From assembly GCA_030145305.1 (NCBI GenBank), contig JAQYVX010000003.1, positions 1 to 64,000 on the forward strand: 64,000 bases of DNA, given 5' to 3'. How positions within the stretch are numbered: the first letter of the stretch is position 1; the number at the start of each line of letters is the position of its first letter. The notes below the pieces were generated by a model. The model saw only the letters and a list, made by a program, of their open reading frames with translations, was not told where the DNA came from and ran no database searches. Shown here piece by piece: positions 1 to 64,000 of this stretch. The DNA is from Halarcobacter sp. (GTDB taxonomy: Bacteria > Campylobacterota > Campylobacteria > Campylobacterales > Arcobacteraceae). Made by a program: the position numbers and the translations under genes.

Positions 1-69
1 AGAACTTCCATTCTCACACTCTCTCCATCTAACTCTCGTTTGATGTCGTTCGTCTGTTTTTGGACGGGA

Positions 70-98
70 ATTATAATAGATTTCTCCCCCCTTGTCAA
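70..98 (-). promoter_or_regulatory. Perfect-consensus sigma70 promoter firing leftward
   Basis: On the minus strand a TTGACA -35 box (98..93) and a TATAAT -10 box (75..70) are separated by exactly 17 bases. A/T-rich sequence lies upstream of the -35 box, like an UP element, and a G/C-rich stretch follows the -10 box, like a discriminator. The transcript would leave the window at base 1. Positions 60-1 show no evident ORF start on that strand. Full-consensus promoters are rare in this AT-rich sequence and are typical of rRNA or other stable-RNA operons, so an rRNA leader is the likely content of 1-60 (inference). Confidence 0.75.
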
Positions 99-291
99 GG
101 GTTTATTCTTTCATTCTGCTTAAATTTTGAATTTTATGGAGTTTTCCTAATTTTCCTGCTTTTTAAGTAATAATTAACTTTTAACAATATTATATATGGT
201 AAGTTTAATTACAATCTAAATGTAATCTTACTTCTTAAAGTGATTATTAAGATTAACATATTAGAATATCAAAAAAATTAAAAGGATTACA

Positions 292-984
292 ATGTATAAC
301 AGAGATTATCTTTCGCAAGAAAGTTCTCAGTACAGCACACAAGATTCATCTAGAACACAACTGATGAGTTTTTTAAAAGCAACTTATCAACTGTTTGCTG
401 GTTCTTTATTGGCTGCTACTGCAGGAGCTTATATTGGCTTAGATATGGTTTCAACAATCGCAAGCTGGTATTGGGGTTTAGTAATATTTGAATTTATATT
501 ACTTTTTGCTTTATTTGCTGTTAAAAAGAAGCCTGGGATTAATTTGGCTGTACTATTTGGTTTTACTTTTGTAAGTGGTTTAACAATTACACCTTTATTA
601 AGTAGTATATTAAGTATGCCAGCTGGTGCTTCTATTGTTGCTCAAGCATTTTTAATGACTTCTGTAGCATTTGGTGGAATTTCAATGTTTGCTATGACTA
701 CTAAAAGAGATTTCTCAGGTATGGGGAAAATGCTATTTATTGCATTAATTATCTTAATAGTTGGTTCAATTTCAAATATTTTCTTTCAATCATCTTTATT
801 ACAATTAGGTGTTGCAGGAGTTGGTGCTTTATTATTTTCAGCATTTATACTTTACGATACACAACAAATTATCAAAGGTGGATTTGAAACTCCGATTGAA
901 GCAGCAATTGCTTTATATTTAGATTTCTTCAACCTATTTATTTCGCTATTACAAATTCTTGGAATACTCAATAGTGATGACTAA
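292..984 (+). CDS. Bax inhibitor-1/YccA family membrane protein
   Basis: A 230-residue polytopic inner-membrane protein with about seven hydrophobic segments after a polar N-terminus of roughly 30 residues. The spacing, the FILYDTQQII segment near residue 190 and the acidic C-terminus fit the BI-1/YccA/YbhL (TMBIM) family. Characterised members act as pH-sensitive calcium leak channels or interact with FtsH; the role here is not known. A good AAAGGA ribosome-binding site precedes the ATG. The gene is followed by a strong hairpin and appears monocistronic. Confidence 0.9.
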   Translation: MYNRDYLSQESSQYSTQDSSRTQLMSFLKATYQLFAGSLLAATAGAYIGLDMVSTIASWYWGLVIFEFILLFALFAVKKKPGINLAVLFGFTFVSGLTITPLLSSILSMPAGASIVAQAFLMTSVAFGGISMFAMTTKRDFSGMGKMLFIALIILIVGSISNIFFQSSLLQLGVAGVGALLFSAFILYDTQQIIKGGFETPIEAAIALYLDFFNLFISLLQILGILNSDD

Positions 985-1023
985 CAAGTTTGGTAGCTTC
1001 TTCTTTTAAGAAGCTACACTTGT
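984..1023 (+). terminator. Hairpin terminator after the BI-1 gene
   Basis: A perfect 10-bp stem (993-1002 with 1008-1017) has a five-base loop. Six more pairs (984-989 with 1018-1023) extend it across a three-base bulge. The downstream sequence is T-rich but lacks a long uninterrupted T run. Confidence 0.65.
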
Positions 1024-1053
1024 TATTATCTATTTTGATATAAAACTTACTCA

Positions 1054-1470
1054 ATGATTGAAAAAAACACTCTTAGACTTATTGATGCTAACTTAAATAG
1101 ACTTCGCGAAGGAATTCGAGTAGTTGAGGATATTTTTAGATATGTATACAATGATAAAGAGACTTCATCAAAACTAAAAGCCTTAAGGCACTTATCTAGA
1201 CTTGAAAACTACACTCAACTTTTAGAAACTAGAGATATACAAAATGATGTTTTAAGAGAATCTATAAAGAGTGAACAAAATCGTAGTGATTTATACTCTA
1301 TTTTGATTGCAAACTTTAAAAGAGCACAAGAGAGTGCAAGAGTGCTTGAAGAGTTTAGTAAACTAATCTCAATAAAAGATAGTGAAAACTTTAAATATAT
1401 TAGATATGAACTTTATAATTTAGAGATTCTTTTAACAGCTTTAACAAAAATCACTTCAAACTCTAAATAA
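1054..1470 (+). CDS. thiD2: ThiD2-type hydroxymethylpyrimidine phosphate kinase
   Basis: A 138-residue all-alpha protein carrying LRLIDANLNRLREGIRVVED near the N-terminus and ESARVLEEFSKL near residue 95. These are the hallmarks of the ThiD2 domain (Pfam PF17792), which in many bacteria is fused to the N-terminus of thiamine-phosphate synthase ThiE. Stand-alone and fused ThiD2 proteins are reported to be monofunctional HMP-P kinases in thiamin synthesis. No ThiE domain follows, so this is a free-standing copy; ThiE would have to be encoded elsewhere. The 3' end overlaps the convergent bioC-like gene by 58 bp. No strong Shine-Dalgarno is seen before the ATG. Confidence 0.72.
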   Translation: MIEKNTLRLIDANLNRLREGIRVVEDIFRYVYNDKETSSKLKALRHLSRLENYTQLLETRDIQNDVLRESIKSEQNRSDLYSILIANFKRAQESARVLEEFSKLISIKDSENFKYIRYELYNLEILLTALTKITSNSK

Positions 1471-2117
1471 TTTAAATCATATAATTTATACAATTTTTTA
1501 GCTGCTTTAAAATCCAAATTATTTGTAGAACCACTTACTCCTGAATTTTTTATATAATTAAATAAATCTTTTTTATTCTCAAACTCTAAATTATAATTAT
1601 GAACTTCAAATTCACAATCAAAATGTTTAGAAAAACCTTCTCTTATTTCACTAGTAGACAAAATAGGAGATTTATTATTTGTTAGTTTTTGTATAGTTTT
1701 AAAAGTATTCGAAGTAAAAAGAACTGCATTTATTTCAGAAGTACAAAAAGACAAAGATTTAACTAATCTTGATAAATCTTTGGACCATTGCATTGCAGAA
1801 GATGAGAGTATAATATCAAATTTTTTATTTTTTAAAAAATCCCTAAATTCTTGGCTATCAAAATCATAACAAGAAACATCAATGTTTTTACTTCTAGGAT
1901 GTAACTCACACATGGAAGAAGAAAAATCAATAGCTTGATATTTATTTATATCCCAAGATATATATTTAAATACTTGACCTGAGCCACAGCCTATTTCTAG
2001 TATATTTTTTGGCTTAGTTTTTATATCTCTAACTAATGCTTTTGCAGCAAGTTGTTGAATTATATTAAAATTGTTATACTCATTGGCATATTTTGAAAAT
2101 TGTGCTTTTACAGACAT
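1413..2117 (-). CDS. bioC: BioC-like SAM-dependent methyltransferase
   Basis: A 234-residue class I methyltransferase. Motif I is ILEIGCGSGQ near residue 40, and a post-I acidic turn (AIDFS) follows. An IILSSSAMQW segment near residue 105 and a FSKYANEYNNFNIIQQLAA N-terminus match BioC, the malonyl-ACP O-methyltransferase that primes biotin synthesis. No other biotin gene is in the window, so the assignment rests on sequence resemblance; a related methyltransferase is the alternative. The gene is convergent with thiD2 and the coding regions overlap by 58 bp. It is divergent from secG with about 70 bp between starts. Confidence 0.65.
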   Translation of the reverse strand: MSVKAQFSKYANEYNNFNIIQQLAAKALVRDIKTKPKNILEIGCGSGQVFKYISWDINKYQAIDFSSSMCELHPRSKNIDVSCYDFDSQEFRDFLKNKKFDIILSSSAMQWSKDLSRLVKSLSFCTSEINAVLFTSNTFKTIQKLTNNKSPILSTSEIREGFSKHFDCEFEVHNYNLEFENKKDLFNYIKNSGVSGSTNNLDFKAAKKLYKLYDLNYLEFEVIFVKAVKRISKL

Positions 2118-2188
2118 GAATATAATTTTAACCTAATCTTAATGAATTTTAGGTAAAATACCTACCATTTTTTAAAAGGAAAATTAAT

Positions 2189-2545
2189 ATGACATCAACA
2201 CTTTTAATAGTTCAAGTTGTTTTAGCAGTTCTAGTTGTAATTGCGGTATTACTTCAAAAAAGTTCAAGCATAGGTCTTGGGGCATACAGTGGAAGTAATG
2301 ATTCAGTATTTGGAGCAAAAGGACCAGGAAGTTTTTTAACGAAAATTACTATGGTATTAGGACTTTTATTTGTAGTAAATACAGTTACTTTAGGATACTT
2401 ATATAACCAACAAAAACTTGGAAGTGCGATTGATAGTGTTAAAACTGATTCATTAATCCCTTCAACACCTGTAGGAGATTCAACTCCAGCACCAGCAGCT
2501 CCAAAAGCTGTGCCTGTTGTTCCTACAATTCCAGCAAGTAAGTAA
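2189..2545 (+). CDS. secG: Preprotein translocase subunit SecG
   Basis: A 118-residue protein with two transmembrane helices (about residues 3-22 and 50-72) joined by the conserved GLGAYSGSNDSVFGAKG-type loop of SecG. A Pro/Ala-rich C-terminal tail follows, as is common in Campylobacterota. SecG is the accessory subunit of the SecYEG channel in the inner membrane. An AAAGGA site lies upstream of the ATG. The gene sits directly upstream of frr and pyrE, but two hairpins separate it from frr. Confidence 0.93.
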   Translation: MTSTLLIVQVVLAVLVVIAVLLQKSSSIGLGAYSGSNDSVFGAKGPGSFLTKITMVLGLLFVVNTVTLGYLYNQQKLGSAIDSVKTDSLIPSTPVGDSTPAPAAPKAVPVVPTIPASK

Positions 2546-2591
2546 TCTAAAAAATCTAATGAAGTATTTATTACTTCTTGCAAAAACTTCA

Positions 2592-2628
2592 ATCTATGGA
2601 TATGCACAAAAAGATGCATATCCTAGAT
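2592..2628 (+). repeat. Long inverted repeat downstream of secG
   Basis: Arms ATCTA-T-GGATATGCA (2592-2606) and TGCATATCC-TAGAT (2615-2628) pair over 14 bp with one bulged T and an eight-base loop. There is no T run directly after it, so it may be a weak terminator, a processing or stability element, or part of a small RNA. Confidence 0.6.
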
Positions 2629-2670
2629 TACACCCTTACAAAGAAAACTTTAATAACAATTTATTTAATA

Positions 2671-2693
2671 AAAAACTTTTCATAAAAGTTTTT
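2671..2693 (+). terminator. Terminator-like hairpin upstream of frr
   Basis: A perfect 10-bp AT-rich stem (2671-2680 with 2684-2693) has a three-base loop, CAT. The T run is inside the 3' arm. A TATAAT-like hexamer for frr follows at about 2699-2704, so the hairpin separates secG transcription from the frr promoter region. Confidence 0.45.
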
Positions 2694-2764
2694 AATGGTA
2701 TAATCAATTTCAAATTTACAAAAATAAAAAATCAATAATAAAACATGATCAAGGAGAATATAGA

Positions 2765-3322
2765 ATGTTAAATGAAATCTATCGAGAAACAAAAGAAAAT
2801 ATGGAAAAGTCAATTGAGTCTTTAAAAAGAGACTATAAAACATTAAGAACAGGGAAAGTTACTACTTCTGTTTTAGATGGTGTAAGAATCGATTATTATG
2901 GAACAATGACTGATTTAAATCAAGTTGGTTCTGTTTTAGCAGCTGATGCTACAACAATAGTTATAAATCCTTGGGAAAAAAATCTTTTAGGTCCAATTGA
3001 GCAAGCTATTAGTGCAGCAAATATTGGAGTACACCCAAATAATGATGGTAATTTAATTAAATTATTCTTTCCACCAATGACAGTTGAGCAAAGAAAAGAG
3101 AGTGCTAAGGGTGCTAAAGTTATGACTGATAATGCAAAAATTGCTATTAGAAATATCAGAAAACATTCTAACGATGAAATAAAAGTTTTACACAAAGATA
3201 AAGAGCTTACAGATGATGAAAATAAAAAAGCTCTGGACGAAATCCAAAAAATTACTGATTCTTATGTAACAAAAGCTGATGAGACATTAAAAGCTAAAGA
3301 ACAAGAAATTTTAACGGTTTAA
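2765..3322 (+). CDS. frr: Ribosome recycling factor
   Basis: A 185-residue protein of the usual RRF length. It has the tRNA-shaped two-domain sequence features: an N-terminal helix with [20 protein letters not shown], a central beta/alpha domain including INPWEKNLL and a C-terminal charged helical part containing [13 protein letters not shown]. With EF-G it splits the 70S post-termination complex in the cytoplasm. AGGAG lies just upstream of the ATG. It is followed after 2 nt by pyrE, so the two are almost certainly co-transcribed. Confidence 0.97.
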
Positions 3323-3324
3323 TT

Positions 3325-3933
3325 ATGGATGTAGCACAAATATATAAAGATTCAAATGCATTATTAGAGGGACACTTTAAATTAAGCAGTGGAAATCATT
3401 CTTCATTTTATTTACAATCAGCAAAAGTTTTAGAAGATCCTAAAACTGCAAAACTATTAGCACAAGAATTAGCTAAACAGATTAAAGAATCTGGAATTAA
3501 AGTTGATGCTATATGTTCCCCTGCTCTTGGTGGACTTATTGCTGGATTTGCACTAGCAACTGCACTTGATGTAAGATTTATCTTTGCTGAAAGAGTTGAA
3601 GGTCAAATGTCTATTAGAAGAGGCTTTAAAGTAAAAGAGAATGAAAACTATATTATCTGTGAAGATATTATTACAACAGGTGGAAGTGCTTTAGAGGCTG
3701 CAAAACAAGTTGAAGCTCATGGTGGTAATATTGTAGCTTATGCTGCTTTAGCAAATAGAGGTTTTTGTTCAAGAGTAGGAAGCACAGTTGAGACAAAAGA
3801 AAACTGTAAATTGCCACTTGATAAACCACTTTTTGCATTAGATGATTTTACTTTTGAAATGTATTCACCAGAAAACTGTCCAATGTGTAAACAAGGTAGT
3901 AAGGCATACAAGCCAGGAAGTAGAGGAAATTAG
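3325..3933 (+). CDS. pyrE: Orotate phosphoribosyltransferase
   Basis: A 202-residue type I phosphoribosyltransferase. The PRPP-binding loop [17 protein letters not shown] is near residue 110, the substrate-facing [14 protein letters not shown] is near residue 18, and [14 protein letters not shown] is near residue 65. It converts orotate and PRPP to OMP in pyrimidine synthesis. It carries an extra C-terminal [16 protein letters not shown] segment seen in longer PyrE proteins. It begins 2 nt after frr and is followed 4 nt later by the RDD gene, forming an operon. Confidence 0.95.
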
Positions 3934-3937
3934 TTTA

Positions 3938-4438
3938 ATGAGTAGATGGAGAGATATAAAACAAGGTAGTGTTAAAAAAGAAACAGAAGTTTCGCCAGCA
4001 CATAAGGATAATAACTCTTCAGATACTTCTATAACTCAAATTTCAACTGCAATTCCTTTGAGAATCAAAGCTTTTATTGTAGATATGTTTATGATTATGA
4101 TGCCAATCATGTATGTAACTACCTACTTAATTTTAGAAGGTAAAGATGACTTTCAAGGGAGTGATGAAGCTAGATGGATTACAGCTGTAGTTTATGGCCT
4201 TATTATTATCTTTTTTTGGGTAGTAAAAGGTCAAACACCTGGGTTTAAAGCTTATTCATTAAAACTTGTAGACGATACTACTTTTAAAAATATATCTTTA
4301 GGAAAAGCAATTCTTAGATATTTTATATTTTTAATTTCTGCTACAACAATTCTTTTAACTTTTATTCCTTTTTTCAGAAAAGATAAAAAAACTATACAAG
4401 ATATATTTAGTAAAACAATCGTAATTTCAGAAAAATAG
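3938..4438 (+). CDS. RDD family membrane protein
   Basis: A 166-residue protein if started at the ATG at 3938. An upstream in-frame ATG at 3842 would lie inside pyrE and give an implausible N-terminus. The RDD domain begins at IPLRIKAFIVDMFMIMM, and predicted membrane helices lie near residues 60, 95 and 135. The segment GFKAYSLKLVDD is also typical. RDD proteins are small polytopic membrane proteins of poorly defined function, some linked to Na+/H+ exchange. It lies in the frr-pyrE operon, 4 nt before the MFS gene. Confidence 0.85.
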   Translation: MSRWRDIKQGSVKKETEVSPAHKDNNSSDTSITQISTAIPLRIKAFIVDMFMIMMPIMYVTTYLILEGKDDFQGSDEARWITAVVYGLIIIFFWVVKGQTPGFKAYSLKLVDDTTFKNISLGKAILRYFIFLISATTILLTFIPFFRKDKKTIQDIFSKTIVISEK

Positions 4439-4441
4439 CAA

Positions 4442-5533
4442 ATGCTTTTTTTCAAACTCTCAGCCTTTTATTTTTTCTACTTTGCAGCTGTTGGTGTTTA
4501 TGTAATATTTTTACCAAAAGTCTTACATGATTTGGGATATAGTGCAATTGATATTGGAATAATTTTTGCACTTGCTCCTTTAATGAGATTTCTTACCCCA
4601 TTTTTATTTTTAAAGCATATAAAGTTAGATCAATTTATTTTTAAAAGCGCCCTATTCTTATCTATTTTATGTTCACTTTTATTTTATGTAACTATAGAGA
4701 ATTTTTATGCATTTATGATGAATAACGCTATTTTAGGTGCTTGTTTATCTGTAATACTTCCTTATTTAGAAGTAACCGCTATAAAAGTTTTAGGCAAAGA
4801 TAGATATGGAAAATCAAGACTTTTTGGTTCAATTGGCTTTATGTTAATTTCACTTATTCTTGCAAGATTCTTATCAGAACCATATATTGCCATTCATTAC
4901 TATTTAATTGTTAATATTCTAACTGTAGTATTTGCTCTTTCATTACTTAAATATGACGATGTAAGCCATAATGAAAAGATTTCAAAAGAGCCTTTTTCAT
5001 TTTTTAAATATTGGCCTTTTTGGATTAGTTTGTTTTTTATGCAATTAAGTTTTGGTGGTTTTTATAACTTTTTTACTATATATGAAACTAGCCATGGAAT
5101 AAGTTTGGAAATGACTTCATATCTTTGGTCGTTTGGTGTTCTTTGTGAAATAATAATACTCTATTTTCAAGCTCCTTTACTAAAAAGAAATTTATTGAAT
5201 ATTATTAGATTTGCTGTAGCAGTTACAGTTATTAGATGGCTTTTATTATTCCTCTTTCCTAATAATCTTTCTTTAGTTTTTTTCACACAAAGTTTACACG
5301 CTTTCTCATTTGGACTTTATCATAGTGCTGTGATTATTTATTTATATACATTATATGAAAACAAAAAACTAGCCCAACAGTTTATGTATGGAGTTGCTTA
5401 TGGATTAGGTGGATTTTTAGGAGCTTTGATTGCTGGGTATTTATATGGTGATTATCTTTTCTTATTTTCTTCTATTTTTTCTTTATGTTCTTTATTATTT
5501 CTTTTTAATAAAAACTTAATTTATAAAAACTAA
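4442..5533 (+). CDS. MFS transporter (MFS_1-like/HcaT-like)
   Basis: A 363-residue, very hydrophobic protein with about 10-12 membrane helices. The N-terminus (FYFFYFAAVGVYVIFLPKVL) and the helix-4 region (AIKVLGKDRYGKSRLFGSIG) resemble the MFS_1_like group that includes HcaT and nucleoside/phenylpropionate permeases. The substrate cannot be told from sequence. It starts 3 nt after the RDD gene and ends the frr-pyrE-RDD-MFS run. Some family members are nearer 400 residues, so this is a short version. Confidence 0.8.
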   Translation: MLFFKLSAFYFFYFAAVGVYVIFLPKVLHDLGYSAIDIGIIFALAPLMRFLTPFLFLKHIKLDQFIFKSALFLSILCSLLFYVTIENFYAFMMNNAILGACLSVILPYLEVTAIKVLGKDRYGKSRLFGSIGFMLISLILARFLSEPYIAIHYYLIVNILTVVFALSLLKYDDVSHNEKISKEPFSFFKYWPFWISLFFMQLSFGGFYNFFTIYETSHGISLEMTSYLWSFGVLCEIIILYFQAPLLKRNLLNIIRFAVAVTVIRWLLLFLFPNNLSLVFFTQSLHAFSFGLYHSAVIIYLYTLYENKKLAQQFMYGVAYGLGGFLGALIAGYLYGDYLFLFSSIFSLCSLLFLFNKNLIYKN

Positions 5534-5653
5534 CTTTTGACTAAGTATTTAGGTTAAATAAAAACTATTTTTTTTTCAAATATTTACTATTTTAGAAAAT
5601 TATCAGTATAATAATAAATAAAAATCAACAAAAAACTAGTAATTGGAAAAAAG

Positions 5654-6928
5654 ATGGAGCAAGATATTAAGCTAGAAATTTTATATGTAGAAGATGATAA
5701 AAATTTAAGAGAAGAGTATCAGAAGTTTTTTTCAAAAAGATGTGATACTCTTTTTTTAGCATTTAATGGCCAAGAAGGCTTTGATTCTTTTTTAAAAAAC
5801 AAGCCTGATATAATTATTACAGATATTACAATGCCTATAATGAATGGTCTTGAAATGATTAAAAAAATTAGAGAAGTTGATACTTCCGTTCCAATTATCG
5901 TAACATCAGCTTTTAATGAGCAAGAGTATTTACTAGAAGCTATTAATCAAGGTGTTACAAGATATATTTTAAAACCATTTAATAGAAAACTACTTAAACA
6001 ACTTGTTGAGGAAACTATTACTTTTGTTAATCTAAAAAAACGAGATGAGTATTATAAAAATATAATACAAGAGTATCATGAAATCATAGACCACAATGTC
6101 ATAAGTTCAAGAACAAATTTAGATGGAATTATTACTTATGTATCAAAAGCTTTTTGTCAAGTATGTGGCTATTCGGAAGAAGAATTATTAGGTAAAACAC
6201 ACAATATTCTTTATCATCCAGATGTAAGTGAGCCTTTTTGTAATGAGCTTTGGGAAACAATATCAAAAGATAACACATGGAAAGGTGAAATCAAAAATAG
6301 AACAAAAGATGGCCAAGATTATTGGATACAGGCAACTATTAGCCCCATTTATAATAAAGAAGGTAAAAAAATAGCTTACTCATCCATTAGAGAAAATATA
6401 ACTGCCAAGAAAAAATTAGAAGAATTATCAATAAAAGATTCTCTGACAAATATTTATAATAGAAGATATTTTAATGAAAAAATTGTTGAACTGTTAAATA
6501 CTTGCAAAAGAGGAAATGAGTCAATATGTTTATTAATTATTGACATTGATTATTTCAAACTTTATAATGATACTTATGGTCATCAAGAAGGAGATAAGGT
6601 CTTAATAAAAGTCTCAAATTCTTTAAACTCTTCTATGCAAAGAGCAACGGATTATTGTTTTAGGATTGGTGGAGAAGAGTTTGCTATTTTGTTTATTACT
6701 GAAAAACCAGATAATTCAATTAGTTTTTCAAACCAAATAAGAGAAAAAGTTGAGAATCTAAAAATTGAGCATAGTAAAAATACAGTAAGCAAATTTGTAA
6801 CTATCTCTGCTGGTCTATATTGTGAACAGGCAAATAAGATAAAAAATGATATGGAGCTTTTTAAAAAAGCAGATGATTTATTATATCAAGCAAAAGAATC
6901 AGGAAGAAATAAAGTCGTATCCAATTAA
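5654..6928 (+). CDS. REC-PAS-GGDEF response regulator/diguanylate cyclase
   Basis: A 424-residue soluble protein. REC is at about residues 6-125, with acidic residues D14/D15, phospho-acceptor D57 in ITDITMP and K107. A PAS/PAC domain is at about 148-252. GGDEF is at about 255-422, with GGEEF at 339-343. The product-inhibition I-site is intact (R330-A-T-D333, five residues before GGEEF), so it should make c-di-GMP under feedback control. The PAS contains GKTHNILYHPDV and WKGEIKNRTKDGQDYW, like the FAD-binding PAS of the aerotaxis receptor Aer, which suggests redox sensing (inference). It is convergent with the kinase pair ending at 6942. Confidence 0.9.
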   Translation: MEQDIKLEILYVEDDKNLREEYQKFFSKRCDTLFLAFNGQEGFDSFLKNKPDIIITDITMPIMNGLEMIKKIREVDTSVPIIVTSAFNEQEYLLEAINQGVTRYILKPFNRKLLKQLVEETITFVNLKKRDEYYKNIIQEYHEIIDHNVISSRTNLDGIITYVSKAFCQVCGYSEEELLGKTHNILYHPDVSEPFCNELWETISKDNTWKGEIKNRTKDGQDYWIQATISPIYNKEGKKIAYSSIRENITAKKKLEELSIKDSLTNIYNRRYFNEKIVELLNTCKRGNESICLLIIDIDYFKLYNDTYGHQEGDKVLIKVSNSLNSSMQRATDYCFRIGGEEFAILFITEKPDNSISFSNQIREKVENLKIEHSKNTVSKFVTISAGLYCEQANKIKNDMELFKKADDLLYQAKESGRNKVVSN

Positions 6929-6941
6929 GTGATTTTTGTTT

Positions 6942-8102
6942 TTAGGAAAAACATCTTTTCATATTAATTTCGAAAATTGACCCATTTTCATGGTTTGAAA
7001 CACTTATCTTTCCTTGCATATTAGTCTCAATAATTGTTTTACTCATATATAAACCAATACCTGTACCTTTGCCTTCTTCTTTTGTAGTAAAATAAGGTTC
7101 AAAAATCTTATTTATTATGGAGTGTGGTATTCCACCTGCATTATCTTTTATAATAATTTTTATATCTTCTTCTTGACTATAAATATCTATAAGAATATTT
7201 CTATTCTCAGAACTAGCTTTAATCTCCAATATTGCATCTTTTGCATTTTGTAAGATATTTATGATAACCTGAGAAAATTCATTTACATATCCATCTACTA
7301 AAAAGTGATCTTTATATTTATTATCATTGTAATCCAATACTTTTTCATCATCAATTGATAAAATGATTCTTATTTCATTATTTATAAAAGCTGCATCAAC
7401 AATTGATATTGCATTTATGATAGATTTCGTTATATCAAATGGTTTTTTGTATTTACTTGGAATAAAAAAGTTTCTAAAATCATCAATTGTTTTTGACATA
7501 TATAAAATATTTTGTTCTGCTGCATCAATTCTATCTTCTAAATACTCACCTGTTAATTCTCCATCTTCATGACACTCTTCTATATTCATTAAAATACCAC
7601 CTAAAGAGGTTAAAGGTTGTCTCCATTGGTGAGCAATACTAGCAATCATTTCTCCCATAGAAGCTAACTTTGATTGTTGTATTAATAATTGTTCTTGTAT
7701 TTTATTTCTATTATTTAACTCTTTTTGAAGCACAGCTGTTTTTATATGATTTGCAATTCTAAGTTTTAATTCTTCTTTAAAAAAAGGTTTCGTTATATAA
7801 TCAACTGCACCAGAATCTAAAGCTTTAATAATTACTTCTTTTTGAGTCTTTGCTGTTATAAAAATAATAGGGATATCTTTTGTTTCATCATTATTTTTTA
7901 AAATATGAGCAACTTCAAAACCATCCATTTTAGGCATTTGAATATCTAAAAGTATTAAATCTGGTAGAATTTTTTTAGCAATATTTATAGCTATTAAGCC
8001 ATCATATGCGACTTTTAATTCATATTTATTATTTAATATCTCAACTAATATTTCAACATTTGTAGCTTCATCATCTACTATTAATATAGTGCTTTTATTC
8101 AT
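6942..8102 (-). CDS. REC-histidine kinase hybrid (soluble)
   Basis: A 386-residue cytoplasmic protein. The N-terminal REC (about 5-120) has D10/D11, phospho-acceptor D53 in LLDIQMP and K105. A short coiled coil leads to a kinase core with H158 in IAHQWRQPL, an H-box variant recurrent in this genome. HATPase motifs follow: N-box [11 protein letters not shown]1 DNAGGI and G2 GTGIGLYMS. No membrane helix is seen. It starts within the last 8 bp of the 929-residue hybrid kinase, so the two are translationally coupled and probably form a phosphorelay. Confidence 0.9.
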
Positions 8103-10884
8103 AAATTCTTCTTTTTATATTTTTTAAGATTTCTTCTAATTTTTCATAATCGTTAGTCTCAAAACTTCTATGCATTTCCTCTAAAAGTTTTAATTCAATT
8201 TTATTTTCTAAAGAATTATATAGAGTTTCAACTCTTTCTTTTTTTATAAAATTAAAATTTTCTATATCATATAGAAGAGAATTTAATAACTCTTCTAAGT
8301 CATCATTTTTTAGAATACTCTTATTTCCAATTATAAGAGAAGGGACATTTATTTCTATTGATTTAAGAATTATTTCAATTTCATTAATAAGCTTATTGGT
8401 TTTTTCATTTACATCCGTAGAAGTGATATTTTCTTCAATATATGAGCTTAGATTATATACCTCTTGAATTTGTAAATTCCCACTAACTCCCCTTAATTTA
8501 TGGATATAAGAGAGAAATTCATTAGATTTTATTTCTAGTTTTTCTAACTCAATTCTTATATTAGAATATGTTTTTGAGAAGTTTAGCAGTAATTTTAAAA
8601 TCTCTTGTTCTTCTAATCCTAAAAATTCAACAGTTTTTTCAATATTTAAACCTTCTATTAAAACATCTTTTTTTTCTTCTTTTTTATGCTCTTCTTTTTT
8701 AATCATTTTTGTTTTCAAATATTTTGAAAGAACTTTTTCTACTTCTTCCCAGATTATTGGTTTAGCAAGATGATTATTCATACCAACTTCAGAAGTTAGT
8801 TCCTTATCTTTATCCAAAACAGCAGCACTTAATGCAATAATTGGTGTAGTAATATCACGTTTACGAATTCTTTTCGTTGCTTCAAATCCATCCATAATTG
8901 GCATTTGCAAATCCATAAAAATTATATCATACTTAGATTCTTTTGTTTTGTTCAAAGCCTCTAAACCATTTGAAACAATTTCAACATCCAAACCATATTT
9001 TTCTAAATTTTTTAAAGCAACTATTTGATTGATTTCATTATCTTCTACTAATAAAACTTTCCCTTTTGCTTGAAAGAGTAAAGACTTATCTTTCTCCTCT
9101 ACTGCTAAAATGTATTTATTATTAATTCTCTTTTCATCCATACTTAAATGTCCAATATCATCTAAAAATTGAAGTTTAATTGTAAAGGTAACTTTTGTAC
9201 CAAGATCTTTTGTACTTGTAATAAAAATTTCTCCCTCCATTAAAGTGATAATTTGTCTACAAATCATTAACCCTAAGCCTGTTCCTCCATATTTTCTTGT
9301 ATTAGAATTATCTCCTTGTTCAAAAGCAGAAAAAAGTTTTTTTATATTTTCTTTTGAAATACCTATTCCTGTATCTTCAATACAAAATTCCAATTCTATA
9401 TCACTTAAAGCTTTGCTTATTTGTTTTATAGCAACTTTAATTGTTCCATTTTCAGTAAACTTCACAGCATTTCCAACAAGATTATTTAAAATTTGCATAA
9501 TTCTTAAACTATCCCCTTTTAAAACTAAAGGTATATTTTCATCTACTTTAAAAATTAGCTCAACATTTTTTTCATCTAGTTTATATCCAAATAAATTATT
9601 CACATTATCCAAAAGTTCTTGCAGTCTAAATTCATGTTTATCAATATTTAACTTACCAGCTTCCATTTTTGAGTAATCCAAAATATCATTGATAATATTT
9701 AATAAAGCTTTTGAGGAACTTCTAGATTTAAGAAGATATTCATGTTGTTTCTTTGATAACTCAGTATCTAGGATTAAATCTGTTAAACCTATTAAACCAT
9801 TTAAAGGTGTTCTTATCTCATGACTCATATTTGCTAAAAATTTCGATTTACTTCTATTCGCTCTTTCTGCTTCTTCTTTTGCTAATTTTATGTCATTAAT
9901 TAAATTTGAGAATATTCTTGAGAGAATAAAAGAAAATATTGCAGAAATAAAGAATACAATCAAAGCTACAACGAAGTATTCTGCTATTTTTTCTTCTTTT
10001 TGAGCACTCAAATAAGACTCTTTTAGTTTAAATATAAGAAAATACTTATGATTCGTATTTATAGAAAGTTTTTTGGATACAAAATCATTGGATACAAAAA
10101 GCTCTTTTTCTAAAATTGACTTTGATAAAAGACCAAATTCATCTTTTAAGTTATATTTCATATCTTGATAAAAAGACCAGTTTTTTGATTGATTAAAGTG
10201 TCTTAAGATATAACCGCTTGAATCAGATAAAATTATCTCAAATATTTCTGAACTCAAAAGTTCATTTAATTTTTCTTTCATAAAATAATTTATAATTAAA
10301 ATACCACCAAAACTCTCTTCTTTTTTTATTGGAAGTATTATTCTTAGTGTAGATTTATAAGGTGATTCAACTTCTCCATTTTCTTCATTTAAATCAATAT
10401 CTGAATACCAAATTTCTCCAAGTCTTTCATTCTTGGGGCTAGTAAAATAGTCTCTTCGATTTTTATTTTGAAGAGACTCATTCTCTACAAGCTTTGCTTC
10501 AGAAGCGATTTCAGCTCTTTCTGCCCTAATTTGTTCATATCCCATATTATCAATAAATCTTAATTGCATAAGATTAGGATCGGTTTTAACTAAAGCAAGG
10601 AAAAGATCTTTTATTTGATTTTTATTTTCTTGATTATCACTACTTAAATAACTTTCAAATATTTTTGATTCTGAAACTGATTTTAAAATATTTTTATGAG
10701 AATCCAATAAAAGTTCAAAAACATGGTCTCTCTCTTTTGATTTCTCAATTGCATTTTTTAGTGTTCTTTCTTTTGTTTGTTTTGAAAAATAAAAGATGTC
10801 AACTGATATAAAAGATATAATTAATCCAATTGAAAATATAAATAACAAGTTAAATATTTTGATTTTACTTATTTGAGATTTCAT
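8095..10884 (-). CDS. Membrane hybrid histidine kinase with REC and HPt domains
   Basis: A 929-residue protein. There is a TM helix at about 12-32, a periplasmic Cache-like sensor domain to about 300, a second TM at about 303-328 and a linker. HisKA has the H-box [11 protein letters not shown] near residue 350. HATPase has DTGIGI and GTGLGL. REC starts at about residue 610 with [11 protein letters not shown] and the phospho-site [11 protein letters not shown]. The C-terminal HPt-like domain carries [12 protein letters not shown] near residue 765. This is the full BarA-type tripartite phosphorelay layout. It lies directly upstream of, and overlaps, the REC-kinase gene at 8102. The ligand of the Cache domain is unknown. 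Confidence 0.9.
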
Positions 10885-10911
10885 TTTTATTTTCCTTGTT
10901 TTTGCTTTTTA

Positions 10912-11655
10912 TTATAAAGATATACTGTAAATAATCTCTGTTTTTAATTTCTGTTTTCTAATTTCTTCAATAGATAAATTATTTATATCCATATTCATAA
11001 GTTCATCTATATTTTGAATATTATTTTTTGCAATTAGATTTAATATAACACCTCGATATGCTTTTGCCCAATGGCTAACTACCTTACCATCTTTGATAAA
11101 CTTCATAGTTAGATATGGCTGATTTAATTTATAAAACTTTTCATAAAAACCTGCTCTTAAATCAATAACTTCTTCGTCTTTTAAATATTCATCTAAAGAA
11201 TTAGAAAATTTTTCTTTGTAAAAATTTTCTAAAGCTAAACTTCCTATTTTTTCACCCTGTTTCAATTTATAATCAGGTAAGCCAAAGTCTCCTGCTAAAA
11301 CTGGTCCAAAAAGATTTGAAAAAATCATTACATTTTTATCAATATAAGTTTTTTCATTTATTGAAAGTTCTTCATATTTTAAATAATCGAAAGCAACTCC
11401 ATCATAACGTTCAATTACTTTTTTTATTTCTTTTTCTAATAAATTACCTTTATAATAATCTATAAGATCTTGCTTCTTTGTTCCAAAGAGTTTTGATAGT
11501 TCTTCATTTGTAGCACTATTTAGAAAGTCTTGATATTTATTAATTACTTCTAATCTTTTATCATAAAGCTTGGGGAAAATAAAGCTATCTTCACTTATCT
11601 TTTTGTTATCTCCACCTTTAAATTTTGCTTCACTTGGAGAGAAAAGTATTTTCAT
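10912..11655 (-). CDS. yaaA: Peroxide stress protein YaaA (UPF0246/DUF328)
   Basis: A 247-residue protein of family length. It starts with MKILFSPSEAKF and contains FDYLKYEELS, IFSNLFGPVLAGDFGLPDYK and IDLRAGFYEKFY, all hallmarks of YaaA. In E. coli YaaA limits intracellular free iron and protects DNA from hydroperoxide damage. An AAGGATTAAG stretch lies before the ATG on the minus strand. It ends 27 nt upstream of the hybrid kinase start, which may be co-transcribed. Confidence 0.92.
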   Translation of the reverse strand: MKILFSPSEAKFKGGDNKKISEDSFIFPKLYDKRLEVINKYQDFLNSATNEELSKLFGTKKQDLIDYYKGNLLEKEIKKVIERYDGVAFDYLKYEELSINEKTYIDKNVMIFSNLFGPVLAGDFGLPDYKLKQGEKIGSLALENFYKEKFSNSLDEYLKDEEVIDLRAGFYEKFYKLNQPYLTMKFIKDGKVVSHWAKAYRGVILNLIAKNNIQNIDELMNMDINNLSIEEIRKQKLKTEIIYSISL

Positions 11656-11729
11656 CTTAATCCTTTAATAAAATATTTATTTTATTCTATCACATTCTTA
11701 AAAGAAGAGTCTTAGAGTATTATTTTAAA

Positions 11730-12143
11730 TTATGTCATAAATTCTCCACTATAATATAACCACTGATTATCTACTTTTAAAAATTTACTCTTTTCTATAA
11801 AAGTAACATCAATTCCACCTTGAAATATTGTAGCTTTAAAAGTAACATAGGCTTCATCTTCACCATCAATAAAATCAAATATTTCAAGTTTTCTAAAATC
11901 ACTTTGCTTAGAAAAGTTATGAATATCTTCTTGCCAAGCTTTTGTATCTTGGGTAAAATCTGAGTTGTCGCGATGTGTTGTATCGATTATATATAAAGAA
12001 TCATTTGAAGCAAAAGCACTATATCTTGATTTCATTAGTTCTAATGCACTTTTAGGATTTTCTCCATAATGGAATATTCGACAACAATGTTTATATTTTT
12101 TTTGACTACCACAGGGGCAAAATGAGTTTCCTGAAATTTTCAT
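11730..12143 (-). CDS. YchJ-like SEC-C motif protein
   Basis: A 137-residue protein if started at the ATG at 12143. That start has AGAGG seven bases upstream, whereas an in-frame upstream ATG at 12182 has no such site. The N-terminal SEC-C zinc motif is CPCGSQKKYKHCC. A compact domain containing ALELMKSRYSAFA follows, as in the UPF0225/YchJ family (NTF2-like fold). The family's molecular function is not established. It appears monocistronic between yaaA and the ComEA-like gene. Confidence 0.85.
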   Translation of the reverse strand: MKISGNSFCPCGSQKKYKHCCRIFHYGENPKSALELMKSRYSAFASNDSLYIIDTTHRDNSDFTQDTKAWQEDIHNFSKQSDFRKLEIFDFIDGEDEAYVTFKATIFQGGIDVTFIEKSKFLKVDNQWLYYSGEFMT

Positions 12144-12196
12144 AATTAAACCTCTTTTTGGGATTTTATTATATTTTAACAAAAAAATTGGGAAAA

Positions 12197-12222
12197 ATGC
12201 CTAGAAAAGATTATCTAGGCAT
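12197..12222 (-). terminator. Rho-independent terminator of the ComEA-like gene
   Basis: A 9-bp perfect stem (ATGCCTAGA with TCTAGGCAT) with an eight-base loop is followed on the minus strand by a run of T residues (plus-strand A run at 12193-12197). It lies directly after the ComEA-like stop codon. Confidence 0.75.
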
Positions 12223-12228
12223 AAGAAG

Positions 12229-12513
12229 TTATTCTTTTGTCTTTTTCTTTTTTTGAGTATTTTTCATTTGATTTATCTTAACTTTTTTTTCTTTTTTTAT
12301 ATTAGAAATAAGTGCAGGACCAAAGCCTTTTATGGTACTTAATTCCTCAACATTTTTTATCTTATTCTTTTGTCTATACTCAATGATTTGTAAGGCTTTG
12401 ACTTCTCCAATACCCTTAATCTCCATTAGCTCTTTTTTTGATGCAGTATTTAAATTCATTGCAGCAAACATAAATGTAACGCTTAAAAGCATTAATACAA
12501 AAACTTTTTTCAT
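12229..12513 (-). CDS. ComEA-like helix-hairpin-helix protein
   Basis: A 94-residue protein with an N-terminal signal peptide or anchor (MKKVFVLMLLSVTFMFAA). A ComEA-type double HhH domain follows: LNTASKKELMEIKGIGEVKA, then VEELSTIKGFGPALI. The tail is very lysine-rich. ComEA proteins bind double-stranded DNA outside the inner membrane during natural transformation, so a DNA-uptake role is plausible. AAGGAG precedes the ATG. No other competence gene is adjacent. Confidence 0.88.
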   Translation of the reverse strand: MKKVFVLMLLSVTFMFAAMNLNTASKKELMEIKGIGEVKALQIIEYRQKNKIKNVEELSTIKGFGPALISNIKKEKKVKINQMKNTQKKKKTKE

Positions 12514-12703
12514 AAATAAATCTCCTTTTTAAATAATGTAGTAAATTATAACTAAATAATATTAACTTTTATTATGTTTTCTTGACTTTTTTATATTTTT
12601 ATATTTTGTTAAATACGATTGAAAATAAATATTTAGTAAATAAATTATTAATATCTAATGACAATTGTAATAAAATCTAATAAAATTATATAAAAGGTTA
12701 AAT

Positions 12704-13108
12704 ATGGAAAGTGGAAACGTCCCTTTAGAATTAGTATCAAGTTTTTTATCAATTGTTATTTTAATAGGTCTAGTATTTAGATATTATCAATATAAGAAAA
12801 AACTTACTGTTTTAAAAGGTTTAAGTGACTTAAAAGAGCAAAAAAAACTAACTCAAGAAGATAAAGAATTCATTAAATCAAATTATGAAGATTATCAATA
12901 CTCTTTTAAAATAGAAGAATCAAGAATTAAGCTAGCGTATCCAGTTTTCATACTTATTGCAGGGCTTCTTACTGCTTTTTTCTCTTTTAAAGAAGCATTG
13001 ATTCATCTTAATGTAGTTGTTGTTGCATATATTTATTTACAGATAAATAAAATACATACAAGAAATTTCCTTGCTTTATTAAAAGAGCTTAATAAAGATT
13101 TAGACTAA
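12704..13108 (+). CDS. Unknown four-helix-like membrane protein
   Basis: A 134-residue protein not recognised as a named family. A hydrophobic segment lies at about residues 8-25, followed by a basic and acidic cytoplasmic stretch (about 28-80). Two close hydrophobic segments lie at about 84-100 and 104-119. An AAGGTTAAAT sequence precedes the ATG. It is 18 nt upstream of the next unknown gene, so the two probably form an operon. Confidence 0.7.
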   Translation: MESGNVPLELVSSFLSIVILIGLVFRYYQYKKKLTVLKGLSDLKEQKKLTQEDKEFIKSNYEDYQYSFKIEESRIKLAYPVFILIAGLLTAFFSFKEALIHLNVVVVAYIYLQINKIHTRNFLALLKELNKDLD

Positions 13109-13126
13109 TTAAATAGAAGGACAAAA

Positions 13127-13672
13127 GTGTTTAACATATTTAAAAAAAAAGAAAAACTAAATACTAAAGATATTAAGAATTCCAAAGAAAATATTGAAAA
13201 TAAAATCAATGTACAATCAGAAGAAAAAAGTTTTCTTGCACAAAAAGAAGTTTTTATTAGTAAACCTATAAGAAATAGAGAAGAAGAGTATATCACAACC
13301 CAATGTATTGAGATGGGCATGGATATAAAAAATTGTGTAGAAACTTCAGCTAAAGCTTTTTTCCAAAGTAGAAATAAAGAAAAAGCAATTGCTTATAATC
13401 ATTTATATCACTATTTACTTTCTTTAGAAAAATATCATAAAGATTCTTTAAAAAATATGGATTATCTTGAATTTAAAGAAAAAGAAGAACAAATTTATAC
13501 AAGATTGAAAACAGGTTTTTCTCAATTTTTATCTAAAGGATCTCCTTTAGATGAAAAAATGAGAAGGAATACAGATTTAGTATTTTCTGATATAAAAAAA
13601 CTTCCTTCAAAAGGACATAGATATTGGTACTATAAAATATATATTTGGCAAGAAGCAAAAAATATAGATTAA
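13127..13672 (+). CDS. Unknown soluble protein, GTG start
   Basis: A 181-residue protein with no recognised domain. It starts at GTG 13127, supported by AGAAGG six bases upstream. The first 50 residues are lysine/glutamate-rich and probably disordered. The rest is helical, including CVETSAKAFFQSRNKEKAI and a central YNHLYHYLLSLEKYHKD segment. No signal peptide is seen. It is preceded 18 nt upstream by a membrane protein gene, which may be its partner (inference from context only). Confidence 0.7.
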   Translation: MFNIFKKKEKLNTKDIKNSKENIENKINVQSEEKSFLAQKEVFISKPIRNREEEYITTQCIEMGMDIKNCVETSAKAFFQSRNKEKAIAYNHLYHYLLSLEKYHKDSLKNMDYLEFKEKEEQIYTRLKTGFSQFLSKGSPLDEKMRRNTDLVFSDIKKLPSKGHRYWYYKIYIWQEAKNID

Positions 13673-13682
13673 AACTTTAATA

Positions 13683-14468
13683 CTACATTGTGCCACTAAG
13701 AGCTTTTACCAAGCCATCTTCTAAAAATCTTTGGGCTTGTTTAAATTCTAATCCCGGAGCATAAGCAGAACTTACTATTCGAGTTCTATACTTTTTCCAC
13801 TGCACACCATTTAAATTAGAAGTTTGGGTGCTTACAGAACTTGAAGTAGCATCGTTAACTTGTTTATCAGTTTGGCTTATAAGCTCTCCTTGAATAGGTC
13901 TTTGTCTAATTTCAACATCAGTCACTAGTGCATAGTGAATATCTTTAACTCTAGCAGCCTCTACAGCTAAACCCACTGCAACACCAATTAAACCAGCTTT
14001 TCCAGCTTGACTACCGCCTCCACCTGTTAAAATGGTTGCTCCTGCTGCCACTGCCCCAACACCAAAACCTGCTCCTAAATAATTTCTTTGTTCATTTTCA
14101 TCTATTTCTCCAACTTTTAACAAGTTAGCTTGAATCATAAAATTAGCTTTGGAAGGATCTTGTGTAACTTTGAATCCTTTCTTTTCTAGCTCAGCTTCTA
14201 ATTTTTCTGCGATATTCAAATTTTCATCAGATGTGCTTCTAATTTTGAAATAAATAATTTGCTCTTTAGCTGCCACTGGTTCTAAAAATATACTTTCACT
14301 CATTTTAGTTTGGGCATGAACATCTTTTTTGTTTATTTCTATTTTCTCTCCGGTTACACTTGTTCCTACTTTTGTAAAAGAAGGAGTTGCACAGCCTGTT
14401 AAGAATACTAAAGTTCCAAAGGAAACTACTCCTATAAGAGTCTTTTGAATAAAAAATTTTGTTTGCAT
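13683..14468 (-). CDS. TraT-like outer-membrane lipoprotein
   Basis: A 261-residue protein with a signal peptide ending in a lipobox, FLTGC, with the lipidated Cys at about residue 26. The mature part contains QTKMSESIFLEPVA, FKIRSTSDENLNIAEKLE and two glycine-rich hydrophobic stretches (about 130-170). These are features of the TraT complement-resistance/surface-exclusion family (Pfam TraT). Plasmid TraT blocks conjugation and complement; chromosomal homologues are of uncertain role. No transfer genes surround it, so a chromosomal surface lipoprotein is more likely than a plasmid remnant. Confidence 0.85.
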   Translation of the reverse strand: MQTKFFIQKTLIGVVSFGTLVFLTGCATPSFTKVGTSVTGEKIEINKKDVHAQTKMSESIFLEPVAAKEQIIYFKIRSTSDENLNIAEKLEAELEKKGFKVTQDPSKANFMIQANLLKVGEIDENEQRNYLGAGFGVGAVAAGATILTGGGGSQAGKAGLIGVAVGLAVEAARVKDIHYALVTDVEIRQRPIQGELISQTDKQVNDATSSSVSTQTSNLNGVQWKKYRTRIVSSAYAPGLEFKQAQRFLEDGLVKALSGTM

Positions 14469-14549
14469 AAAATCACCTTTTTCATCACATATTTAATATT
14501 ATATTAAAATAAAGTTGAGTTCTTACTATTAGTTTATCATTAGATTAAA

Positions 14550-15200
14550 TTACCAAAGAATCGGTTCTTTTCCAATAGTTTTTAAAATATTATTAGTTTT
14601 AGAAAAATGTTTACATCCAAAAAATCCTCGATAAGAAGATAAAGGACTTGGGTGTGGAGCTGTTAAAATATGATGTTTTGATTCATCAATAATTTTTGAT
14701 TTCAAGATAGCAGGGGCACCCCAAAGAATAAAAATAATATCTTCACAATTTTGTGAAATATACTTAATAATATTGTCTGTAAATATTTCCCAGCCTAATT
14801 TATGATGTGATTTAGGTTTAGCCTCTTCAACTGTTAAAATTGCATTTATAAGTAAAACTCCATTCTCTGCCCAAGATGTTAAATCGCCATCTAAACAAAT
14901 AGATTCTTTCCCTAAATCACTTTTTATCTCTTTTAAAATATTTTGCATAGAAGGAGGATTTTTAATATCTTTTGGTGTTGAAAAAGAAAACCCTTGTGCT
15001 TGTCCAAATCCATGATACGGATCTTGACCTAAAATTACTACTTTTAAATTTTCTAAGGGTGTTTTAGTAAAAGCATTAAATATTTTATCTTGTGGAGGGA
15101 AAACTACTGTTGTTTCATATCTTTTATCAAGTTCTTTTTCTAATTTTTTATAATAATTTTTTTGTTTTTCTTCATTTATAACTTCTTCCCAAGTTTTCAT
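14550..15200 (-). CDS. ung: Uracil-DNA glycosylase
   Basis: A 216-residue family 1 UDG. The water-activating loop GQDPYHG has catalytic D60. PPSMQNILKEI lies near residue 83, LLINAILTV near 117, and the minor-groove leucine loop HPSPLSSYRGFFGC has H183. It removes uracil from DNA to start base-excision repair. Length and all motifs are intact. It is divergent from gph with a 217-bp gap. Confidence 0.97.
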   Translation of the reverse strand: MKTWEEVINEEKQKNYYKKLEKELDKRYETTVVFPPQDKIFNAFTKTPLENLKVVILGQDPYHGFGQAQGFSFSTPKDIKNPPSMQNILKEIKSDLGKESICLDGDLTSWAENGVLLINAILTVEEAKPKSHHKLGWEIFTDNIIKYISQNCEDIIFILWGAPAILKSKIIDESKHHILTAPHPSPLSSYRGFFGCKHFSKTNNILKTIGKEPILW

Positions 15201-15327
15201 ATTTTTGCCTTCATTTTTTTATATTCTGAAAAGACATTATTGCAAACTTTTACTAAATAGAAAAGCAAGAATAAAAATACAATCCTAAATTAAAAACTCT
15301 TTTTCAAATATTTTTTATAAGTTTTTT

Positions 15328-15408
15328 ATGATAACATCCATTTTGACTTTTATTGTTGTTTTAATTTTATTTATATTTTCAAAACAAGTAATAAAACAAG
15401 TTCACTAG
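15328..15408 (+). CDS. Possible 26-residue membrane peptide upstream of gph
   Basis: A short ORF from ATG 15328 to TAG 15408 would encode one hydrophobic helix (ILTFIVVLILFIF) followed by a basic tail, the classic shape of a small single-pass membrane protein. No clear Shine-Dalgarno precedes it. The stop is 9 nt before the gph ATG, so it could also act as a leader. Chance occurrence in AT-rich DNA is the main alternative. Confidence 0.25.
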   Translation: MITSILTFIVVLILFIFSKQVIKQVH

Positions 15409-15417
15409 GAATAAATT

Positions 15418-16080
15418 ATGAAAAAAAATACAAATGATAAAGCAATTATATTTGATTTAGATGGAACACTTATTAACTCACTAGAAGATATAGCACTTTG
15501 TGCAAATATAGTTTTAAAAGAGTTTAATCTTCCAAGCCATGAAATTGATGCATATAGAAATTTTCTTGGAGGAGGAGCTTTATTTTTAATAAAAAATTGT
15601 ATGCCAAAAAACTCTTCTGATGAAATGATTGAAAAAGTACTTGAGAGATTTAAAATTGTTTATGATAATGAGCAACATATGAATACTAAACCCTATGAAG
15701 GTATTTATGAACTATTAAAAGAGTTAAAAGAAAAAGGAATAAAAGTTGGGGTTTTATCTAATAAGCCTCATTATTTTACTTGTAAATACGTAGAAGAGTT
15801 CTTTTCTTCATTAAAATTGGATGAAGTTCATGGTCAAAAAGAAGAAGTACCTAAAAAACCCCACCCAATAGGTGCAAGTAAAATTGCAAATAGTTTTGGT
15901 ATTGCATGTGAGAATATCTTTTTTGTAGGAGATAGTGATGTGGATATGAATACAGCTAAAAATGCAAAAATGATAGCTGTTGGAGTAGAATGGGGATTTA
16001 GAGGTCCTGATGAATTAGTTGAACATGGAGCAAAACATATAGTAAAAACGCCCCAAGATATTTTAAATTTATTTAAATAA
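15418..16080 (+). CDS. gph: Phosphoglycolate phosphatase (HAD superfamily)
   Basis: A 220-residue HAD hydrolase. Motif I FDLDGTLINS is at about residues 18-27, motif II is VGVLSNKP, the lysine region is KKPHP and motif III is FVGDSDVDMNTAKNA. A helical cap lies between motifs I and II. This fits Gph, which removes 2-phosphoglycolate, though other small phosphosugar substrates are possible. AGGA precedes the ATG. It is followed by a bidirectional terminator shared with the convergent DUF4405 gene. Confidence 0.88.
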   Translation: MKKNTNDKAIIFDLDGTLINSLEDIALCANIVLKEFNLPSHEIDAYRNFLGGGALFLIKNCMPKNSSDEMIEKVLERFKIVYDNEQHMNTKPYEGIYELLKELKEKGIKVGVLSNKPHYFTCKYVEEFFSSLKLDEVHGQKEEVPKKPHPIGASKIANSFGIACENIFFVGDSDVDMNTAKNAKMIAVGVEWGFRGPDELVEHGAKHIVKTPQDILNLFK

Positions 16081-16104
16081 AAGTAAGCCAAAAAGCTTAC
16101 TTTT
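16079..16104 (+). terminator. Terminator between gph and the DUF4405 gene
   Basis: A perfect 10-bp stem (16079-16088 with 16095-16104) with a six-base loop is followed by TTTT and A/T-rich sequence on the plus strand. It overlaps the gph stop codon and the 3' end of the convergent gene, so it probably serves both directions. Confidence 0.8.
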
Positions 16105-16912
16105 ATTTTTTATATCCTAATTTTTCAATAACATCCATTGGACTCATGTCATATTTTTCAACTACTTTTTTAAATTTATCGTTCTCATTTGCCTCAATAC
16201 CAAGGGCTTTTAGTTTTAAAATAAATTCATCAGTTGATAAGTTTAAAGTTTGTGCAACTTCAAAAATTGTTTTTTTACCCATACCTGTTAATGAAATAGT
16301 AACTTTTCCATCTTTTTCAAAATTCTTCTTTAGAAGATTAAAAATAAATTGTGGGCTTACAGAGTTTTCATTTCCTATATAACTTAAACTTTGTGTTCTC
16401 TCAAATTTTATATTATTTGAATTTAATATTTCTTCACTTTTTTCTAAATCATAATCTAGTTTCTTAGTAAACATTTTAAAAGATGATAATTCAGCATGAG
16501 AATAAGGTGCAGTCCCGTACTCTTTTTCCCAAGAGTGTTTAATTCCATCTCCAAAATCTAAGAATGTAGTAAAAGGAGGAACAGCGAAGATTGTTCCAAA
16601 AATAAAAATCAATGTTAAAACAAGAGCTACAATCATATCTTTAGTAAATACAATCATCTCTTTTGCTTTATTCTTCATATAACTAGTAATTGGTTTCCAA
16701 TTATAAAAAACATGTAAAATTGTCATAACAACAAATAAAACCATAAAGGTAATATGTATTTGAGCATAATCCTCTTTTCCAAGTCCTAATAACTTCCAAT
16801 TTGCCCAATTTGCAACTCTTCCTGGAGGTGCTATAAATAACATTATTCCCGTATAAGTCATTACTATAATCGAGCATAACATTGTTAAAGATGTGATTTT
16901 TTTAAGATTCAT
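16103..16912 (-). CDS. DUF4405 domain membrane protein (cytochrome b561-like fold)
   Basis: A 269-residue protein with three or four membrane helices in the first 115 residues. Histidines suited to heme ligation occur in QIHITFMVLF and TILHVFYNW. A soluble C-terminal part (about 130-269) contains two helical motifs, KKTIFEVAQTLNLSTDEFI and KYDMSPMDVIEKLGY. The N-terminal half matches DUF4405, thought to be related to heme-binding cytochrome b proteins. The role of the C-terminal domain is unknown. It appears monocistronic. Confidence 0.75.
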   Translation of the reverse strand: MNLKKITSLTMLCSIIVMTYTGIMLFIAPPGRVANWANWKLLGLGKEDYAQIHITFMVLFVVMTILHVFYNWKPITSYMKNKAKEMIVFTKDMIVALVLTLIFIFGTIFAVPPFTTFLDFGDGIKHSWEKEYGTAPYSHAELSSFKMFTKKLDYDLEKSEEILNSNNIKFERTQSLSYIGNENSVSPQFIFNLLKKNFEKDGKVTISLTGMGKKTIFEVAQTLNLSTDEFILKLKALGIEANENDKFKKVVEKYDMSPMDVIEKLGYKK

Positions 16913-17047
16913 CTAAAATCCTTTTTCTTCATTATTTTTTGTATTAAAATTATATACCTTTGATTTTAACAGCTTATTAATGATGTGGTTTTTAATCTAT
17001 TTTCAAATAATTGAGTTTGTTTCTATCTAAAATTTATATTTTAGTAT

Positions 17048-19318
17048 TTAAGTATTTGTTTTTAAAGTAATTTTGAATTCAGCTCCTGTATAGTTCTTAT
17101 TTTCATATATAAAGTTTACATTTCTAAATTCTATTCTTCCGTTTAGTTGCTCAGTTATAATCTGTCTGGTCATGTATAACCCAAGTCCCGTTCCAATTGA
17201 TTCATGTTTTGTTGTAAAATAAGGGTCAAAAACTTTTTCTACATTATTTTTGCTTATCCCTCCTGCGTTATCTTTTAAATATAGTATGACTTTGTCTTTT
17301 TTTATTTCTGTTGTAATAAAGAAATATCTTATTTCTTCTTTTTGATCTAACTTTTCTGCCAAAACATCCTTAGCATTATTAAAAATATTAATCAAAGACT
17401 GAATTAGCAAATTCATATTTCCTTTAATTAGTATTTCATTTCTATCTACTGCTTCTACTATATTTATAAATTTATCATTGTAGGCATCTTTTGTCAAATC
17501 TTTTACTTTTGATAAAGCTGTTTGAAAAGAAAAAGTTTTTGTTTCTTCCAAATCACTTTTAAAAAAAGTTCTAAAATCATCTATTGTTTTTGATAAATAT
17601 TGAGTATTACTATTTATACTTTCTAAAGATTTATATAATTCATCTTTATTCACTTCTTCTTTTTCATGAAAATCCATTGTAAGTTGTATGCCTGTAGCAA
17701 TTGTTGAAATAACTGATAAAGGTTGTCGCCACTGATGGGCTATATTTTCTATCATTTCACCAATAGCTGAAGTTCTTGCTTGTTGTAATAACAATCTATC
17801 TTGTTTCTTTTGCTTTGAAATATCTGTAAATATTCCTATATAGTTTGAAACTTGATTGTTTTTATCATAAATAGCTGTTAGTGTAAGCAACTCATCATAA
17901 ACAATTCCGGATTTACGATGATTTCTTATTTCCCCTGACCAAAAACCTTTTTCATTAATTTCTTTCCACATTTTTTTATAGAAGTTATTATCATGAAAAC
18001 CTGATTTTAAAATTCTTGGATTTAAACCTTTTACTTCTTCTAAAGTATATCCTGTAGTTTTTTCAAAGGCATTATTTATATTTATAATATTTGCATTTTC
18101 ATCAGTAACAAGAATACTATCATAGGTATTTTCAAAGATATAAAGAGCTTGTTTTAGGCTATCTTCATAATTTTTTCTTTCAGTAATATCTTGTATTGTT
18201 CCATATAAAGTTATGGCATTTCCTTTTTCATCATAAGAAAACTCACCTAAGGCATGAACCCATTTCACCTCTTTGGTTTTAAAATTAACTATTCTATATT
18301 CACAATCAAATTTTTCTTTTTTTTGAACACTATCTTGAAAGTATTTTTCAATTCTTTCTTTATCATCTTTATAAATAATAGATAACCAAGATTCATAAAC
18401 TTTTTCAGCATCTTCTTCAATTCCAAATATCTTATCAACTTGCTTTGAACAGGTGTAAATACTAGTATTTAGATTATAATGATAATGTCCAAGACTAGAA
18501 ACTCTTTGTGCCACTTCTAATTCTTCTTGCATCTTTGTAATATCTGTTATATCTTGGATGACTCCTACTATTTTGATAATAGTATTGTTTCTAAGAAGAG
18601 GATATCCATAAGCTAAAACTTTTCTTACTTCACCCTTTTTGTTTATTCGATATTCAATCTTAAAATGTGTTTTTTTCTCTATACAATTATTTAAACTTTT
18701 TTTATATTTTTTCAAATCTTCGGGATAAATTAAACTCTCTAGAAACTCAAAATTTATTGTACTTCCTATTTTAATTCCAAAAATATTATAAAAAATATCA
18801 GAACACAAAAATTCTTTTGTCGGAACATCTAGTTCCCACGTTCCTAAATTAGCCATATGTACTGCATTACTCAATGTATTTTTAAGGGAGTTTAGTTCTG
18901 AATTCTTTTCTTCAAGTTTTTTCTTATCAGTAATATCTACTCTTAAACTTGTATATCCTATTTTATTTCCATTTTCATCAATAATTGATGAGATTATAGT
19001 ATTAAGCCAATAAACTTGACCATTTTTTTTTAAGTTTTTTATATCCCCTTGCCAAGTATTATTATTTTCTAGATTATTCCAAAGTTCCTCAAAAAAAGTT
19101 TTTTCCACTTCTGGACTTCTAATTATATTATGAGATTTTCCAATTAGCTCATCTTTTTTATATCCTGATATTTTGCAAAAGGCTTGGGATACATTTGTTA
19201 TAATACCTTCTAAGTTTGTAGTAGAAGTAATTACATAATTATCAAGTAATTGTGTGTGTTTTTCTAACTCTTTATATTGATTCAACTCTTTTTTTATGTA
19301 ATATTCTTTCAATTTCAT
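17048..19318 (-). CDS. Soluble histidine kinase with four PAS domains
   Basis: A 756-residue protein with no membrane helix. PAS/PAC units lie at about residues 25-140, 148-262, 265-385 and 390-508. The kinase core follows, with [13 protein letters not shown] near residue 530, N-box NIFNNAKDVL, DNAGGI and GTGLGLYMTRQI. PAS1 (GKSHNIIRSPEV, WQGDIKNLKKNGQVYW) closely resembles the Aer-like PAS of the protein at 5654-6928. No response regulator is adjacent, so it is an orphan kinase. Confidence 0.9.
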   Translation of the reverse strand: MKLKEYYIKKELNQYKELEKHTQLLDNYVITSTTNLEGIITNVSQAFCKISGYKKDELIGKSHNIIRSPEVEKTFFEELWNNLENNNTWQGDIKNLKKNGQVYWLNTIISSIIDENGNKIGYTSLRVDITDKKKLEEKNSELNSLKNTLSNAVHMANLGTWELDVPTKEFLCSDIFYNIFGIKIGSTINFEFLESLIYPEDLKKYKKSLNNCIEKKTHFKIEYRINKKGEVRKVLAYGYPLLRNNTIIKIVGVIQDITDITKMQEELEVAQRVSSLGHYHYNLNTSIYTCSKQVDKIFGIEEDAEKVYESWLSIIYKDDKERIEKYFQDSVQKKEKFDCEYRIVNFKTKEVKWVHALGEFSYDEKGNAITLYGTIQDITERKNYEDSLKQALYIFENTYDSILVTDENANIININNAFEKTTGYTLEEVKGLNPRILKSGFHDNNFYKKMWKEINEKGFWSGEIRNHRKSGIVYDELLTLTAIYDKNNQVSNYIGIFTDISKQKKQDRLLLQQARTSAIGEMIENIAHQWRQPLSVISTIATGIQLTMDFHEKEEVNKDELYKSLESINSNTQYLSKTIDDFRTFFKSDLEETKTFSFQTALSKVKDLTKDAYNDKFINIVEAVDRNEILIKGNMNLLIQSLINIFNNAKDVLAEKLDQKEEIRYFFITTEIKKDKVILYLKDNAGGISKNNVEKVFDPYFTTKHESIGTGLGLYMTRQIITEQLNGRIEFRNVNFIYENKNYTGAEFKITLKTNT

Positions 19319-19449
19319 ACCTTGGGGGGAAAGCTAATTTGTGAATAATTGTCTTTTTAGAAAAAGTATACTTAAAATATACTTAATAAATGATATTAAT
19401 TAGATTAATTGTGTACCATTAAATTGTTAAAATATTACATAAAAAAAAT

Positions 19450-19833
19450 TTAAATTTCTAATTCAAAAAAAGTCTCGCTTATTTTTTGGTATTCAGCAAC
19501 TGAACAAGTAATTTTTATTGCATTTTCATAGTCTTTAAAATTATCTAAAAATAGTTTTTTCAATTCACTTAAATTTGCTGTTCTAAAAACAAAATATGCT
19601 AAAACATTTTTCCCTCTTGAACCTGCTTTTTCAATTCCAAAGCTATCAAACTTCCATTCAATACCTTTTGAGTAAAAAAATACTTCTTCAATTCTTTTCG
19701 TTAATTCATCTCTCACACTATTATTAAAACTTTTTAAGTGAATATAAAAAGCAACATTTACATTATATGCATCTTGCACAAGCTTTTTATCAAATTCTGT
19801 TTTGGGTTCATTTGTTAATTCTATACTAGCCAT
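19450..19833 (-). CDS. Conserved-looking hypothetical protein
   Basis: A 127-residue soluble protein with no family I recognise. It has a mixed alpha/beta pattern, with basic residues in SFGIEKAGSRGKNVLAYFVF and an acidic C-terminus. Good coding character and its isolation from other ORFs support a real gene. It sits between the four-PAS kinase and the divergent rhodanese gene. Confidence 0.7.
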   Translation of the reverse strand: MASIELTNEPKTEFDKKLVQDAYNVNVAFYIHLKSFNNSVRDELTKRIEEVFFYSKGIEWKFDSFGIEKAGSRGKNVLAYFVFRTANLSELKKLFLDNFKDYENAIKITCSVAEYQKISETFFELEI

Positions 19834-20010
19834 TAAAAATTCCTATATTAATTTTTTATAATTATAGTCAATTAGGATAAAAGAAGAAATAAAACAAGTT
19901 TTAAATATAATTTTAATTTATAATTATCATAGTTTAATTATAAGTTATTCTTAAGTTTTAAATTAATGAATATAACTATAATCTTTACAAATAAAATCAA
20001 GGAGAAAATT

Positions 20011-20526
20011 ATGAAATTGAAGGTGATTTGTTTAAGTTTACTATTTATAACTTCAACGATATTTGCAGGAGAGTTTGTAGATTATAAAGCTTTAAGTACA
20101 AAGCTAAAAACTGAAGCAAAAAAAGCTGGTAACTATGCGTCCACAAAAGAAGTAAAAGAAGCTCTTAAAGCTAAAGATTGGTTAGTTGCTGATGTTAGAA
20201 CTATGGAAGAGTGGTCAGCTGCACATATGAAAGGTGCGGTTAGAGTAGGAAGACAATCACCTGAAAAAGCAATTGCTTTATATGCACTTGATGATGACGA
20301 TAAGTTAGTTAAACCAAATCTTATAATCGTTTGTAATTCGGCGGCTAGGGCATCTATAGAGGCACAAACATTTAGACAAATGGGATTTGATACTGTTAAA
20401 ATCTATGATTTATACTCTTGGATTGACGAGTGTAATCCTGTAGTTACTAAATATACAGTTAAAAAAGATAAAGCAGGGATGAACCTTAAATTTGGTGATT
20501 TTTACGCAGAACACTGTAAAAAATAA
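20011..20526 (+). CDS. Periplasmic rhodanese-like protein
   Basis: A 171-residue protein if started at ATG 20011, which has AAGGAG just upstream. An in-frame ATG at 19966 would add a poor N-terminal extension. A signal peptide (MKLKVICLSLLFITSTIFAG) precedes a rhodanese domain with the active-site loop VCNSAARASIEA, in which Cys is the predicted persulfide carrier. The segment WLVADVRTMEEWSAAHMKGA is the canonical domain start. It probably handles sulfane sulfur in the periplasm; the substrate is unknown. Confidence 0.85.
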   Translation: MKLKVICLSLLFITSTIFAGEFVDYKALSTKLKTEAKKAGNYASTKEVKEALKAKDWLVADVRTMEEWSAAHMKGAVRVGRQSPEKAIALYALDDDDKLVKPNLIIVCNSAARASIEAQTFRQMGFDTVKIYDLYSWIDECNPVVTKYTVKKDKAGMNLKFGDFYAEHCKK

Positions 20527-20533
20527 TTTCTTC

Positions 20534-20568
20534 TAGCTTTATATGAATAATAATTTCATATAAAGCTA
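20534..20568 (+). terminator. Hairpin between the rhodanese gene and plsC
   Basis: A perfect 14-bp stem (20534-20547 with 20555-20568) with a seven-base A/T loop lies between two convergent genes. No T run follows on the plus strand, but position and strength suggest bidirectional termination. Confidence 0.6.
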
Positions 20569-20583
20569 ACACTTCTCAAATAT

Positions 20584-21264
20584 TTAAATAAAAAACTGTT
20601 TTTTATAATTTTCTTCTAAAGAAGTTTTATCTTTATAATCTATAATATCGCCAATTTGAATTTGAATTTTTAAATCTTTTGTTCTATTCATAATTGCATC
20701 TTTTAAAATCTCATTTGCATTTGATTTTATATGTACAGGAAGAATTGTTAATCTATTTTTAAGTGCAATTATTCTTGAACCTTCTTTAAAAGATGATAAA
20801 GGAGTATTTTCTTTATTTCTAGTCCCTTCAGGAAAAACAAATATAGAATGTCCTTGTGTTACTATTTCTTTTGTAGCTTTGAAAAATGGTGTCATATTTG
20901 AAGCTTCTCTATCTAATAAAACAGTCCCTGCATTTCTTGTAAAGTTCCCAAAAAAGAAAGAGTTATATAACTCTTTCTTTGCTACCCAAAAGCCATTTAT
21001 TTTTGTATCTTTTAATGCCATTTCTATAATTAAAGGATCTACTATACTTCTATGATTTGAGATTAGTAAGTATTTACCCTCTTGTGGTAATTTTTCTTTA
21101 TTTAAAACTTCAATACAAATATTTAATTTTTTTAATATCTTTTGCGCATATTCTAATCTTAATTCAAATATTTCTTCTGATGTTTTTGCTTTTTTTAATT
21201 TAAAGCCATATTTATTTGTAAGATAAGTTGAATATATAGCCATACTTATTTGATTTAAATTCAA
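20584..21264 (-). CDS. plsC: 1-acyl-sn-glycerol-3-phosphate acyltransferase
   Basis: A 226-residue PlsC-type acyltransferase with the catalytic HX4D box NHRSIVDP near residue 69, the second block GTVLLDREAS and the FPEGTRNKE box near residue 143. It acylates lysophosphatidate to phosphatidate at the inner membrane in phospholipid synthesis. There is little hydrophobic N-terminus. A second methionine (residue 8) could be the start. It is divergent from the 66-residue gene at 21379. Confidence 0.9.
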   Translation of the reverse strand: MNLNQISMAIYSTYLTNKYGFKLKKAKTSEEIFELRLEYAQKILKKLNICIEVLNKEKLPQEGKYLLISNHRSIVDPLIIEMALKDTKINGFWVAKKELYNSFFFGNFTRNAGTVLLDREASNMTPFFKATKEIVTQGHSIFVFPEGTRNKENTPLSSFKEGSRIIALKNRLTILPVHIKSNANEILKDAIMNRTKDLKIQIQIGDIIDYKDKTSLEENYKKQFFI

Positions 21265-21378
21265 TATAATCCTAAGTTAATTTTTTTGTATTGTAACTAA
21301 TTGAACATATGATAATCATTTGTTAAAAACTAAACTTTTAATTAAAATTATTATATAACCCTACTAAAGGATACAAAA

Positions 21379-21579
21379 ATGAATATTGAATTAAGTTTTT
21401 TACAAAAAGCAATTAAAGAAAAAAACTATATTAGTTTTATGTATAAGGGCAAAAGTTATAAAAAAGAAAAAGCCCTAAAACTTGATAAGAAAGATGGTAT
21501 TAATATTTTAACAACAACAAGTGCTAACTTTGATTTTGCCTTAGTTTATAAGTTTCAGGTTCTAAAAGATAGGTTTTAA
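21379..21579 (+). CDS. Small basic hypothetical protein (WYL-like fragment)
   Basis: A 66-residue protein preceded by AAAGGA. The segment AIKEKNYISFMYKGKSYKKE resembles the first two strands of WYL domains, where a short helix is followed by a Y-containing strand, but the rest of the domain is absent. It may be a mini-WYL protein or an unrelated small family; function unknown. It is convergent with the YhiN-like gene. Confidence 0.6.
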   Translation: MNIELSFLQKAIKEKNYISFMYKGKSYKKEKALKLDKKDGINILTTTSANFDFALVYKFQVLKDRF

Positions 21580-21619
21580 TTTGATATTTTTGCATAAAGA
21601 AAATACCCTTTTATAAAAT

Positions 21620-22870
21620 TTACTTAGCTATAGCTTTTCCAACTAAATAACCACTAGCCCAAGCAAAATGTAAATTAAAACCGCCCCTATTTCCTACAAT
21701 ATCTAAAACTTCACCTGCTAAATACAAGCCTTTACATTTTTTACTCTCATAGGTTTTATTATCCACCTCATCAACTCGTATTCCACCACCACTAGCTTCG
21801 GCATGTTTAAAACCTTGGGTATTAATAATTTTAAATCGCCAATTTATTAAAGTATTCACTAAAGCTCTTAGTTGTTTGGCATTTATATCTTTTGCTTTTG
21901 ATTCTTTGCTTATTTTACATACCTCTAAAAGTATTGGTGCTAGCTTATTTGATACTATTCCTAGTAAAAGAGTTAAAGCTTTTTCATTTTGAAGTGATTT
22001 AAAAACAGATTCTAACATTCCTAAAACTTCATTACGATTCATATTTGGAAAGAGATTTATTGAAAGTTGAACATCTTGATATAAAGATAAAGGATAAACA
22101 GCATATTGTGAAATATCTAAAATTGCAAAACCTGAAAGTCCATACTTTGTAAAAAGAACATCCCCTTGTATTTCAGACTCTTTTTGTCCATCAATATATA
22201 AAGATACTAAAGCTTCTTTTTTTACACCTTGCATTTTATTATTGTATTCAAAATCTGTATGCAGTCCTACTAAGGAAGGATAAGTAAGATTTGAACTATG
22301 CCCAAATTTTTGTGCAATATTCATGCCATCTTCTGTGGCTTTTAATTGTGGAGCTGCGCCTAAACCTGAACTTATTAATACTTTATCATAAGCTTTAAAC
22401 TCTTTACTTGTTTTAGAATCAGAATCTAAACTTTTTACAATAAACTTATTATCTATTTTTTCTATATCTTCTATTTTTGTATCTAAGATTAGATTTATTT
22501 CTAAGCTTTCGATTGCATTTTCTAAAAGTGTTACTACAGATTTTGCTTCATTTGATAAAGGGTATACTTTACTTGTCTCTTTTATATCAAGAAGTAAACC
22601 AATAGATTTACAGAATTTTTCAAAAGCTTTAAAATCAAACTCTTTTAAAGCATAATTAACAAAAGAGTTATTCTCTCCAATAAAATTATCTTTATCTATT
22701 CTTGTATTTGAGATATTACATCTTCCATTTCCACTAGCTAATATCTTTTTCCCTATTCCACTATTTATATCAAATAAATCTATATGTAAATTCTTGTTCA
22801 ATCTTTTTGCAGTAATTGCAGTAATAATCCCAGCTGCCCCTGCACCTATAATAGCTATTTTCAAAATCAA
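21620..22870 (-). CDS. YhiN/HI0933 family FAD-dependent oxidoreductase
   Basis: A 416-residue flavoprotein. The dinucleotide-binding motif IIGAGAAGIITAI is at the N-terminus. SGNGRCNISN near residue 46 and GGGIRVDEVD near residue 355 are hallmarks of the HI0933-like family. The C-terminal LYLAGEVLDIVGNRGGFN contacts FAD. The physiological substrate of this family is not established. It stands alone between the small gene at 21379 and nhaD. Confidence 0.9.
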   Translation of the reverse strand: MILKIAIIGAGAAGIITAITAKRLNKNLHIDLFDINSGIGKKILASGNGRCNISNTRIDKDNFIGENNSFVNYALKEFDFKAFEKFCKSIGLLLDIKETSKVYPLSNEAKSVVTLLENAIESLEINLILDTKIEDIEKIDNKFIVKSLDSDSKTSKEFKAYDKVLISSGLGAAPQLKATEDGMNIAQKFGHSSNLTYPSLVGLHTDFEYNNKMQGVKKEALVSLYIDGQKESEIQGDVLFTKYGLSGFAILDISQYAVYPLSLYQDVQLSINLFPNMNRNEVLGMLESVFKSLQNEKALTLLLGIVSNKLAPILLEVCKISKESKAKDINAKQLRALVNTLINWRFKIINTQGFKHAEASGGGIRVDEVDNKTYESKKCKGLYLAGEVLDIVGNRGGFNLHFAWASGYLVGKAIAK

Positions 22871-22944
22871 CCTTATCTTAGAGTTCTTAATTCTTTAGAT
22901 TATACTCAATTTATTGTAAAAGTCTTTTTGTGCTAAATTCATCT

Positions 22945-24309
22945 TTATTTAAATCCTAAAACCTCAAACTGTAAATACCAAACTCCAATAGATACAAAAT
23001 AACCAAGTAAAATAGTCCAAGCATATTTAAAATGAGAACCAAAAGTATATATACCATGAAGTTTTCCCATAACTCCAACTCCTGCTGCACTCCCAAAAGA
23101 AATTAGAGATCCTCCAATACCTGCTGTTAAAGTTACTAACATCCAATTTGATAAATCCATTTCGGGATTTGCTTTTAAAATTGCTGACATTACAGGAACA
23201 TTATCAACAACTGCTGATAAAAATCCAACTCCAATATTTGATAAAGTTGCACCTAAATACTCTGGTTTATATACCATAGAAGCTAAATTAAGCCATCCTA
23301 TAAAGTATAAAGCTCCAACTGCGGCTAAAATACCAAAAAAGAACATTAAAGTATTATTTTCAATTTTTGACATTGATTGAAAAACATCAAAATAGTCTTT
23401 TCCAAATTTATTTGTAAGCTTATAAGAGTGTAATTTAAGAAGAACTAATCCAAACATCATTCCCCACATAGCAGGAAAATCTAAAACTTGATGTGATACA
23501 ACAGCACAAATAATTGTAAAAACTCCTAAGTAGATTATACTTATAGCACCCTCTTTCATCACAGGTTTTATTTCCTTTTCAATATCAAAGTCTGGCTTCG
23601 TCGTAGGAACAACTTTTGAAAGAAAGTATGCAGTTACTAAGTAACCTATGATTGAAGCAGGGAATAAAAATAAAAAGTTTGAAAAGGTTCCTTTTCCTGC
23701 TGTCCAAGCCATAAGTGTAGTAATATCACCAAAAGGAGACCAAGCCCCACCTGCGTTTGCGGCAACTACTATATTTATAGCACCTGGCACTAAAAATTCT
23801 TTTTTTGTTTTTTCAATTGTAATTAGTACAGTTGATAAAATAAGTGCAGTTGTTAAGTTATCTGCTATTGGAGATAAGAAAAATGCTATAAATCCAGTTA
23901 ACCAAAAAAGTTTTCTATAGCTATAACCTTTTGAAATAAGATTGTATTTTAAAGTATCAAAAACTCCCATATGAATAAGTGATTCAATATATGTCATTGC
24001 AACAAAAAGGAAGAAAAAGATTTCAGCAATTTCTAAAATCACATTTTCTGCTTCATTATGTACATTATGAATATCCATATCATTAAAATAATAATAAATA
24101 GCAATCAATAAAAAGGAAACAATTCCTACAAAAAGGGCAGGAACTGATTTATCTATATTATATTTTTCCTCATTTGCTATAAAATAGTAAGAAATAATGA
24201 AGATAAATAAAACTACAAAGCCAATCCACGTCATACTTAAATCTATAACGACAACCTCACTTGCAAATAAAAAGTTGGATATTAAAATTAAAATTAAAAA
24301 GTTTCTCAT
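22945..24309 (-). CDS. nhaD: Na+/H+ antiporter NhaD
   Basis: A 454-residue polytopic protein of the ArsB/NhaD/IT superfamily with about 12 helices. FLSPIADNLTTALILS (near 145), ANAGGAWSPFGDITTLMAW (near 185) and the later VVDNVPVMSAILK are the family's ion-binding regions. It exports Na+ or Li+ in exchange for protons. The start is 1 nt after the MFS stop codon, so it is the last gene of a marR-MFS-nhaD operon. Confidence 0.93.
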   Translation of the reverse strand: MRNFLILILISNFLFASEVVVIDLSMTWIGFVVLFIFIISYYFIANEEKYNIDKSVPALFVGIVSFLLIAIYYYFNDMDIHNVHNEAENVILEIAEIFFFLFVAMTYIESLIHMGVFDTLKYNLISKGYSYRKLFWLTGFIAFFLSPIADNLTTALILSTVLITIEKTKKEFLVPGAINIVVAANAGGAWSPFGDITTLMAWTAGKGTFSNFLFLFPASIIGYLVTAYFLSKVVPTTKPDFDIEKEIKPVMKEGAISIIYLGVFTIICAVVSHQVLDFPAMWGMMFGLVLLKLHSYKLTNKFGKDYFDVFQSMSKIENNTLMFFFGILAAVGALYFIGWLNLASMVYKPEYLGATLSNIGVGFLSAVVDNVPVMSAILKANPEMDLSNWMLVTLTAGIGGSLISFGSAAGVGVMGKLHGIYTFGSHFKYAWTILLGYFVSIGVWYLQFEVLGFK

Positions 24310-24310
24310 G

Positions 24311-25468
24311 TTACGCCTTATTATATGTTCTTATTATCAAAAAAGAGATAATTGATAAAATTGAAATACTTATTCCAATTGGTAAAAAAGTTTCATTGTG
24401 AAAACTTAAAACTAATGAAGAGATAATTGCACCTAGTCCAAACTGTAAAACTCCGGCAACAGATGAAGCTACTCCTGCATTTTTTGAAAAATGATCTAAA
24501 GCTAGAGCCAAACAATTTCCAAAAATAAATGCCATCATGCCCATATATGTAGCCATTATAAGAACTGTTTGAACAAGTGTCATGTTCTGATAATTTAAAG
24601 CCATTAAAAATCCTGAGATGATTTGAATAATTATGGCTATTTTTATAATAAAAAGAGGGGTATTCGTTTTTAGTAAATAGATATTAACTCTTGTTAGTAT
24701 CATCAAAACCACAAAGTTTATTCCAAAATAAAAGGGAAAATGGTTAGTTGAAATATTAAAATATTCTATAAAAATAAATGATGATTTAGATATTAAAACA
24801 AAAAAACCTGAAAAGGCAAAACTTAGTACAAGCATTGGTTTCATGGCTTTTTTATGACTTAATACTTTTTTAAATGATTCTATAACATCTTGTTTAACAA
24901 ATACGTAGCTCTCATCTAAATATTTACTTACAAAAAATATGACTATTAAAGAATAGAGAGATAAAAAGACAAATACAGCTTTCCATGAAAAAAAGTAAAT
25001 TATAAAAGCTCCAATAGCTGGAGCTAAAAGTGGGGCTATACTTCTTACTGTACCAATCAAAGAAAATACCTTTGCAGCTTCTTTTCCTTTAAATCTATCC
25101 CTAACAGCAGCTGAAGCATTTACTACAACTATTCCTCCAAAAAATGCTTCTACAAATCTATAAAGCCAAAGCTCATAAATACTAGAACTAAAAATTATTA
25201 TAAAACTAAAAAAAGAGAATCCTAGAAGCCCAAATATAGAACTCTTTTTTCTTCCATAAAAATCAGATAAAGGTCCACCAAAAATCTGTCCTATTGAAAA
25301 GCCAATTAAAAATATAGATAATGATAATTCTATTTTCTCAATACTTACGCTAAAACTAACCGCAATATCAGGAATTGAAGGAATATATGCATCAATTCCC
25401 ATGGGAGCTATAGAAGATAAAACTGCTAGTAATATTGCAAGCCCTAAATGATTACTTGCCTTTATCAT
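24311..25468 (-). CDS. Bcr/CflA-type MFS drug efflux protein
   Basis: A 385-residue MFS protein with 12 predicted helices and the motif FGGPLSDFYGRKKSS (MFS motif A) near residue 65. MGIDAYIPSIPDIA in helix 1 is typical of the Bcr/CflA multidrug group. I chose the ATG at 25468, with GAGAG upstream, over an in-frame TTG at 25483. Either start overlaps the 3' end of marR, so translation is coupled. It is followed 1 nt later by nhaD. The substrate is unknown. Confidence 0.88.
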   Translation of the reverse strand: MIKASNHLGLAILLAVLSSIAPMGIDAYIPSIPDIAVSFSVSIEKIELSLSIFLIGFSIGQIFGGPLSDFYGRKKSSIFGLLGFSFFSFIIIFSSSIYELWLYRFVEAFFGGIVVVNASAAVRDRFKGKEAAKVFSLIGTVRSIAPLLAPAIGAFIIYFFSWKAVFVFLSLYSLIVIFFVSKYLDESYVFVKQDVIESFKKVLSHKKAMKPMLVLSFAFSGFFVLISKSSFIFIEYFNISTNHFPFYFGINFVVLMILTRVNIYLLKTNTPLFIIKIAIIIQIISGFLMALNYQNMTLVQTVLIMATYMGMMAFIFGNCLALALDHFSKNAGVASSVAGVLQFGLGAIISSLVLSFHNETFLPIGISISILSIISFLIIRTYNKA

Positions 25469-25901
25469 CAGTACAACTCTCAAAGTTTTTTGTAGTTTTT
25501 TCTAGTAAGTTAAATAAGGTACTCACTTCCTTTTTGCTTAAATTAGAAATCAAATTATTTCTAAAGTCATTTATATCTTTTTCACTATCTTTAATAGTCT
25601 TCATACCTTTTGGAGTTAATTCAATAAAATTTATTCTTCTATCTTCCAAAGCTTCACTTCTTTGTATTAAGTCTTTCCTCTCCAATACTCTTAATGTTCT
25701 ACTAATAGTAGTTTTGTCTTTTGACAGAATAGAGGCTATTTCTGTTGAAGTAATTTTTTTTTCTTTTTTTATAATCTCTAAAGTAACTCTTTGCTCTAAA
25801 GCAATGTTATATTTACTTAAAATTTGATTGAAGGCTACATTTAATTTATTTGCTGTTTTATTAATTCTAAAAGCAATAGAATTATTTAAATCAATTTTCA
25901 T
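25452..25901 (-). CDS. MarR family transcriptional regulator
   Basis: A 149-residue winged-helix protein. The recognition region is ITSTEIASILSKDKTTISRTLRVLERKDLI, followed by the wing EDRRINFIELTPKG. MarR proteins act as dimers on palindromes and release on binding aromatic or drug-like ligands. It is the first gene of a leftward operon with the MFS pump and nhaD. AAGGA precedes the ATG, and two operator-like palindromes lie just upstream (25927-25953), so autoregulation is likely. Confidence 0.92.
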   Translation of the reverse strand: MKIDLNNSIAFRINKTANKLNVAFNQILSKYNIALEQRVTLEIIKKEKKITSTEIASILSKDKTTISRTLRVLERKDLIQRSEALEDRRINFIELTPKGMKTIKDSEKDINDFRNNLISNLSKKEVSTLFNLLEKTTKNFESCTDDKGK

Positions 25902-25926
25902 ATCATTCCTTTTAGCTATTTTTTAA

Positions 25927-25953
25927 TTGTATATACAACTATTGCATATACAA
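25927..25953 (-). promoter_or_regulatory. Twin operator-like palindromes upstream of marR
   Basis: TTGTATATACAA (25927-25938) is a perfect 12-bp palindrome. TTGCATATACAA (25942-25953) repeats it with one changed base. The copies are spaced 15 bp apart and lie 26-52 bp upstream of the marR start codon. The position fits an autoregulatory MarR operator. The remaining intergenic sequence to 26295 is very A/T-rich with several ATAAATTTATAAA repeats. Confidence 0.6.
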
Positions 25954-26225
25954 CCTTAAATTTTAATATACTCTTTTCTAATAAATTTATAAAAAAATAG
26001 ATATGAAATTCCTATTTTATACCCGACTATTTTAATAAATTTATAAATTTACTAAGTTTTATTATAAATTTATAAATTTTATTTTTATAAAATTAAAGCA
26101 CTATCTGAGATATTTAAACACCTAAGGATAGGGATTTAATTAAAAAATAAATATATGAACATATTTGATTTTCTATATTATTAGTAATTTAGTATAGAAT
26201 ATTTATTTAATTACGATTAAATTAC

Positions 26226-26254
26226 TTGACATAATAAAAAAAATATATTACAAT
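26226..26254 (+). promoter_or_regulatory. Sigma70 promoter of the metY operon
   Basis: TTGACA (26226-26231) and TACAAT (26249-26254) have a 17-bp spacer and lie about 40 bp upstream of the metY ATG. The A/T-rich sequence just upstream (26150-26225) could hold a regulator site, but I could not identify a defined operator or riboswitch. Confidence 0.65.
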
Positions 26255-26295
26255 TTCACTATAAAAATTTAAAACAATAAAAAAAAGGAAACAAA

Positions 26296-27564
26296 ATGCA
26301 AAAAGAGACAATTGCAATTCATGCTGGATATGACAAGAAGCAGGGAAACGGTGAAATGTCTGTTCCTATTTCGCAAACCACAGCGTATGCATTTAGAGAT
26401 GCTGAACATGCAGCTAATTTGTTTGCATTAAAAGAGTTAGGGCCAATTTACACAAGATTAAATAATCCTACAACTGATGTTTTAGAACAAAGATTTGCCC
26501 AACTTGAAGGTGGAGCTGCTGCTTTATGTGTATCTTCAGGACAAAGTTCAATATTCTTTGCTATTGCAAATGTTGCAAGTGCAGGTGATAATATTTTAAT
26601 ATCTGACAAATTATATGGGGGAGCTGTTACTTTACTAACACATACAATTAAAAGATTTGGTATTGAAGCTAGAATTTTTAAAGTATCTGATGCTTCAAAT
26701 TTAGAAGAACAAATTAATGATAAAACAAAAGCAATTTTCTTTGAATCTTTATCAAACCCTCAAATTGCAGTTGCAGATGTGGAAAGCATTGTTTCAATTG
26801 CTAAAAGAAATGGAGTTTTAACTATTTGTGATAATACTGTTGCAAGTGCTGCATTATTTAACCCTATTTCTTGGGGAGTTGATGTGGTTGTACATTCGAC
26901 ATCAAAATATACAAATGGTCAAGGAAGCGCTATTGGTGGTATTATTGTTGAAAGAGATGGCTTAGCTGAATTCTTTAAAGAAAATGCAGAAAAATATACA
27001 GAATTTACACAACCTGATCCTTCTTACCATGGTTTAGTTTATGTAGATGTTCCTCTTCCAAATTTTTGTTTAAGAGGTAGATTATCGCTATTAAGAGATA
27101 TAGGAGCTGTTCAATCTCCACATAACTCATGGCTTTTAATTCAAACTTTAGAAACTTTAGCACTTAGAATGGAAAAACATTCTGCAAATGCTTTAGAAAT
27201 TGCAAAATTCTTAAGTACAAATTCTAAGGTTAAATCAGTTAATTACCCAGGATTAGAATCAAGTAGTGATTATGATAAAGCTCAAAAATATTTCAAAGAT
27301 GGAAAATCTTCGGGACTAATCTCTTTTGAAGCTGAGTCTTTTGAAGCTGCAAAAACTGTTATTAATAGTGCAAAACTATTTTCAGTTGTTGTGAATATTG
27401 GTGATTCTAAATCATTAATCGTACACCCAGCTTCTACAACTCATTCACAAATGAGTGAAGAAGAGTTAATAAATGCAGGAGTAAATCCAACTACTGTTAG
27501 GTTATCTATTGGACTAGAAGATCCAAAAGATTTAATTGAAGATTTAGAACAAGCATTGAGTTAA
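26296..27564 (+). CDS. metY: O-acetylhomoserine sulfhydrylase
   Basis: A 422-residue PLP enzyme of the Cys/Met-metabolism family. Its length and its YGGAVTLL and HSTSKYTNGQGSAIGG segments (PLP-binding Lys in the latter) fit MetY, which makes homocysteine from O-acetylhomoserine and sulfide. A shorter cystathionine gamma-synthase is less likely. AAAAAGGAAAC precedes the ATG. It is first in an operon with an Rrf2 regulator (3 nt downstream) and cysK. Confidence 0.92.
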   Translation: MQKETIAIHAGYDKKQGNGEMSVPISQTTAYAFRDAEHAANLFALKELGPIYTRLNNPTTDVLEQRFAQLEGGAAALCVSSGQSSIFFAIANVASAGDNILISDKLYGGAVTLLTHTIKRFGIEARIFKVSDASNLEEQINDKTKAIFFESLSNPQIAVADVESIVSIAKRNGVLTICDNTVASAALFNPISWGVDVVVHSTSKYTNGQGSAIGGIIVERDGLAEFFKENAEKYTEFTQPDPSYHGLVYVDVPLPNFCLRGRLSLLRDIGAVQSPHNSWLLIQTLETLALRMEKHSANALEIAKFLSTNSKVKSVNYPGLESSSDYDKAQKYFKDGKSSGLISFEAESFEAAKTVINSAKLFSVVVNIGDSKSLIVHPASTTHSQMSEEELINAGVNPTTVRLSIGLEDPKDLIEDLEQALS

Positions 27565-27567
27565 GAA

Positions 27568-27981
27568 ATGCCATTAATATCAACAAAAGGAGTATATGGT
27601 CTCACAGCCATGTACGAACTAAGTAAACATGATAATAAATCTCCTATGCAAATAAAAGAGATTTCATCGAATGCTAATATCCCTCAAAATTACTTAGAAC
27701 AACTTTTAAGTAAACTAAGACGGGCTGAACTTGTAAAGAGTATCAGAGGGGCTAGAGGTGGATATATTTTAGCAAGAGAGTCAAAAGATATTTTAGTAAA
27801 GGATATTTTAATAGCCTTAGAAGGTGACTTGAAAATAGTTGATTCTAAGACAAAAAATCCAGTATTAAATATATTTTTTAATGAGACACAAGAAGAAACA
27901 AAAAAGATTTTTGATATAAGTTTAGAAAAATTAGATGATTATCAAGATAAATATAATGAAGTTTTACACTACAATATTTAA
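27568..27981 (+). CDS. Rrf2 family regulator without cysteines (CymR-like)
   Basis: A 137-residue winged-helix protein with MQIKEISSNANIPQNYLEQL as the recognition region and SIRGARGGYILAR as the wing, the Rrf2 signature. No cysteine is present, so it cannot bind an Fe-S cluster as IscR does. That matches CymR of Bacillus and Staphylococcus, which controls cysteine genes in complex with CysK. It lies between metY and cysK, so control of sulfur assimilation is a reasonable inference. Confidence 0.9.
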   Translation: MPLISTKGVYGLTAMYELSKHDNKSPMQIKEISSNANIPQNYLEQLLSKLRRAELVKSIRGARGGYILARESKDILVKDILIALEGDLKIVDSKTKNPVLNIFFNETQEETKKIFDISLEKLDDYQDKYNEVLHYNI

Positions 27982-28005
27982 AAATAGTATATAAAAGGAT
28001 ATAAA

Positions 28006-28932
28006 ATGAAATATGCAGAAAATGTTACAGAATTAATTGGGAATACACCTTTAGTAAAATTACAAAAAGCAAGTGAAAGATCACAAGCTACAGTTTTAGG
28101 GAAATGTGAATTTATGAATCCAACTCACTCAGTAAAAGATAGAATTGGAACAAATATGATTAAAACAGCTTTAGAGCAAGGTTTAATCAAAGAAGGTACA
28201 ACAGTAATCGAACCAACAAGTGGAAACACTGGTATTGCATTAGCTTCTGTTTGTGCAGGACTTGGAATCAAACTTATTCTTACTATGCCTTCATCAATGA
28301 GTATTGAAAGAAGAAAACTTCTAAAAGCATTAGGAGCGGAACTTGTTTTAACTGAGCCTGAAAAAGGGATGAAAGGTGCTATTGATAAGGCAAATGAATT
28401 GTCAGAAAATACACCAAATTCATTTATTCCTCAACAATTTGGGAATCCAGCAAATCCAGATATTCATAGAAAAACTACAGCTCAAGAGATTTTAAATGAT
28501 ACAGATGGAAAAGTTGACATTATAGTTGTTGCTATTGGAACAGGAGGTTCTATTACAGGTATTGGTGAGACTTTAAAAGCTCATAACCCAAATATTGAAG
28601 TAATAGCTGTTGAACCTGAAGCTTCTCCTATTTTAAGTGGTGGAAAACCAGGACCTCACAAAATCCAAGGAATTGGAGCTGGTTTTGTTCCTGATGTTTT
28701 AAATACTGATTTATTTAAAGATATTATTCAAGTTTCAAATCAAGATGCTATTGAAACATCAAGAAATTTAGCAAAAGAAGAAGGTCTTCTAATTGGTATT
28801 AGTGCAGGAGCAAATGTTTTTGCAGCAGAAAAAGTAGCAGCAAGACCAGAAAATAAAGGTAAAACTGTAGTTACAATTTTATGTGATACAGGAGAAAGAT
28901 ATTTAAGTTCTGGATTATATGACTACGAATAA
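28006..28932 (+). CDS. cysK: Cysteine synthase A
   Basis: A 308-residue PLP enzyme with [11 protein letters not shown] (Schiff-base Lys at about residue 45), the substrate loop [12 protein letters not shown] and the phosphate-binding [10 protein letters not shown]. It makes cysteine from O-acetylserine and sulfide. The usual GGS or SAS before VKDR is THS here. AAAAGGATATAAA lies just before the ATG. It is the last gene of metY-rrf2-cysK and is followed by a strong terminator. Confidence 0.95.
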
Positions 28933-28971
28933 AAATAAATATAGACTATAATTTAAACTATTTAGTTACAA

Positions 28972-28999
28972 AAAAGAGAGATTTAACAATCTCTCTTTT
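28972..28999 (+). terminator. Terminator of the metY-rrf2-cysK operon
   Basis: A perfect 12-bp stem AAAAGAGAGATT / AATCTCTCTTTT with a TAAC loop, its 3' arm ending in four T residues. Confidence 0.88.
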
Positions 29000-29041
29000 A
29001 TATTAATAAAATATATAATTAGAATAAGCTAAAATTATCAA

Positions 29042-30343
29042 ATGAAAAAAGATATATACAGAGCATTTTTTAACAAAAATACCGATGCCTTAGACTTTAT
29101 TAGATATAACACTATTGGAAAAAGTAAAAAAGCCTACTTTGACTATACAGCTTCAGGCCTTGGCTTTAGACAAATAGAAAATCGCATGAGAGATGTTCTT
29201 GAAACTTATGCTAATACTCACTCAAAAGAATCTGCAAATGCTAATATTACAAATGATTATTATAATGAAGCAATAGAAAGCTTACATAATTCTTTAGCAT
29301 TAAGTGCAGATTTTTCAATTATTCCTAGTGGTTGTGGAGCAACGGCTGCAATTAAAAAATTTCAAGAACTTATGGGTTTATATATTCCACCCGCTACTAA
29401 AAAAAGATATAAAATAGAAATTCCAGAAGAAGAAATGCCTTTAGTTATAGTAGGTCCCTATGAACATCATTCAAATGAAGTTAGTTATAGAGAAGCTTTT
29501 TGTGAAATAAAAAGAGTAGGACTTACAAAAGATGGCTTAGTTGATTTAGAAGAGCTTGAAGAAATTTTAAAAAAGAATCAAGATAGAGAAATTATAGGAA
29601 GTTTTTGTATTGCTTCAAATGTAACAGGAATAATTACTTGCTATAAAGATATTTCAAAAATACTAAGAAAATATAAAGCAAAAGTCTGTTTTGATGCAGC
29701 AGCTAGTTCTCCTTATATGAACGTAGATTGTAACTATTATGATGTACTTTATGTATCTCCTCATAAACTTCTTGGAGGACCTGGGTCTTGTGGCTTATTG
29801 ATTATTAAAAATGATTTAGTAGACACAAGTATTAGCCCTACTTTTGCAGGAGGAGGAACGGTATCTTATGTAAATTCCCAAATCCAAGAATATGAAGAGA
29901 ATATTACAGCAAGAGAAACAGCAGGAACACCTGGAATTCTACAATTAATTCGTGCAGCTTTAGCATATCAACTTAGAAATGAGATTGGTTTTGAATTTAT
30001 TTTAAATCAAAAAGAAAAACTCTTAAATCACTTTTTAAAAGAATTAAAGAAAATACCTAATATTTCTATTTATGGAAATTTGGAATCTAAAAATATAGGT
30101 ATTATTTCTTTTAATATAGCAGATTTAAATCCTTATGATATTTGCCAAACACTTTCAAAAAATTCTGGTATTCAAACAAGAGCTGGCTGTTCTTGTGCGG
30201 GACCTTATGGGCATGACTTACTTGGGATTAAAAGTAAAGAAATAATGAAAGAAAAGCCAGGTTGGCTTAGAATTTCTATTCACTATTCACAAACTATTGA
30301 AGATATTGATAACTTAATTAAAGCATTAAATGAATCTATTTAA
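29042..30343 (+). CDS. Class V PLP enzyme, cysteine desulfurase-like
   Basis: A 433-residue aminotransferase class V-fold protein. YVSPHKLLGGPGSCG near residue 240 carries the PLP lysine. TRAGCSCAGPYGHDLLG near residue 380 places a Cys where NifS/SufS/CsdA have their persulfide-forming cysteine. The N-terminus (ALDFIRYNTIGKSKKAYFDYT) is longer than in SufS. It lies just downstream of the cysteine synthase operon, so sulfur transfer is plausible. Other class V activities (lyase, transaminase) cannot be excluded. Confidence 0.82.
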   Translation: MKKDIYRAFFNKNTDALDFIRYNTIGKSKKAYFDYTASGLGFRQIENRMRDVLETYANTHSKESANANITNDYYNEAIESLHNSLALSADFSIIPSGCGATAAIKKFQELMGLYIPPATKKRYKIEIPEEEMPLVIVGPYEHHSNEVSYREAFCEIKRVGLTKDGLVDLEELEEILKKNQDREIIGSFCIASNVTGIITCYKDISKILRKYKAKVCFDAAASSPYMNVDCNYYDVLYVSPHKLLGGPGSCGLLIIKNDLVDTSISPTFAGGGTVSYVNSQIQEYEENITARETAGTPGILQLIRAALAYQLRNEIGFEFILNQKEKLLNHFLKELKKIPNISIYGNLESKNIGIISFNIADLNPYDICQTLSKNSGIQTRAGCSCAGPYGHDLLGIKSKEIMKEKPGWLRISIHYSQTIEDIDNLIKALNESI

Positions 30344-30375
30344 CTTCTATTAATTTTTGCAAAGTATAATCCTTT

Positions 30376-31485
30376 ATGAATTTTATAATATTTGCAACAA
30401 TATTTTTATCAGTAATGACACTTCTTACATTTTTTATCTCAAGAAGATTTGTAAGAAAGGTTCATTTTTCAAAAAAAATAAAAATCTTTATCAATACATT
30501 TCTGATTTTTAATCTACTTGGAGTTGCAGCTTATATATTTGCAAGATATAATCCTAGTATGCCTAATTGGGCATATTTTTTACTCTCAATTCCTATTGGC
30601 ATAATCTTCTTACTTTTTATTGCTACAATCTTTTATGAAATCTCATCGAGGATTTTAGATACTGTTCCTATGAGTAATAAAAGAAGAGATTTTTTCAAAA
30701 AGAGTTTGGATATTGGTTCTGTTGCAATTGCTGGTTCTATTAATGCAAAAGCCATGTACAATGCAAAACATATAGAGCTTGAAAAAGTAAAAGTTAAAAT
30801 AAAAAATTTAAAACAACCCTATTCTATTGTGCAATTAAGTGATGTTCATATTGGAGGATTAATAGATAAAACCTTTATTAAAAATCTAGTTCAAAGGGTA
30901 AATAAACTAGAAGCTGATGTTGTAGTTATAACAGGCGATTTAGTTGATACAAATTTAATATATGCAAAAGAAGCCTTAAATGAATTAAAAAATCTTAAAT
31001 CTAAATATGGTAACTTTTTCATAGTTGGTAACCACGAATATTTTCATGGTGTAGCTTCTATTATCAAATATGTTAATACTTTAAATTTTAAGACTTTAGA
31101 AAATGAAAATGTTTATATTGGAGAAAAAGGTAAAGGCTTTTTCTTAGCAGGAGTTTATGATGTACTTGGATATAGAATCAATGCATATAAGCCTGATTTA
31201 AATAAAGCATTAATTGGAATAAATGACGAACCTACTGTCTTACTAGCACATCAACCAAGATTTATAAAAAAAGTTAAGAATATAGATTTAATCTTAAGTG
31301 GACATACTCATGGTGGGCAAATTGCTCCATTTAATTTATTAGTTAAACTACAACAACCTTATGTAAAAGGTTTACATCAACATAATGAAAAAACACAGAT
31401 TTATGTAAATAAAGGAACAGGATTTTGGGGACCACCTATGAGGCTTGGAGCTAGTTCTGAAATCACTTACTTAGAATTAGTATAA
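30376..31485 (+). CDS. Membrane-anchored metallophosphoesterase (YaeI-like)
   Basis: A 369-residue protein with three N-terminal membrane helices (about 1-20, 33-55, 65-90). A calcineurin-like phosphoesterase domain follows from about residue 140, with all metal motifs: DVHIGG, GDLVD, GNHEYFHG and SGHTHGGQ. YaeI-type enzymes hydrolyse UDP-2,3-diacylglucosamine or other pyrophosphate lipids; the substrate here is unknown. A shorter, soluble paralogue lies at 40536-41273. Confidence 0.88.
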   Translation: MNFIIFATIFLSVMTLLTFFISRRFVRKVHFSKKIKIFINTFLIFNLLGVAAYIFARYNPSMPNWAYFLLSIPIGIIFLLFIATIFYEISSRILDTVPMSNKRRDFFKKSLDIGSVAIAGSINAKAMYNAKHIELEKVKVKIKNLKQPYSIVQLSDVHIGGLIDKTFIKNLVQRVNKLEADVVVITGDLVDTNLIYAKEALNELKNLKSKYGNFFIVGNHEYFHGVASIIKYVNTLNFKTLENENVYIGEKGKGFFLAGVYDVLGYRINAYKPDLNKALIGINDEPTVLLAHQPRFIKKVKNIDLILSGHTHGGQIAPFNLLVKLQQPYVKGLHQHNEKTQIYVNKGTGFWGPPMRLGASSEITYLELV

Positions 31486-31599
31486 AAATAAAATATCTAC
31501 TCTCTTCTTGATAGATGTCAATGTATTTTTGTTAGTATTATATAAAAATGCCAAAAGAAGTTTAAATAAAATCTAAAAGAAAAGAGTGAAATTTCAATT

Positions 31600-31947
31600 A
31601 TGGAAATTACAAAATTTAAAGAAGAAACCCAAACACTAAAAAAGTTTTTTGAACTTTATTGTGAAGATAAGCATTCCCCTAAAGAAAAAATTACCAAAAT
31701 ATTAACTTACAAAAATGAAACTATTCATATTGATTTAAATTTATGTCCTGAATGTTTAGAGAAAATTCAATACTCTTTTGATAGATTATTAGATTGTCCC
31801 CATGAAATAAAACCTAGATGTAGAACTTGTCCTAATCCTTGTTATGAAAAAAAGCAATGGAAAGAAGTAGCTAAAGTTATGAGATATAGTGGAACAAAAT
31901 TAGGCCTAAGTTTAGTTAAAAAGAAAATTAAAAGTTTATTTAAATAA
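31600..31947 (+). CDS. ygbA: YgbA-like nitrosative stress protein
   Basis: A 115-residue cysteine-rich protein matching the YgbA_NO family (nitrous oxide-stimulated promoter). It has FFELYCEDKHSPKEK near the N-terminus, LNLCPECLEKIQYSFDRLLDCP in two halves around residue 50, and CRTCPNPCYEKKQWKEVAKV. The cysteine pattern suggests a metal or NO-reactive site. Family members are induced by nitric oxide and NsrR-controlled in enterics. A terminator follows. Confidence 0.85.
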   Translation: MEITKFKEETQTLKKFFELYCEDKHSPKEKITKILTYKNETIHIDLNLCPECLEKIQYSFDRLLDCPHEIKPRCRTCPNPCYEKKQWKEVAKVMRYSGTKLGLSLVKKKIKSLFK

Positions 31948-31985
31948 GAGTTTTTTAGTAGTTTTGAGTTTTAAAATAAGAGTTA

Positions 31986-32016
31986 TAATAGGAGAAAAAT
32001 TCTCCTATTATTTTTT
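31986..32016 (+). terminator. Terminator between ygbA and typA
   Basis: A perfect 11-bp stem (31986-31996 with 32000-32010) with a three-base loop is followed by six T residues (32011-32016). It lies between two convergent genes and is a clear rho-independent terminator for ygbA. Confidence 0.9.
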
Positions 32017-32025
32017 AAATTCTAA

Positions 32026-33840
32026 TTAAGAAAATTTAACTTTTTTAGCTGTTCTTTTTCTTGCAGTTGCATCAAGTTCTCTTTTTCTAACTCTAATAGA
32101 GATAGGAGTTACTTCAACTAATTCATCTTCTTCAATCCACTCTAGTGCATTTTCTAAAGACATAACTTTTGGTGGAATAAGTTTAATAGCTTCATCCGCA
32201 CCAGATGATCTAACGTTTGATTGTTGTTTAGCTTTAATTGGATTAATATCTAAGTCATTTGCTTTAGCATGTTGACCAACTACCATTCCATTATAAACTT
32301 TATCTTGAGGCTTAATAAACATAATCCCTCTATCTTGTAAGTTAAAGATTGAATAACCAACAGCTTCACCATTTTCCATAGAAACTAGTGCTCCGTATTT
32401 TCTAGATTCAACAACACCTGAATGTGATCTAAATTCTAGGAATGAGTGATTCATAACACCCTCACCTTTTGTTTCAGTTAAGAATTCAGTTCTAATACCA
32501 ATTAATCCTCTAGCTGGGATTTCAAATTCAAGTCTTGTATAACCTGAACCCATTGGTACCATATTTGTCATATTAGCTTTTCTTTTACCAAGTTTTTCAA
32601 TAATCGCACCTGAAAATTCATCAGGAGTATCAATTACTAAATGCTCAAATGGCTCCATTTTAACACCATTTTCTATTTTAACAATTACTTCAGGTCGTCC
32701 TATACAGAACTCAAAACCTTCTCTTCTCATGTTTTCAGCAAGAATACAAATTTGTAATTCACCCCTACCGTTAACTTTAAATTTACCTTCACCAGTTTGC
32801 TCATAATTCATAGCAATATTAGTGTTCATTTCAGCAGCTAATCTTTCATCAATTTTATTTGAAGTTACATATTTACCTTCAGTTCCCGCTAGTGGAGAAT
32901 CATTTACAGCAAATGTAACTGAAAGTGTAGGCTCTTCAATATGCATAGGATCTAGTGGCATTGGATTTGAAGGATCACAAAGTGAATCACCAACATCAAT
33001 AGTTTCAAAACCTGCAACAGCGACAATATCACCTGTTCCAGCAGTTTTAATATCAAATCTATCAACACCTTTAAATCCAATAAGTTTAGAAACTCTACCT
33101 TTAATTTTTTCGCCATCAGCTTTAACTAAAGTTACAGTTTCACCCATTGAAATAGTACCGTTGAAGATTCTTGCAATACCAATTTTTCCAATAAAGTTAT
33201 CATAATCAAGTGTAAATACTTGAAGTTGAAGACCATTTTCATCAGCACCTATTGGTTTTGGAACTTCTTTTAAAATAGTTTCAAATAATGGAATTAAATT
33301 TTCGTTTGCATCTTCTAAAGCTAATTTTGCATAACCATCTCTAGCTGCTGCATAAATTACTGGGAATTCTAATTGCTCTTCAGTAGCACCCATTTGATCA
33401 AATAAGTCAAATACTTCATCAACAACTCTATCTGCATCACTTCCTGGTTTATCAATTTTGTTAATAACAACAATTGGTCTATGACCTAAAGATAAAGCTT
33501 TCTTAACAACAAATTTAGTTTGAGGCATAACACCTTCTTGAGCATCTACTAATAAAAGTACACAGTCAACCATTTTAAGAACACGCTCAACTTCTCCACC
33601 AAAATCTGCATGGCCTGGAGTATCGATAATGTTAATTCTTACACCTTCATAATCAATAGCAGTATTTTTAGAAAGAATTGTAATTCCTCTTTCTTTTTCA
33701 ATATCATTACTATCCATAACTCTTTCATCTACTTCTTGGTGAGCAGTAAAAGTCCCTGATTGTTTTAATAATTCATCTACTAATGTAGTTTTACCGTGGT
33801 CAACGTGTGCGATTACGGCAATATTTCTAATATCTCTCAT
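32026..33840 (-). CDS. typA: Translational GTPase TypA/BipA
   Basis: A 604-residue GTPase. G1 is [11 protein letters not shown]3 is [10 protein letters not shown] and G4 is NKIDKPG. EF-G-like domains and the BipA-specific C-terminal domain ([15 protein letters not shown]) follow. It binds the ribosome and assists 50S assembly and stress or cold responses. Full length and all motifs are intact. It appears monocistronic and is divergent from glsA. Confidence 0.97.
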
Positions 33841-33972
33841 ATATTAAGTTCACTTTTCATTAAATTTTCGCGATTATACTAAAAGTTTGCTTAATTTAAG
33901 CTATAAATAATAGATAGATTTTATGTAAATTTGATATAATAATCAAAATTTATACAATGACGAAAGAATAAT

Positions 33973-34890
33973 ATGGACTACCAAAATATACTAGAAGAGA
34001 TACAAAATGAAATCCAAGGATCTTTAAAAAAAGGTAAACTTGCAAACTATATTCCAGCACTTGAAAAAGTTAATGCAGATGATTTTGCCATGAGCTTAGT
34101 TACCTTAGATAATAAGCATTATAATATAGGTTGTACTGAACAGAAGTTCTCTATTCAAAGCATTTCAAAGGTTTTTACATTTACTTTAGCTCTAAAAAGA
34201 TATAGTAAAGAATTATATAAAAGAGTTGGACATGAACCTTCTGGTGACCCTTTTAATTCTCTTGCTCAACTTGAGTATGAAAATGGAATTCCTAGAAATC
34301 CTTTTATAAATGCAGGAGCTATTGTAACAACTGATTCTTTACTCTCAATATATAAAAATAACACTTTTGAACAAATTTTAAAATTTATACAAAAAATATC
34401 TAATAATAATTCTATAGAATATAATGAAGAAATTTTTAAATCTGAATTAAATCATGGTTTTAGAAATATTGCACTAATAAATTTAATGAAAAGTTTTAAA
34501 AATATAAATAACAATACAGATAAAGTAATAGAAACATATTTTAAACAATGTTCTATAATGATGAATACAAAAGAATTAGCTCAAGCTATGTTATTTTTGG
34601 CAAACCATGGAATAAATCCACCTACAAATGAAGTAATAATTAATGAACTAAAAGCAAAAAGAATCAACTCTTTAATGCTAACTTGTGGGCATTATGACGC
34701 TTCTGGAGATTTTGCATATAGAGTTGGATTACCTGGAAAAAGTGGTGTAGGAGGAGGAATTGTTGCAATTATTCCAAAAAAGATGGCAATTTGTGTTTAT
34801 AGTCCTAAACTAAATGCTTATGGAAACTCTTTAGTTGGAACTAGAGCCTTGGAATTATTTAGCACAAAAACAGGGCTTTCTATTTTTTAA
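33973..34890 (+). CDS. glsA: Glutaminase A
   Basis: A 305-residue serine-dependent glutaminase. The SxxK nucleophile is in FSIQSISKVFTF near residue 64. NPFINAGAIVTTD is near residue 110 and the C-terminal block GLPGKSGVGGGIVAI is present. It hydrolyses glutamine to glutamate and ammonia in the cytoplasm. Length is normal for bacterial GlsA. Confidence 0.95.
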   Translation: MDYQNILEEIQNEIQGSLKKGKLANYIPALEKVNADDFAMSLVTLDNKHYNIGCTEQKFSIQSISKVFTFTLALKRYSKELYKRVGHEPSGDPFNSLAQLEYENGIPRNPFINAGAIVTTDSLLSIYKNNTFEQILKFIQKISNNNSIEYNEEIFKSELNHGFRNIALINLMKSFKNINNNTDKVIETYFKQCSIMMNTKELAQAMLFLANHGINPPTNEVIINELKAKRINSLMLTCGHYDASGDFAYRVGLPGKSGVGGGIVAIIPKKMAICVYSPKLNAYGNSLVGTRALELFSTKTGLSIF

Positions 34891-34981
34891 AAGGTTTATG
34901 AATTTTTATTAATATTTTATTCATAATACTTTCATCATTAAGCTGTATACTTCCATAAATTTATATTATTTAGGAGAATTA

Positions 34982-35641
34982 ATGAATCAATCTTATATTT
35001 GGAGTTTACCAACAAGGGTGTTTCACTGGTCTTTTGCCATACTTATTTCTATTTGTTTATTAACAGATGATGATCTGTTAACAATCCATATTATTTCTGG
35101 ATACTTAATTCTAATCCCTTTTACTTTTAGACTAACTTGGGGCTTAATTGGCCCTAAATACTCAAAATTTAAAGATTTCCCTCTTAGTCTAAAAAAAGCA
35201 AAAGAGTTTTTACTAAATATATTTAATAAAGAACAAAAATATGTAGGACATAATCCTGTAGCCTCTTTTGTAATGATTCTTATTCTTTTAATTGTTCCTA
35301 TTATAATCTTCACTGGAATGTTAACTTTAGGAGCAGAAGAAGCAAAAGGATTTTTCTCATATATAGGTAAAAATAAACTTTTTGAAGATTTACATGAACT
35401 TTTTTCAAATCTTATGTATTTTCTTATCTTTGCCCATCTTGCAGGAATTGCAGTAGATAAATTACTTCACAAAAATCATGGAACATTAGAATCTATTTTT
35501 AAAGGTTATAAAAATACAAAAAATATAGAAAGTATAAAAATAAATATTCTTCAAAAACTTTTTGCTCTAATATTTTTGTTTATATTTATTTTCTTCACAA
35601 TATACTTAATATTTTATTCTAATAATCCATTTATAAACTAA
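34982..35641 (+). CDS. Di-heme b-type cytochrome (b561/hydrogenase-type)
   Basis: A 219-residue protein with four or more membrane helices and a cytochrome b561/Ni-Fe-hydrogenase cytochrome b pattern. PTRVFHWSFAI lies in helix 1, TIHIISGYLILIPFTFRLTWG in helix 2, and DLHELFSNLMYFLIFAHLAG supplies later histidines. It probably moves electrons between quinone and a periplasmic partner. AGGAG precedes the ATG. It stands 100 bp before the ABC/CcoN-like/YceI operon, and cytochrome b561 genes often neighbour YceI genes. Confidence 0.85.
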   Translation: MNQSYIWSLPTRVFHWSFAILISICLLTDDDLLTIHIISGYLILIPFTFRLTWGLIGPKYSKFKDFPLSLKKAKEFLLNIFNKEQKYVGHNPVASFVMILILLIVPIIIFTGMLTLGAEEAKGFFSYIGKNKLFEDLHELFSNLMYFLIFAHLAGIAVDKLLHKNHGTLESIFKGYKNTKNIESIKINILQKLFALIFLFIFIFFTIYLIFYSNNPFIN

Positions 35642-35654
35642 TCTTTACTAAATA

Positions 35655-35686
35655 AATAGAATATGAATTTTTTTTCATATTCTATT
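35655..35686 (+). terminator. Hairpin between the cytochrome b gene and the ABC permease
   Basis: A perfect 13-bp stem (35655-35667 with 35674-35686) has a loop of six T residues. There is no T run after the stem, so it may attenuate rather than fully stop readthrough into the operon starting at 35743. Confidence 0.55.
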
Positions 35687-35742
35687 CATTAAACTGTCAT
35701 ACCAACTTGTTATATTTACACAAATTATAATAAGGAAAAGTA

Positions 35743-36825
35743 TTGATTTCATCTGCATTAAAGGCATTACAAGCCAATAGATTAAAAACTACATTAATAT
35801 ATTTAAGTCTAATATTTTCTATTACTTCTATATTTTTAATTAGTTCTATTTCTAATGGTATTATTACTATGTATTCATCTATGTTGAAAAGTGATGGAGA
35901 TATAATCATCACTCAAGCTAAAATATCTGATACATTTTTTTCAAATGTAGATATTAATTTAATTGAAAAAATAAACAAACTATCAAATATAAAAGATTCA
36001 TCTGCAATTATTGTAGGTGCTTCTCCTGTTGAAAAACTTCCAATTGTTGCTGTTTATGGAATAACAAAAAATAGATTTATTAACTATAAACTAGTAAAAG
36101 ATTCATATCCAAAAGAGAATGAAGTTTTAGTTGGACAATCAATTTATGAGCAACTTAAAAATAAAAACTCTATTGAAATAGCAAATAAATCATTTAAAGT
36201 TTCTGGTGTTTTTAAAAGCTCAATAGGTTTTGAAAATGGGGGAGTTGTTTTAAATATAAAAGAAGCTGGTGAAATTTTTAATAAAAGTGCTTCTATGATT
36301 ATGGTAAATAGCAAAATAGATACAAATATTGAAAAACTAATAAAAGAAATCCGCACTTTAAGTTCAAAAATAGAAGTGAAATCTACAGATAATTTTGTAG
36401 ATAACTACAACCAATTTAAAATTATTCAAACCTCATCAAATGCTATTTCTTTTATCGCTTTTGCAATGGGATTACTTGGAATTGTAAGTATTATGAGTAT
36501 TACTATAAATCAAAGAAAAAGTGAATTTGGGATCAAAAGAGCTCTTGGAATTGCTATGAAAAAAATAGTTTTTCAAATTATGAGTGAAAGTTTTATTCTT
36601 GGTTTTTTTAGTTTTATATCTGCTTTTTTCTTATCACATATTATTTTATATTTTATAAAAAATTCATCACAATTGCAAGGTTATGTAAATGGAGAAATTT
36701 CATCAACTCTAGCTATATATATTTTCCTAACTTCAATACTTATGGCTATGGTAGGAGCAGTTATTCCAGCACTTAATGCAGCAAAAACAGACCCAGTTAT
36801 TTTAATCCAAGGAAATAAAATATGA
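35743..36825 (+). CDS. MacB/FtsX-type ABC transporter permease
   Basis: A 360-residue protein starting at TTG 35743, with AAGGA six bases upstream. One N-terminal helix (about 17-40) is followed by a periplasmic MacB-like domain and three C-terminal helices of the FtsX core. The segment SITINQRKSEFGIKRALGI is the conserved coupling region. Such permeases drive mechanotransmission or lipoprotein/substrate extrusion rather than classical import. It overlaps the ATPase gene by 4 bp. Confidence 0.88.
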   Translation: MISSALKALQANRLKTTLIYLSLIFSITSIFLISSISNGIITMYSSMLKSDGDIIITQAKISDTFFSNVDINLIEKINKLSNIKDSSAIIVGASPVEKLPIVAVYGITKNRFINYKLVKDSYPKENEVLVGQSIYEQLKNKNSIEIANKSFKVSGVFKSSIGFENGGVVLNIKEAGEIFNKSASMIMVNSKIDTNIEKLIKEIRTLSSKIEVKSTDNFVDNYNQFKIIQTSSNAISFIAFAMGLLGIVSIMSITINQRKSEFGIKRALGIAMKKIVFQIMSESFILGFFSFISAFFLSHIILYFIKNSSQLQGYVNGEISSTLAIYIFLTSILMAMVGAVIPALNAAKTDPVILIQGNKI

Positions 36826-37442
36826 TAAAAGCACAAAATATATCACACTCTTATTCAAAGGATATTGCTCTAAAAAATATTAACTTTGAGATTAAAAAAG
36901 GTGAATTTGTAGCAATTACAGGTGAAAGTGGAAGTGGTAAATCAACACTTCTTTCAATACTGTCAACTCTTTTAAAAGCAAAATCTGGTGAAGTTTTATT
37001 TGAAGATACTAACTCTAAAAATATAAAAGATATTGATAGCTTTAGACAAAAAAATATTGGGTTTATCTTCCAATTCCATTATTTAATTAACTATTTAACA
37101 ATAAAAGAAAATATCCAAATTGCAAATGAAAATTCAACAAAAGAAGAGATAGAAGAGTTATTAAAACTGTTAGGAATAAAAAATATTCTAAATAGATATC
37201 CAAATGAAATTTCAGGAGGTCAAAGACAAAGAGCTGCTATTGCAAGAGCACTTATTAATAAGCCAAAAGTAATTTTTGCAGATGAACCAACAGGAAATCT
37301 AGACTCAATAAATTCACAAAATGTATTTGACATATTTAAAAAACTATCGAATGAAGGAACAACAATAATAGTTGCAACCCACGACTTGAAATTAGCTTCA
37401 AAAACGGATAAAACAATAGAGGTAAAAGATGGACAACTTTAA
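36822..37442 (+). CDS. LolD/MacB-type ABC ATPase
   Basis: A 206-residue nucleotide-binding subunit. Walker A is GESGSGKST, the Q-loop follows, the signature is ISGGQRQR, Walker B is VIFADEPTGNLDS and the H-loop is ATHDLK. Size and the EPTGNLDS motif place it with LolD/MacB/FtsE. It overlaps the permease by 4 bp and the CcoN-like gene by 14 bp, so all three are translationally linked. Confidence 0.93.
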   Translation: MIKAQNISHSYSKDIALKNINFEIKKGEFVAITGESGSGKSTLLSILSTLLKAKSGEVLFEDTNSKNIKDIDSFRQKNIGFIFQFHYLINYLTIKENIQIANENSTKEEIEELLKLLGIKNILNRYPNEISGGQRQRAAIARALINKPKVIFADEPTGNLDSINSQNVFDIFKKLSNEGTTIIVATHDLKLASKTDKTIEVKDGQL

Positions 37443-38991
37443 TAATTTTATACAAACACATTTTAAAATATCGTTAATATTTTTTGCTCTTGGTTTAATA
37501 TTTGGATTTTTTTATTCTCTTAATTTATTAGGTTTTACAGTTGATTCTCAAACTTTATTACCTACAAATATAAGAGCTCTTCATATCTCTTTAATGCTTT
37601 ATGGATTCATTCCTTTAATGCTTTCATATTTACCTTTTTTACTTATTAATAAAGAAATTGGAACTTGTAAAAAAGGTTTACACTATTTAAATCTATATAC
37701 TATTTTTTGGTATATTTTTTTAATCTTCATGATAAGCTCACTTCTTTTTGGAAATACTAGAGGTTTGGCATTTTATGATTTTCCTTATGAGTTAAATTTT
37801 ATTTTAGCTTTTGCTGGTCTTTTTTATATTATTGCTTTATATAATTTCATCAAACAATATGAAGTTCATCCTGTATGGGTAAAAGTATGTTTAAGAGTTG
37901 TGATTATTGCCCCAATTACCCTTTTAATTTTAATGAATCCAATTATTGGGCAGGTTGAAAGTACTGTTTCTGGACCACATGGAGATAATACATTAGGAAT
38001 GAGTTTAGCTCTTATTCCTCTATATTATTTAATCATTAAGTTATTAAATAAAGATGAGTTTATAGCAAGATGGAATCTCTTATGGATTATTCCTAGTTTT
38101 TTATATTTTTCTTCTGTTTTGTATAGGATTTTCTTTGAACCATTAACATACAATCAAGAATGGTTTTTACAATATCTAACACTTCTTTATGTGCCTTTAT
38201 TATATAGATGGTACAAAGATTCAAATATAGAAAATTTTGCAAAACTTGCACTTCTTATATCAATACTTGCTTTTCTTTTTGTTGATATTGAAGGGAATAT
38301 TCTTTTTATTCCTGATATTAGATGGATATTTCATAGAAATGATTTAATAGTTGCCCATGCTCATGTAGCAATGGGAATTGGTGTTTTATTTATGGTTTTA
38401 TCTATGTATACATCGCATATTAATAGTCTTAAAAAAGTATCTTTTTATTATCTTTACCTTTTAGGATTAATTGGTATCTTTGCTAGTCTAAGTCTTTCAG
38501 GTTTTGTTCAAGCTGATATTTTAAATATGAATATTTCAACATTATGGATTTTAAGATCAATCTTTGGCTTTATTACAATATTAAGTTTACTCTTTTTTAT
38601 TCAAAATAAATACAATCTAAGTACTTTACAAAAATACAATTTATTAGGTGTTTTAAGTGATGGCTTTGGAGGTATTGGGCTTATCCTTTTGGCAAGTTTT
38701 ATTTACCCACTTCTTGGCTTTTCTTTTACAGGAACTTATGAATATATTGTTTTTTCTTTTGTAAGTATGACAGGTGTTTTACACTTTATGGCACTTAAAT
38801 ATAAAGAACATGAAATTATTCTTACAAATATCACAGTTACTATAAGAGTTTTTATATCTTCCGTTTTCTTTGCCCTATTTATGGCTAAAACATTAGGCGT
38901 TGAAGCCTTAATTATCAGTGCTTTTGATTTATCATTTGTACTAATTTATTTAATCTTTTTTTATCAAAAGGAGTCTTTATGCAAAAATTAA
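37429..38991 (+). CDS. CcoN/NorB-like heme-copper oxidase subunit I homologue
   Basis: A 520-residue protein with about 12-14 membrane helices. RALHISLMLYGF (H52) matches helix II of CcoN. GPHGDNTLGMSL (H184) resembles helix VI. NDLIVAHAHVAMGIGV (H310, H312) matches helix X, which ligates both hemes in family members. The adjacent HH pair expected in helix VII is not seen in residues 225-265. It may therefore bind heme without a normal Cu/Fe-B site. It overlaps the ABC ATPase (14 bp) and the next gene (13 bp). Confidence 0.75.
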   Translation: MDNFNNFIQTHFKISLIFFALGLIFGFFYSLNLLGFTVDSQTLLPTNIRALHISLMLYGFIPLMLSYLPFLLINKEIGTCKKGLHYLNLYTIFWYIFLIFMISSLLFGNTRGLAFYDFPYELNFILAFAGLFYIIALYNFIKQYEVHPVWVKVCLRVVIIAPITLLILMNPIIGQVESTVSGPHGDNTLGMSLALIPLYYLIIKLLNKDEFIARWNLLWIIPSFLYFSSVLYRIFFEPLTYNQEWFLQYLTLLYVPLLYRWYKDSNIENFAKLALLISILAFLFVDIEGNILFIPDIRWIFHRNDLIVAHAHVAMGIGVLFMVLSMYTSHINSLKKVSFYYLYLLGLIGIFASLSLSGFVQADILNMNISTLWILRSIFGFITILSLLFFIQNKYNLSTLQKYNLLGVLSDGFGGIGLILLASFIYPLLGFSFTGTYEYIVFSFVSMTGVLHFMALKYKEHEIILTNITVTIRVFISSVFFALFMAKTLGVEALIISAFDLSFVLIYLIFFYQKESLCKN

Positions 38992-39983
38992 ATTTACAAA
39001 AAATAACACTACAGAAATTAGCTTTAATACTTTTTATTTCTTCTGAATTGTGTTATTACTTATTGATTGCACAAACAGGAATTGTAGAATATTTTTCATC
39101 TAATATTTTTACCATTGCCCCACTTCCTATTGGAGGAATAATTGGTTCATTTTTAACTTATTATATGAGAATATCAAATAGAAATAAAATATTATTATTT
39201 TTAATTTTTCAACTAATTATGAGTTTTTTCTATCCTAATTTATCAATTCTTATGCTTTTTATTTTAGGCTTAAGTGTAGGAGCATTAGCACCACTTTTAA
39301 TTAATGAATTAAAAAAAGCAAGCTTAATAGACTTAGGGTTTGCACTATCAATCTCTTATGTAGTTGGAACTTTTTTATTTAATTATGAAGCTTCTCTAAG
39401 AGGTAATTTAGCAACAGGACTTACTCTATTAACTCTTATATGCTCTGAATTTTTACCAAATAAAAATAAAAAAGATATAAACAATAAAAACTATCAAGAG
39501 TTTTCACTATTAGCAATGGTTTTATGGGTATTTTTAGATTCTGCACTTTTTGAAACTCTTTCAAGAGATATTTCGATTTCAATTTGGAGAGATGGCTACA
39601 GTTTAGAGATTGCATTATTTCATATTATTGGAGTCTTTACAGCTTTAAAATATCAAATATCAAAAAATCAAAAAGAATTATTTATTTCAATACTTTTTGC
39701 TCTTAGTTATCTTTTTTATTTTTTAGAAGAATCTTTTATTTTATCACTTGTTTATCCTTTTGTAATCTCTTATTACAATGTGGTAATACTTCAAACAATA
39801 ATGAAAAAAAATATACGTATTATTAGTATTTATATGATTTTTATAGGATGGATAGCATCAGGAGCTGGTCTTTTTATAGCCTTAGAAAATTTAATTCTAT
39901 TTGTACCCATTGTATTACTACTTATTGTATTAAAAATACTTAGCACACAACAAAATCAAAAGAAGGAGTTTAATTATGCGTAA
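38979..39983 (+). CDS. Unknown polytopic membrane protein
   Basis: A 334-residue protein with about 10 hydrophobic helices. Its repeated pattern is weakly MFS-like, but I recognise no motif and cannot name a family. It overlaps the CcoN-like gene by 13 bp and the YceI gene by 8 bp, so it is embedded in the operon. A membrane-complex or transport role is only inferred from position. Confidence 0.75.
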   Translation: MQKLNLQKITLQKLALILFISSELCYYLLIAQTGIVEYFSSNIFTIAPLPIGGIIGSFLTYYMRISNRNKILLFLIFQLIMSFFYPNLSILMLFILGLSVGALAPLLINELKKASLIDLGFALSISYVVGTFLFNYEASLRGNLATGLTLLTLICSEFLPNKNKKDINNKNYQEFSLLAMVLWVFLDSALFETLSRDISISIWRDGYSLEIALFHIIGVFTALKYQISKNQKELFISILFALSYLFYFLEESFILSLVYPFVISYYNVVILQTIMKKNIRIISIYMIFIGWIASGAGLFIALENLILFVPIVLLLIVLKILSTQQNQKKEFNYA

Positions 39984-40503
39984 ATTAATTTTACTTGTAT
40001 TGCTTAGCATCTTTTCTTTTGGAGATAAATTAGTATTACAAGATGGTGAAATTATGGCTCATACAGAAATATTTGGTGATTCTCAAATTAATCCAAAAAC
40101 AAAAAATATCGACTCAAATTTAACGATAAATCAGGACTTTGAATCTATTAAAGGAAAGATGACTGTCAGGTCTTTATCACTAAAAAGTGAGAATATTGAT
40201 AGAGATAAGCATATGTATGAAGTTCTAAATATTAAAATTAATCCTAGAATTAATTTTGAGATAAACACTATTAAAAAAACTAATACAGGCTATAAAATAA
40301 CTGGCTTTTTAACACTTAATGCCATAAAAAAGGAAATATCATCAAATGCTACAATTACAGAAAAAAACAAAGTATTAAAAATATTAGGTGATTTTTCAAT
40401 TAAATTAAGTGAATTTAATATAAAAGCACCATCTTTGTTCTTTCTCACTGTAAGAGAACAAATAGATATAAAATATACCCTAGCATACAAAAAGGAAAAG
40501 TAA
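39976..40503 (+). CDS. YceI-like periplasmic lipid-binding protein
   Basis: A 175-residue protein with a short signal peptide (MRKLILLVLLSIFSFG). A YceI-like beta-barrel follows, with SNLTINQDFESIKGKMTV and NPRINFEINTIK, ending in LSEFNIKAPSLFFLTVREQI. YceI proteins hold isoprenoid or quinone-like lipids in a lipocalin-like barrel. Co-occurrence with a b-type cytochrome and an oxidase-like protein supports a link to quinone or isoprenoid redox chemistry (inference). Its TAA overlaps a nine-codon ORF. Confidence 0.82.
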   Translation: MRKLILLVLLSIFSFGDKLVLQDGEIMAHTEIFGDSQINPKTKNIDSNLTINQDFESIKGKMTVRSLSLKSENIDRDKHMYEVLNIKINPRINFEINTIKKTNTGYKITGFLTLNAIKKEISSNATITEKNKVLKILGDFSIKLSEFNIKAPSLFFLTVREQIDIKYTLAYKKEK

Positions 40504-40532
40504 TGAAAAAAAATCTAGAGAATATATTTTAA
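40503..40532 (+). CDS. Nine-codon ORF coupled to the YceI stop
   Basis: ATG 40503 overlaps the YceI stop as TAATG and reads MKKNLENIF before TAA at 40530-40532. The metallophosphoesterase ATG follows 3 nt later. It could act as a translational relay to the next gene, whose own ribosome-binding site is weak, or be incidental. Confidence 0.25.
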   Translation: MKKNLENIF

Positions 40533-40535
40533 TCA

Positions 40536-41273
40536 ATGAAACTTCCAACTCCTCAAACAATAGAAGTATTTGTAAATCATTCTAATTTAGATGGTTTAAA
40601 AATACTTCAGCTAAGTGACTTACATATTAATAAAAAGATGCTAGAAAATTCATTAAATAAATTAGTAAAGATTTGCAACAATTTAGATTATGATTTTGCA
40701 GTTATAACAGGAGATATAATAGATTGTAAAGTAAGATATATAAAAGAAAAATTAAAGATATTGAATACTTTAGCTAAAAATAGACCAGTATATTTTATAA
40801 GTGGAAATCATGATATTGTTTATGGCTTAGAAGAGATGAAAAAAGAACTTAATTCTTTTTTCTTTATGGACAATACCTCTACTTATTTTGAATTTAAAAA
40901 TAATAAAATATATATTATAGGTTTAGCAGATAGGTTTTCAAAATTCTTTAAAATAAAAAGAGATGAAAAAAAGGTTCTTAATCTTTTACTTCAAAATAAT
41001 GCAACTATTTTTATTTCTCACCAGCCAAAAGATTATATCCTTGCAACAAAAACAAATACCGAGCTTTTTTTATGTGGGCATACACATGGTGGTCAGATTT
41101 TTCCATTTCATTATTTAGTAAAATTGTTTCAACCATTTTTATCTGGGCTTTTTTATAGAAATAAAACAACTATTTATGTAAATAAAGGATTAGGAACTTG
41201 GGGTATTGATTATAGATATAAAGCAAATAATGAGATTAGCATACTTAAATTAATTGCAAAAAGTGTAGAATAA
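40536..41273 (+). CDS. Soluble metallophosphoesterase
   Basis: A 245-residue calcineurin-like phosphoesterase with LQLSDLHIN, ITGDIID, SGNHDIVYG and CGHTHGGQIFPFHYLVKL. It is clearly a paralogue of the C-terminal domain of the protein at 30376-31485 but lacks the N-terminal membrane helices. The substrate is unknown; YaeI-like lipid pyrophosphate cleavage is possible. It lies 32 nt after the YceI gene and 23 nt before the response regulator. Confidence 0.88.
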   Translation: MKLPTPQTIEVFVNHSNLDGLKILQLSDLHINKKMLENSLNKLVKICNNLDYDFAVITGDIIDCKVRYIKEKLKILNTLAKNRPVYFISGNHDIVYGLEEMKKELNSFFFMDNTSTYFEFKNNKIYIIGLADRFSKFFKIKRDEKKVLNLLLQNNATIFISHQPKDYILATKTNTELFLCGHTHGGQIFPFHYLVKLFQPFLSGLFYRNKTTIYVNKGLGTWGIDYRYKANNEISILKLIAKSVE

Positions 41274-41296
41274 AGTTCTAAGAATAGAGGTATCTA

Positions 41297-41965
41297 ATGA
41301 AAATTTTAATTATTGAAGATGATCAAAAAATTATTAATTTTTTGAAAAAAGGATTAGAAGAAGAATCATATACAGTTGATTACTCTTTAAATGGTGAAGA
41401 AGGAATATATTTAGCAAGTGTTAATGAATATGACTTAATTTTACTTGATATTATGATTCCTTTAAAAGATGGTATTGAAGTTTGTAAAACATTAAGAACT
41501 TCAAATATACAAACACCAATTATTATGCTTACAGCTAAAGATTCTATTGAAGATAAAATAAAAGGTTTAGATATTGGAGCAAATGATTATTTAGCAAAAC
41601 CTTTCTCATTTTCTGAATTACTTGCAAGAATAAGAGTACAACTTCGTCCTAAAAACTCTTTTGATACCAAACTAAAAATTGCTGATTTAGAGTTAGATTT
41701 ACTTTCAAAAACTGCAAAAAGAGAAAATGACAATATTACACTTACAGCAAAAGAGTTTGCAATTCTAGAGCTTTTAATAAAAAATAAAAATAGAGTTTTA
41801 TCAGAAACAATAATTTTGGATGCCTTAAGTAATTTAGATGATATAAATATAAGTAATGTTGTTAATGTTTATATTTATAGATTAAGAAATAAAATTGATA
41901 AACCTTATGAAAAAAAACTTATAAAAACAGTTAGAGGAATGGGATTTAAAATAAATGATGAATAA
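41297..41965 (+). CDS. OmpR-family response regulator
   Basis: A 222-residue protein with a REC domain (E7/D8/D9 cluster, phospho-acceptor D51 in LLDIMIP, K at LAKPFSF) and a winged-helix output domain with LTAKEFAILELLIKNKNRVL and a C-terminal VYIYRLRNKID recognition helix. It overlaps the kinase gene by 11 bp. It lies directly after the CcoN-like/YceI operon and is the obvious candidate regulator of that block. Confidence 0.95.
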   Translation: MKILIIEDDQKIINFLKKGLEEESYTVDYSLNGEEGIYLASVNEYDLILLDIMIPLKDGIEVCKTLRTSNIQTPIIMLTAKDSIEDKIKGLDIGANDYLAKPFSFSELLARIRVQLRPKNSFDTKLKIADLELDLLSKTAKRENDNITLTAKEFAILELLIKNKNRVLSETIILDALSNLDDINISNVVNVYIYRLRNKIDKPYEKKLIKTVRGMGFKINDE

Positions 41966-43340
41966 ACTTTCAATTAAAAAAAAGCTCTTAATTTATGTAT
42001 TTTTCATTCAATTGAGTATTTTAGTAATTTTCTCTTTTTCTTTACATAGAGCCTTAGAAATTTCAACTTTAGATAAATTACAAAGTACTTTAAAAGTAAT
42101 TTTACTTGATGTTATTGATGATATTTTAGAGCAAAAAGATATAAATGATTTAAAAGATTTCAATGAAGAAAAAGAGTATAAATTTGAACCTTTATATATT
42201 AGATTACTACAAGTTCAAGCTAAAGAAAAAAATACAATCAATATCATAAATACAAAAAATTTTCCAAAAGAGATAAAAGAAGATTTTGAAATTATAAACT
42301 CTTATGCTTTTGATACTATTATTTTTGAAAATAAAGAGCTTTATTTAATTAGTAAACTAAAATTTAATCTTGGAAATACTAATTATTTACTAGAAGTAGC
42401 TACTAATAATAATCTAAATAGTACATTAGAAAATCTTTTATATATACTTCTTTTTATCATACCTATTGTACTTATTTTTGCAACTATTGGTGGATACTCT
42501 TTAATTTATAGATCATTTTTACCTATTGAAAAGATTTTAAATCATTTAAAAAATATAAATGCTTCTGATTTATCAAAAAGATTAGAGACTTCTAATAATG
42601 AAGATGAAATAGACTTACTTGCAAAAGAGATAAATTCTCTGTTAACAAGACTTGAATTATCATTTGAAAAAATTTCTCAATTTTCTAGTGATGCTTCTCA
42701 TGAATTGAAGACTCCTCTTACTGTAATTAGAGGTGAAATAGAGATTGCTTTAAGAAAAGAACGCTCAAAAGAAGAATACAAAGAAACTTTAAAAACCTCT
42801 TTGGATGAAGTATTAGTAATTCAGCAAACTATGGATGATTTACTTTTTTTAGCTAAATCCAAAAAAAATTTACAAAATATTGAAAAAGAAGTTTATTTAG
42901 ATGAAATAACTTTAGAAGCAGGAAAAGAACTAGAAACCTTTGCTAGAATCAAAAAAATTAATATAGAGTATGAAATTAAAGAAGCTCAACAAATAAGTGC
43001 CCACTCAAAACTTTTGAAAATCGCTTTAAAAAATATAATAAAAAATGCTATAACCTTTAGTCATGAAAACTCTTCGATTTATATAAAAAATTATTCTGAT
43101 GAAGACTATTATCTAATAAGTGTCGAAGATAAAGGTATAGGAATAGCAAAAGAAGACCAAGATAAGATTTTTGAACAGTTTTATAGAACAGATAAAAGCA
43201 GAAATAAAGAAACTGGTGGAACTGGACTGGGCATGGCCATTTGTAAAAAAATTATAAATATGCATAATGGAAAAGTTTTAGTTCAAAGTAAAGAGAATAT
43301 GGGAACAATAATTATATTTAGTTTTCCAAAAAATTATTAA
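41955..43340 (+). CDS. Membrane sensor histidine kinase
   Basis: A 461-residue kinase with a TM helix at about 12-32, a periplasmic domain of about 125 residues, a second TM at about 160-182, a HAMP region, the H-box SDASHELKTPLTVIRGE, N-box ALKNIIKNAI, DKGIGIA and GTGLGMAICKKI. It is the cognate partner of the overlapping OmpR-like regulator. The size and arrangement resemble CusS/QseC-type metal or envelope sensors, but the ligand is unknown. Confidence 0.93.
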   Translation: MMNKLSIKKKLLIYVFFIQLSILVIFSFSLHRALEISTLDKLQSTLKVILLDVIDDILEQKDINDLKDFNEEKEYKFEPLYIRLLQVQAKEKNTINIINTKNFPKEIKEDFEIINSYAFDTIIFENKELYLISKLKFNLGNTNYLLEVATNNNLNSTLENLLYILLFIIPIVLIFATIGGYSLIYRSFLPIEKILNHLKNINASDLSKRLETSNNEDEIDLLAKEINSLLTRLELSFEKISQFSSDASHELKTPLTVIRGEIEIALRKERSKEEYKETLKTSLDEVLVIQQTMDDLLFLAKSKKNLQNIEKEVYLDEITLEAGKELETFARIKKINIEYEIKEAQQISAHSKLLKIALKNIIKNAITFSHENSSIYIKNYSDEDYYLISVEDKGIGIAKEDQDKIFEQFYRTDKSRNKETGGTGLGMAICKKIINMHNGKVLVQSKENMGTIIIFSFPKNY

Positions 43341-43399
43341 AGTTTAATGTGATTAAGTACATTTAATGTATAATCTTTAAAAATCTAGGTAATAATTTA

Positions 43400-43885
43400 A
43401 TGAAAATAAAACTACTTGAAAATGACTCTTTAGACTCTAAATATACTTTTTTAATAGAAGGAATCAGCAATACTTTACTTAGAAAATTAGAAAGTTTTAA
43501 AAAAAGTGAAAGCACTATTTATCCCCTTGAAGAGCTTAAAAAAGAGTATTCTTTTTCAACACGTGATACCTTAAGAGCTTCAAAATATATTGTAACAAAG
43601 AATAATCTTTTAGAGCATGAAAAAAATATTAAAGCTTTAGAAAAATTACGTGTTACATTACAAATTGATTTAGTAAATTTAACTATAAATATCCAAGATT
43701 TAATTCCTGATGTTTATAAAAGAAATATCACTTGTGAAATAGATTTAAAGAATCTACAAAAATTTATAACTTTAAGAGATTTAGAAACAAGCTTAGAAGA
43801 AGAAAAAGAGTTAGCTAGGCTACTTTTTAAAGCTCTTCCAAAAGATGATAGAAACTTACTTGAAGAGGAAAAAGACTCAAAATGA
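43400..43885 (+). CDS. Hypothetical protein upstream of the TRIC-like gene
   Basis: A 161-residue, highly charged, soluble protein with no recognised domain. The N-terminal half contains GISNTLLRKLESFKKSEST, and the C-terminus is rich in Glu/Lys, probably helical. It overlaps the next gene by 4 bp, which supports real coding and co-translation. Confidence 0.7.
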   Translation: MKIKLLENDSLDSKYTFLIEGISNTLLRKLESFKKSESTIYPLEELKKEYSFSTRDTLRASKYIVTKNNLLEHEKNIKALEKLRVTLQIDLVNLTINIQDLIPDVYKRNITCEIDLKNLQKFITLRDLETSLEEEKELARLLFKALPKDDRNLLEEEKDSK

Positions 43886-44487
43886 CAGCTTTACAAATTG
43901 CCGATATTATTGGAATTGTATCTTTTGCTTTAAGTGGTTTTTTAATAGCAGTTCATTATAAATTTGATATTTTAGGCATTTTTATCTCTTCATTTTTAAC
44001 AGCTTTAGGCGGTGGAATGATTAGAGATGTTATTGCTAATAAAGCCCCTTATGTATTAAATGACAATCTTCCAATTATTCTAGTTTCTGGAACACTTTTT
44101 CTTTCTTTAATATTTAAACTTTATAAAAAAACAGATCTTGAGGGAAAAACAACTTTTATAGTCTCTGATGCCATAGGTTTAGTCTCTTTTGCAATAACAG
44201 GAGCACTTATAGGAATTCAAGAAGAATTTAATGTTTTAGGTGTTTTGATGCTTGCTTTTTTAACAGCTGTTGGAGGAGGAACAATTAGAGATATTTTAAT
44301 AAATAAAGTTCCCTCTATTTTAGTGTCAGAATTTTATGGAACAGTTGCCATTATTGTAGGGCTTGTAACTTATTTTTTACACTTGATAAATCAAAATTCA
44401 ATTCTAAATCTTACAATTTTATTTATAGCTGGTGTTACGCTTAGGCTCTTAGCCTTTTATAGGAAATGGCAGTTACCAAAACTTTAA
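43882..44487 (+). CDS. UPF0126/TRIC-type membrane protein (YicG-like)
   Basis: A 201-residue protein with two repeated halves of three helices and one extra helix. Each half carries the glycine-rich signature: TALGGGMIRDVIANKAP and TAVGGGTIRDILINKVP. This is the UPF0126 family, whose bacterial members form trimeric cation channels (TRIC-like, YicG). It starts within the previous gene (4 bp overlap) and is convergent with the GGDEF gene, overlapping it by 4 bp. Confidence 0.93.
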   Translation: MTALQIADIIGIVSFALSGFLIAVHYKFDILGIFISSFLTALGGGMIRDVIANKAPYVLNDNLPIILVSGTLFLSLIFKLYKKTDLEGKTTFIVSDAIGLVSFAITGALIGIQEEFNVLGVLMLAFLTAVGGGTIRDILINKVPSILVSEFYGTVAIIVGLVTYFLHLINQNSILNLTILFIAGVTLRLLAFYRKWQLPKL

Positions 44488-45413
44488 TCAGCTATTCTAA
44501 TTGTGTTCCTAGTGCTATTTTTTGCTTCATATAAAGCATGATCTGCACGAGTTAAGGTTTTATCTAAATTCTTATCATCTCTTATTTCATCATAATGAGC
44601 TACACCAATACTAACTGTAAAATTTATATTACCTTCATCAGTTTCTATATCTAATTTTTCTATATTTTTTCTAATATTTTCTGCAATTTGAGATGCACTT
44701 TTTTCAGAAACATCATAAAGAAGTATTACAAATTCTTCTCCTCCAAATCTTGATACAATATCACTTTCTCTTACATAACTTTTTAAACAATCAGCCAAAG
44801 TTATAATTACTTTATCCCCTACGTTATGACCATGGGAATCATTTATTTTCTTAAAGTAATCAATATCTAAAATCAAAATACTAAGATTGTGATTATTTCT
44901 TTTTGAAAGAGTTATATATTTTTGAGAAATTTCTGAAAAATATCTTCTATTATAAGTATTTGTCATTGGATCTTTGTTTGACAAATCTTTTAGTGTTTCA
45001 TTTAATGCTTTTAACTTTATATTTGATTCATGTAATTCTGTATTATCATAAATATATAAACATACAAGCTTTTTTTCCACATCATATGGAATAATTGTTA
45101 TATCTTGTTGCACATAATCAAAAATCTTATCTACAACCGAATTTGATTCAATTTTTATTAAATATTTATGAGGATCTACACTGTAAAAAGAAGGATTTTT
45201 TGTAACAAGAACTGAATTGATTTTTCTTTTTAATTTTTTTTCATTTATATAATCAAATTCTTCACATATATTTTTGCCTAAAACATCTTCTTCTTTGATA
45301 TGAGTTCTAATCTCCAACCATTTATTCCAAGCACAAATTTCTAAATTTTCATTTAATATTATAAGACCATTATTTATTGTTGATGAAATTATATTTTGAT
45401 TAATTGTTAACAT
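44484..45413 (-). CDS. Diguanylate cyclase with N-terminal PAS-like domain
   Basis: A 309-residue soluble protein. A PAS-like sensor (about 5-130, with NNGLIILNENLEICAWNKW) precedes a GGDEF domain containing DPMTNTYNRRYF, FGGEEFVILL and an intact I-site, RESD, five residues before the GGEEF. It should make c-di-GMP under product inhibition. It starts immediately after the CheC-like stop (TAGATG), so it is the third gene of a cheY-cheC-GGDEF operon. Confidence 0.92.
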   Translation of the reverse strand: MLTINQNIISSTINNGLIILNENLEICAWNKWLEIRTHIKEEDVLGKNICEEFDYINEKKLKRKINSVLVTKNPSFYSVDPHKYLIKIESNSVVDKIFDYVQQDITIIPYDVEKKLVCLYIYDNTELHESNIKLKALNETLKDLSNKDPMTNTYNRRYFSEISQKYITLSKRNNHNLSILILDIDYFKKINDSHGHNVGDKVIITLADCLKSYVRESDIVSRFGGEEFVILLYDVSEKSASQIAENIRKNIEKLDIETDEGNINFTVSIGVAHYDEIRDDKNLDKTLTRADHALYEAKNSTRNTIRIAD

Positions 45414-46034
45414 CTAATACTCTTCTAAAATTTTATCTAAGGCATTTTTTAAATACACTATTGATTCTTCTTTCGACATTAAAATTAGCTCACCAAAAAT
45501 ATTTTGATTTTCAAATTTTATTTCAGTAGAAATTATAATCACATGTTTATATTCTGTTTTATATCTATCTTCAAAAGTATCAGGAGAATTGATTTTCCTA
45601 ACAGAAGGAGGAGAAAATATAACTGAAGCATGAAGTAAACCAGCTAATTTACTCAAAGTTGTAGATGAAATTATATTTGTAATTTCTAAAATTATGTCTT
45701 TTAATTCATCTTCGTTTATTTCATCTTCTTCTAAATCAAACTCTGAAGCTAGATTAATTACAGATTTTTCATCCATAATAAACATATTTTCACCATTTAA
45801 TTTTCCATCTATTTTTTGATTTGTTACATAATAAGTTTCATACTTATCGAACATTTTTTTAAAATATCTTTTAAATTCACTACTTGTTAAAGTTTTAATA
45901 CAAGGAATACTTAGCGTTGCATATTTATCAATTATCTTGGCAATTGCTGCTGTTGAAGCTCCATATGAAATATTCATAAGCTCTTGTAGACAATCTTTTT
46001 GATCTTCGTTTAGTGTAAGGCTTGAATCACACAT
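45414..46034 (-). CDS. CheC-like phosphatase
   Basis: A 206-residue protein with two CheC/CheX-type active-site helices. ELMNISYGAST contains E18 and N21; EITNIISSTTLSKLAG contains E117 and N120. CheC proteins dephosphorylate CheY-P. It overlaps the single-domain receiver upstream by one base (TAATG), so the receiver is its probable substrate. No chemoreceptor or CheA is adjacent. Confidence 0.85.
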   Translation of the reverse strand: MCDSSLTLNEDQKDCLQELMNISYGASTAAIAKIIDKYATLSIPCIKTLTSSEFKRYFKKMFDKYETYYVTNQKIDGKLNGENMFIMDEKSVINLASEFDLEEDEINEDELKDIILEITNIISSTTLSKLAGLLHASVIFSPPSVRKINSPDTFEDRYKTEYKHVIIISTEIKFENQNIFGELILMSKEESIVYLKNALDKILEEY

Positions 46035-46399
46035 TACTTTAGTCCTAGTTTTTCTAACATAACAGAAAGATTTGCAGCATTTATTGGTTTTTTTATAAAT
46101 CCTAAAGCCCCATTAGTTCTTGCTTTTTCTACAGAACCTTCTTGTATATCAGCACTAACAATAATTATTTTTGCACTTTTATCATAAGTCTTAATCTTTC
46201 TTGTAGCTTCAAATCCATCAATAACTGGCATAGTTAAATCCATAAAACAAATATCTGGTTTTTCTTCTTTATATATATCAATAGCTTCTTGACCATTGTT
46301 AGCTTCTAAAAGTTCAATATCTTCACCTATAATGTCTTGAATAGATTTTTTCATCATTTTTCTAGCCATTCTAGAATCATCGCTTATTAATAATTTCAT
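46034..46399 (-). CDS. Single-domain CheY-like response regulator
   Basis: A 121-residue receiver: acidic pair in LLISDDSRMARKMM, phospho-acceptor Asp in CFMDLTMPVIDG, a conserved Ser in IIIVSADI, Lys in GFIKKPI. It has no output domain. It is the first gene of the operon with the CheC-like phosphatase and the diguanylate cyclase, so phosphorylation may control cyclase activity through protein contacts (inference). Confidence 0.93.
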   Translation of the reverse strand: MKLLISDDSRMARKMMKKSIQDIIGEDIELLEANNGQEAIDIYKEEKPDICFMDLTMPVIDGFEATRKIKTYDKSAKIIIVSADIQEGSVEKARTNGALGFIKKPINAANLSVMLEKLGLK

Positions 46400-46444
46400 G
46401 TATATTCCTAGTTTTTTATATAAAATTTTAACTTAATTTAAAAA

Positions 46445-47020
46445 TTAGACGCTTAATTTCAAGAAAGCCTCTACTATAGTTATAGCCTCAAGATTTTTTA
46501 TTTTATTTTCTAAAGAATCTAAAGTTTCATTCTCATCTATTTGAATTTTTTTCTGAAGTATGTATTCGCCTTCATCATAATTTTCGTTCACAAAATGAAT
46601 TGTACAACCTGATTCGCTCTCTTTTTCTCTTAAAACTGCTTTATGAACAAAAGAACCATACATTCCTTTTCCACCAAATTTAGGTAATAAAGCTGGATGA
46701 GAATTTATTATTTTATTTTTAAAAGTATTAAGTAAATTTTTTTCTATTTTTTTCATATAGCCTGAAAGAAAAATATAATCGATCTTAAATTCTTTCATCA
46801 AATTTGTTATTTTTTCATCTATATTTTCATTAGGATATTTTTTAGAATTTATAATAAAATTTGGAATATTGTTTTTTTCTGCTTTTTCTAAAACTTTTGC
46901 ATTAGAATTATTTGATATAACAAGTACAACTTGAGCATTTAAAATTTCATTTTCACAGGCCTTATTTATAGTATCAAAGCCACTACCATTATATGAAGAT
47001 AATATTCCAATTCGTTTCAT
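46445..47020 (-). CDS. purN: Phosphoribosylglycinamide formyltransferase
   Basis: A 191-residue protein from the ATG at 47020, preceded by GGAT. An in-frame TTG at 47038 is less likely. It carries RIGILSSYNGSGFDTI, INSHPALLPKFGGKGMYG and a C-terminal TIHFVNENYDEGEYI, which supply the catalytic Asn, His and Asp of 10-formyl-THF-dependent GAR transformylase in purine synthesis. It is separate from the cheY-cheC operon by about 45 bp. Confidence 0.92.
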   Translation of the reverse strand: MKRIGILSSYNGSGFDTINKACENEILNAQVVLVISNNSNAKVLEKAEKNNIPNFIINSKKYPNENIDEKITNLMKEFKIDYIFLSGYMKKIEKNLLNTFKNKIINSHPALLPKFGGKGMYGSFVHKAVLREKESESGCTIHFVNENYDEGEYILQKKIQIDENETLDSLENKIKNLEAITIVEAFLKLSV

Positions 47021-47168
47021 TTTTATATCCAATATCAATTTATTTTGCGAATTATAACTAAGTTATCCTTTTCTTTTATAAATTAAAAACAAAAATTATT
47101 ATGCATTATTAATATTTTATTTATAATTTATAAGTAGAATTCTTCAATTTTAAAATATAGGAGAAAGA

Positions 47169-47621
47169 ATGAAAAGAATTTTATTTTCAATTTTGTTATT
47201 TGTTGCAACTTTTGCTAACGCTTTAAATATTGGTGATGCTACACCAACATTTGAGATTAAAGATCAATTTGATAAAAAACATGTAATTGCTAGTGATACA
47301 AAAACTATTTTAGTTGCTGCTGATAAAGATACAAGTACAATATTAAAAGAATATTTTTTAGCTAAAGATGCTAATTTTTTAACTACTAATAAAGCTTACT
47401 ATGTAGCTGATATTTCAGGAATGCCAAGTCTAATTGCAAAATTCTTTGCTTTACCAAAAATGAAAGATTATCCATTTTCTGTACTTTTAGTTGATGAAGA
47501 ACAAACAAAAGCATTTACTAAAAAAGAAGATAATATTACAGTTTATACTGTGACAAATGGGAAAATATCTGATATTAAATACGTAAAAGATGCTGCTGGA
47601 TTAGATTCAGTATTTAAATAA
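47169..47621 (+). CDS. Periplasmic thioredoxin-fold-like protein without cysteines
   Basis: A 150-residue protein with a signal peptide (MKRILFSILLFVATFANA). The mature N-terminus (IGDATPTFEIKDQFDKKHVI) resembles peroxiredoxin/TlpA-type or YtfJ-like proteins, but there is no cysteine, so no disulfide or peroxidase chemistry of the usual kind is possible. AGGAG precedes the ATG and a strong terminator follows. Function unknown. Confidence 0.8.
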   Translation: MKRILFSILLFVATFANALNIGDATPTFEIKDQFDKKHVIASDTKTILVAADKDTSTILKEYFLAKDANFLTTNKAYYVADISGMPSLIAKFFALPKMKDYPFSVLLVDEEQTKAFTKKEDNITVYTVTNGKISDIKYVKDAAGLDSVFK

Positions 47622-47649
47622 AAATTACTAGCGTTAGCTAGTAATTTTT
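47621..47649 (+). terminator. Terminator of the periplasmic protein gene
   Basis: A perfect 12-bp stem (47621-47632 with 47637-47648) with a GTTA loop ends in five T residues. It lies just before the convergent ruvC region. Confidence 0.9.
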
Positions 47650-47719
47650 ACATATTCAATAATTAAAACACAAATTAAAACTCTCTCTAAATAAACCTAT
47701 TACACTATTCTTTAATGCC

Positions 47720-48232
47720 CTAAGCCTTTGCTACTTTTATCCTTTGAGCATGTGTTAATGCAATTGCAATTGCATCTGTTATATCTAAAGGTTTTATCTC
47801 TTTTTTTATTCCAAGTAATCTTTTTACCATAAAAGCCACTTGCGTTTTATCTGCTTTTCCATTTCCTGTAACGGCTTTTTTTACTTGAAGTGGAGTATAT
47901 TCAGCAAAGTTTCCAAATTCTTGAAGGATTTTTAATGAAATTGCACCTCTAAATTGGGCAAGCTTTATTACTGTTTTTGGATTAAAAGCATAAAACATAT
48001 CTTCAATTGAAACTTCATCAATTTTATGTTTACTAAAAATCAAATCAAATCCCTCTGTCATCTCTACTATTTGCTCTTGAAGGATTTTTGTTTTGATTTT
48101 AATTAAGCCTGCTTCAACAAGCTTTATTTCTCTTCCATTTTTCTCTACTATTGCGTATCCACAATTAATTGTTCCGGGGTCTATACCTAAAATTTTCAAC
48201 TTTTCACATTTCCTATTGTTTAATGTTTTCAC
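47720..48232 (-). CDS. ruvC: Holliday junction endonuclease RuvC
   Basis: A 170-residue resolvase with catalytic acids in [26 protein letters not shown] and [13 protein letters not shown]. As given it starts at ATG 48232. Family proteins usually begin MKILGIDPG, so a TTG at 48199 that would give that N-terminus is a serious alternative. It is divergent from dnaA, with the oriC1-like region between. Confidence 0.95.
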
Positions 48233-48322
48233 ATATAAAGATGCCTACATAATGGTCAGTTTTACATAAATATTCACTTAAAAGGATTTACTTTTTCACA
48301 TATTAATCCTTTTTTATTCACA
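48200..48322. other. oriC1-like DnaA-box cluster upstream of dnaA
   Basis: DnaA-box-like nonamers are seen at 48200-48208 (CTTTTCACA), 48225-48233 (GTTTTCACA), 48292-48300 (TTTTTCACA) and 48314-48322 (TTATTCACA), all in one orientation. The last is close to the TCATTCACA-type box known from Helicobacter. The first overlaps the 5' end of ruvC. Bipartite origins flanking dnaA are established for Helicobacter pylori and predicted for Arcobacter relatives. Confidence 0.7.
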
Positions 48323-48389
48323 GGGAAAAAACTTTTAATTTAAATTTAGATATAATCTATACAATTTATAAATAAAGAGTACGTATTTA

Positions 48390-49697
48390 ATGACAAGCAA
48401 AGAGTTTTTAACAATTATTGAAAAAGAAGCTAATCCAGCTGATTACAAAAAATATTTAAAACAACTATCATATAAAAAAATTTCATCTGATGACAATATT
48501 GCCGTTTTTGAAGTTTCTAATAAATATATAGCTTCTTGGATAAAAAGTAAATACACTCAAATTATCCAACATTGTTTTGAAGTTTATGATGGAACAAAGC
48601 CTGATGTAGAAATAAAAATTGCAGGCGAGAAAAAAACTAAAAAAGAGATTATCTCTGAAAAAGCTAAAAATGAAACAGCTGAGAGTACTATTCTAAATCC
48701 ATCTTATACCTTCGATTCTTTCGTAGTAGGAACCTCAAATCAGATGGCATATAATGCTTCTTTAGCTGTTGCTAATAAGCCAGGTGTTCAATATAATCCA
48801 TTATTTTTATATGGTGGAACTGGACTTGGAAAAACTCACCTTTTGCAAGCAATTGGAAATAATTCAATTGAGCATGGGAAAACTGTAATATACGTTACTA
48901 TTGAACAGTTTATGAATGATTTTACTTTTTCAATAAAAAATAAAAATATGGAACATTTTAGAAGTAAATATAGAAAATGTGATGTTTTACTAATTGATGA
49001 TATTCAATTTTTAAGTGGAAAAGAACAAACTCAAGAAGAATTTTTCCATACATTTAATGAACTTCACAATGCAAAAAAACAAATTGTAATGACCTCAGAT
49101 AGGCTTCCTTCTCAGATAGCAGGGCTTGTTGATAGATTAAAGTCAAGATTTGAATGGGGATTAACAGCTGATATTCAACTTCCAGGTCTTGAAACTAAAA
49201 TTGCAATTATTGAAAAGAAGTCTGAATTAAATGGAATTCATTTATCAAGAGAGATTATAAACTATATTGCTACAAACCTTGATAACTCAATTAGAGAAAT
49301 TGAAGGTGTTTTAATTAGAATAAATGCTAGTGCATCTTTACTTAATCAAGAAATAAATTTAGAACTTGCACAAAATTTATTAAAAGAACAAATAAAAGAG
49401 AAAAAAGAAAATATAAAATTACCTGATATTATAGCACTTGTAGCTACAGAATTAAATATTAAACCAAGTGATATAAAATCTAAAAAAAGAACAGCAACAG
49501 TTGCAAATGCAAGACGAGTTGTAATATTTTTGGCAAGAGATTTAACACATAATTCAATGCCTGATATTGCTAAGTTTTTAGGAATGAAAGATCATAGTTC
49601 TATTTCAAAGAATATTCAAAAGACAAATGAATTGATGGAAACAGATGAAAACTTTAAATTAATCATTCAAAATTTAAAAAATAAAATCATACATTAA
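48390..49697 (+). CDS. dnaA: Chromosomal replication initiator DnaA
   Basis: A 435-residue AAA+ initiator. The N-terminal domain contains YKKYLKQLSYKK. Walker A is GGTGLGKTHL, Walker B is LLIDDIQFLSG and the C-terminal DNA-binding signature is DHSSISKNIQKTNE. It unwinds oriC after binding DnaA boxes. It has box clusters on both sides and sits at the head of dnaA-dnaN-gyrB. A TATAAT hexamer at 48351-48356 is a likely -10 box. Confidence 0.98.
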   Translation: MTSKEFLTIIEKEANPADYKKYLKQLSYKKISSDDNIAVFEVSNKYIASWIKSKYTQIIQHCFEVYDGTKPDVEIKIAGEKKTKKEIISEKAKNETAESTILNPSYTFDSFVVGTSNQMAYNASLAVANKPGVQYNPLFLYGGTGLGKTHLLQAIGNNSIEHGKTVIYVTIEQFMNDFTFSIKNKNMEHFRSKYRKCDVLLIDDIQFLSGKEQTQEEFFHTFNELHNAKKQIVMTSDRLPSQIAGLVDRLKSRFEWGLTADIQLPGLETKIAIIEKKSELNGIHLSREIINYIATNLDNSIREIEGVLIRINASASLLNQEINLELAQNLLKEQIKEKKENIKLPDIIALVATELNIKPSDIKSKKRTATVANARRVVIFLARDLTHNSMPDIAKFLGMKDHSSISKNIQKTNELMETDENFKLIIQNLKNKIIH

Positions 49698-49727
49698 GGA
49701 AATGGAAAAATAAGTTTAAGACGAAAG

Positions 49728-49817
49728 TGTGAAAAGGTGTGAACTATTAGTTCTTTTTATTCACAGGTATAAAAGCCTACTGAGTAAGCTCTAGAATAAT
49801 ATTTTCATCTTTTCACA
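49728..49817. other. oriC2-like DnaA-box cluster between dnaA and dnaN
   Basis: DnaA-box-like nonamers: CTTTTCACA on the minus strand (49728-49736), TAGTTCACA on the minus strand (49738-49746), TTATTCACA (49757-49765) and CTTTTCACA (49809-49817) on the plus strand. Mixed orientation and nearby A/T-rich DNA fit the part of the epsilonproteobacterial bipartite origin that holds the unwinding element in Helicobacter. Confidence 0.72.
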
Positions 49818-49865
49818 TGGTCTACTACTTCCACTACTTAAATATAAATAATAGGAGCTAATAAA

Positions 49866-50936
49866 ATGAAGTTCATAATAACAAAAAGCATATTTGAGAA
49901 TATAATCTCATCAATGCAACCATTCTTAGAAAAAAAAGATGCAAGTTCAATTACTTCACATATATATCTTGAAGTAAATGATGAAAAATTAATATTAAAA
50001 GCCACAGATTATGAAATAGGCTTAGAATGTAATATTGAATCTATAACTGAAGCTATATATGGAAAAGCTACAGTAAATGGTTCTAATTTACTAGGTATTA
50101 TTAAAAGATTAAAAGATTCAGATATTGTAATTGAAACAACTGATAATAATCTAGTAATAAAACAAAACAAATCAACATTTAAGTTACCTATGTATGATGC
50201 AGATGAATATCCAAGTTTAATTTTAAATGATAATTTAAATCATCTAGATATTTCTACTATTAATTTAATTAATTCTATTAGAAAGATTACACCTGCTATT
50301 GATAATAACAATCCTAAATTTGAATTAAATGGTGCATTAATAGATATTAAAAATTCAAAAATAAATTTTGTTTCTACTGATACTAGAAGATTAGCAATTT
50401 CATTTTTACAAAATATTACAAATGATGAAGCTCAATTTATTATTCCTAAAAAAGCCATAATTGAAATACAAAAACTATTTTTAGATGATGCAAATATTTC
50501 ATATGATGAAAATAATTTAATCATATCAAATAAAAATATGAAATTTTTTACAAAATTAATAAATGGAAAATTTCCAGATTATGAAAGAATCATACCTGCA
50601 AATTTAAAATACAATTTATCAATTCCTAAAAATGTTTTAGTAGAATCAATTAAATTAGTAACATCTTTATTTTCAAATATTAAAATTACATTTCAACCAA
50701 ATTCAATAATATTTGAATCACTTGATGAAGATACAGAATCAAAAACTCAAATTGATATTGAATTAAATATAGATTCTGATTTTTATCTTGCAGTTAATGC
50801 AAAATATTTATTAGATTTTCTAAGTCAAACTACAAAAGAAAATGTAACTATTGGATTTAACGAATCAAACTTACCATTTTATTTAGAAGATGAAAAATTC
50901 TTTACAATAGTTATGCCAATAGTTTTAGAAAAATAG
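49866..50936 (+). CDS. dnaN: DNA polymerase III beta sliding clamp
   Basis: A 356-residue clamp with three repeated folds. It starts with MKFIITKSIFENIISS and has FELNGALIDI near residue 150 and a FYLEDEKFFTIVMPIVL C-terminus typical of DnaN (VMP(I/M) end). AGGAG precedes the ATG. It is in the standard dnaA-dnaN-gyrB order. Confidence 0.97.
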   Translation: MKFIITKSIFENIISSMQPFLEKKDASSITSHIYLEVNDEKLILKATDYEIGLECNIESITEAIYGKATVNGSNLLGIIKRLKDSDIVIETTDNNLVIKQNKSTFKLPMYDADEYPSLILNDNLNHLDISTINLINSIRKITPAIDNNNPKFELNGALIDIKNSKINFVSTDTRRLAISFLQNITNDEAQFIIPKKAIIEIQKLFLDDANISYDENNLIISNKNMKFFTKLINGKFPDYERIIPANLKYNLSIPKNVLVESIKLVTSLFSNIKITFQPNSIIFESLDEDTESKTQIDIELNIDSDFYLAVNAKYLLDFLSQTTKENVTIGFNESNLPFYLEDEKFFTIVMPIVLEK

Positions 50937-53282
<2,346 letters not shown>

Positions 53283-53286
53283 GAAT

Positions 53287-53309
53287 TAAGGAGTAAATAT
53301 TACTCCTTA
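53287..53309 (+). terminator. Hairpin after gyrB
   Basis: A perfect 10-bp stem TAAGGAGTAA / TTACTCCTTA with loop ATA begins 5 bases after the gyrB stop. A second, weaker AGGCT/AGCCT hairpin follows about 10 bases later. Neither has a long T run. Confidence 0.6.
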
Positions 53310-53353
53310 TGTTCTTCAAGGCTTTTAGCCTAGAAATAAATAGAATAATAAAA

Positions 53354-53968
53354 TCAATCTTTGTATAGTAAAGCTACTCCAAAACCAATAAACGCACCAC
53401 TTGTTAATTTATTAAAAAGCAAAGAGGCTTTTTTGCTAGTTAGATATTTTGATAATTTAAAAGCAATTAGAGCATAAAAAAATAGAATAATAAATGAAAT
53501 ACCTTCAATAGTAAGAATAAGAGATAAAAATTGAGTAACAAAATTTCTTGAAGGATCTATAAATTGTGGAAACAATGCAGTAAAAAAAGCTATTGCTTTT
53601 GGGTTACTTATTCCTATAGTAAAACCTTCTTTAAATAAAGTATAATAGTTTTTATTCTCCATTTTAGAATCTATTTTTTCATTTGAAAAAGGTGTCTTCC
53701 AGACTTTTATTCCTAAATATATTAAATAAATACAACCTAGAATTTTCATAGAATAAAAAAGAGTTGGTGATGATAGAATAATAGCTCCTAATCCAACAGC
53801 TGAAATGGATGCCAAAATAATCATTGCAAAAAAATTTCCAAAGATATTAGACATAGTTGTTTTATAACCATATTGTAAAGAATTTCTAATAGTAAGTATA
53901 ACAGCAGGTCCTGGAATTGCAATAATAGTAATTGCTAAGAATAAATATGTTAAATAATCGTTTATCAT
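53354..53968 (-). CDS. LysE family amino-acid exporter
   Basis: A 204-residue protein with six predicted helices and the N-terminal IPGPAVILTIRNSLQYG signature of the LysE/RhtB family, plus GISNPKAIAFFTALFPQF near residue 118. It exports an amino acid or related metabolite; the substrate is unknown. It lies downstream of the amino-acid ABC genes, possibly in the same leftward operon. Confidence 0.92.
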   Translation of the reverse strand: MINDYLTYLFLAITIIAIPGPAVILTIRNSLQYGYKTTMSNIFGNFFAMIILASISAVGLGAIILSSPTLFYSMKILGCIYLIYLGIKVWKTPFSNEKIDSKMENKNYYTLFKEGFTIGISNPKAIAFFTALFPQFIDPSRNFVTQFLSLILTIEGISFIILFFYALIAFKLSKYLTSKKASLLFNKLTSGAFIGFGVALLYKD

Positions 53969-54004
53969 TTTTAGTTTTCTTCTTATGTTTTTTTAATGAT
54001 GTTA

Positions 54005-54208
54005 TTATTTATTTTTAGGAAAAATATTTTTAATATAAAAATAAATAGCAATAGGAGTAACTGCAAATAAAAGTATAAAAATTATTGTATTCATTTGACT
54101 TTGAATAGCTATAAACATAATGATTCCATAAACTATCATTAGAATAATTTTTGTTTTTTTTTCAAAATCTTTATCTAGTAGATTTTTTAGTTTTTCGTAT
54201 AAATTCAA
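54005..54208 (-). CDS. Small two-helix membrane protein
   Basis: A 67-residue protein with a charged N-terminus and two hydrophobic segments (about 22-37 and 41-59). GGAGAAAC precedes the ATG on the minus strand. No recognised family. It lies between the amino-acid ABC permease and the LysE exporter on the same strand. Confidence 0.65.
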   Translation of the reverse strand: MNLYEKLKNLLDKDFEKKTKIILMIVYGIIMFIAIQSQMNTIIFILLFAVTPIAIYFYIKNIFPKNK

Positions 54209-54263
54209 AGTTTCTCCTATATAGATAAATAATTATACATATTTTTATAGAAAAAAAAGAATT

Positions 54264-54932
54264 TTAATAAGCTTTATTTAGCTTTTTTTCATATTTCTTT
54301 TGTAAATATTCAAAAAATAATACTGTAATCCAATAAACAATAGCAACTGCTAAAAAACTTTCAAAATATTTAAAAGAACTTGATGCTTCAAGTTGAGCTT
54401 TTGCCATGATTTCTGGAACTCCTAAAGTAAATGCTAATGAGGTACTTTTTAATAAATCAATAAAATTATTCATTAGTGAAGGAATTGCTACCCTAAAAGC
54501 CTGAGGTAATATAATATAAATAAAAGCTTGCAGCCTAGTCATTCCTAATGATTTTGCTGCTTCAAATTGTCCATTATCAATTGAAGCTATTGCTCCTCTT
54601 ATTGTTTCTGCCATATAAGCTGAAAAATGTAAAGACAATCCAACAACAGAGGCTGTATATGCATCAAGAGTATTGAACATAGGAAAAATTTGAGGTAATC
54701 CATAATATAGTAAAAAAAGTTGTACTAAAAGAGGGGTTGCCCTAAAAAAAGATATGTATACATTAAAAATTTGACTTAGTATTTTAATTGAAAATGTTTT
54801 TGTAATTGCGATTATTAAAGCAATTACCAAAGCAATAGCACCAGAAATTAGTGCCATGCTTAAAGTAATATCAATATATTTAAGAAGTATAGGAAAGATT
54901 CCTAAAGTATAATCTAAATCAAAAGAGTTCAT
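54264..54932 (-). CDS. Polar amino-acid ABC transporter permease
   Basis: A 222-residue HisM/GlnP-type permease with FFRATPLLVQLFLLYYGLPQ near residue 62 and the EAA-loop AKSLGMTRLQAFIYIILPQA near residue 125. It forms the membrane channel of a polar amino-acid importer. Its start codon touches the end of the substrate-binding protein gene. No ATP-binding subunit is encoded next to it. Confidence 0.92.
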   Translation of the reverse strand: MNSFDLDYTLGIFPILLKYIDITLSMALISGAIALVIALIIAITKTFSIKILSQIFNVYISFFRATPLLVQLFLLYYGLPQIFPMFNTLDAYTASVVGLSLHFSAYMAETIRGAIASIDNGQFEAAKSLGMTRLQAFIYIILPQAFRVAIPSLMNNFIDLLKSTSLAFTLGVPEIMAKAQLEASSSFKYFESFLAVAIVYWITVLFFEYLQKKYEKKLNKAY

Positions 54933-55702
54933 TATTTATTTGTAATATCCATATTAAACCATTTTAGTGAAATTTCTTTCAACTTTCCATCTTTTCGTAA
55001 AGCACTAAGTGCAGTATTTACATCTTTTAAAAGTAAGTTATTTTCAGATTTTAAAAATGGAAATGCATTTGAAAGCACTCTAATTGGAGAACCAACAATT
55101 TTAAGTGGTAAATTAGCTTTTTTAATTGATTCAACCGCTGAAGTTCTATCTTCAATATAAGCATCAATTCTTTTTAATTTAACATCATTTTGGAAACCGT
55201 TACCATCATAAGAAATAATTTCTATTTCATTATTTGTATCAAATTCTCGAATTATATCAGCATAATTAGTTCCAAGACCAACACCAATTTTTTTACCTTT
55301 TAAATCTTCTAAAGAATTAATTGAATTATTGTCTTCATGAACAATAATTTGTGCACCATCATAAACATATGCATCTGCAAAATCATATTTTACAGTTCTT
55401 GCATCAGTTTTTGTAATTTGGTTTGAAATAGTATCAATTTTTTTAGTTTCTAACATTCCAAAAAGTCCAGAAAATTTTGCAGTTTTAAACTCGATTGTTA
55501 CACCAAGGTTTTCTCCAATTGCATTCCAAACATCAATTTCAAAGCCTTTTAACACATCATTTTCATAATATGTAAAGGGAAAGTATCCACCTGAAGTTCC
55601 AACTTTAATAACTTTTTTTGCTTCCTCTGATTTTGTTTCATCTATGCAAGCTGTAAATAGTACTGAAATAAGTACTAAAAATAAAAGAAAATATTTTTTC
55701 AT
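54932..55702 (-). CDS. Amino-acid ABC transporter substrate-binding lipoprotein
   Basis: A 256-residue protein if started at the ATG at 55702, preceded by AAGGAT. An in-frame upstream start at 55750 would bury the signal peptide. A lipobox, LFTAC, ends the signal peptide, so it is lipid-anchored. The SBP_bac_3 fold is shown by VIKVGTSGGYFPFTYYE, LKGFEIDVWNAIGENLGV and YIEDRTSAVESIKK. It overlaps the permease by one base. Confidence 0.92.
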   Translation of the reverse strand: MKKYFLLFLVLISVLFTACIDETKSEEAKKVIKVGTSGGYFPFTYYENDVLKGFEIDVWNAIGENLGVTIEFKTAKFSGLFGMLETKKIDTISNQITKTDARTVKYDFADAYVYDGAQIIVHEDNNSINSLEDLKGKKIGVGLGTNYADIIREFDTNNEIEIISYDGNGFQNDVKLKRIDAYIEDRTSAVESIKKANLPLKIVGSPIRVLSNAFPFLKSENNLLLKDVNTALSALRKDGKLKEISLKWFNMDITNK

Positions 55703-55991
55703 TTTGTATCCTTTTGTAAAATTAAAATTTATTTTGACATAAAAAATCATAATAGTTGATTAAAATACTTCTATATTTTAAAATTTTAATAAAAAGTCCA
55801 TTTTCAGGCTACTAAAAAGTATTTTTATTCTTAAAAAACTATTCTATACTAAAATACTATTGTATATTTGAGTAATTTATTTTTATTAATCTTTAGAATA
55901 TATAAAAATACTATCTATAATTTAATATATTTTTAAAAAGTTTATTATAATAATAGTAGCAAAAGTTTTTCAAAAAAGCTATTTTATTTTA

Positions 55992-56020
55992 TAGACATAT
56001 AACTCTTCATATCATATAAT
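55992..56020 (+). promoter_or_regulatory. Promoter of the ABC-F gene
   Basis: TAGACA (55992-55997), 17 bases, then TATAAT (56015-56020), ending 37 bases before the ABC-F ATG. The rest of 55703-56057 is A/T-rich with no ORF I can support. Confidence 0.65.
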
Positions 56021-56057
56021 CCAAAACTCAAAATAAAAACAACACAAAAAGAGAATC

Positions 56058-57794
56058 ATGATAGAATTAATTAATATATCAAAAAGTTATCCAACAAGTG
56101 AATTATATAGTGACCTAAATTTACGTTTAAATGCAGGTGATAAAGTAGGACTTGTAGGAAGAAATGGTACTGGAAAATCAACTTTATTTAAACTAATATT
56201 AGGTGAAGAACATCAAGATGCAGGTGAAATTAAATTTCCAAAAGCTTATAGAATTGGTACTTTAAAACAATATTTTAACTTCACAGAAAAAAGTTTAATT
56301 GATGAAACAGCCTTAGCTTTAAGTGAAGATGATAAATATGATATTTATAAAGCTGAAAAAATACTTTTTGGACTTGGTTTTACTTTAGATGATTTAGAAA
56401 AAGATCCAAAATCTTTTTCAGGTGGTTTTCAAATTAGAATAAATCTAGCAAAACTTCTTTTAACTGAACCTAATATGCTTTTACTTGATGAGCCTACAAA
56501 CTACTTAGATATTTTATCTATTAGATGGCTTAAAGCTTTTTTAAAATCTTTTCCTGGAGAAGTGATTTTAATTACTCATGATAGAGATTTTATGGATAGT
56601 GTTTGTAGTCATACTTTAGGGATTGTTAGAAAAAGTGCTATGATAATCCCAGGTGGAACAAGAAAGTTTTATGAGCAAATTGCAGCGAATGAAGAACATC
56701 ATGAAAAACAAAAAATTGCCCAAGATAAAAAAATAAAAGATTTAGAAGAGTTTATTGCTAAAAATAAAGCAAGAGCGGCAACAGCAACCCTTGCCCAATC
56801 AAAAGTTAAGATTTTAGAAAAAATGGATATTTTAGAAGATATACAATTTGATTCAAATCTTAACTTTGATTTCAATTACAAAGATACCTCTGCAAAATTT
56901 TTAGTAGAAGTTAAAGATTTAAGTTTTGGTTATAGTGCTGATAATATACTTTTTGAAAATATAACTTTTGCTCTATCTAGAGGTGAAACAATTGGAATTA
57001 TAGGAAAAAATGGAAAAGGTAAATCAACGCTTTTAAATGTAGTTGCTGGAGAATTAGAACAACTAAGTGGAAGTGTTAATTTTCATCCATCTTGTGAATT
57101 CGGGCATTTTGGCCAAACAAATATTTCTCATCTTAATCAAAATAATACAATCATGGATGAAATTTATAGTGTAAATCATAAACTTCCAGAAGCTCTTATT
57201 AGAAGTATTTGTGGACTTATGATGTTTAGTGGTGATAATGCTAAGAAAAAAATATCACTTCTTTCAGGTGGCGAAAAATCAAGAGTTATGCTTGGTAAAA
57301 TTATTGCTCAAGATGTAAATTTACTTTTCCTTGATGAGCCTACAAATCATTTGGATATTGATTCAATTGATGCCTTAACTAATGCAATAAAAGCCTTTGA
57401 AGGTTCTTGTATGATTGTAACTCACTCAGAAGAATTATTAAGAGCTGTGTGTGATAGATTAATTGTATTTACAAATGACGGTGCTTTATATTTTAATGGA
57501 ACTTATGATGAGTTTTTAGAAAAAATTGGTTGGGAAGATGATGATGGAAGTGAAAAAAAGAAAGTTGTAAAACCAAAAAGAACAAAAAAAGAGATAAAAA
57601 AATTAAGAGCTGCTATTGTTATAGAAAAAAGTAAAACAACAGCACCAATAAAAAAAGAGATAGAAGAGCTTGAAGCTATAATTCCTTCTTTAAGTGGAAA
57701 ACAAAAATCTCAAAAGAGTACAGAATTACTTGATTTACAAAATAGACTTGAAAAGCTAAATGAAGAGTTTGATATAAAATTAAATGAGGTTTAG
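56058..57794 (+). CDS. ABC-F family ATPase
   Basis: A 578-residue protein with two ABC domains. Walker A is GRNGTGKST and GKNGKGKST. Signatures are FSGGFQIRINLAKLL and LSGGEKSRVMLGKII. Walker B/E boxes are LLLDEPTNYLD and LFLDEPTNHLD. A linker is rich in Lys/Ala, and a C-terminal coiled coil lies at about 510-575. ABC-F proteins act on ribosomes to rescue stalled translation or confer resistance; the subgroup (Uup/YheS-like) is not certain. Confidence 0.92.
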   Translation: MIELINISKSYPTSELYSDLNLRLNAGDKVGLVGRNGTGKSTLFKLILGEEHQDAGEIKFPKAYRIGTLKQYFNFTEKSLIDETALALSEDDKYDIYKAEKILFGLGFTLDDLEKDPKSFSGGFQIRINLAKLLLTEPNMLLLDEPTNYLDILSIRWLKAFLKSFPGEVILITHDRDFMDSVCSHTLGIVRKSAMIIPGGTRKFYEQIAANEEHHEKQKIAQDKKIKDLEEFIAKNKARAATATLAQSKVKILEKMDILEDIQFDSNLNFDFNYKDTSAKFLVEVKDLSFGYSADNILFENITFALSRGETIGIIGKNGKGKSTLLNVVAGELEQLSGSVNFHPSCEFGHFGQTNISHLNQNNTIMDEIYSVNHKLPEALIRSICGLMMFSGDNAKKKISLLSGGEKSRVMLGKIIAQDVNLLFLDEPTNHLDIDSIDALTNAIKAFEGSCMIVTHSEELLRAVCDRLIVFTNDGALYFNGTYDEFLEKIGWEDDDGSEKKKVVKPKRTKKEIKKLRAAIVIEKSKTTAPIKKEIEELEAIIPSLSGKQKSQKSTELLDLQNRLEKLNEEFDIKLNEV

Positions 57795-57883
57795 TTTTAA
57801 GTAAATATTGCAATATGTCATATAATTTAAGCAAATAAAAAATTTATTCTATACTTTTAAAAATATTTAGAGGTATAAAATAA

Positions 57884-58279
57884 ATGAAAACTTGTGGAAT
57901 AGAATTAAAAGCAAATAATATGATATTAGTTGTATTAGAAGATAAAAAATTTATAGATTTAAAAACAAAAAAAATTACACTTGAAGATGATGAAAATCAA
58001 AATGACATTAGGAGTTTTTGTAATGATTTTTTATTGTTTTTAGAACAAAATAAAATAGAAAAAGTATTTATCAAAAAACGTGCAAAAAAAGGAAACTTTG
58101 CAGGTGGAGCAGTTACTTTTAAGATGGAAGGCTTAATTCAATTAAATCCACTTTGTGAAGTACAATTATTATCAGCCCAAGCAATTAGTTCTTTTGAAAA
58201 GAAAAATGAAATAGAATTTCCAAAGGGCTTAAAAAAATATCAAGAACAAGCATTTTTAGTAGCTATGTCGAAAGTATAA
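57884..58279 (+). CDS. DUF3010 family protein
   Basis: A 131-residue protein matching DUF3010: it starts MKTCGIELKANNMILVVL, has VFIKKRAKKGNFAGGAVTFK near residue 62 and ends KKYQEQAFLVAMSK. The fold is probably RNase H-like, from the N-terminal strand pattern. Function unknown. It is convergent with lrgB and shares its terminator. Confidence 0.88.
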   Translation: MKTCGIELKANNMILVVLEDKKFIDLKTKKITLEDDENQNDIRSFCNDFLLFLEQNKIEKVFIKKRAKKGNFAGGAVTFKMEGLIQLNPLCEVQLLSAQAISSFEKKNEIEFPKGLKKYQEQAFLVAMSKV

Positions 58280-58301
58280 TAATAGGCTTTTGCCTATTAT
58301 T
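58278..58301 (+). terminator. Bidirectional terminator between the DUF3010 gene and lrgB
   Basis: A perfect 10-bp stem AATAATAGGC / GCCTATTATT with a four-T loop, followed by TTATTTT on the plus strand. It overlaps the stop of the DUF3010 gene. Confidence 0.85.
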
Positions 58302-59015
58302 TTATTTTAAAAACTGAATTACAAGAGGTAAAAATATTGCCGTTGCAATTCCACTTAAACCCATAGCAAGTGCTGCAAAAGCTGCTGTTTTCTCTCCCAT
58401 TTCTACAGCTCTAGCTGTTCCTATTCCATGTGAAATTAAACCTAAAGCAAAACCTTTTGAAGTGTCTTTTTTTATTCTCATAATCCTAAATACGATACTA
58501 CCAAATAGTGCTCCTATGATTCCTGTTATAATTACAAAGCCAACAGCAAGTGAAGGGATAGCTCCAATTTGTTCAGATGTAATAATTGCAATTGGGGCAG
58601 TAATTGATTTTGTAGCCATTGATAATATAGTACTTAGTTGCGCATCTAAAACCCAAAGAAGACCAAGGGCAATTACAATTGAAAATGTCCCAGCAATAAA
58701 TAATGTTAAAACAATTGGCCAAAAAATTGCTTTTATAAATTTCAAATTTTTATAAAGTGGCAAGGCTAGTGCAACAGTTGCAGGCCCTAAAAAGAAATGA
58801 ATTATTTCAACTGATTTAAAATACTCTTCATAAGATTTTCCACTTAGTAACAATGCTGCCATAATACTTATATAGGCAATTATAATTGGCTGTAAAAGTG
58901 TATGTTTATTTGCTTTTTCATAAATAATTATTCCAAGTTTATATGCACCTAAAGTTAATATTAACCAGGTCATTGGAGTTGTGGTTACATATTGTATTAC
59001 TGCATCAAAGTTCAT
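58302..59015 (-). CDS. lrgB: LrgB-like membrane protein
   Basis: A 237-residue polytopic protein with the LrgB/CidB signatures: FLGPATVALALPLYKN near residue 75, SMATKSITAPIAI near residue 132, and SHGIGTARAVEMGE near residue 195. With LrgA it forms a holin/antiholin-like or metabolite (pyruvate/glycolate-type) transport system. It overlaps lrgA by 11 bp. Confidence 0.93.
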   Translation of the reverse strand: MNFDAVIQYVTTTPMTWLILTLGAYKLGIIIYEKANKHTLLQPIIIAYISIMAALLLSGKSYEEYFKSVEIIHFFLGPATVALALPLYKNLKFIKAIFWPIVLTLFIAGTFSIVIALGLLWVLDAQLSTILSMATKSITAPIAIITSEQIGAIPSLAVGFVIITGIIGALFGSIVFRIMRIKKDTSKGFALGLISHGIGTARAVEMGEKTAAFAALAMGLSGIATAIFLPLVIQFLK

Positions 59016-59406
59016 TTTTATTTGCCCTTTTTAGATTCTTTTTTTCTTGTTTTTTTAGAATGCTTTTCTCTTTTCTTATTGTTAAAATATCAATAAATTT
59101 AGCAGAAAAAGCTAAGGCAATAATTGTTCCAAAAAACAAGGAAATAATGATTGCCCAGAACTCTTTAAATATAACATCTGCTTGGGTAATTATTCCCATG
59201 GCTGCAGGAATAAAAAGAAGAGGTAAATATCTTAAATGCAAAGAAACTGCATTATCAAGTGACTCAAAACTTTTATTTCTAATTATTAAAAATATAAGTA
59301 ATAAAACCATTCCAATAACAGGCCCTGGAACAATTAGCTCAAAGAATCTAACAAAACACTCACCTAGAAATTGAAAAATTAGTAGTAAAATAATTCCTTT
59401 TAACAT
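59005..59406 (-). CDS. lrgA: CidA/LrgA-like membrane protein
   Basis: A 133-residue protein with four helices and the LrgA signature PGPVIGMVLLLIFL near residue 27, then LRYLPLLFIPAAMGII. It pairs with the overlapping lrgB gene. It starts 6 nt after the oxidoreductase at 59413, so the three are an operon. Plant and bacterial LrgAB-type proteins that move glycolate or pyruvate make a link to the oxidoreductase attractive (inference). Confidence 0.93.
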   Translation of the reverse strand: MLKGIILLLIFQFLGECFVRFFELIVPGPVIGMVLLLIFLIIRNKSFESLDNAVSLHLRYLPLLFIPAAMGIITQADVIFKEFWAIIISLFFGTIIALAFSAKFIDILTIRKEKSILKKQEKKNLKRANKNEL

Positions 59407-59412
59407 CTAATT

Positions 59413-60264
59413 CTAGTCTTTAAATAGTTGGTAAATAGAACAAAAATCTTCGTCACCTTTACCATCCTTTTTCATTTTTGCAAATAATTCTTTTGGCACG
59501 GCTGCTGTATATAAAGGCTGATTTAAACTATATGCTAAAGCTTGTAGCGTATGTAAGTCTTTATAAATTGCATTATTTGAAAAATGTGCAGAAAAATCTT
59601 CTTCAATTAGTTTTTGAGTTTTTGCTTTTAAAACAAGTGATTGTCCACCCCCAACACCTAATATTTCTAAAAGTTTAGACTTTTCAATATCACAAGCCTC
59701 ACCTAAAGCTGTACACTCAGCTAGTGTAGCCATAAATGAACCTAAACAAAGATTATTTATAAGTTTCATTTTTGAAGCTTGCCCTTCTTCTTTCAAATAA
59801 AAAATCTCTTTTCCAATTTTTTCTAAAAGTGGTTTGCACTCTTCATAAGTTTCTTTTTTTCCTGAAGTTACAATAGTTACTAATCCTTGTAAAGCAGGAG
59901 CTACACTTCCAAAAATTGGTGATTCTAAATATTCTCCACCTTTTTCATTTATTCTTTGATGAAAAGTTAAGACTTGTTCAAAATGATTTGTTGTAAGGTC
60001 AATGATTGTTTTACCCTCTAAAGGGGCAGATAAAAGTCCATTTTCCATACTCAAAATATTTTCCACTGCATTTGATTCAAATAAACACATAAAAATCACA
60101 TCACATTGTTCAACTAGTTTTTTTGGGTTATCTACAATTTTATATCCTAAGTGTTCAACTTTTGATTTTGTTCTATTATAGACTTTTATCTCTTCACCCA
60201 TATCAGTTAATCTTTTTGCAATTGCACTTCCAAGGTTTCCTAATCCAATAAATCCTATTGACAT
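59413..60264 (-). CDS. Beta-hydroxyacid dehydrogenase (3-hydroxyisobutyrate/tartronate-semialdehyde type)
   Basis: A 283-residue NAD(P)-dependent enzyme. The Rossmann motif GFIGLGNLGSAIAKRL is at the N-terminus, ESPIFGSVAPALQGLVTI is near residue 115, and the catalytic Lys is in MKLINNLCLGSFMATLAE near residue 170. Members reduce small semialdehydes such as glyoxylate or tartronate semialdehyde. It is the first gene of the operon with lrgA-lrgB. Confidence 0.9.
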   Translation of the reverse strand: MSIGFIGLGNLGSAIAKRLTDMGEEIKVYNRTKSKVEHLGYKIVDNPKKLVEQCDVIFMCLFESNAVENILSMENGLLSAPLEGKTIIDLTTNHFEQVLTFHQRINEKGGEYLESPIFGSVAPALQGLVTIVTSGKKETYEECKPLLEKIGKEIFYLKEEGQASKMKLINNLCLGSFMATLAECTALGEACDIEKSKLLEILGVGGGQSLVLKAKTQKLIEEDFSAHFSNNAIYKDLHTLQALAYSLNQPLYTAAVPKELFAKMKKDGKGDEDFCSIYQLFKD

Positions 60265-60493
60265 ATTTATCCTTTTTATTTAATCTATTTAAGATTATAG
60301 TAAAAACTATTAAAAATAATTGAAAAAATAATTGAAATAGGTCTAGATAAAGGAATTATTCAGAAAAGTAAATATATCTAAAAATTTAAATTTAATATTA
60401 ATCTAAAAGATTATGTTTAAATTAATACTTGTCTTATAAAAGACTCATTATAATTAAATCTTGAATATTCTTATCCTAAGGTGATGAATTATA

Positions 60494-60796
60494 ATGAAAA
60501 CAAAAGAAGATCAATTAGATATTGCAAAAAACACGAATTGTGAAAAAATTCTACATAGTTTACATGATTCAAAATATATGAATGTAAGGCGAGCAGTTGC
60601 TAGAAACCCAAATATTTCAGATACTACTGTAAATATTTTATTAAGAGACCCAGTTTTAAATGTAAGTTATATGGCTTCAAAAAATAGTAAATGTTCTCAA
60701 AATAGAGATTTTTCAAATACTTTTATTTCTGAATGTGTTCTTTGTGAAGATGATGAAAGATATTTAGATTGTGTAAGTTGTGAGAGAAAAAATTAG
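60494..60796 (+). CDS. Small LRV-repeat-like protein with CxxC pairs
   Basis: A 100-residue protein. Residues 20-64 contain two LRV/HEAT-like units (SLHDSKYMNVRRAVARNPN; LLRDPVLNVSYMASKN). The C-terminus has C81-x2-C84-x8-C93-x2-C96, a likely zinc or Fe-S site. LRV proteins of nitrogen-fixing bacteria combine such repeats with an Fe-S cluster, but here the cysteines are at the C-terminus. Function unknown. Confidence 0.75.
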   Translation: MKTKEDQLDIAKNTNCEKILHSLHDSKYMNVRRAVARNPNISDTTVNILLRDPVLNVSYMASKNSKCSQNRDFSNTFISECVLCEDDERYLDCVSCERKN

Positions 60797-60817
60797 AATT
60801 TATTTTATTTTAACACT

Positions 60818-61846
60818 TTAGTGCCTAAAATTTTGATTATTTTTGAAAAATTCTTCTACTTTATCTGTATAGGCATAAATTTTGCCACTTCTTTTCATAT
60901 ATGAATTTACAATATGGTAACCATGATTTAACGCAGCTGCTATTGACCCACCTGTATTAAATGCAATATCTCCTGCTACATACATTCCATCGATATTAGT
61001 TTTATAGTGCTCATCATATAAAGGATTTCCTTTTTCGTCAGTTTTTATTCCAACTTTTTTAAGAAAATCAATAGGAGCAGTTCCTCCAATTGCATATATT
61101 ACTCTGTCATAAATAGTATAGTAACCATCATCGAAATTTACTTTTACTTTTCCATGTTCATTTTCAACAGATTCAATATCTGTATTCATTCTAAGTCTTA
61201 GTTTTTCTTGACCATTATGTTGATATAAAATATCTTCATTTTCAGGGTTTAATCTTGTAAAATCTGATTTTCTATATACTAAAGTTACTATGTTATTTTC
61301 ATCAGCTAATTCATAAGCATATTCAGCTGCACTATTCCCTCCTCCAACTACTAAAATCTTTTCACCTTCTGAACAATTATCAAGATTAAAATTTACGTAT
61401 GACTTGATTGAAGGTGGAATTTTGTAAGAAGGCTTATTAGGTTTACCCATTTTTCCAATAGTTATTACAACTGCTTTAGCTTTAAATCCTTGTGTTGCGG
61501 TTGATATTAAAAAACAATCTTCTTTTTCATTTTTAATTATATTTTCCACTTCAGTATTAAAAGCTGTATCAATTTTTTCTTCATCTAAAAGTTGATCAAA
61601 AAAGTCTAAAGTAGTCTCTTTTGTTCCATCCATAAAAGGAATGTTGCCTTCTATATCAATTGTTTGACCTTTCCAGTCTTTATCAACTCTTTTATTATCT
61701 TTATAAAATTTTCTTATAGTACTTGAATGGTTATCAGCTTTATCAATAAGTAAGATATTTTCAACACCATGAACCGCTGCTTCAATGGCTGTACCAATTC
61801 CTCCTGGACCACCACCAATGATGGCAATATCGTAAATTATATTCAT
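60818..61846 (-). CDS. Thioredoxin-reductase-like flavoprotein without CxxC (YpdA/FNR-like)
   Basis: A 342-residue protein with an N-terminal FAD motif IIGGGPGGIGTAIEAA and an NAD(P) motif VVGGGNSAAEYAYEL near residue 165. VIYAIGGTAPIDFL and DGMYVAGDIAFNTGGSI complete the TrxR-like fold. The CxxC redox pair of thioredoxin reductase is absent. This fits YpdA (bacillithiol-disulfide reductase-like) or TrxR-like ferredoxin-NADP reductase. The substrate is unknown. Confidence 0.85.
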   Translation of the reverse strand: MNIIYDIAIIGGGPGGIGTAIEAAVHGVENILLIDKADNHSSTIRKFYKDNKRVDKDWKGQTIDIEGNIPFMDGTKETTLDFFDQLLDEEKIDTAFNTEVENIIKNEKEDCFLISTATQGFKAKAVVITIGKMGKPNKPSYKIPPSIKSYVNFNLDNCSEGEKILVVGGGNSAAEYAYELADENNIVTLVYRKSDFTRLNPENEDILYQHNGQEKLRLRMNTDIESVENEHGKVKVNFDDGYYTIYDRVIYAIGGTAPIDFLKKVGIKTDEKGNPLYDEHYKTNIDGMYVAGDIAFNTGGSIAAALNHGYHIVNSYMKRSGKIYAYTDKVEEFFKNNQNFRH

Positions 61847-62024
61847 AATTGTCCTTATAGAATCTGAAATTTTATAACATTATACTATAAATATTTCTTA
61901 TGAAGAAATCCAAAAAATCTATTCAAAAAATTATCTAAATAATTGTAAGTAAAATTTGGATAAAATGGCATTTCGTAACAAAAAAATTAATAAAGACTAA
62001 AAAAAGTCAAAAGGTTATAAAAGA

Positions 62025-62402
62025 ATGAAATATGGTGAAAAAGAGATTTTAGAGTTTGATATAAATAAAGAAGAGAACTTCTGGCCAAATACAAATGAAA
62101 AAAAATATACTATAAATATTGAACTTCCTGAGTTTATGGCAAAATGCCCAAGAAGCGGTTATCCTGATTTTGCAACAATAAAATTAGAGTATATTCCAAA
62201 TAAATTAGTTATTGAATTAAAAGCTTTAAAACTTTATATAAATTCATTTATGAATAGAGAAGTTTCTCATGAAAATACAGCAAATGAGATTTTTGATACT
62301 TTATATGAAAAATTAGCTCCTAGATATATGAAAGTTATTGCTGATTTTAAACCACGTGGAAATGTTCATACGGTTATTGAAGTAGATAGCGAAAAAATGT
62401 AA
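62025..62402 (+). CDS. queF: 7-cyano-7-deazaguanine reductase QueF
   Basis: A 125-residue type I QueF. The catalytic pair is in CPRSGYPDF (C41, D48), and the conserved ELKALKLYINSF and REVSHENTANEIF blocks follow. It reduces preQ0 to preQ1 with NADPH in queuosine biosynthesis. It is followed 9 nt later by the HTH protein, with a possible shared transcript. Confidence 0.95.
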   Translation: MKYGEKEILEFDINKEENFWPNTNEKKYTINIELPEFMAKCPRSGYPDFATIKLEYIPNKLVIELKALKLYINSFMNREVSHENTANEIFDTLYEKLAPRYMKVIADFKPRGNVHTVIEVDSEKM

Positions 62403-62411
62403 GGTGAAATC

Positions 62412-63065
62412 TTGGAGAGATTAGTTACATCAGCACAAGCTGCCCAAATATTAGGACTATCCCTTCAAGGAGTTCATTATAGAATTAAAAATAATCAACT
62501 AAAATCTATTAAAAAATCTGGTAAAACATATGTATATATAAGTGAGTATGTAAATAACAATGACAATAATACAGAAGCAAAAGTTGAGTTAAAAGAAGAA
62601 ATATATACTCATCATCAAGAAATGCTAAAAGGAAAAGATGAACAAATTGTTTTATTAAAACAATCTATTAAATGGATGAAAAAACAATATGGTTCTGAAA
62701 TCTCTAGATTAGAAAAAAATCAAAAAAGAATTATTGGCGTTTTTAATAGAGAAATAGAACTACTACAAAGTGCATTTAATGAAATGCGCTCAATATACAA
62801 ACCTCAAATAGTAATGCAAAACCAAGAAAATCAAGAAAATCAAGAGCAAGAAGAAAATAAAAATCATAAAGAAGAAAATAGTAAAAAAGAAGATTTTATA
62901 ACACTAAGAGATTTTACAATCTATTTAAAAAGATATAATAAAAATGAAAAAGATATAAAATTAATAGTCTTAAAAGCTATTCAAAATAGGGATAATAGAT
63001 TTATTTATAATAAAAAAGATAAAAAACTTTTAATTTTAAATGAAGATTTTTCAGATTTGATTTAG
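62412..63065 (+). CDS. HTH DNA-binding protein with long coiled coil, TTG start
   Basis: A 217-residue protein from TTG 62412, supported by AAGGTG six bases upstream. The N-terminal helix-turn-helix (SAQAAQILGLSLQGVHYRIK) is excisionase/MerR-like. A helical coiled coil follows (about 60-130), then a Gln/Asn/Glu-rich linker (about 138-160) and a C-terminal alpha/beta domain (ITLRDFTIYLKRYNKNEK). No effector motif is recognised. It lies between queF and the broken response regulator. Confidence 0.78.
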   Translation: MERLVTSAQAAQILGLSLQGVHYRIKNNQLKSIKKSGKTYVYISEYVNNNDNNTEAKVELKEEIYTHHQEMLKGKDEQIVLLKQSIKWMKKQYGSEISRLEKNQKRIIGVFNREIELLQSAFNEMRSIYKPQIVMQNQENQENQEQEENKNHKEENSKKEDFITLRDFTIYLKRYNKNEKDIKLIVLKAIQNRDNRFIYNKKDKKLLILNEDFSDLI

Positions 63066-63088
63066 AAGGATTGAATAAGAGGTAAGCT

Positions 63089-63811
63089 ATGAACAATGAA
63101 GACTTGGATCATTTAATATCTATATGTAAAGATTTACATATATTATATGTTGAAGACAATGATGAAGTACGATTACAAACGTCAAAAATGTTAAGTATTT
63201 ATTTTAAGCAAATAACTCAAGCTGTAAATGGGAAAGTGGGCTTAGAAAAGTTTAAAAATAACAAAATTGATGCCGTTTTTACTGATATAAATATGTCCGT
63301 AATGGATGGAATCTCTATGATAAAAGAAATAAAAAAAATAAATTCTCAAATTCCTATCATTATATTTTCTGCTTATGATAATAAAGAATACTTTTTATAA
63401 ACAATAGAATGTGGAATAGATGGGTATATCTTAAAACCTTTTAGATTTGAAGAAATAAAAAAAGTGCTTGCTAAAATAGCTCTAAAGATAATTGATTTAG
63501 AAAAAGTAGATACAAAAATAGAATTAATAGATGGTTTTTATTGGGATAAAGTAGAGAAAATTCTTTATCAAAAAGATAAAGAAATATATCTTACAAAAAA
63601 AGAGTCTAAACTTTTTCAACTTCTAGCTTCAAGTAGACACAAAATTGCAAGTTCTGAAGAAATAGAAATAGAACTTTTTGATGATGATAACTATAATGAT
63701 AATAAAAGAGTTAGAAGTCTTCTTTCTAGGCTTAGATGTAAAGTTGGATGTGATTTAATGCATTCTGTTTATTCTGAAGGATATAAGTTGAATTTGGCAA
63801 AAAAATGTTAA
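63089..63811 (+). pseudogene. REC-wHTH response regulator interrupted by an in-frame TAA
   Basis: One reading frame spans 63089-63811 but codon 104 (63398-63400) is TAA. Upstream is a receiver with acidic residues in LYVEDNDEV, the phospho-acceptor in FTDINMSVMDG and the IIIFSAYD segment. Downstream in the same frame it resumes with TIECGIDGYILKPFRFEEI, which holds the receiver's Lys, and a winged-helix DNA-binding domain. CAA to TAA would explain it. It may be a recent pseudogene, a sequencing error or a readthrough gene. The C-terminal part has no convincing start of its own. Confidence 0.8.
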
Positions 63812-64000
63812 AAAAAGTAGAGTGGTTTGAACAAATTTTTAATAATAGTGGAGTAGGTATTTTTATAGTAGATAAAGATAGAAATATACTTGAAGCAAAT
63901 GAAGCAATGTGTACAATGTTTGGCTATAAATATGAGGAATTAATTAATAAATCAACAGAATTTTTACATATAGACAAAGCTTCATATGATAATTTTGCAA
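63805..64000 (+). CDS. PAS-domain sensor protein, cut by the window end
   Basis: ATG 63805 overlaps the response regulator's stop by 7 bp and opens a frame that runs to the window edge (65 complete codons). NSGVGIFIVDKDRNILEANE and FGYKYEELINKS are the start of a PAS domain. It is probably the sensor (kinase or cyclase) paired with the upstream regulator; its output domain is outside the window. Confidence 0.8.
   Translation, partial: MLKKVEWFEQIFNNSGVGIFIVDKDRNILEANEAMCTMFGYKYEELINKSTEFLHIDKASYDNFA

Follow-up and report, generated by a model that had tools for sequence, protein, structure and literature searches.

The 64-kb window, that is, the whole stretch of 64,000 nucleotides analysed here, carries a gene cluster that seems to encode an inner-membrane machine not described before, with an oxidase-like haem protein devoid of a copper site. 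As judged from sequence comparisons, the cluster represents a real conserved gene set found in many free-living relatives of Campylobacter. The conservation of the cluster and of its operator is well supported, and its substrate and chemistry are what we infer. Our preferred reading, to which we assign a probability of about 0.36, is that of an inducible inner-membrane module for envelope maintenance, by which an isoprenoid or quinone lipid would be extracted and redox-handled. All nine genes proposed in the initial annotation are present at the coordinates given there and oriented rightward, and the family matches agree with the families named there:

34898..34935, +, operator copy upstream of the cytochrome b gene (1 mismatch; 47 bp between its end and the ATG)
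34982..35641, +, cytochrome b561/Ni_hydr_CYTB protein, 219 aa (PF01292, E 9e-25)
35663..35700, +, operator upstream of the FtsX operon (1 mismatch; 43 bp between its end and the TTG start)
35743..36825, +, FtsX/MacB-type permease, 360 aa, TTG start (PF02687 and PF12704)
36822..37442, +, LolD-like ABC ATPase, 206 aa (TIGR02211, 208 bits; PDB 2pcj)
37429..38991, +, CcoN-like protein, 520 aa (fold of a haem-copper oxidase, CuB ligands missing; C-terminal extension of about 120 residues)
38979..39983, +, TM334, 334-aa membrane protein of MFS fold (without Pfam or NCBIfam family)
39976..40503, +, divergent YceI-family protein, 175 aa (PF04264, 58.6 bits, cut-off 23.7)
40536..41273, +, calcineurin-like metallophosphoesterase (MPE), 245 aa, YaeI/LpxG-like (PF00149)
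41297..41965, +, OmpR-family response regulator (RR), 222 aa (PF00072 and PF00486)
41955..43340, +, sensor histidine kinase (HK), 461 aa (PF02518, PF00512 and PF00672)
47169..47621, +, paralogue of a small exported cluster member, outside the operon (uncertain link to the system)

The tight packing originally ascribed to all nine genes holds for the eight located at 35743-43340, but not for the upstream cytochrome b561 gene. Among the eight, adjacent genes overlap by 4 bp (FtsX/LolD), 14 bp (LolD/CcoN-like), 13 bp (CcoN-like/TM334), 8 bp (TM334/YceI) and 11 bp (RR/HK), and gaps of 32 and 23 bp separate YceI from MPE and MPE from RR, respectively. The cytochrome b561 gene probably forms a transcript of its own, apart from the FtsX operon, and is a co-regulated neighbour outside the conserved core, as indicated by its distance of 101 bp from FtsX, its own operator copy and its occurrence in the same-strand run at only 4 of 56 loci. 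An AT-rich hairpin between the two genes was rejected as a terminator, since its arms are the ATGAA and TTCAT boxes of the operator. A scan for terminators returned a single site, within the CcoN-like gene (1.7 expected), the Rfam search gave no match anywhere in the 64-kb window, and the plasmid search gave no match.

A comparison of gene neighbourhoods across Campylobacterota, as recommended in the initial annotation, shows that the core stays together in 54-56 of 56 loci. These are the well-flanked loci obtained from 115 by reduction to 92 at 95% identity of the CcoN-like protein and removal of 36 with short flanks. FtsX and LolD genes accompany the CcoN-like gene in every run (56/56 each), TM334 in 55/56 and YceI in 54/56; a small exported protein (42/56) and MPE (41/56) are less constant, as is the cytochrome b, and RR and HK matches occur in 31/56 and 33/56 runs, respectively, weak matches counted. 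The gene set is retained despite several different gene orders in the various lineages, which argues for an association beyond chance. Occurrence across the 397 genomes is patchy: 60 of them, from 18 of 68 genera, carry the CcoN-like gene, and TM334 genes are found in the same 60; in one search, two of 38 matching genomes (G107 and G112) yielded short weak matches only. An apparent LolD/CcoN-like fusion at one locus (L037, 736-aa frame) was dropped as an upstream out-of-frame reading. The view that this combination is undescribed is consistent with our literature search, in which no description of the cluster was found and subscription papers were mostly out of reach.

The operator has the form ATGAA-N6-TTCAT-N6-TTCAT-N6-TTCAT with an 11-bp period. 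It lies upstream of FtsX in 27/27 cluster-bearing Arcobacteraceae genomes searched (of 40 in total), and none such was found in 21 cluster-free ones. The window's genome (3.03 Mb, 77 contigs) contains two sites at two or fewer mismatches, before FtsX and before cytochrome b. The two-mismatch level represents noise in the operator genome search (9 sites versus 8 for the reversed control). Among loci with an RR of at least 380 bits, 37/37 upstream regions contain the operator with at most 1 mismatch of 20 (shuffled sequences reached 4 at best), and the two-box core precedes the first cluster gene in 24/28 such loci and in 25/55 others, with 0.14 expected overall and 9 of the 92 loci left out for short upstream sequence. 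The exact box pair is absent in 30 of the 55 loci without a high-scoring RR, including all 8 with MPE first, and one Arcobacteraceae locus outside the 27 genomes (L068 in G057) has an operator with 7 mismatches. The operator sites elsewhere whose surroundings were retrieved are located upstream of Sulfatase-type membrane proteins (five) and of an EptA-PAP2-DgkA set (one, in one genome), and cytochrome b is preceded by two sites in the genome search. At loci L051, L053 and L055, EptA and DgkA come after MPE in the same orientation (Pfam checked for L055 only), and an opposite-strand gene separates DgkA from the RR; EptA-type genes adjoin 11 loci only, duplicates counted.

Direct repeats of 11 bp are the box pattern of PmrA and QseB. 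The RR scores below the cut-offs of the respective models (NF007928, 178.7 of 330 bits; NF007663, 150 of 345 bits), and for RR and HK the best family matches are to heavy-metal and HprR-type models, none of them above cut-off. On sequence grounds, it is strongly suggested that the TTCAT array is where the adjacent OmpR-type regulator would bind in Arcobacteraceae, and induction of the cluster by a regulator of cell-envelope stress is probable. Because the regulon elsewhere includes Sulfatase-type membrane enzymes and the EptA-PAP2-DgkA set, a PmrA/QseB-like regulon responding to envelope or cationic-peptide-type stress seems likely; this co-regulation of Sulfatase-type/EptA, DgkA and PAP2 genes adds an envelope-stress context which the initial annotation did not have. 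Its view of a conserved gene set with a two-component regulator of its own is supported by the gene neighbourhoods, the identical distribution of the CcoN-like and TM334 genes and the operator tied to the cluster, but is restricted by the incomplete occurrence of RR and HK.

The structure model of the CcoN-like protein (pLDDT 77; residues 1-398 compared) adopts a haem-copper-oxidase fold, as seen from matches to NorB (3o0r, Z 24.2, rmsd 4.4, 373 aligned) and to CcoN structures (Z 21 to 22), with a best Foldseek E of 6e-4. For COX1 (PF00115, cut-off 34.8 bits), the protein of the window reaches 29.4 bits (38.4 with neighbours in frame), and two relatives (L041 with 36.1 and L036 with 36.3 bits) exceed the cut-off. 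H52, H310 and H312 are invariant in 108/108 aligned rows, from which frames of at least 560 aa or not above 300 bits are excluded and in which near-duplicates remain (62 kept by hhalign). In two alignments these histidines fall on CcoN columns which we take to be those of the low-spin and high-spin haem ligands. D186, likewise present in 108/108 rows, occupies the column of a CuB histidine of CcoN in both alignments, no HH pair occurs in columns 215-262 of any of the 108 rows, and the full CuB histidine set is found in 0/108. Three sources underlie the residue mapping: the global alignment with CcoN (47.8%), the second aligner and the structural comparison. Aligned locally, the protein matches CcoN over residues 286-393 only (13.9%). 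Global profile alignments to the remaining sets of oxidases and NO reductases proved weak or could not be used, and the CcoN-like profile matched no PDB sequence. As judged from these alignments and the model, the protein has a haem-copper-oxidase fold which has kept three haem-ligand histidines and lost the CuB site.

TM334, previously listed as an unknown polytopic protein, indeed lacks a sequence family, Pfam and NCBIfam scans of 41 members listing no MFS family, but its model (pLDDT 93.5) has an MFS fold (Z 25.0 to 8ufd, 303 aligned, rmsd 4.0), with many other MFS entries close behind. The LolD-like ATPase, with LolD (2pcj) as its best PDB match, stays below the TIGR02211 cut-off of 307.75 bits, and the permease is below the LolC/E equivalog level (TIGR02212, 30.3 bits versus a cut-off of 362.45). 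The YceI protein, periplasmic going by its family, is divergent, scoring 58 bits versus about 150 for the two other YceI copies of the genome, and MPE is below the cut-offs of NF008460 and NF033458. The small exported protein, the usual extra member in relatives, is absent from the corresponding place in the window and has no Pfam match; judged by eye only, it resembles thioredoxin. The gene at 47169-47621 was rejected as a relocated operon member and represents a separate paralogue, its product being 89% and 82% identical to copies in two cluster-free genomes (G005 and G003) and 38 to 43% identical to the in-cluster small exported proteins.

In our preferred reading, the OmpR-type regulator would respond to envelope stress and induce the cluster and the b561 gene via the TTCAT operator. 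The FtsX/LolD pair may then lift an isoprenoid or quinone lipid off the outer leaflet of the inner membrane, as LolCDE does with its cargo, and load it onto YceI in a LolA-like hand-over, and TM334 might move the lipid or its headgroup across the membrane, the latter two steps being guesses from the folds. Rather than reduce O2, the CuB-less two-haem protein would shuttle electrons between the menaquinone pool and either the cargo or a partner in the periplasm, and the net effect may be protection or repair of envelope lipids, akin to the lipid-peroxyl defence by LcoA-BcnA. According to PMC9113575, the ligands of YceI proteins are octaprenyl compounds or ubiquinone-8, and a b561-YceI pair guards lipids from peroxidation; a similar ligand for the divergent operon YceI would be an extrapolation from these other family members. 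A quinone- or isoprenoid-linked redox or extrusion function, as initially hypothesized, is plausible. That an oxidase descendant without oxygen site provides the redox function in a complex which uses ATP to extract a lipid or quinone, delivers its cargo to YceI, is governed by an envelope-stress regulator and occurs phylum-wide in patches, is a possibility we regard as rather doubtful.

It is unlikely that the CcoN-like protein still acts as an enzyme at its high-spin haem on NO, O2 or another ligand of the small-gas or oxyanion kind, with the ABC, MFS and YceI proteins assembling or supplying it and with D186, H184 or E244 replacing the CuB ligands, or no second metal at all. NorB and CcoN as nearest folds would suit such an enzyme, as would the invariance of D186, H184, E244, Y241 and H452 in 108/108 rows, which points to some conserved site, H452 being located in the extra C-terminal helices. 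A single histidine also occurs at column 237 (20/108 rows) or 238 (17/108), opposite the HH pair in the global alignment and within a region unaligned in the second one. However, the CuB histidine set is never complete, no CcoO, CcoP or NorC family match is found among the nine genes here, and a link to NosZ is absent in Arcobacteraceae (9/23 cluster-bearing versus 10/20 listed cluster-free genomes). We consider it similarly improbable that the cluster exports toxic amphiphiles or cationic peptides in a MacB-like manner under PmrAB-type induction, with the haem protein and YceI as accessories for sequestration or sensing. The MacB_PCD and FtsX domains, MacB as the permease's best PDB sequence match, the cluster's own two-component system, the operator shared by Sulfatase-type and EptA genes, and the ability of the YceI lipocalin BcnA to bind antibiotics (PMC9113575) are in line with export, but a MacA-type adaptor and an outer-membrane channel are both absent from the nine genes here, and near-constant oxidase-fold and MFS-fold proteins are not expected of a simple drug exporter.

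HrtBA-HssRS is a model of haem homeostasis in which an ABC pair comes with its own two-component system. The same combination plus a haem-protein fold is present here, so that the ABC pair might remove excess membrane haem with the CcoN-like protein as haem-holding partner; this is very unlikely, as HrtB is not among the five PDB sequence matches of the permease (MacB, ABC permease and YtrF), which is not conclusive, and as the other operator sites do not precede recognised genes of haem synthesis or export, although two sites lie before cytochrome b. The cluster might finally combine independent envelope functions through shared regulation alone, without a common complex or substrate, as the variable presence of MPE, small exported protein, RR, HK and cytochrome b and the joining of EptA and DgkA at some loci would allow. 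The near invariance of the five-gene core despite reordering and the identical distribution of CcoN-like and TM334 genes in 397 genomes speak against this, making it a fairly improbable option.

A whole family without CuB ligands that strictly keeps its haem ligands would put the oxidase fold to an unusual new use after their loss, and the question of what such a fold does without oxygen chemistry becomes testable. For YceI proteins, the cluster supplies an ATP-driven partner along with a regulator; it also yields a DNA site ready for testing and points to two protein families without existing model, namely MFS-fold TM334 (Pfam, NCBIfam) and the small exported protein (Pfam).

Four known systems share features with the cluster. 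Like cbb3 CcoN and NorB, the CcoN-like protein has a subunit I fold with three haem-ligand histidines and shares the motif HxxD....HxH with the CcoN of this genome, but it differs by the lost CuB ligands, the extra C-terminal helices and the absence of a partner subunit from the nine genes. Shared with LolCDE are the LolD-type ATPase, the FtsX-type permease and the adjoining protein of a periplasmic lipid-binding family, whereas the cluster has a single permease gene, YceI in place of LolA, and missed LolD and LolCE equivalog cut-offs. PmrAB and QseBC likewise have an OmpR-type regulator and 11-bp direct repeats before envelope-modifying genes, but the box here is another sequence, TTCAT, and the RR stays below the PmrA/QseB family cut-offs. 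SHP, DHC and cytochrome b genes with QseC-type sensors are described in PMC2909971. Finally, LcoA-BcnA of Burkholderia, a b561 plus YceI lipocalin system for lipid-peroxyl detoxification, resembles the present genes (PMC9113575) in combining b561 and YceI, here under an apparent single operator, and in its context of antibiotic and envelope stress. In contrast, the b561 gene here is a separate unit, found in few runs and separated from YceI by the FtsX, LolD, CcoN-like and TM334 genes, the YceI is a divergent member of PF04264, and the core further contains an ABC pair and two proteins, one with a CuB-less oxidase fold and one with an MFS fold.

The eight genes from FtsX through the histidine kinase overlap one another or are separated by gaps within 32 bp in the window, and a cytochrome b561 gene lies just upstream. 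The initial annotation had read these nine genes as members of known families, and all of them are indeed open frames in the places and with the family matches assigned to them.

34898-34935: operator site 1, 47 bp before the start of the cytochrome b gene
34982-35641 (+): cytochrome b561 gene
35663-35700: operator site 2, 43 bp before FtsX
35743-43340 (+): genes for FtsX, LolD, a CcoN-like protein, TM334 (a 334-aa polytopic protein), YceI, a metallophosphoesterase, an OmpR-type response regulator and a sensor histidine kinase
L252 (locus of an Arcobacteraceae genome), 533-3180: EptA-PAP2-DgkA set with its own operator copy

The window belongs to an Arcobacteraceae-like genome. The CcoN-like protein is 87% identical to that of an Arcobacter MAG, the closest among the titled matches listed, and 81% to that of Poseidonibacter ostreae. 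Upstream of the cluster lies a second metallophosphoesterase gene (30376-31485, 369 aa), whose product, judged by eye, has membrane segments at its N-terminus and is similar to the cluster enzyme. The segment 47169-47621 codes for a cysteine-free small exported protein without a match in Pfam, a paralogue of a usual cluster member which the operon in the window lacks.

With the CcoN-like gene as anchor, 115 loci were gathered, of which 92 remained after removal of near-duplicates and 56 after removal of those with short flanks. As judged from the same-strand runs around the anchor, FtsX and LolD are present in 56/56 loci, TM334 in 55 and YceI in 54, followed by the small exported protein (42) and the metallophosphoesterase (41), while the histidine kinase and the response regulator are matched in 33 and 31 runs, weak matches counted, and cytochrome b in only 4. 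The gene order varies by lineage: many Sulfuricurvum-labelled loci carry the small exported protein ahead of FtsX, several Sulfurimonas-labelled ones the metallophosphoesterase plus the small exported protein, and the Sulfurovum-labelled L111, L113 and L127 TM334-YceI. Because the set is kept while its order differs, it is probably held together by selection rather than by recent descent alone.

Among 397 Campylobacterota genomes of at least 90% completeness, which share kinship and do not represent independent trials, the CcoN-like protein occurs in 60 (18 of 68 genera), and TM334 in the identical 60 genomes. The cluster also decays, as indicated by eight stops in the CcoN-like frame of genome G442 and a TM334 split in two pieces in G091. 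Between these pieces (L034, about 7700-8600) lie other frames, one of them transposase-like by eye. Strict peptide patterns, which could miss distant relatives elsewhere, picked out 102 relatives in the species genome collection; the 80 listed carry Campylobacterota labels or vague or doubtful ones (L086, L100, L103).

The AlphaFold2 model of the CcoN-like protein (pLDDT 77) matches NorB best (3o0r; Z 24.2, rmsd 4.4, 373 aligned residues), followed by CcoN structures at Z 21 to 22, in each case over residues 1-398, and some 120 C-terminal residues form extra helices. Every one of 108 aligned rows, a set that includes near-duplicates, keeps six histidines: H52, H184, H302, H310, H312 and H452. 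In a global profile alignment to the CcoN of the same genome (47.8% probability, E 3e-5) and with a second aligner, H52, H310 and H312 fall on the columns of haem ligands, and D186 on that of a CuB ligand. An HH pair was sought in columns 215-262 and found in none of the 108 rows, single histidines occurring at column 237 in 20 and at column 238 in 17. The protein thus has a haem-copper-oxidase fold without a complete CuB site, and is conserved in this form. A separate family of membrane proteins of about 425 aa, which match COX1 weakly (21 to 30 bits; L172, L173 and L174 from G020, G091 and G107), is perhaps another non-oxidase member of this fold. TM334, modelled with AlphaFold2 from 41 sequences (pLDDT 93.5), adopts an MFS fold (best row Z 25.0, 303 aligned residues), and none of these 41 members is matched by the MFS families of Pfam/NCBIfam.

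The motif ATGAA-N6-TTCAT-N6-TTCAT-N6-TTCAT precedes FtsX with at most one mismatch in all 37 distinct upstream sequences from loci with a response regulator of 380 bits or more, the window included; dinucleotide shuffles of the upstream sequences reached four mismatches at best. Direct repeats of 11 bp are also known for PmrA. Of 51 loci without such a regulator match only L065, whose contig ends before the regulator, has the operator, and none of seven loci with weaker matches does, the Arcobacteraceae locus L068 among them. All 27 cluster-bearing Arcobacteraceae genomes searched carry a site with at most one mismatch some 1.7 kb upstream of the CcoN-like gene, a position ahead of FtsX; no site of this quality occurs anywhere in 21 cluster-free ones, four of which have two-mismatch sites. 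The 48 genomes together yielded 45 sites for the pattern and eight for the reversed control, so that the nine two-mismatch sites are at noise level; the 3.03-Mb genome of the window contains two operator sites. The two-box core TTCAT-N6-TTCAT precedes the first cluster gene in 24 of 28 loci with high-scoring regulators (0.05 expected from shuffles) and in 25 of 55 others (0.09 expected), some of which have lower-scoring regulators or are truncated where a contig ends. In these others it precedes whichever gene comes first if that is FtsX, TM334 or the one for the small exported protein, but none of the eight runs starting with the metallophosphoesterase; it is missing from the remaining 30. 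Both the conservation of the cluster and its operator rest on the comparisons made here.

Nine further operator sites with at most one mismatch occur in eight cluster-bearing genomes. Two precede cytochrome b, in the genome of the window and, by coordinates, in G001; three lie upstream of Pfam-confirmed Sulfatase-domain membrane proteins (L247, L248, L249), two upstream of 634-aa proteins whose N-terminus is like that of the L247 protein (L250, L251), one upstream of EptA-PAP2-DgkA (L252), and one upstream of a DUF5666 protein accompanied by a further response regulator and histidine kinase (L253). In L051, L053 and L055 the metallophosphoesterase is followed on the same strand by EptA-like and DgkA-like genes (Pfam-confirmed in L055), then by an opposite-strand gene and the regulator pair. 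Two other families recur in the neighbourhood, counts including duplicates. One, represented by L038 3393-4976 (a copy containing an HD_5 domain), occurs close to the cluster in 15 loci and directly after the histidine kinase in L038, L039, L044 and L046 among others; the other, whose L110 copy (12989-13966) is a metallo-beta-lactamase-fold protein, does so in 25 loci and on the same strand in nine.

The best-supported reading is that the cluster encodes a membrane machine at the centre of a PmrA/QseB-like envelope-stress regulon; binding by the regulator, the substrate, the electron path and the role of the MFS protein are what we infer for it. A literature search covering titles and abstract openings retrieved no description of this cluster. 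ABC proteins of the Lol type extract hydrophobic cargo from the membrane for transfer to a carrier in the periplasm. Members of the YceI family resemble lipocalins and bind octaprenyl compounds or ubiquinone-8; a b561-YceI pair of Burkholderia restricts lipid peroxidation, the bound quinone presumably being re-reduced by b561 according to the authors (PMC9113575). The cluster core may represent an ATP-driven version of this scheme, with the CuB-less CcoN-like protein as the redox part. Upstream in P. ostreae (L070) lie genes for a DUF1924 cytochrome, a cytochrome b-DHC chimera and a dihaem cytochrome c, an arrangement similar to the SHP operon described in PMC2909971, where one of the associated sensors is QseC-like.
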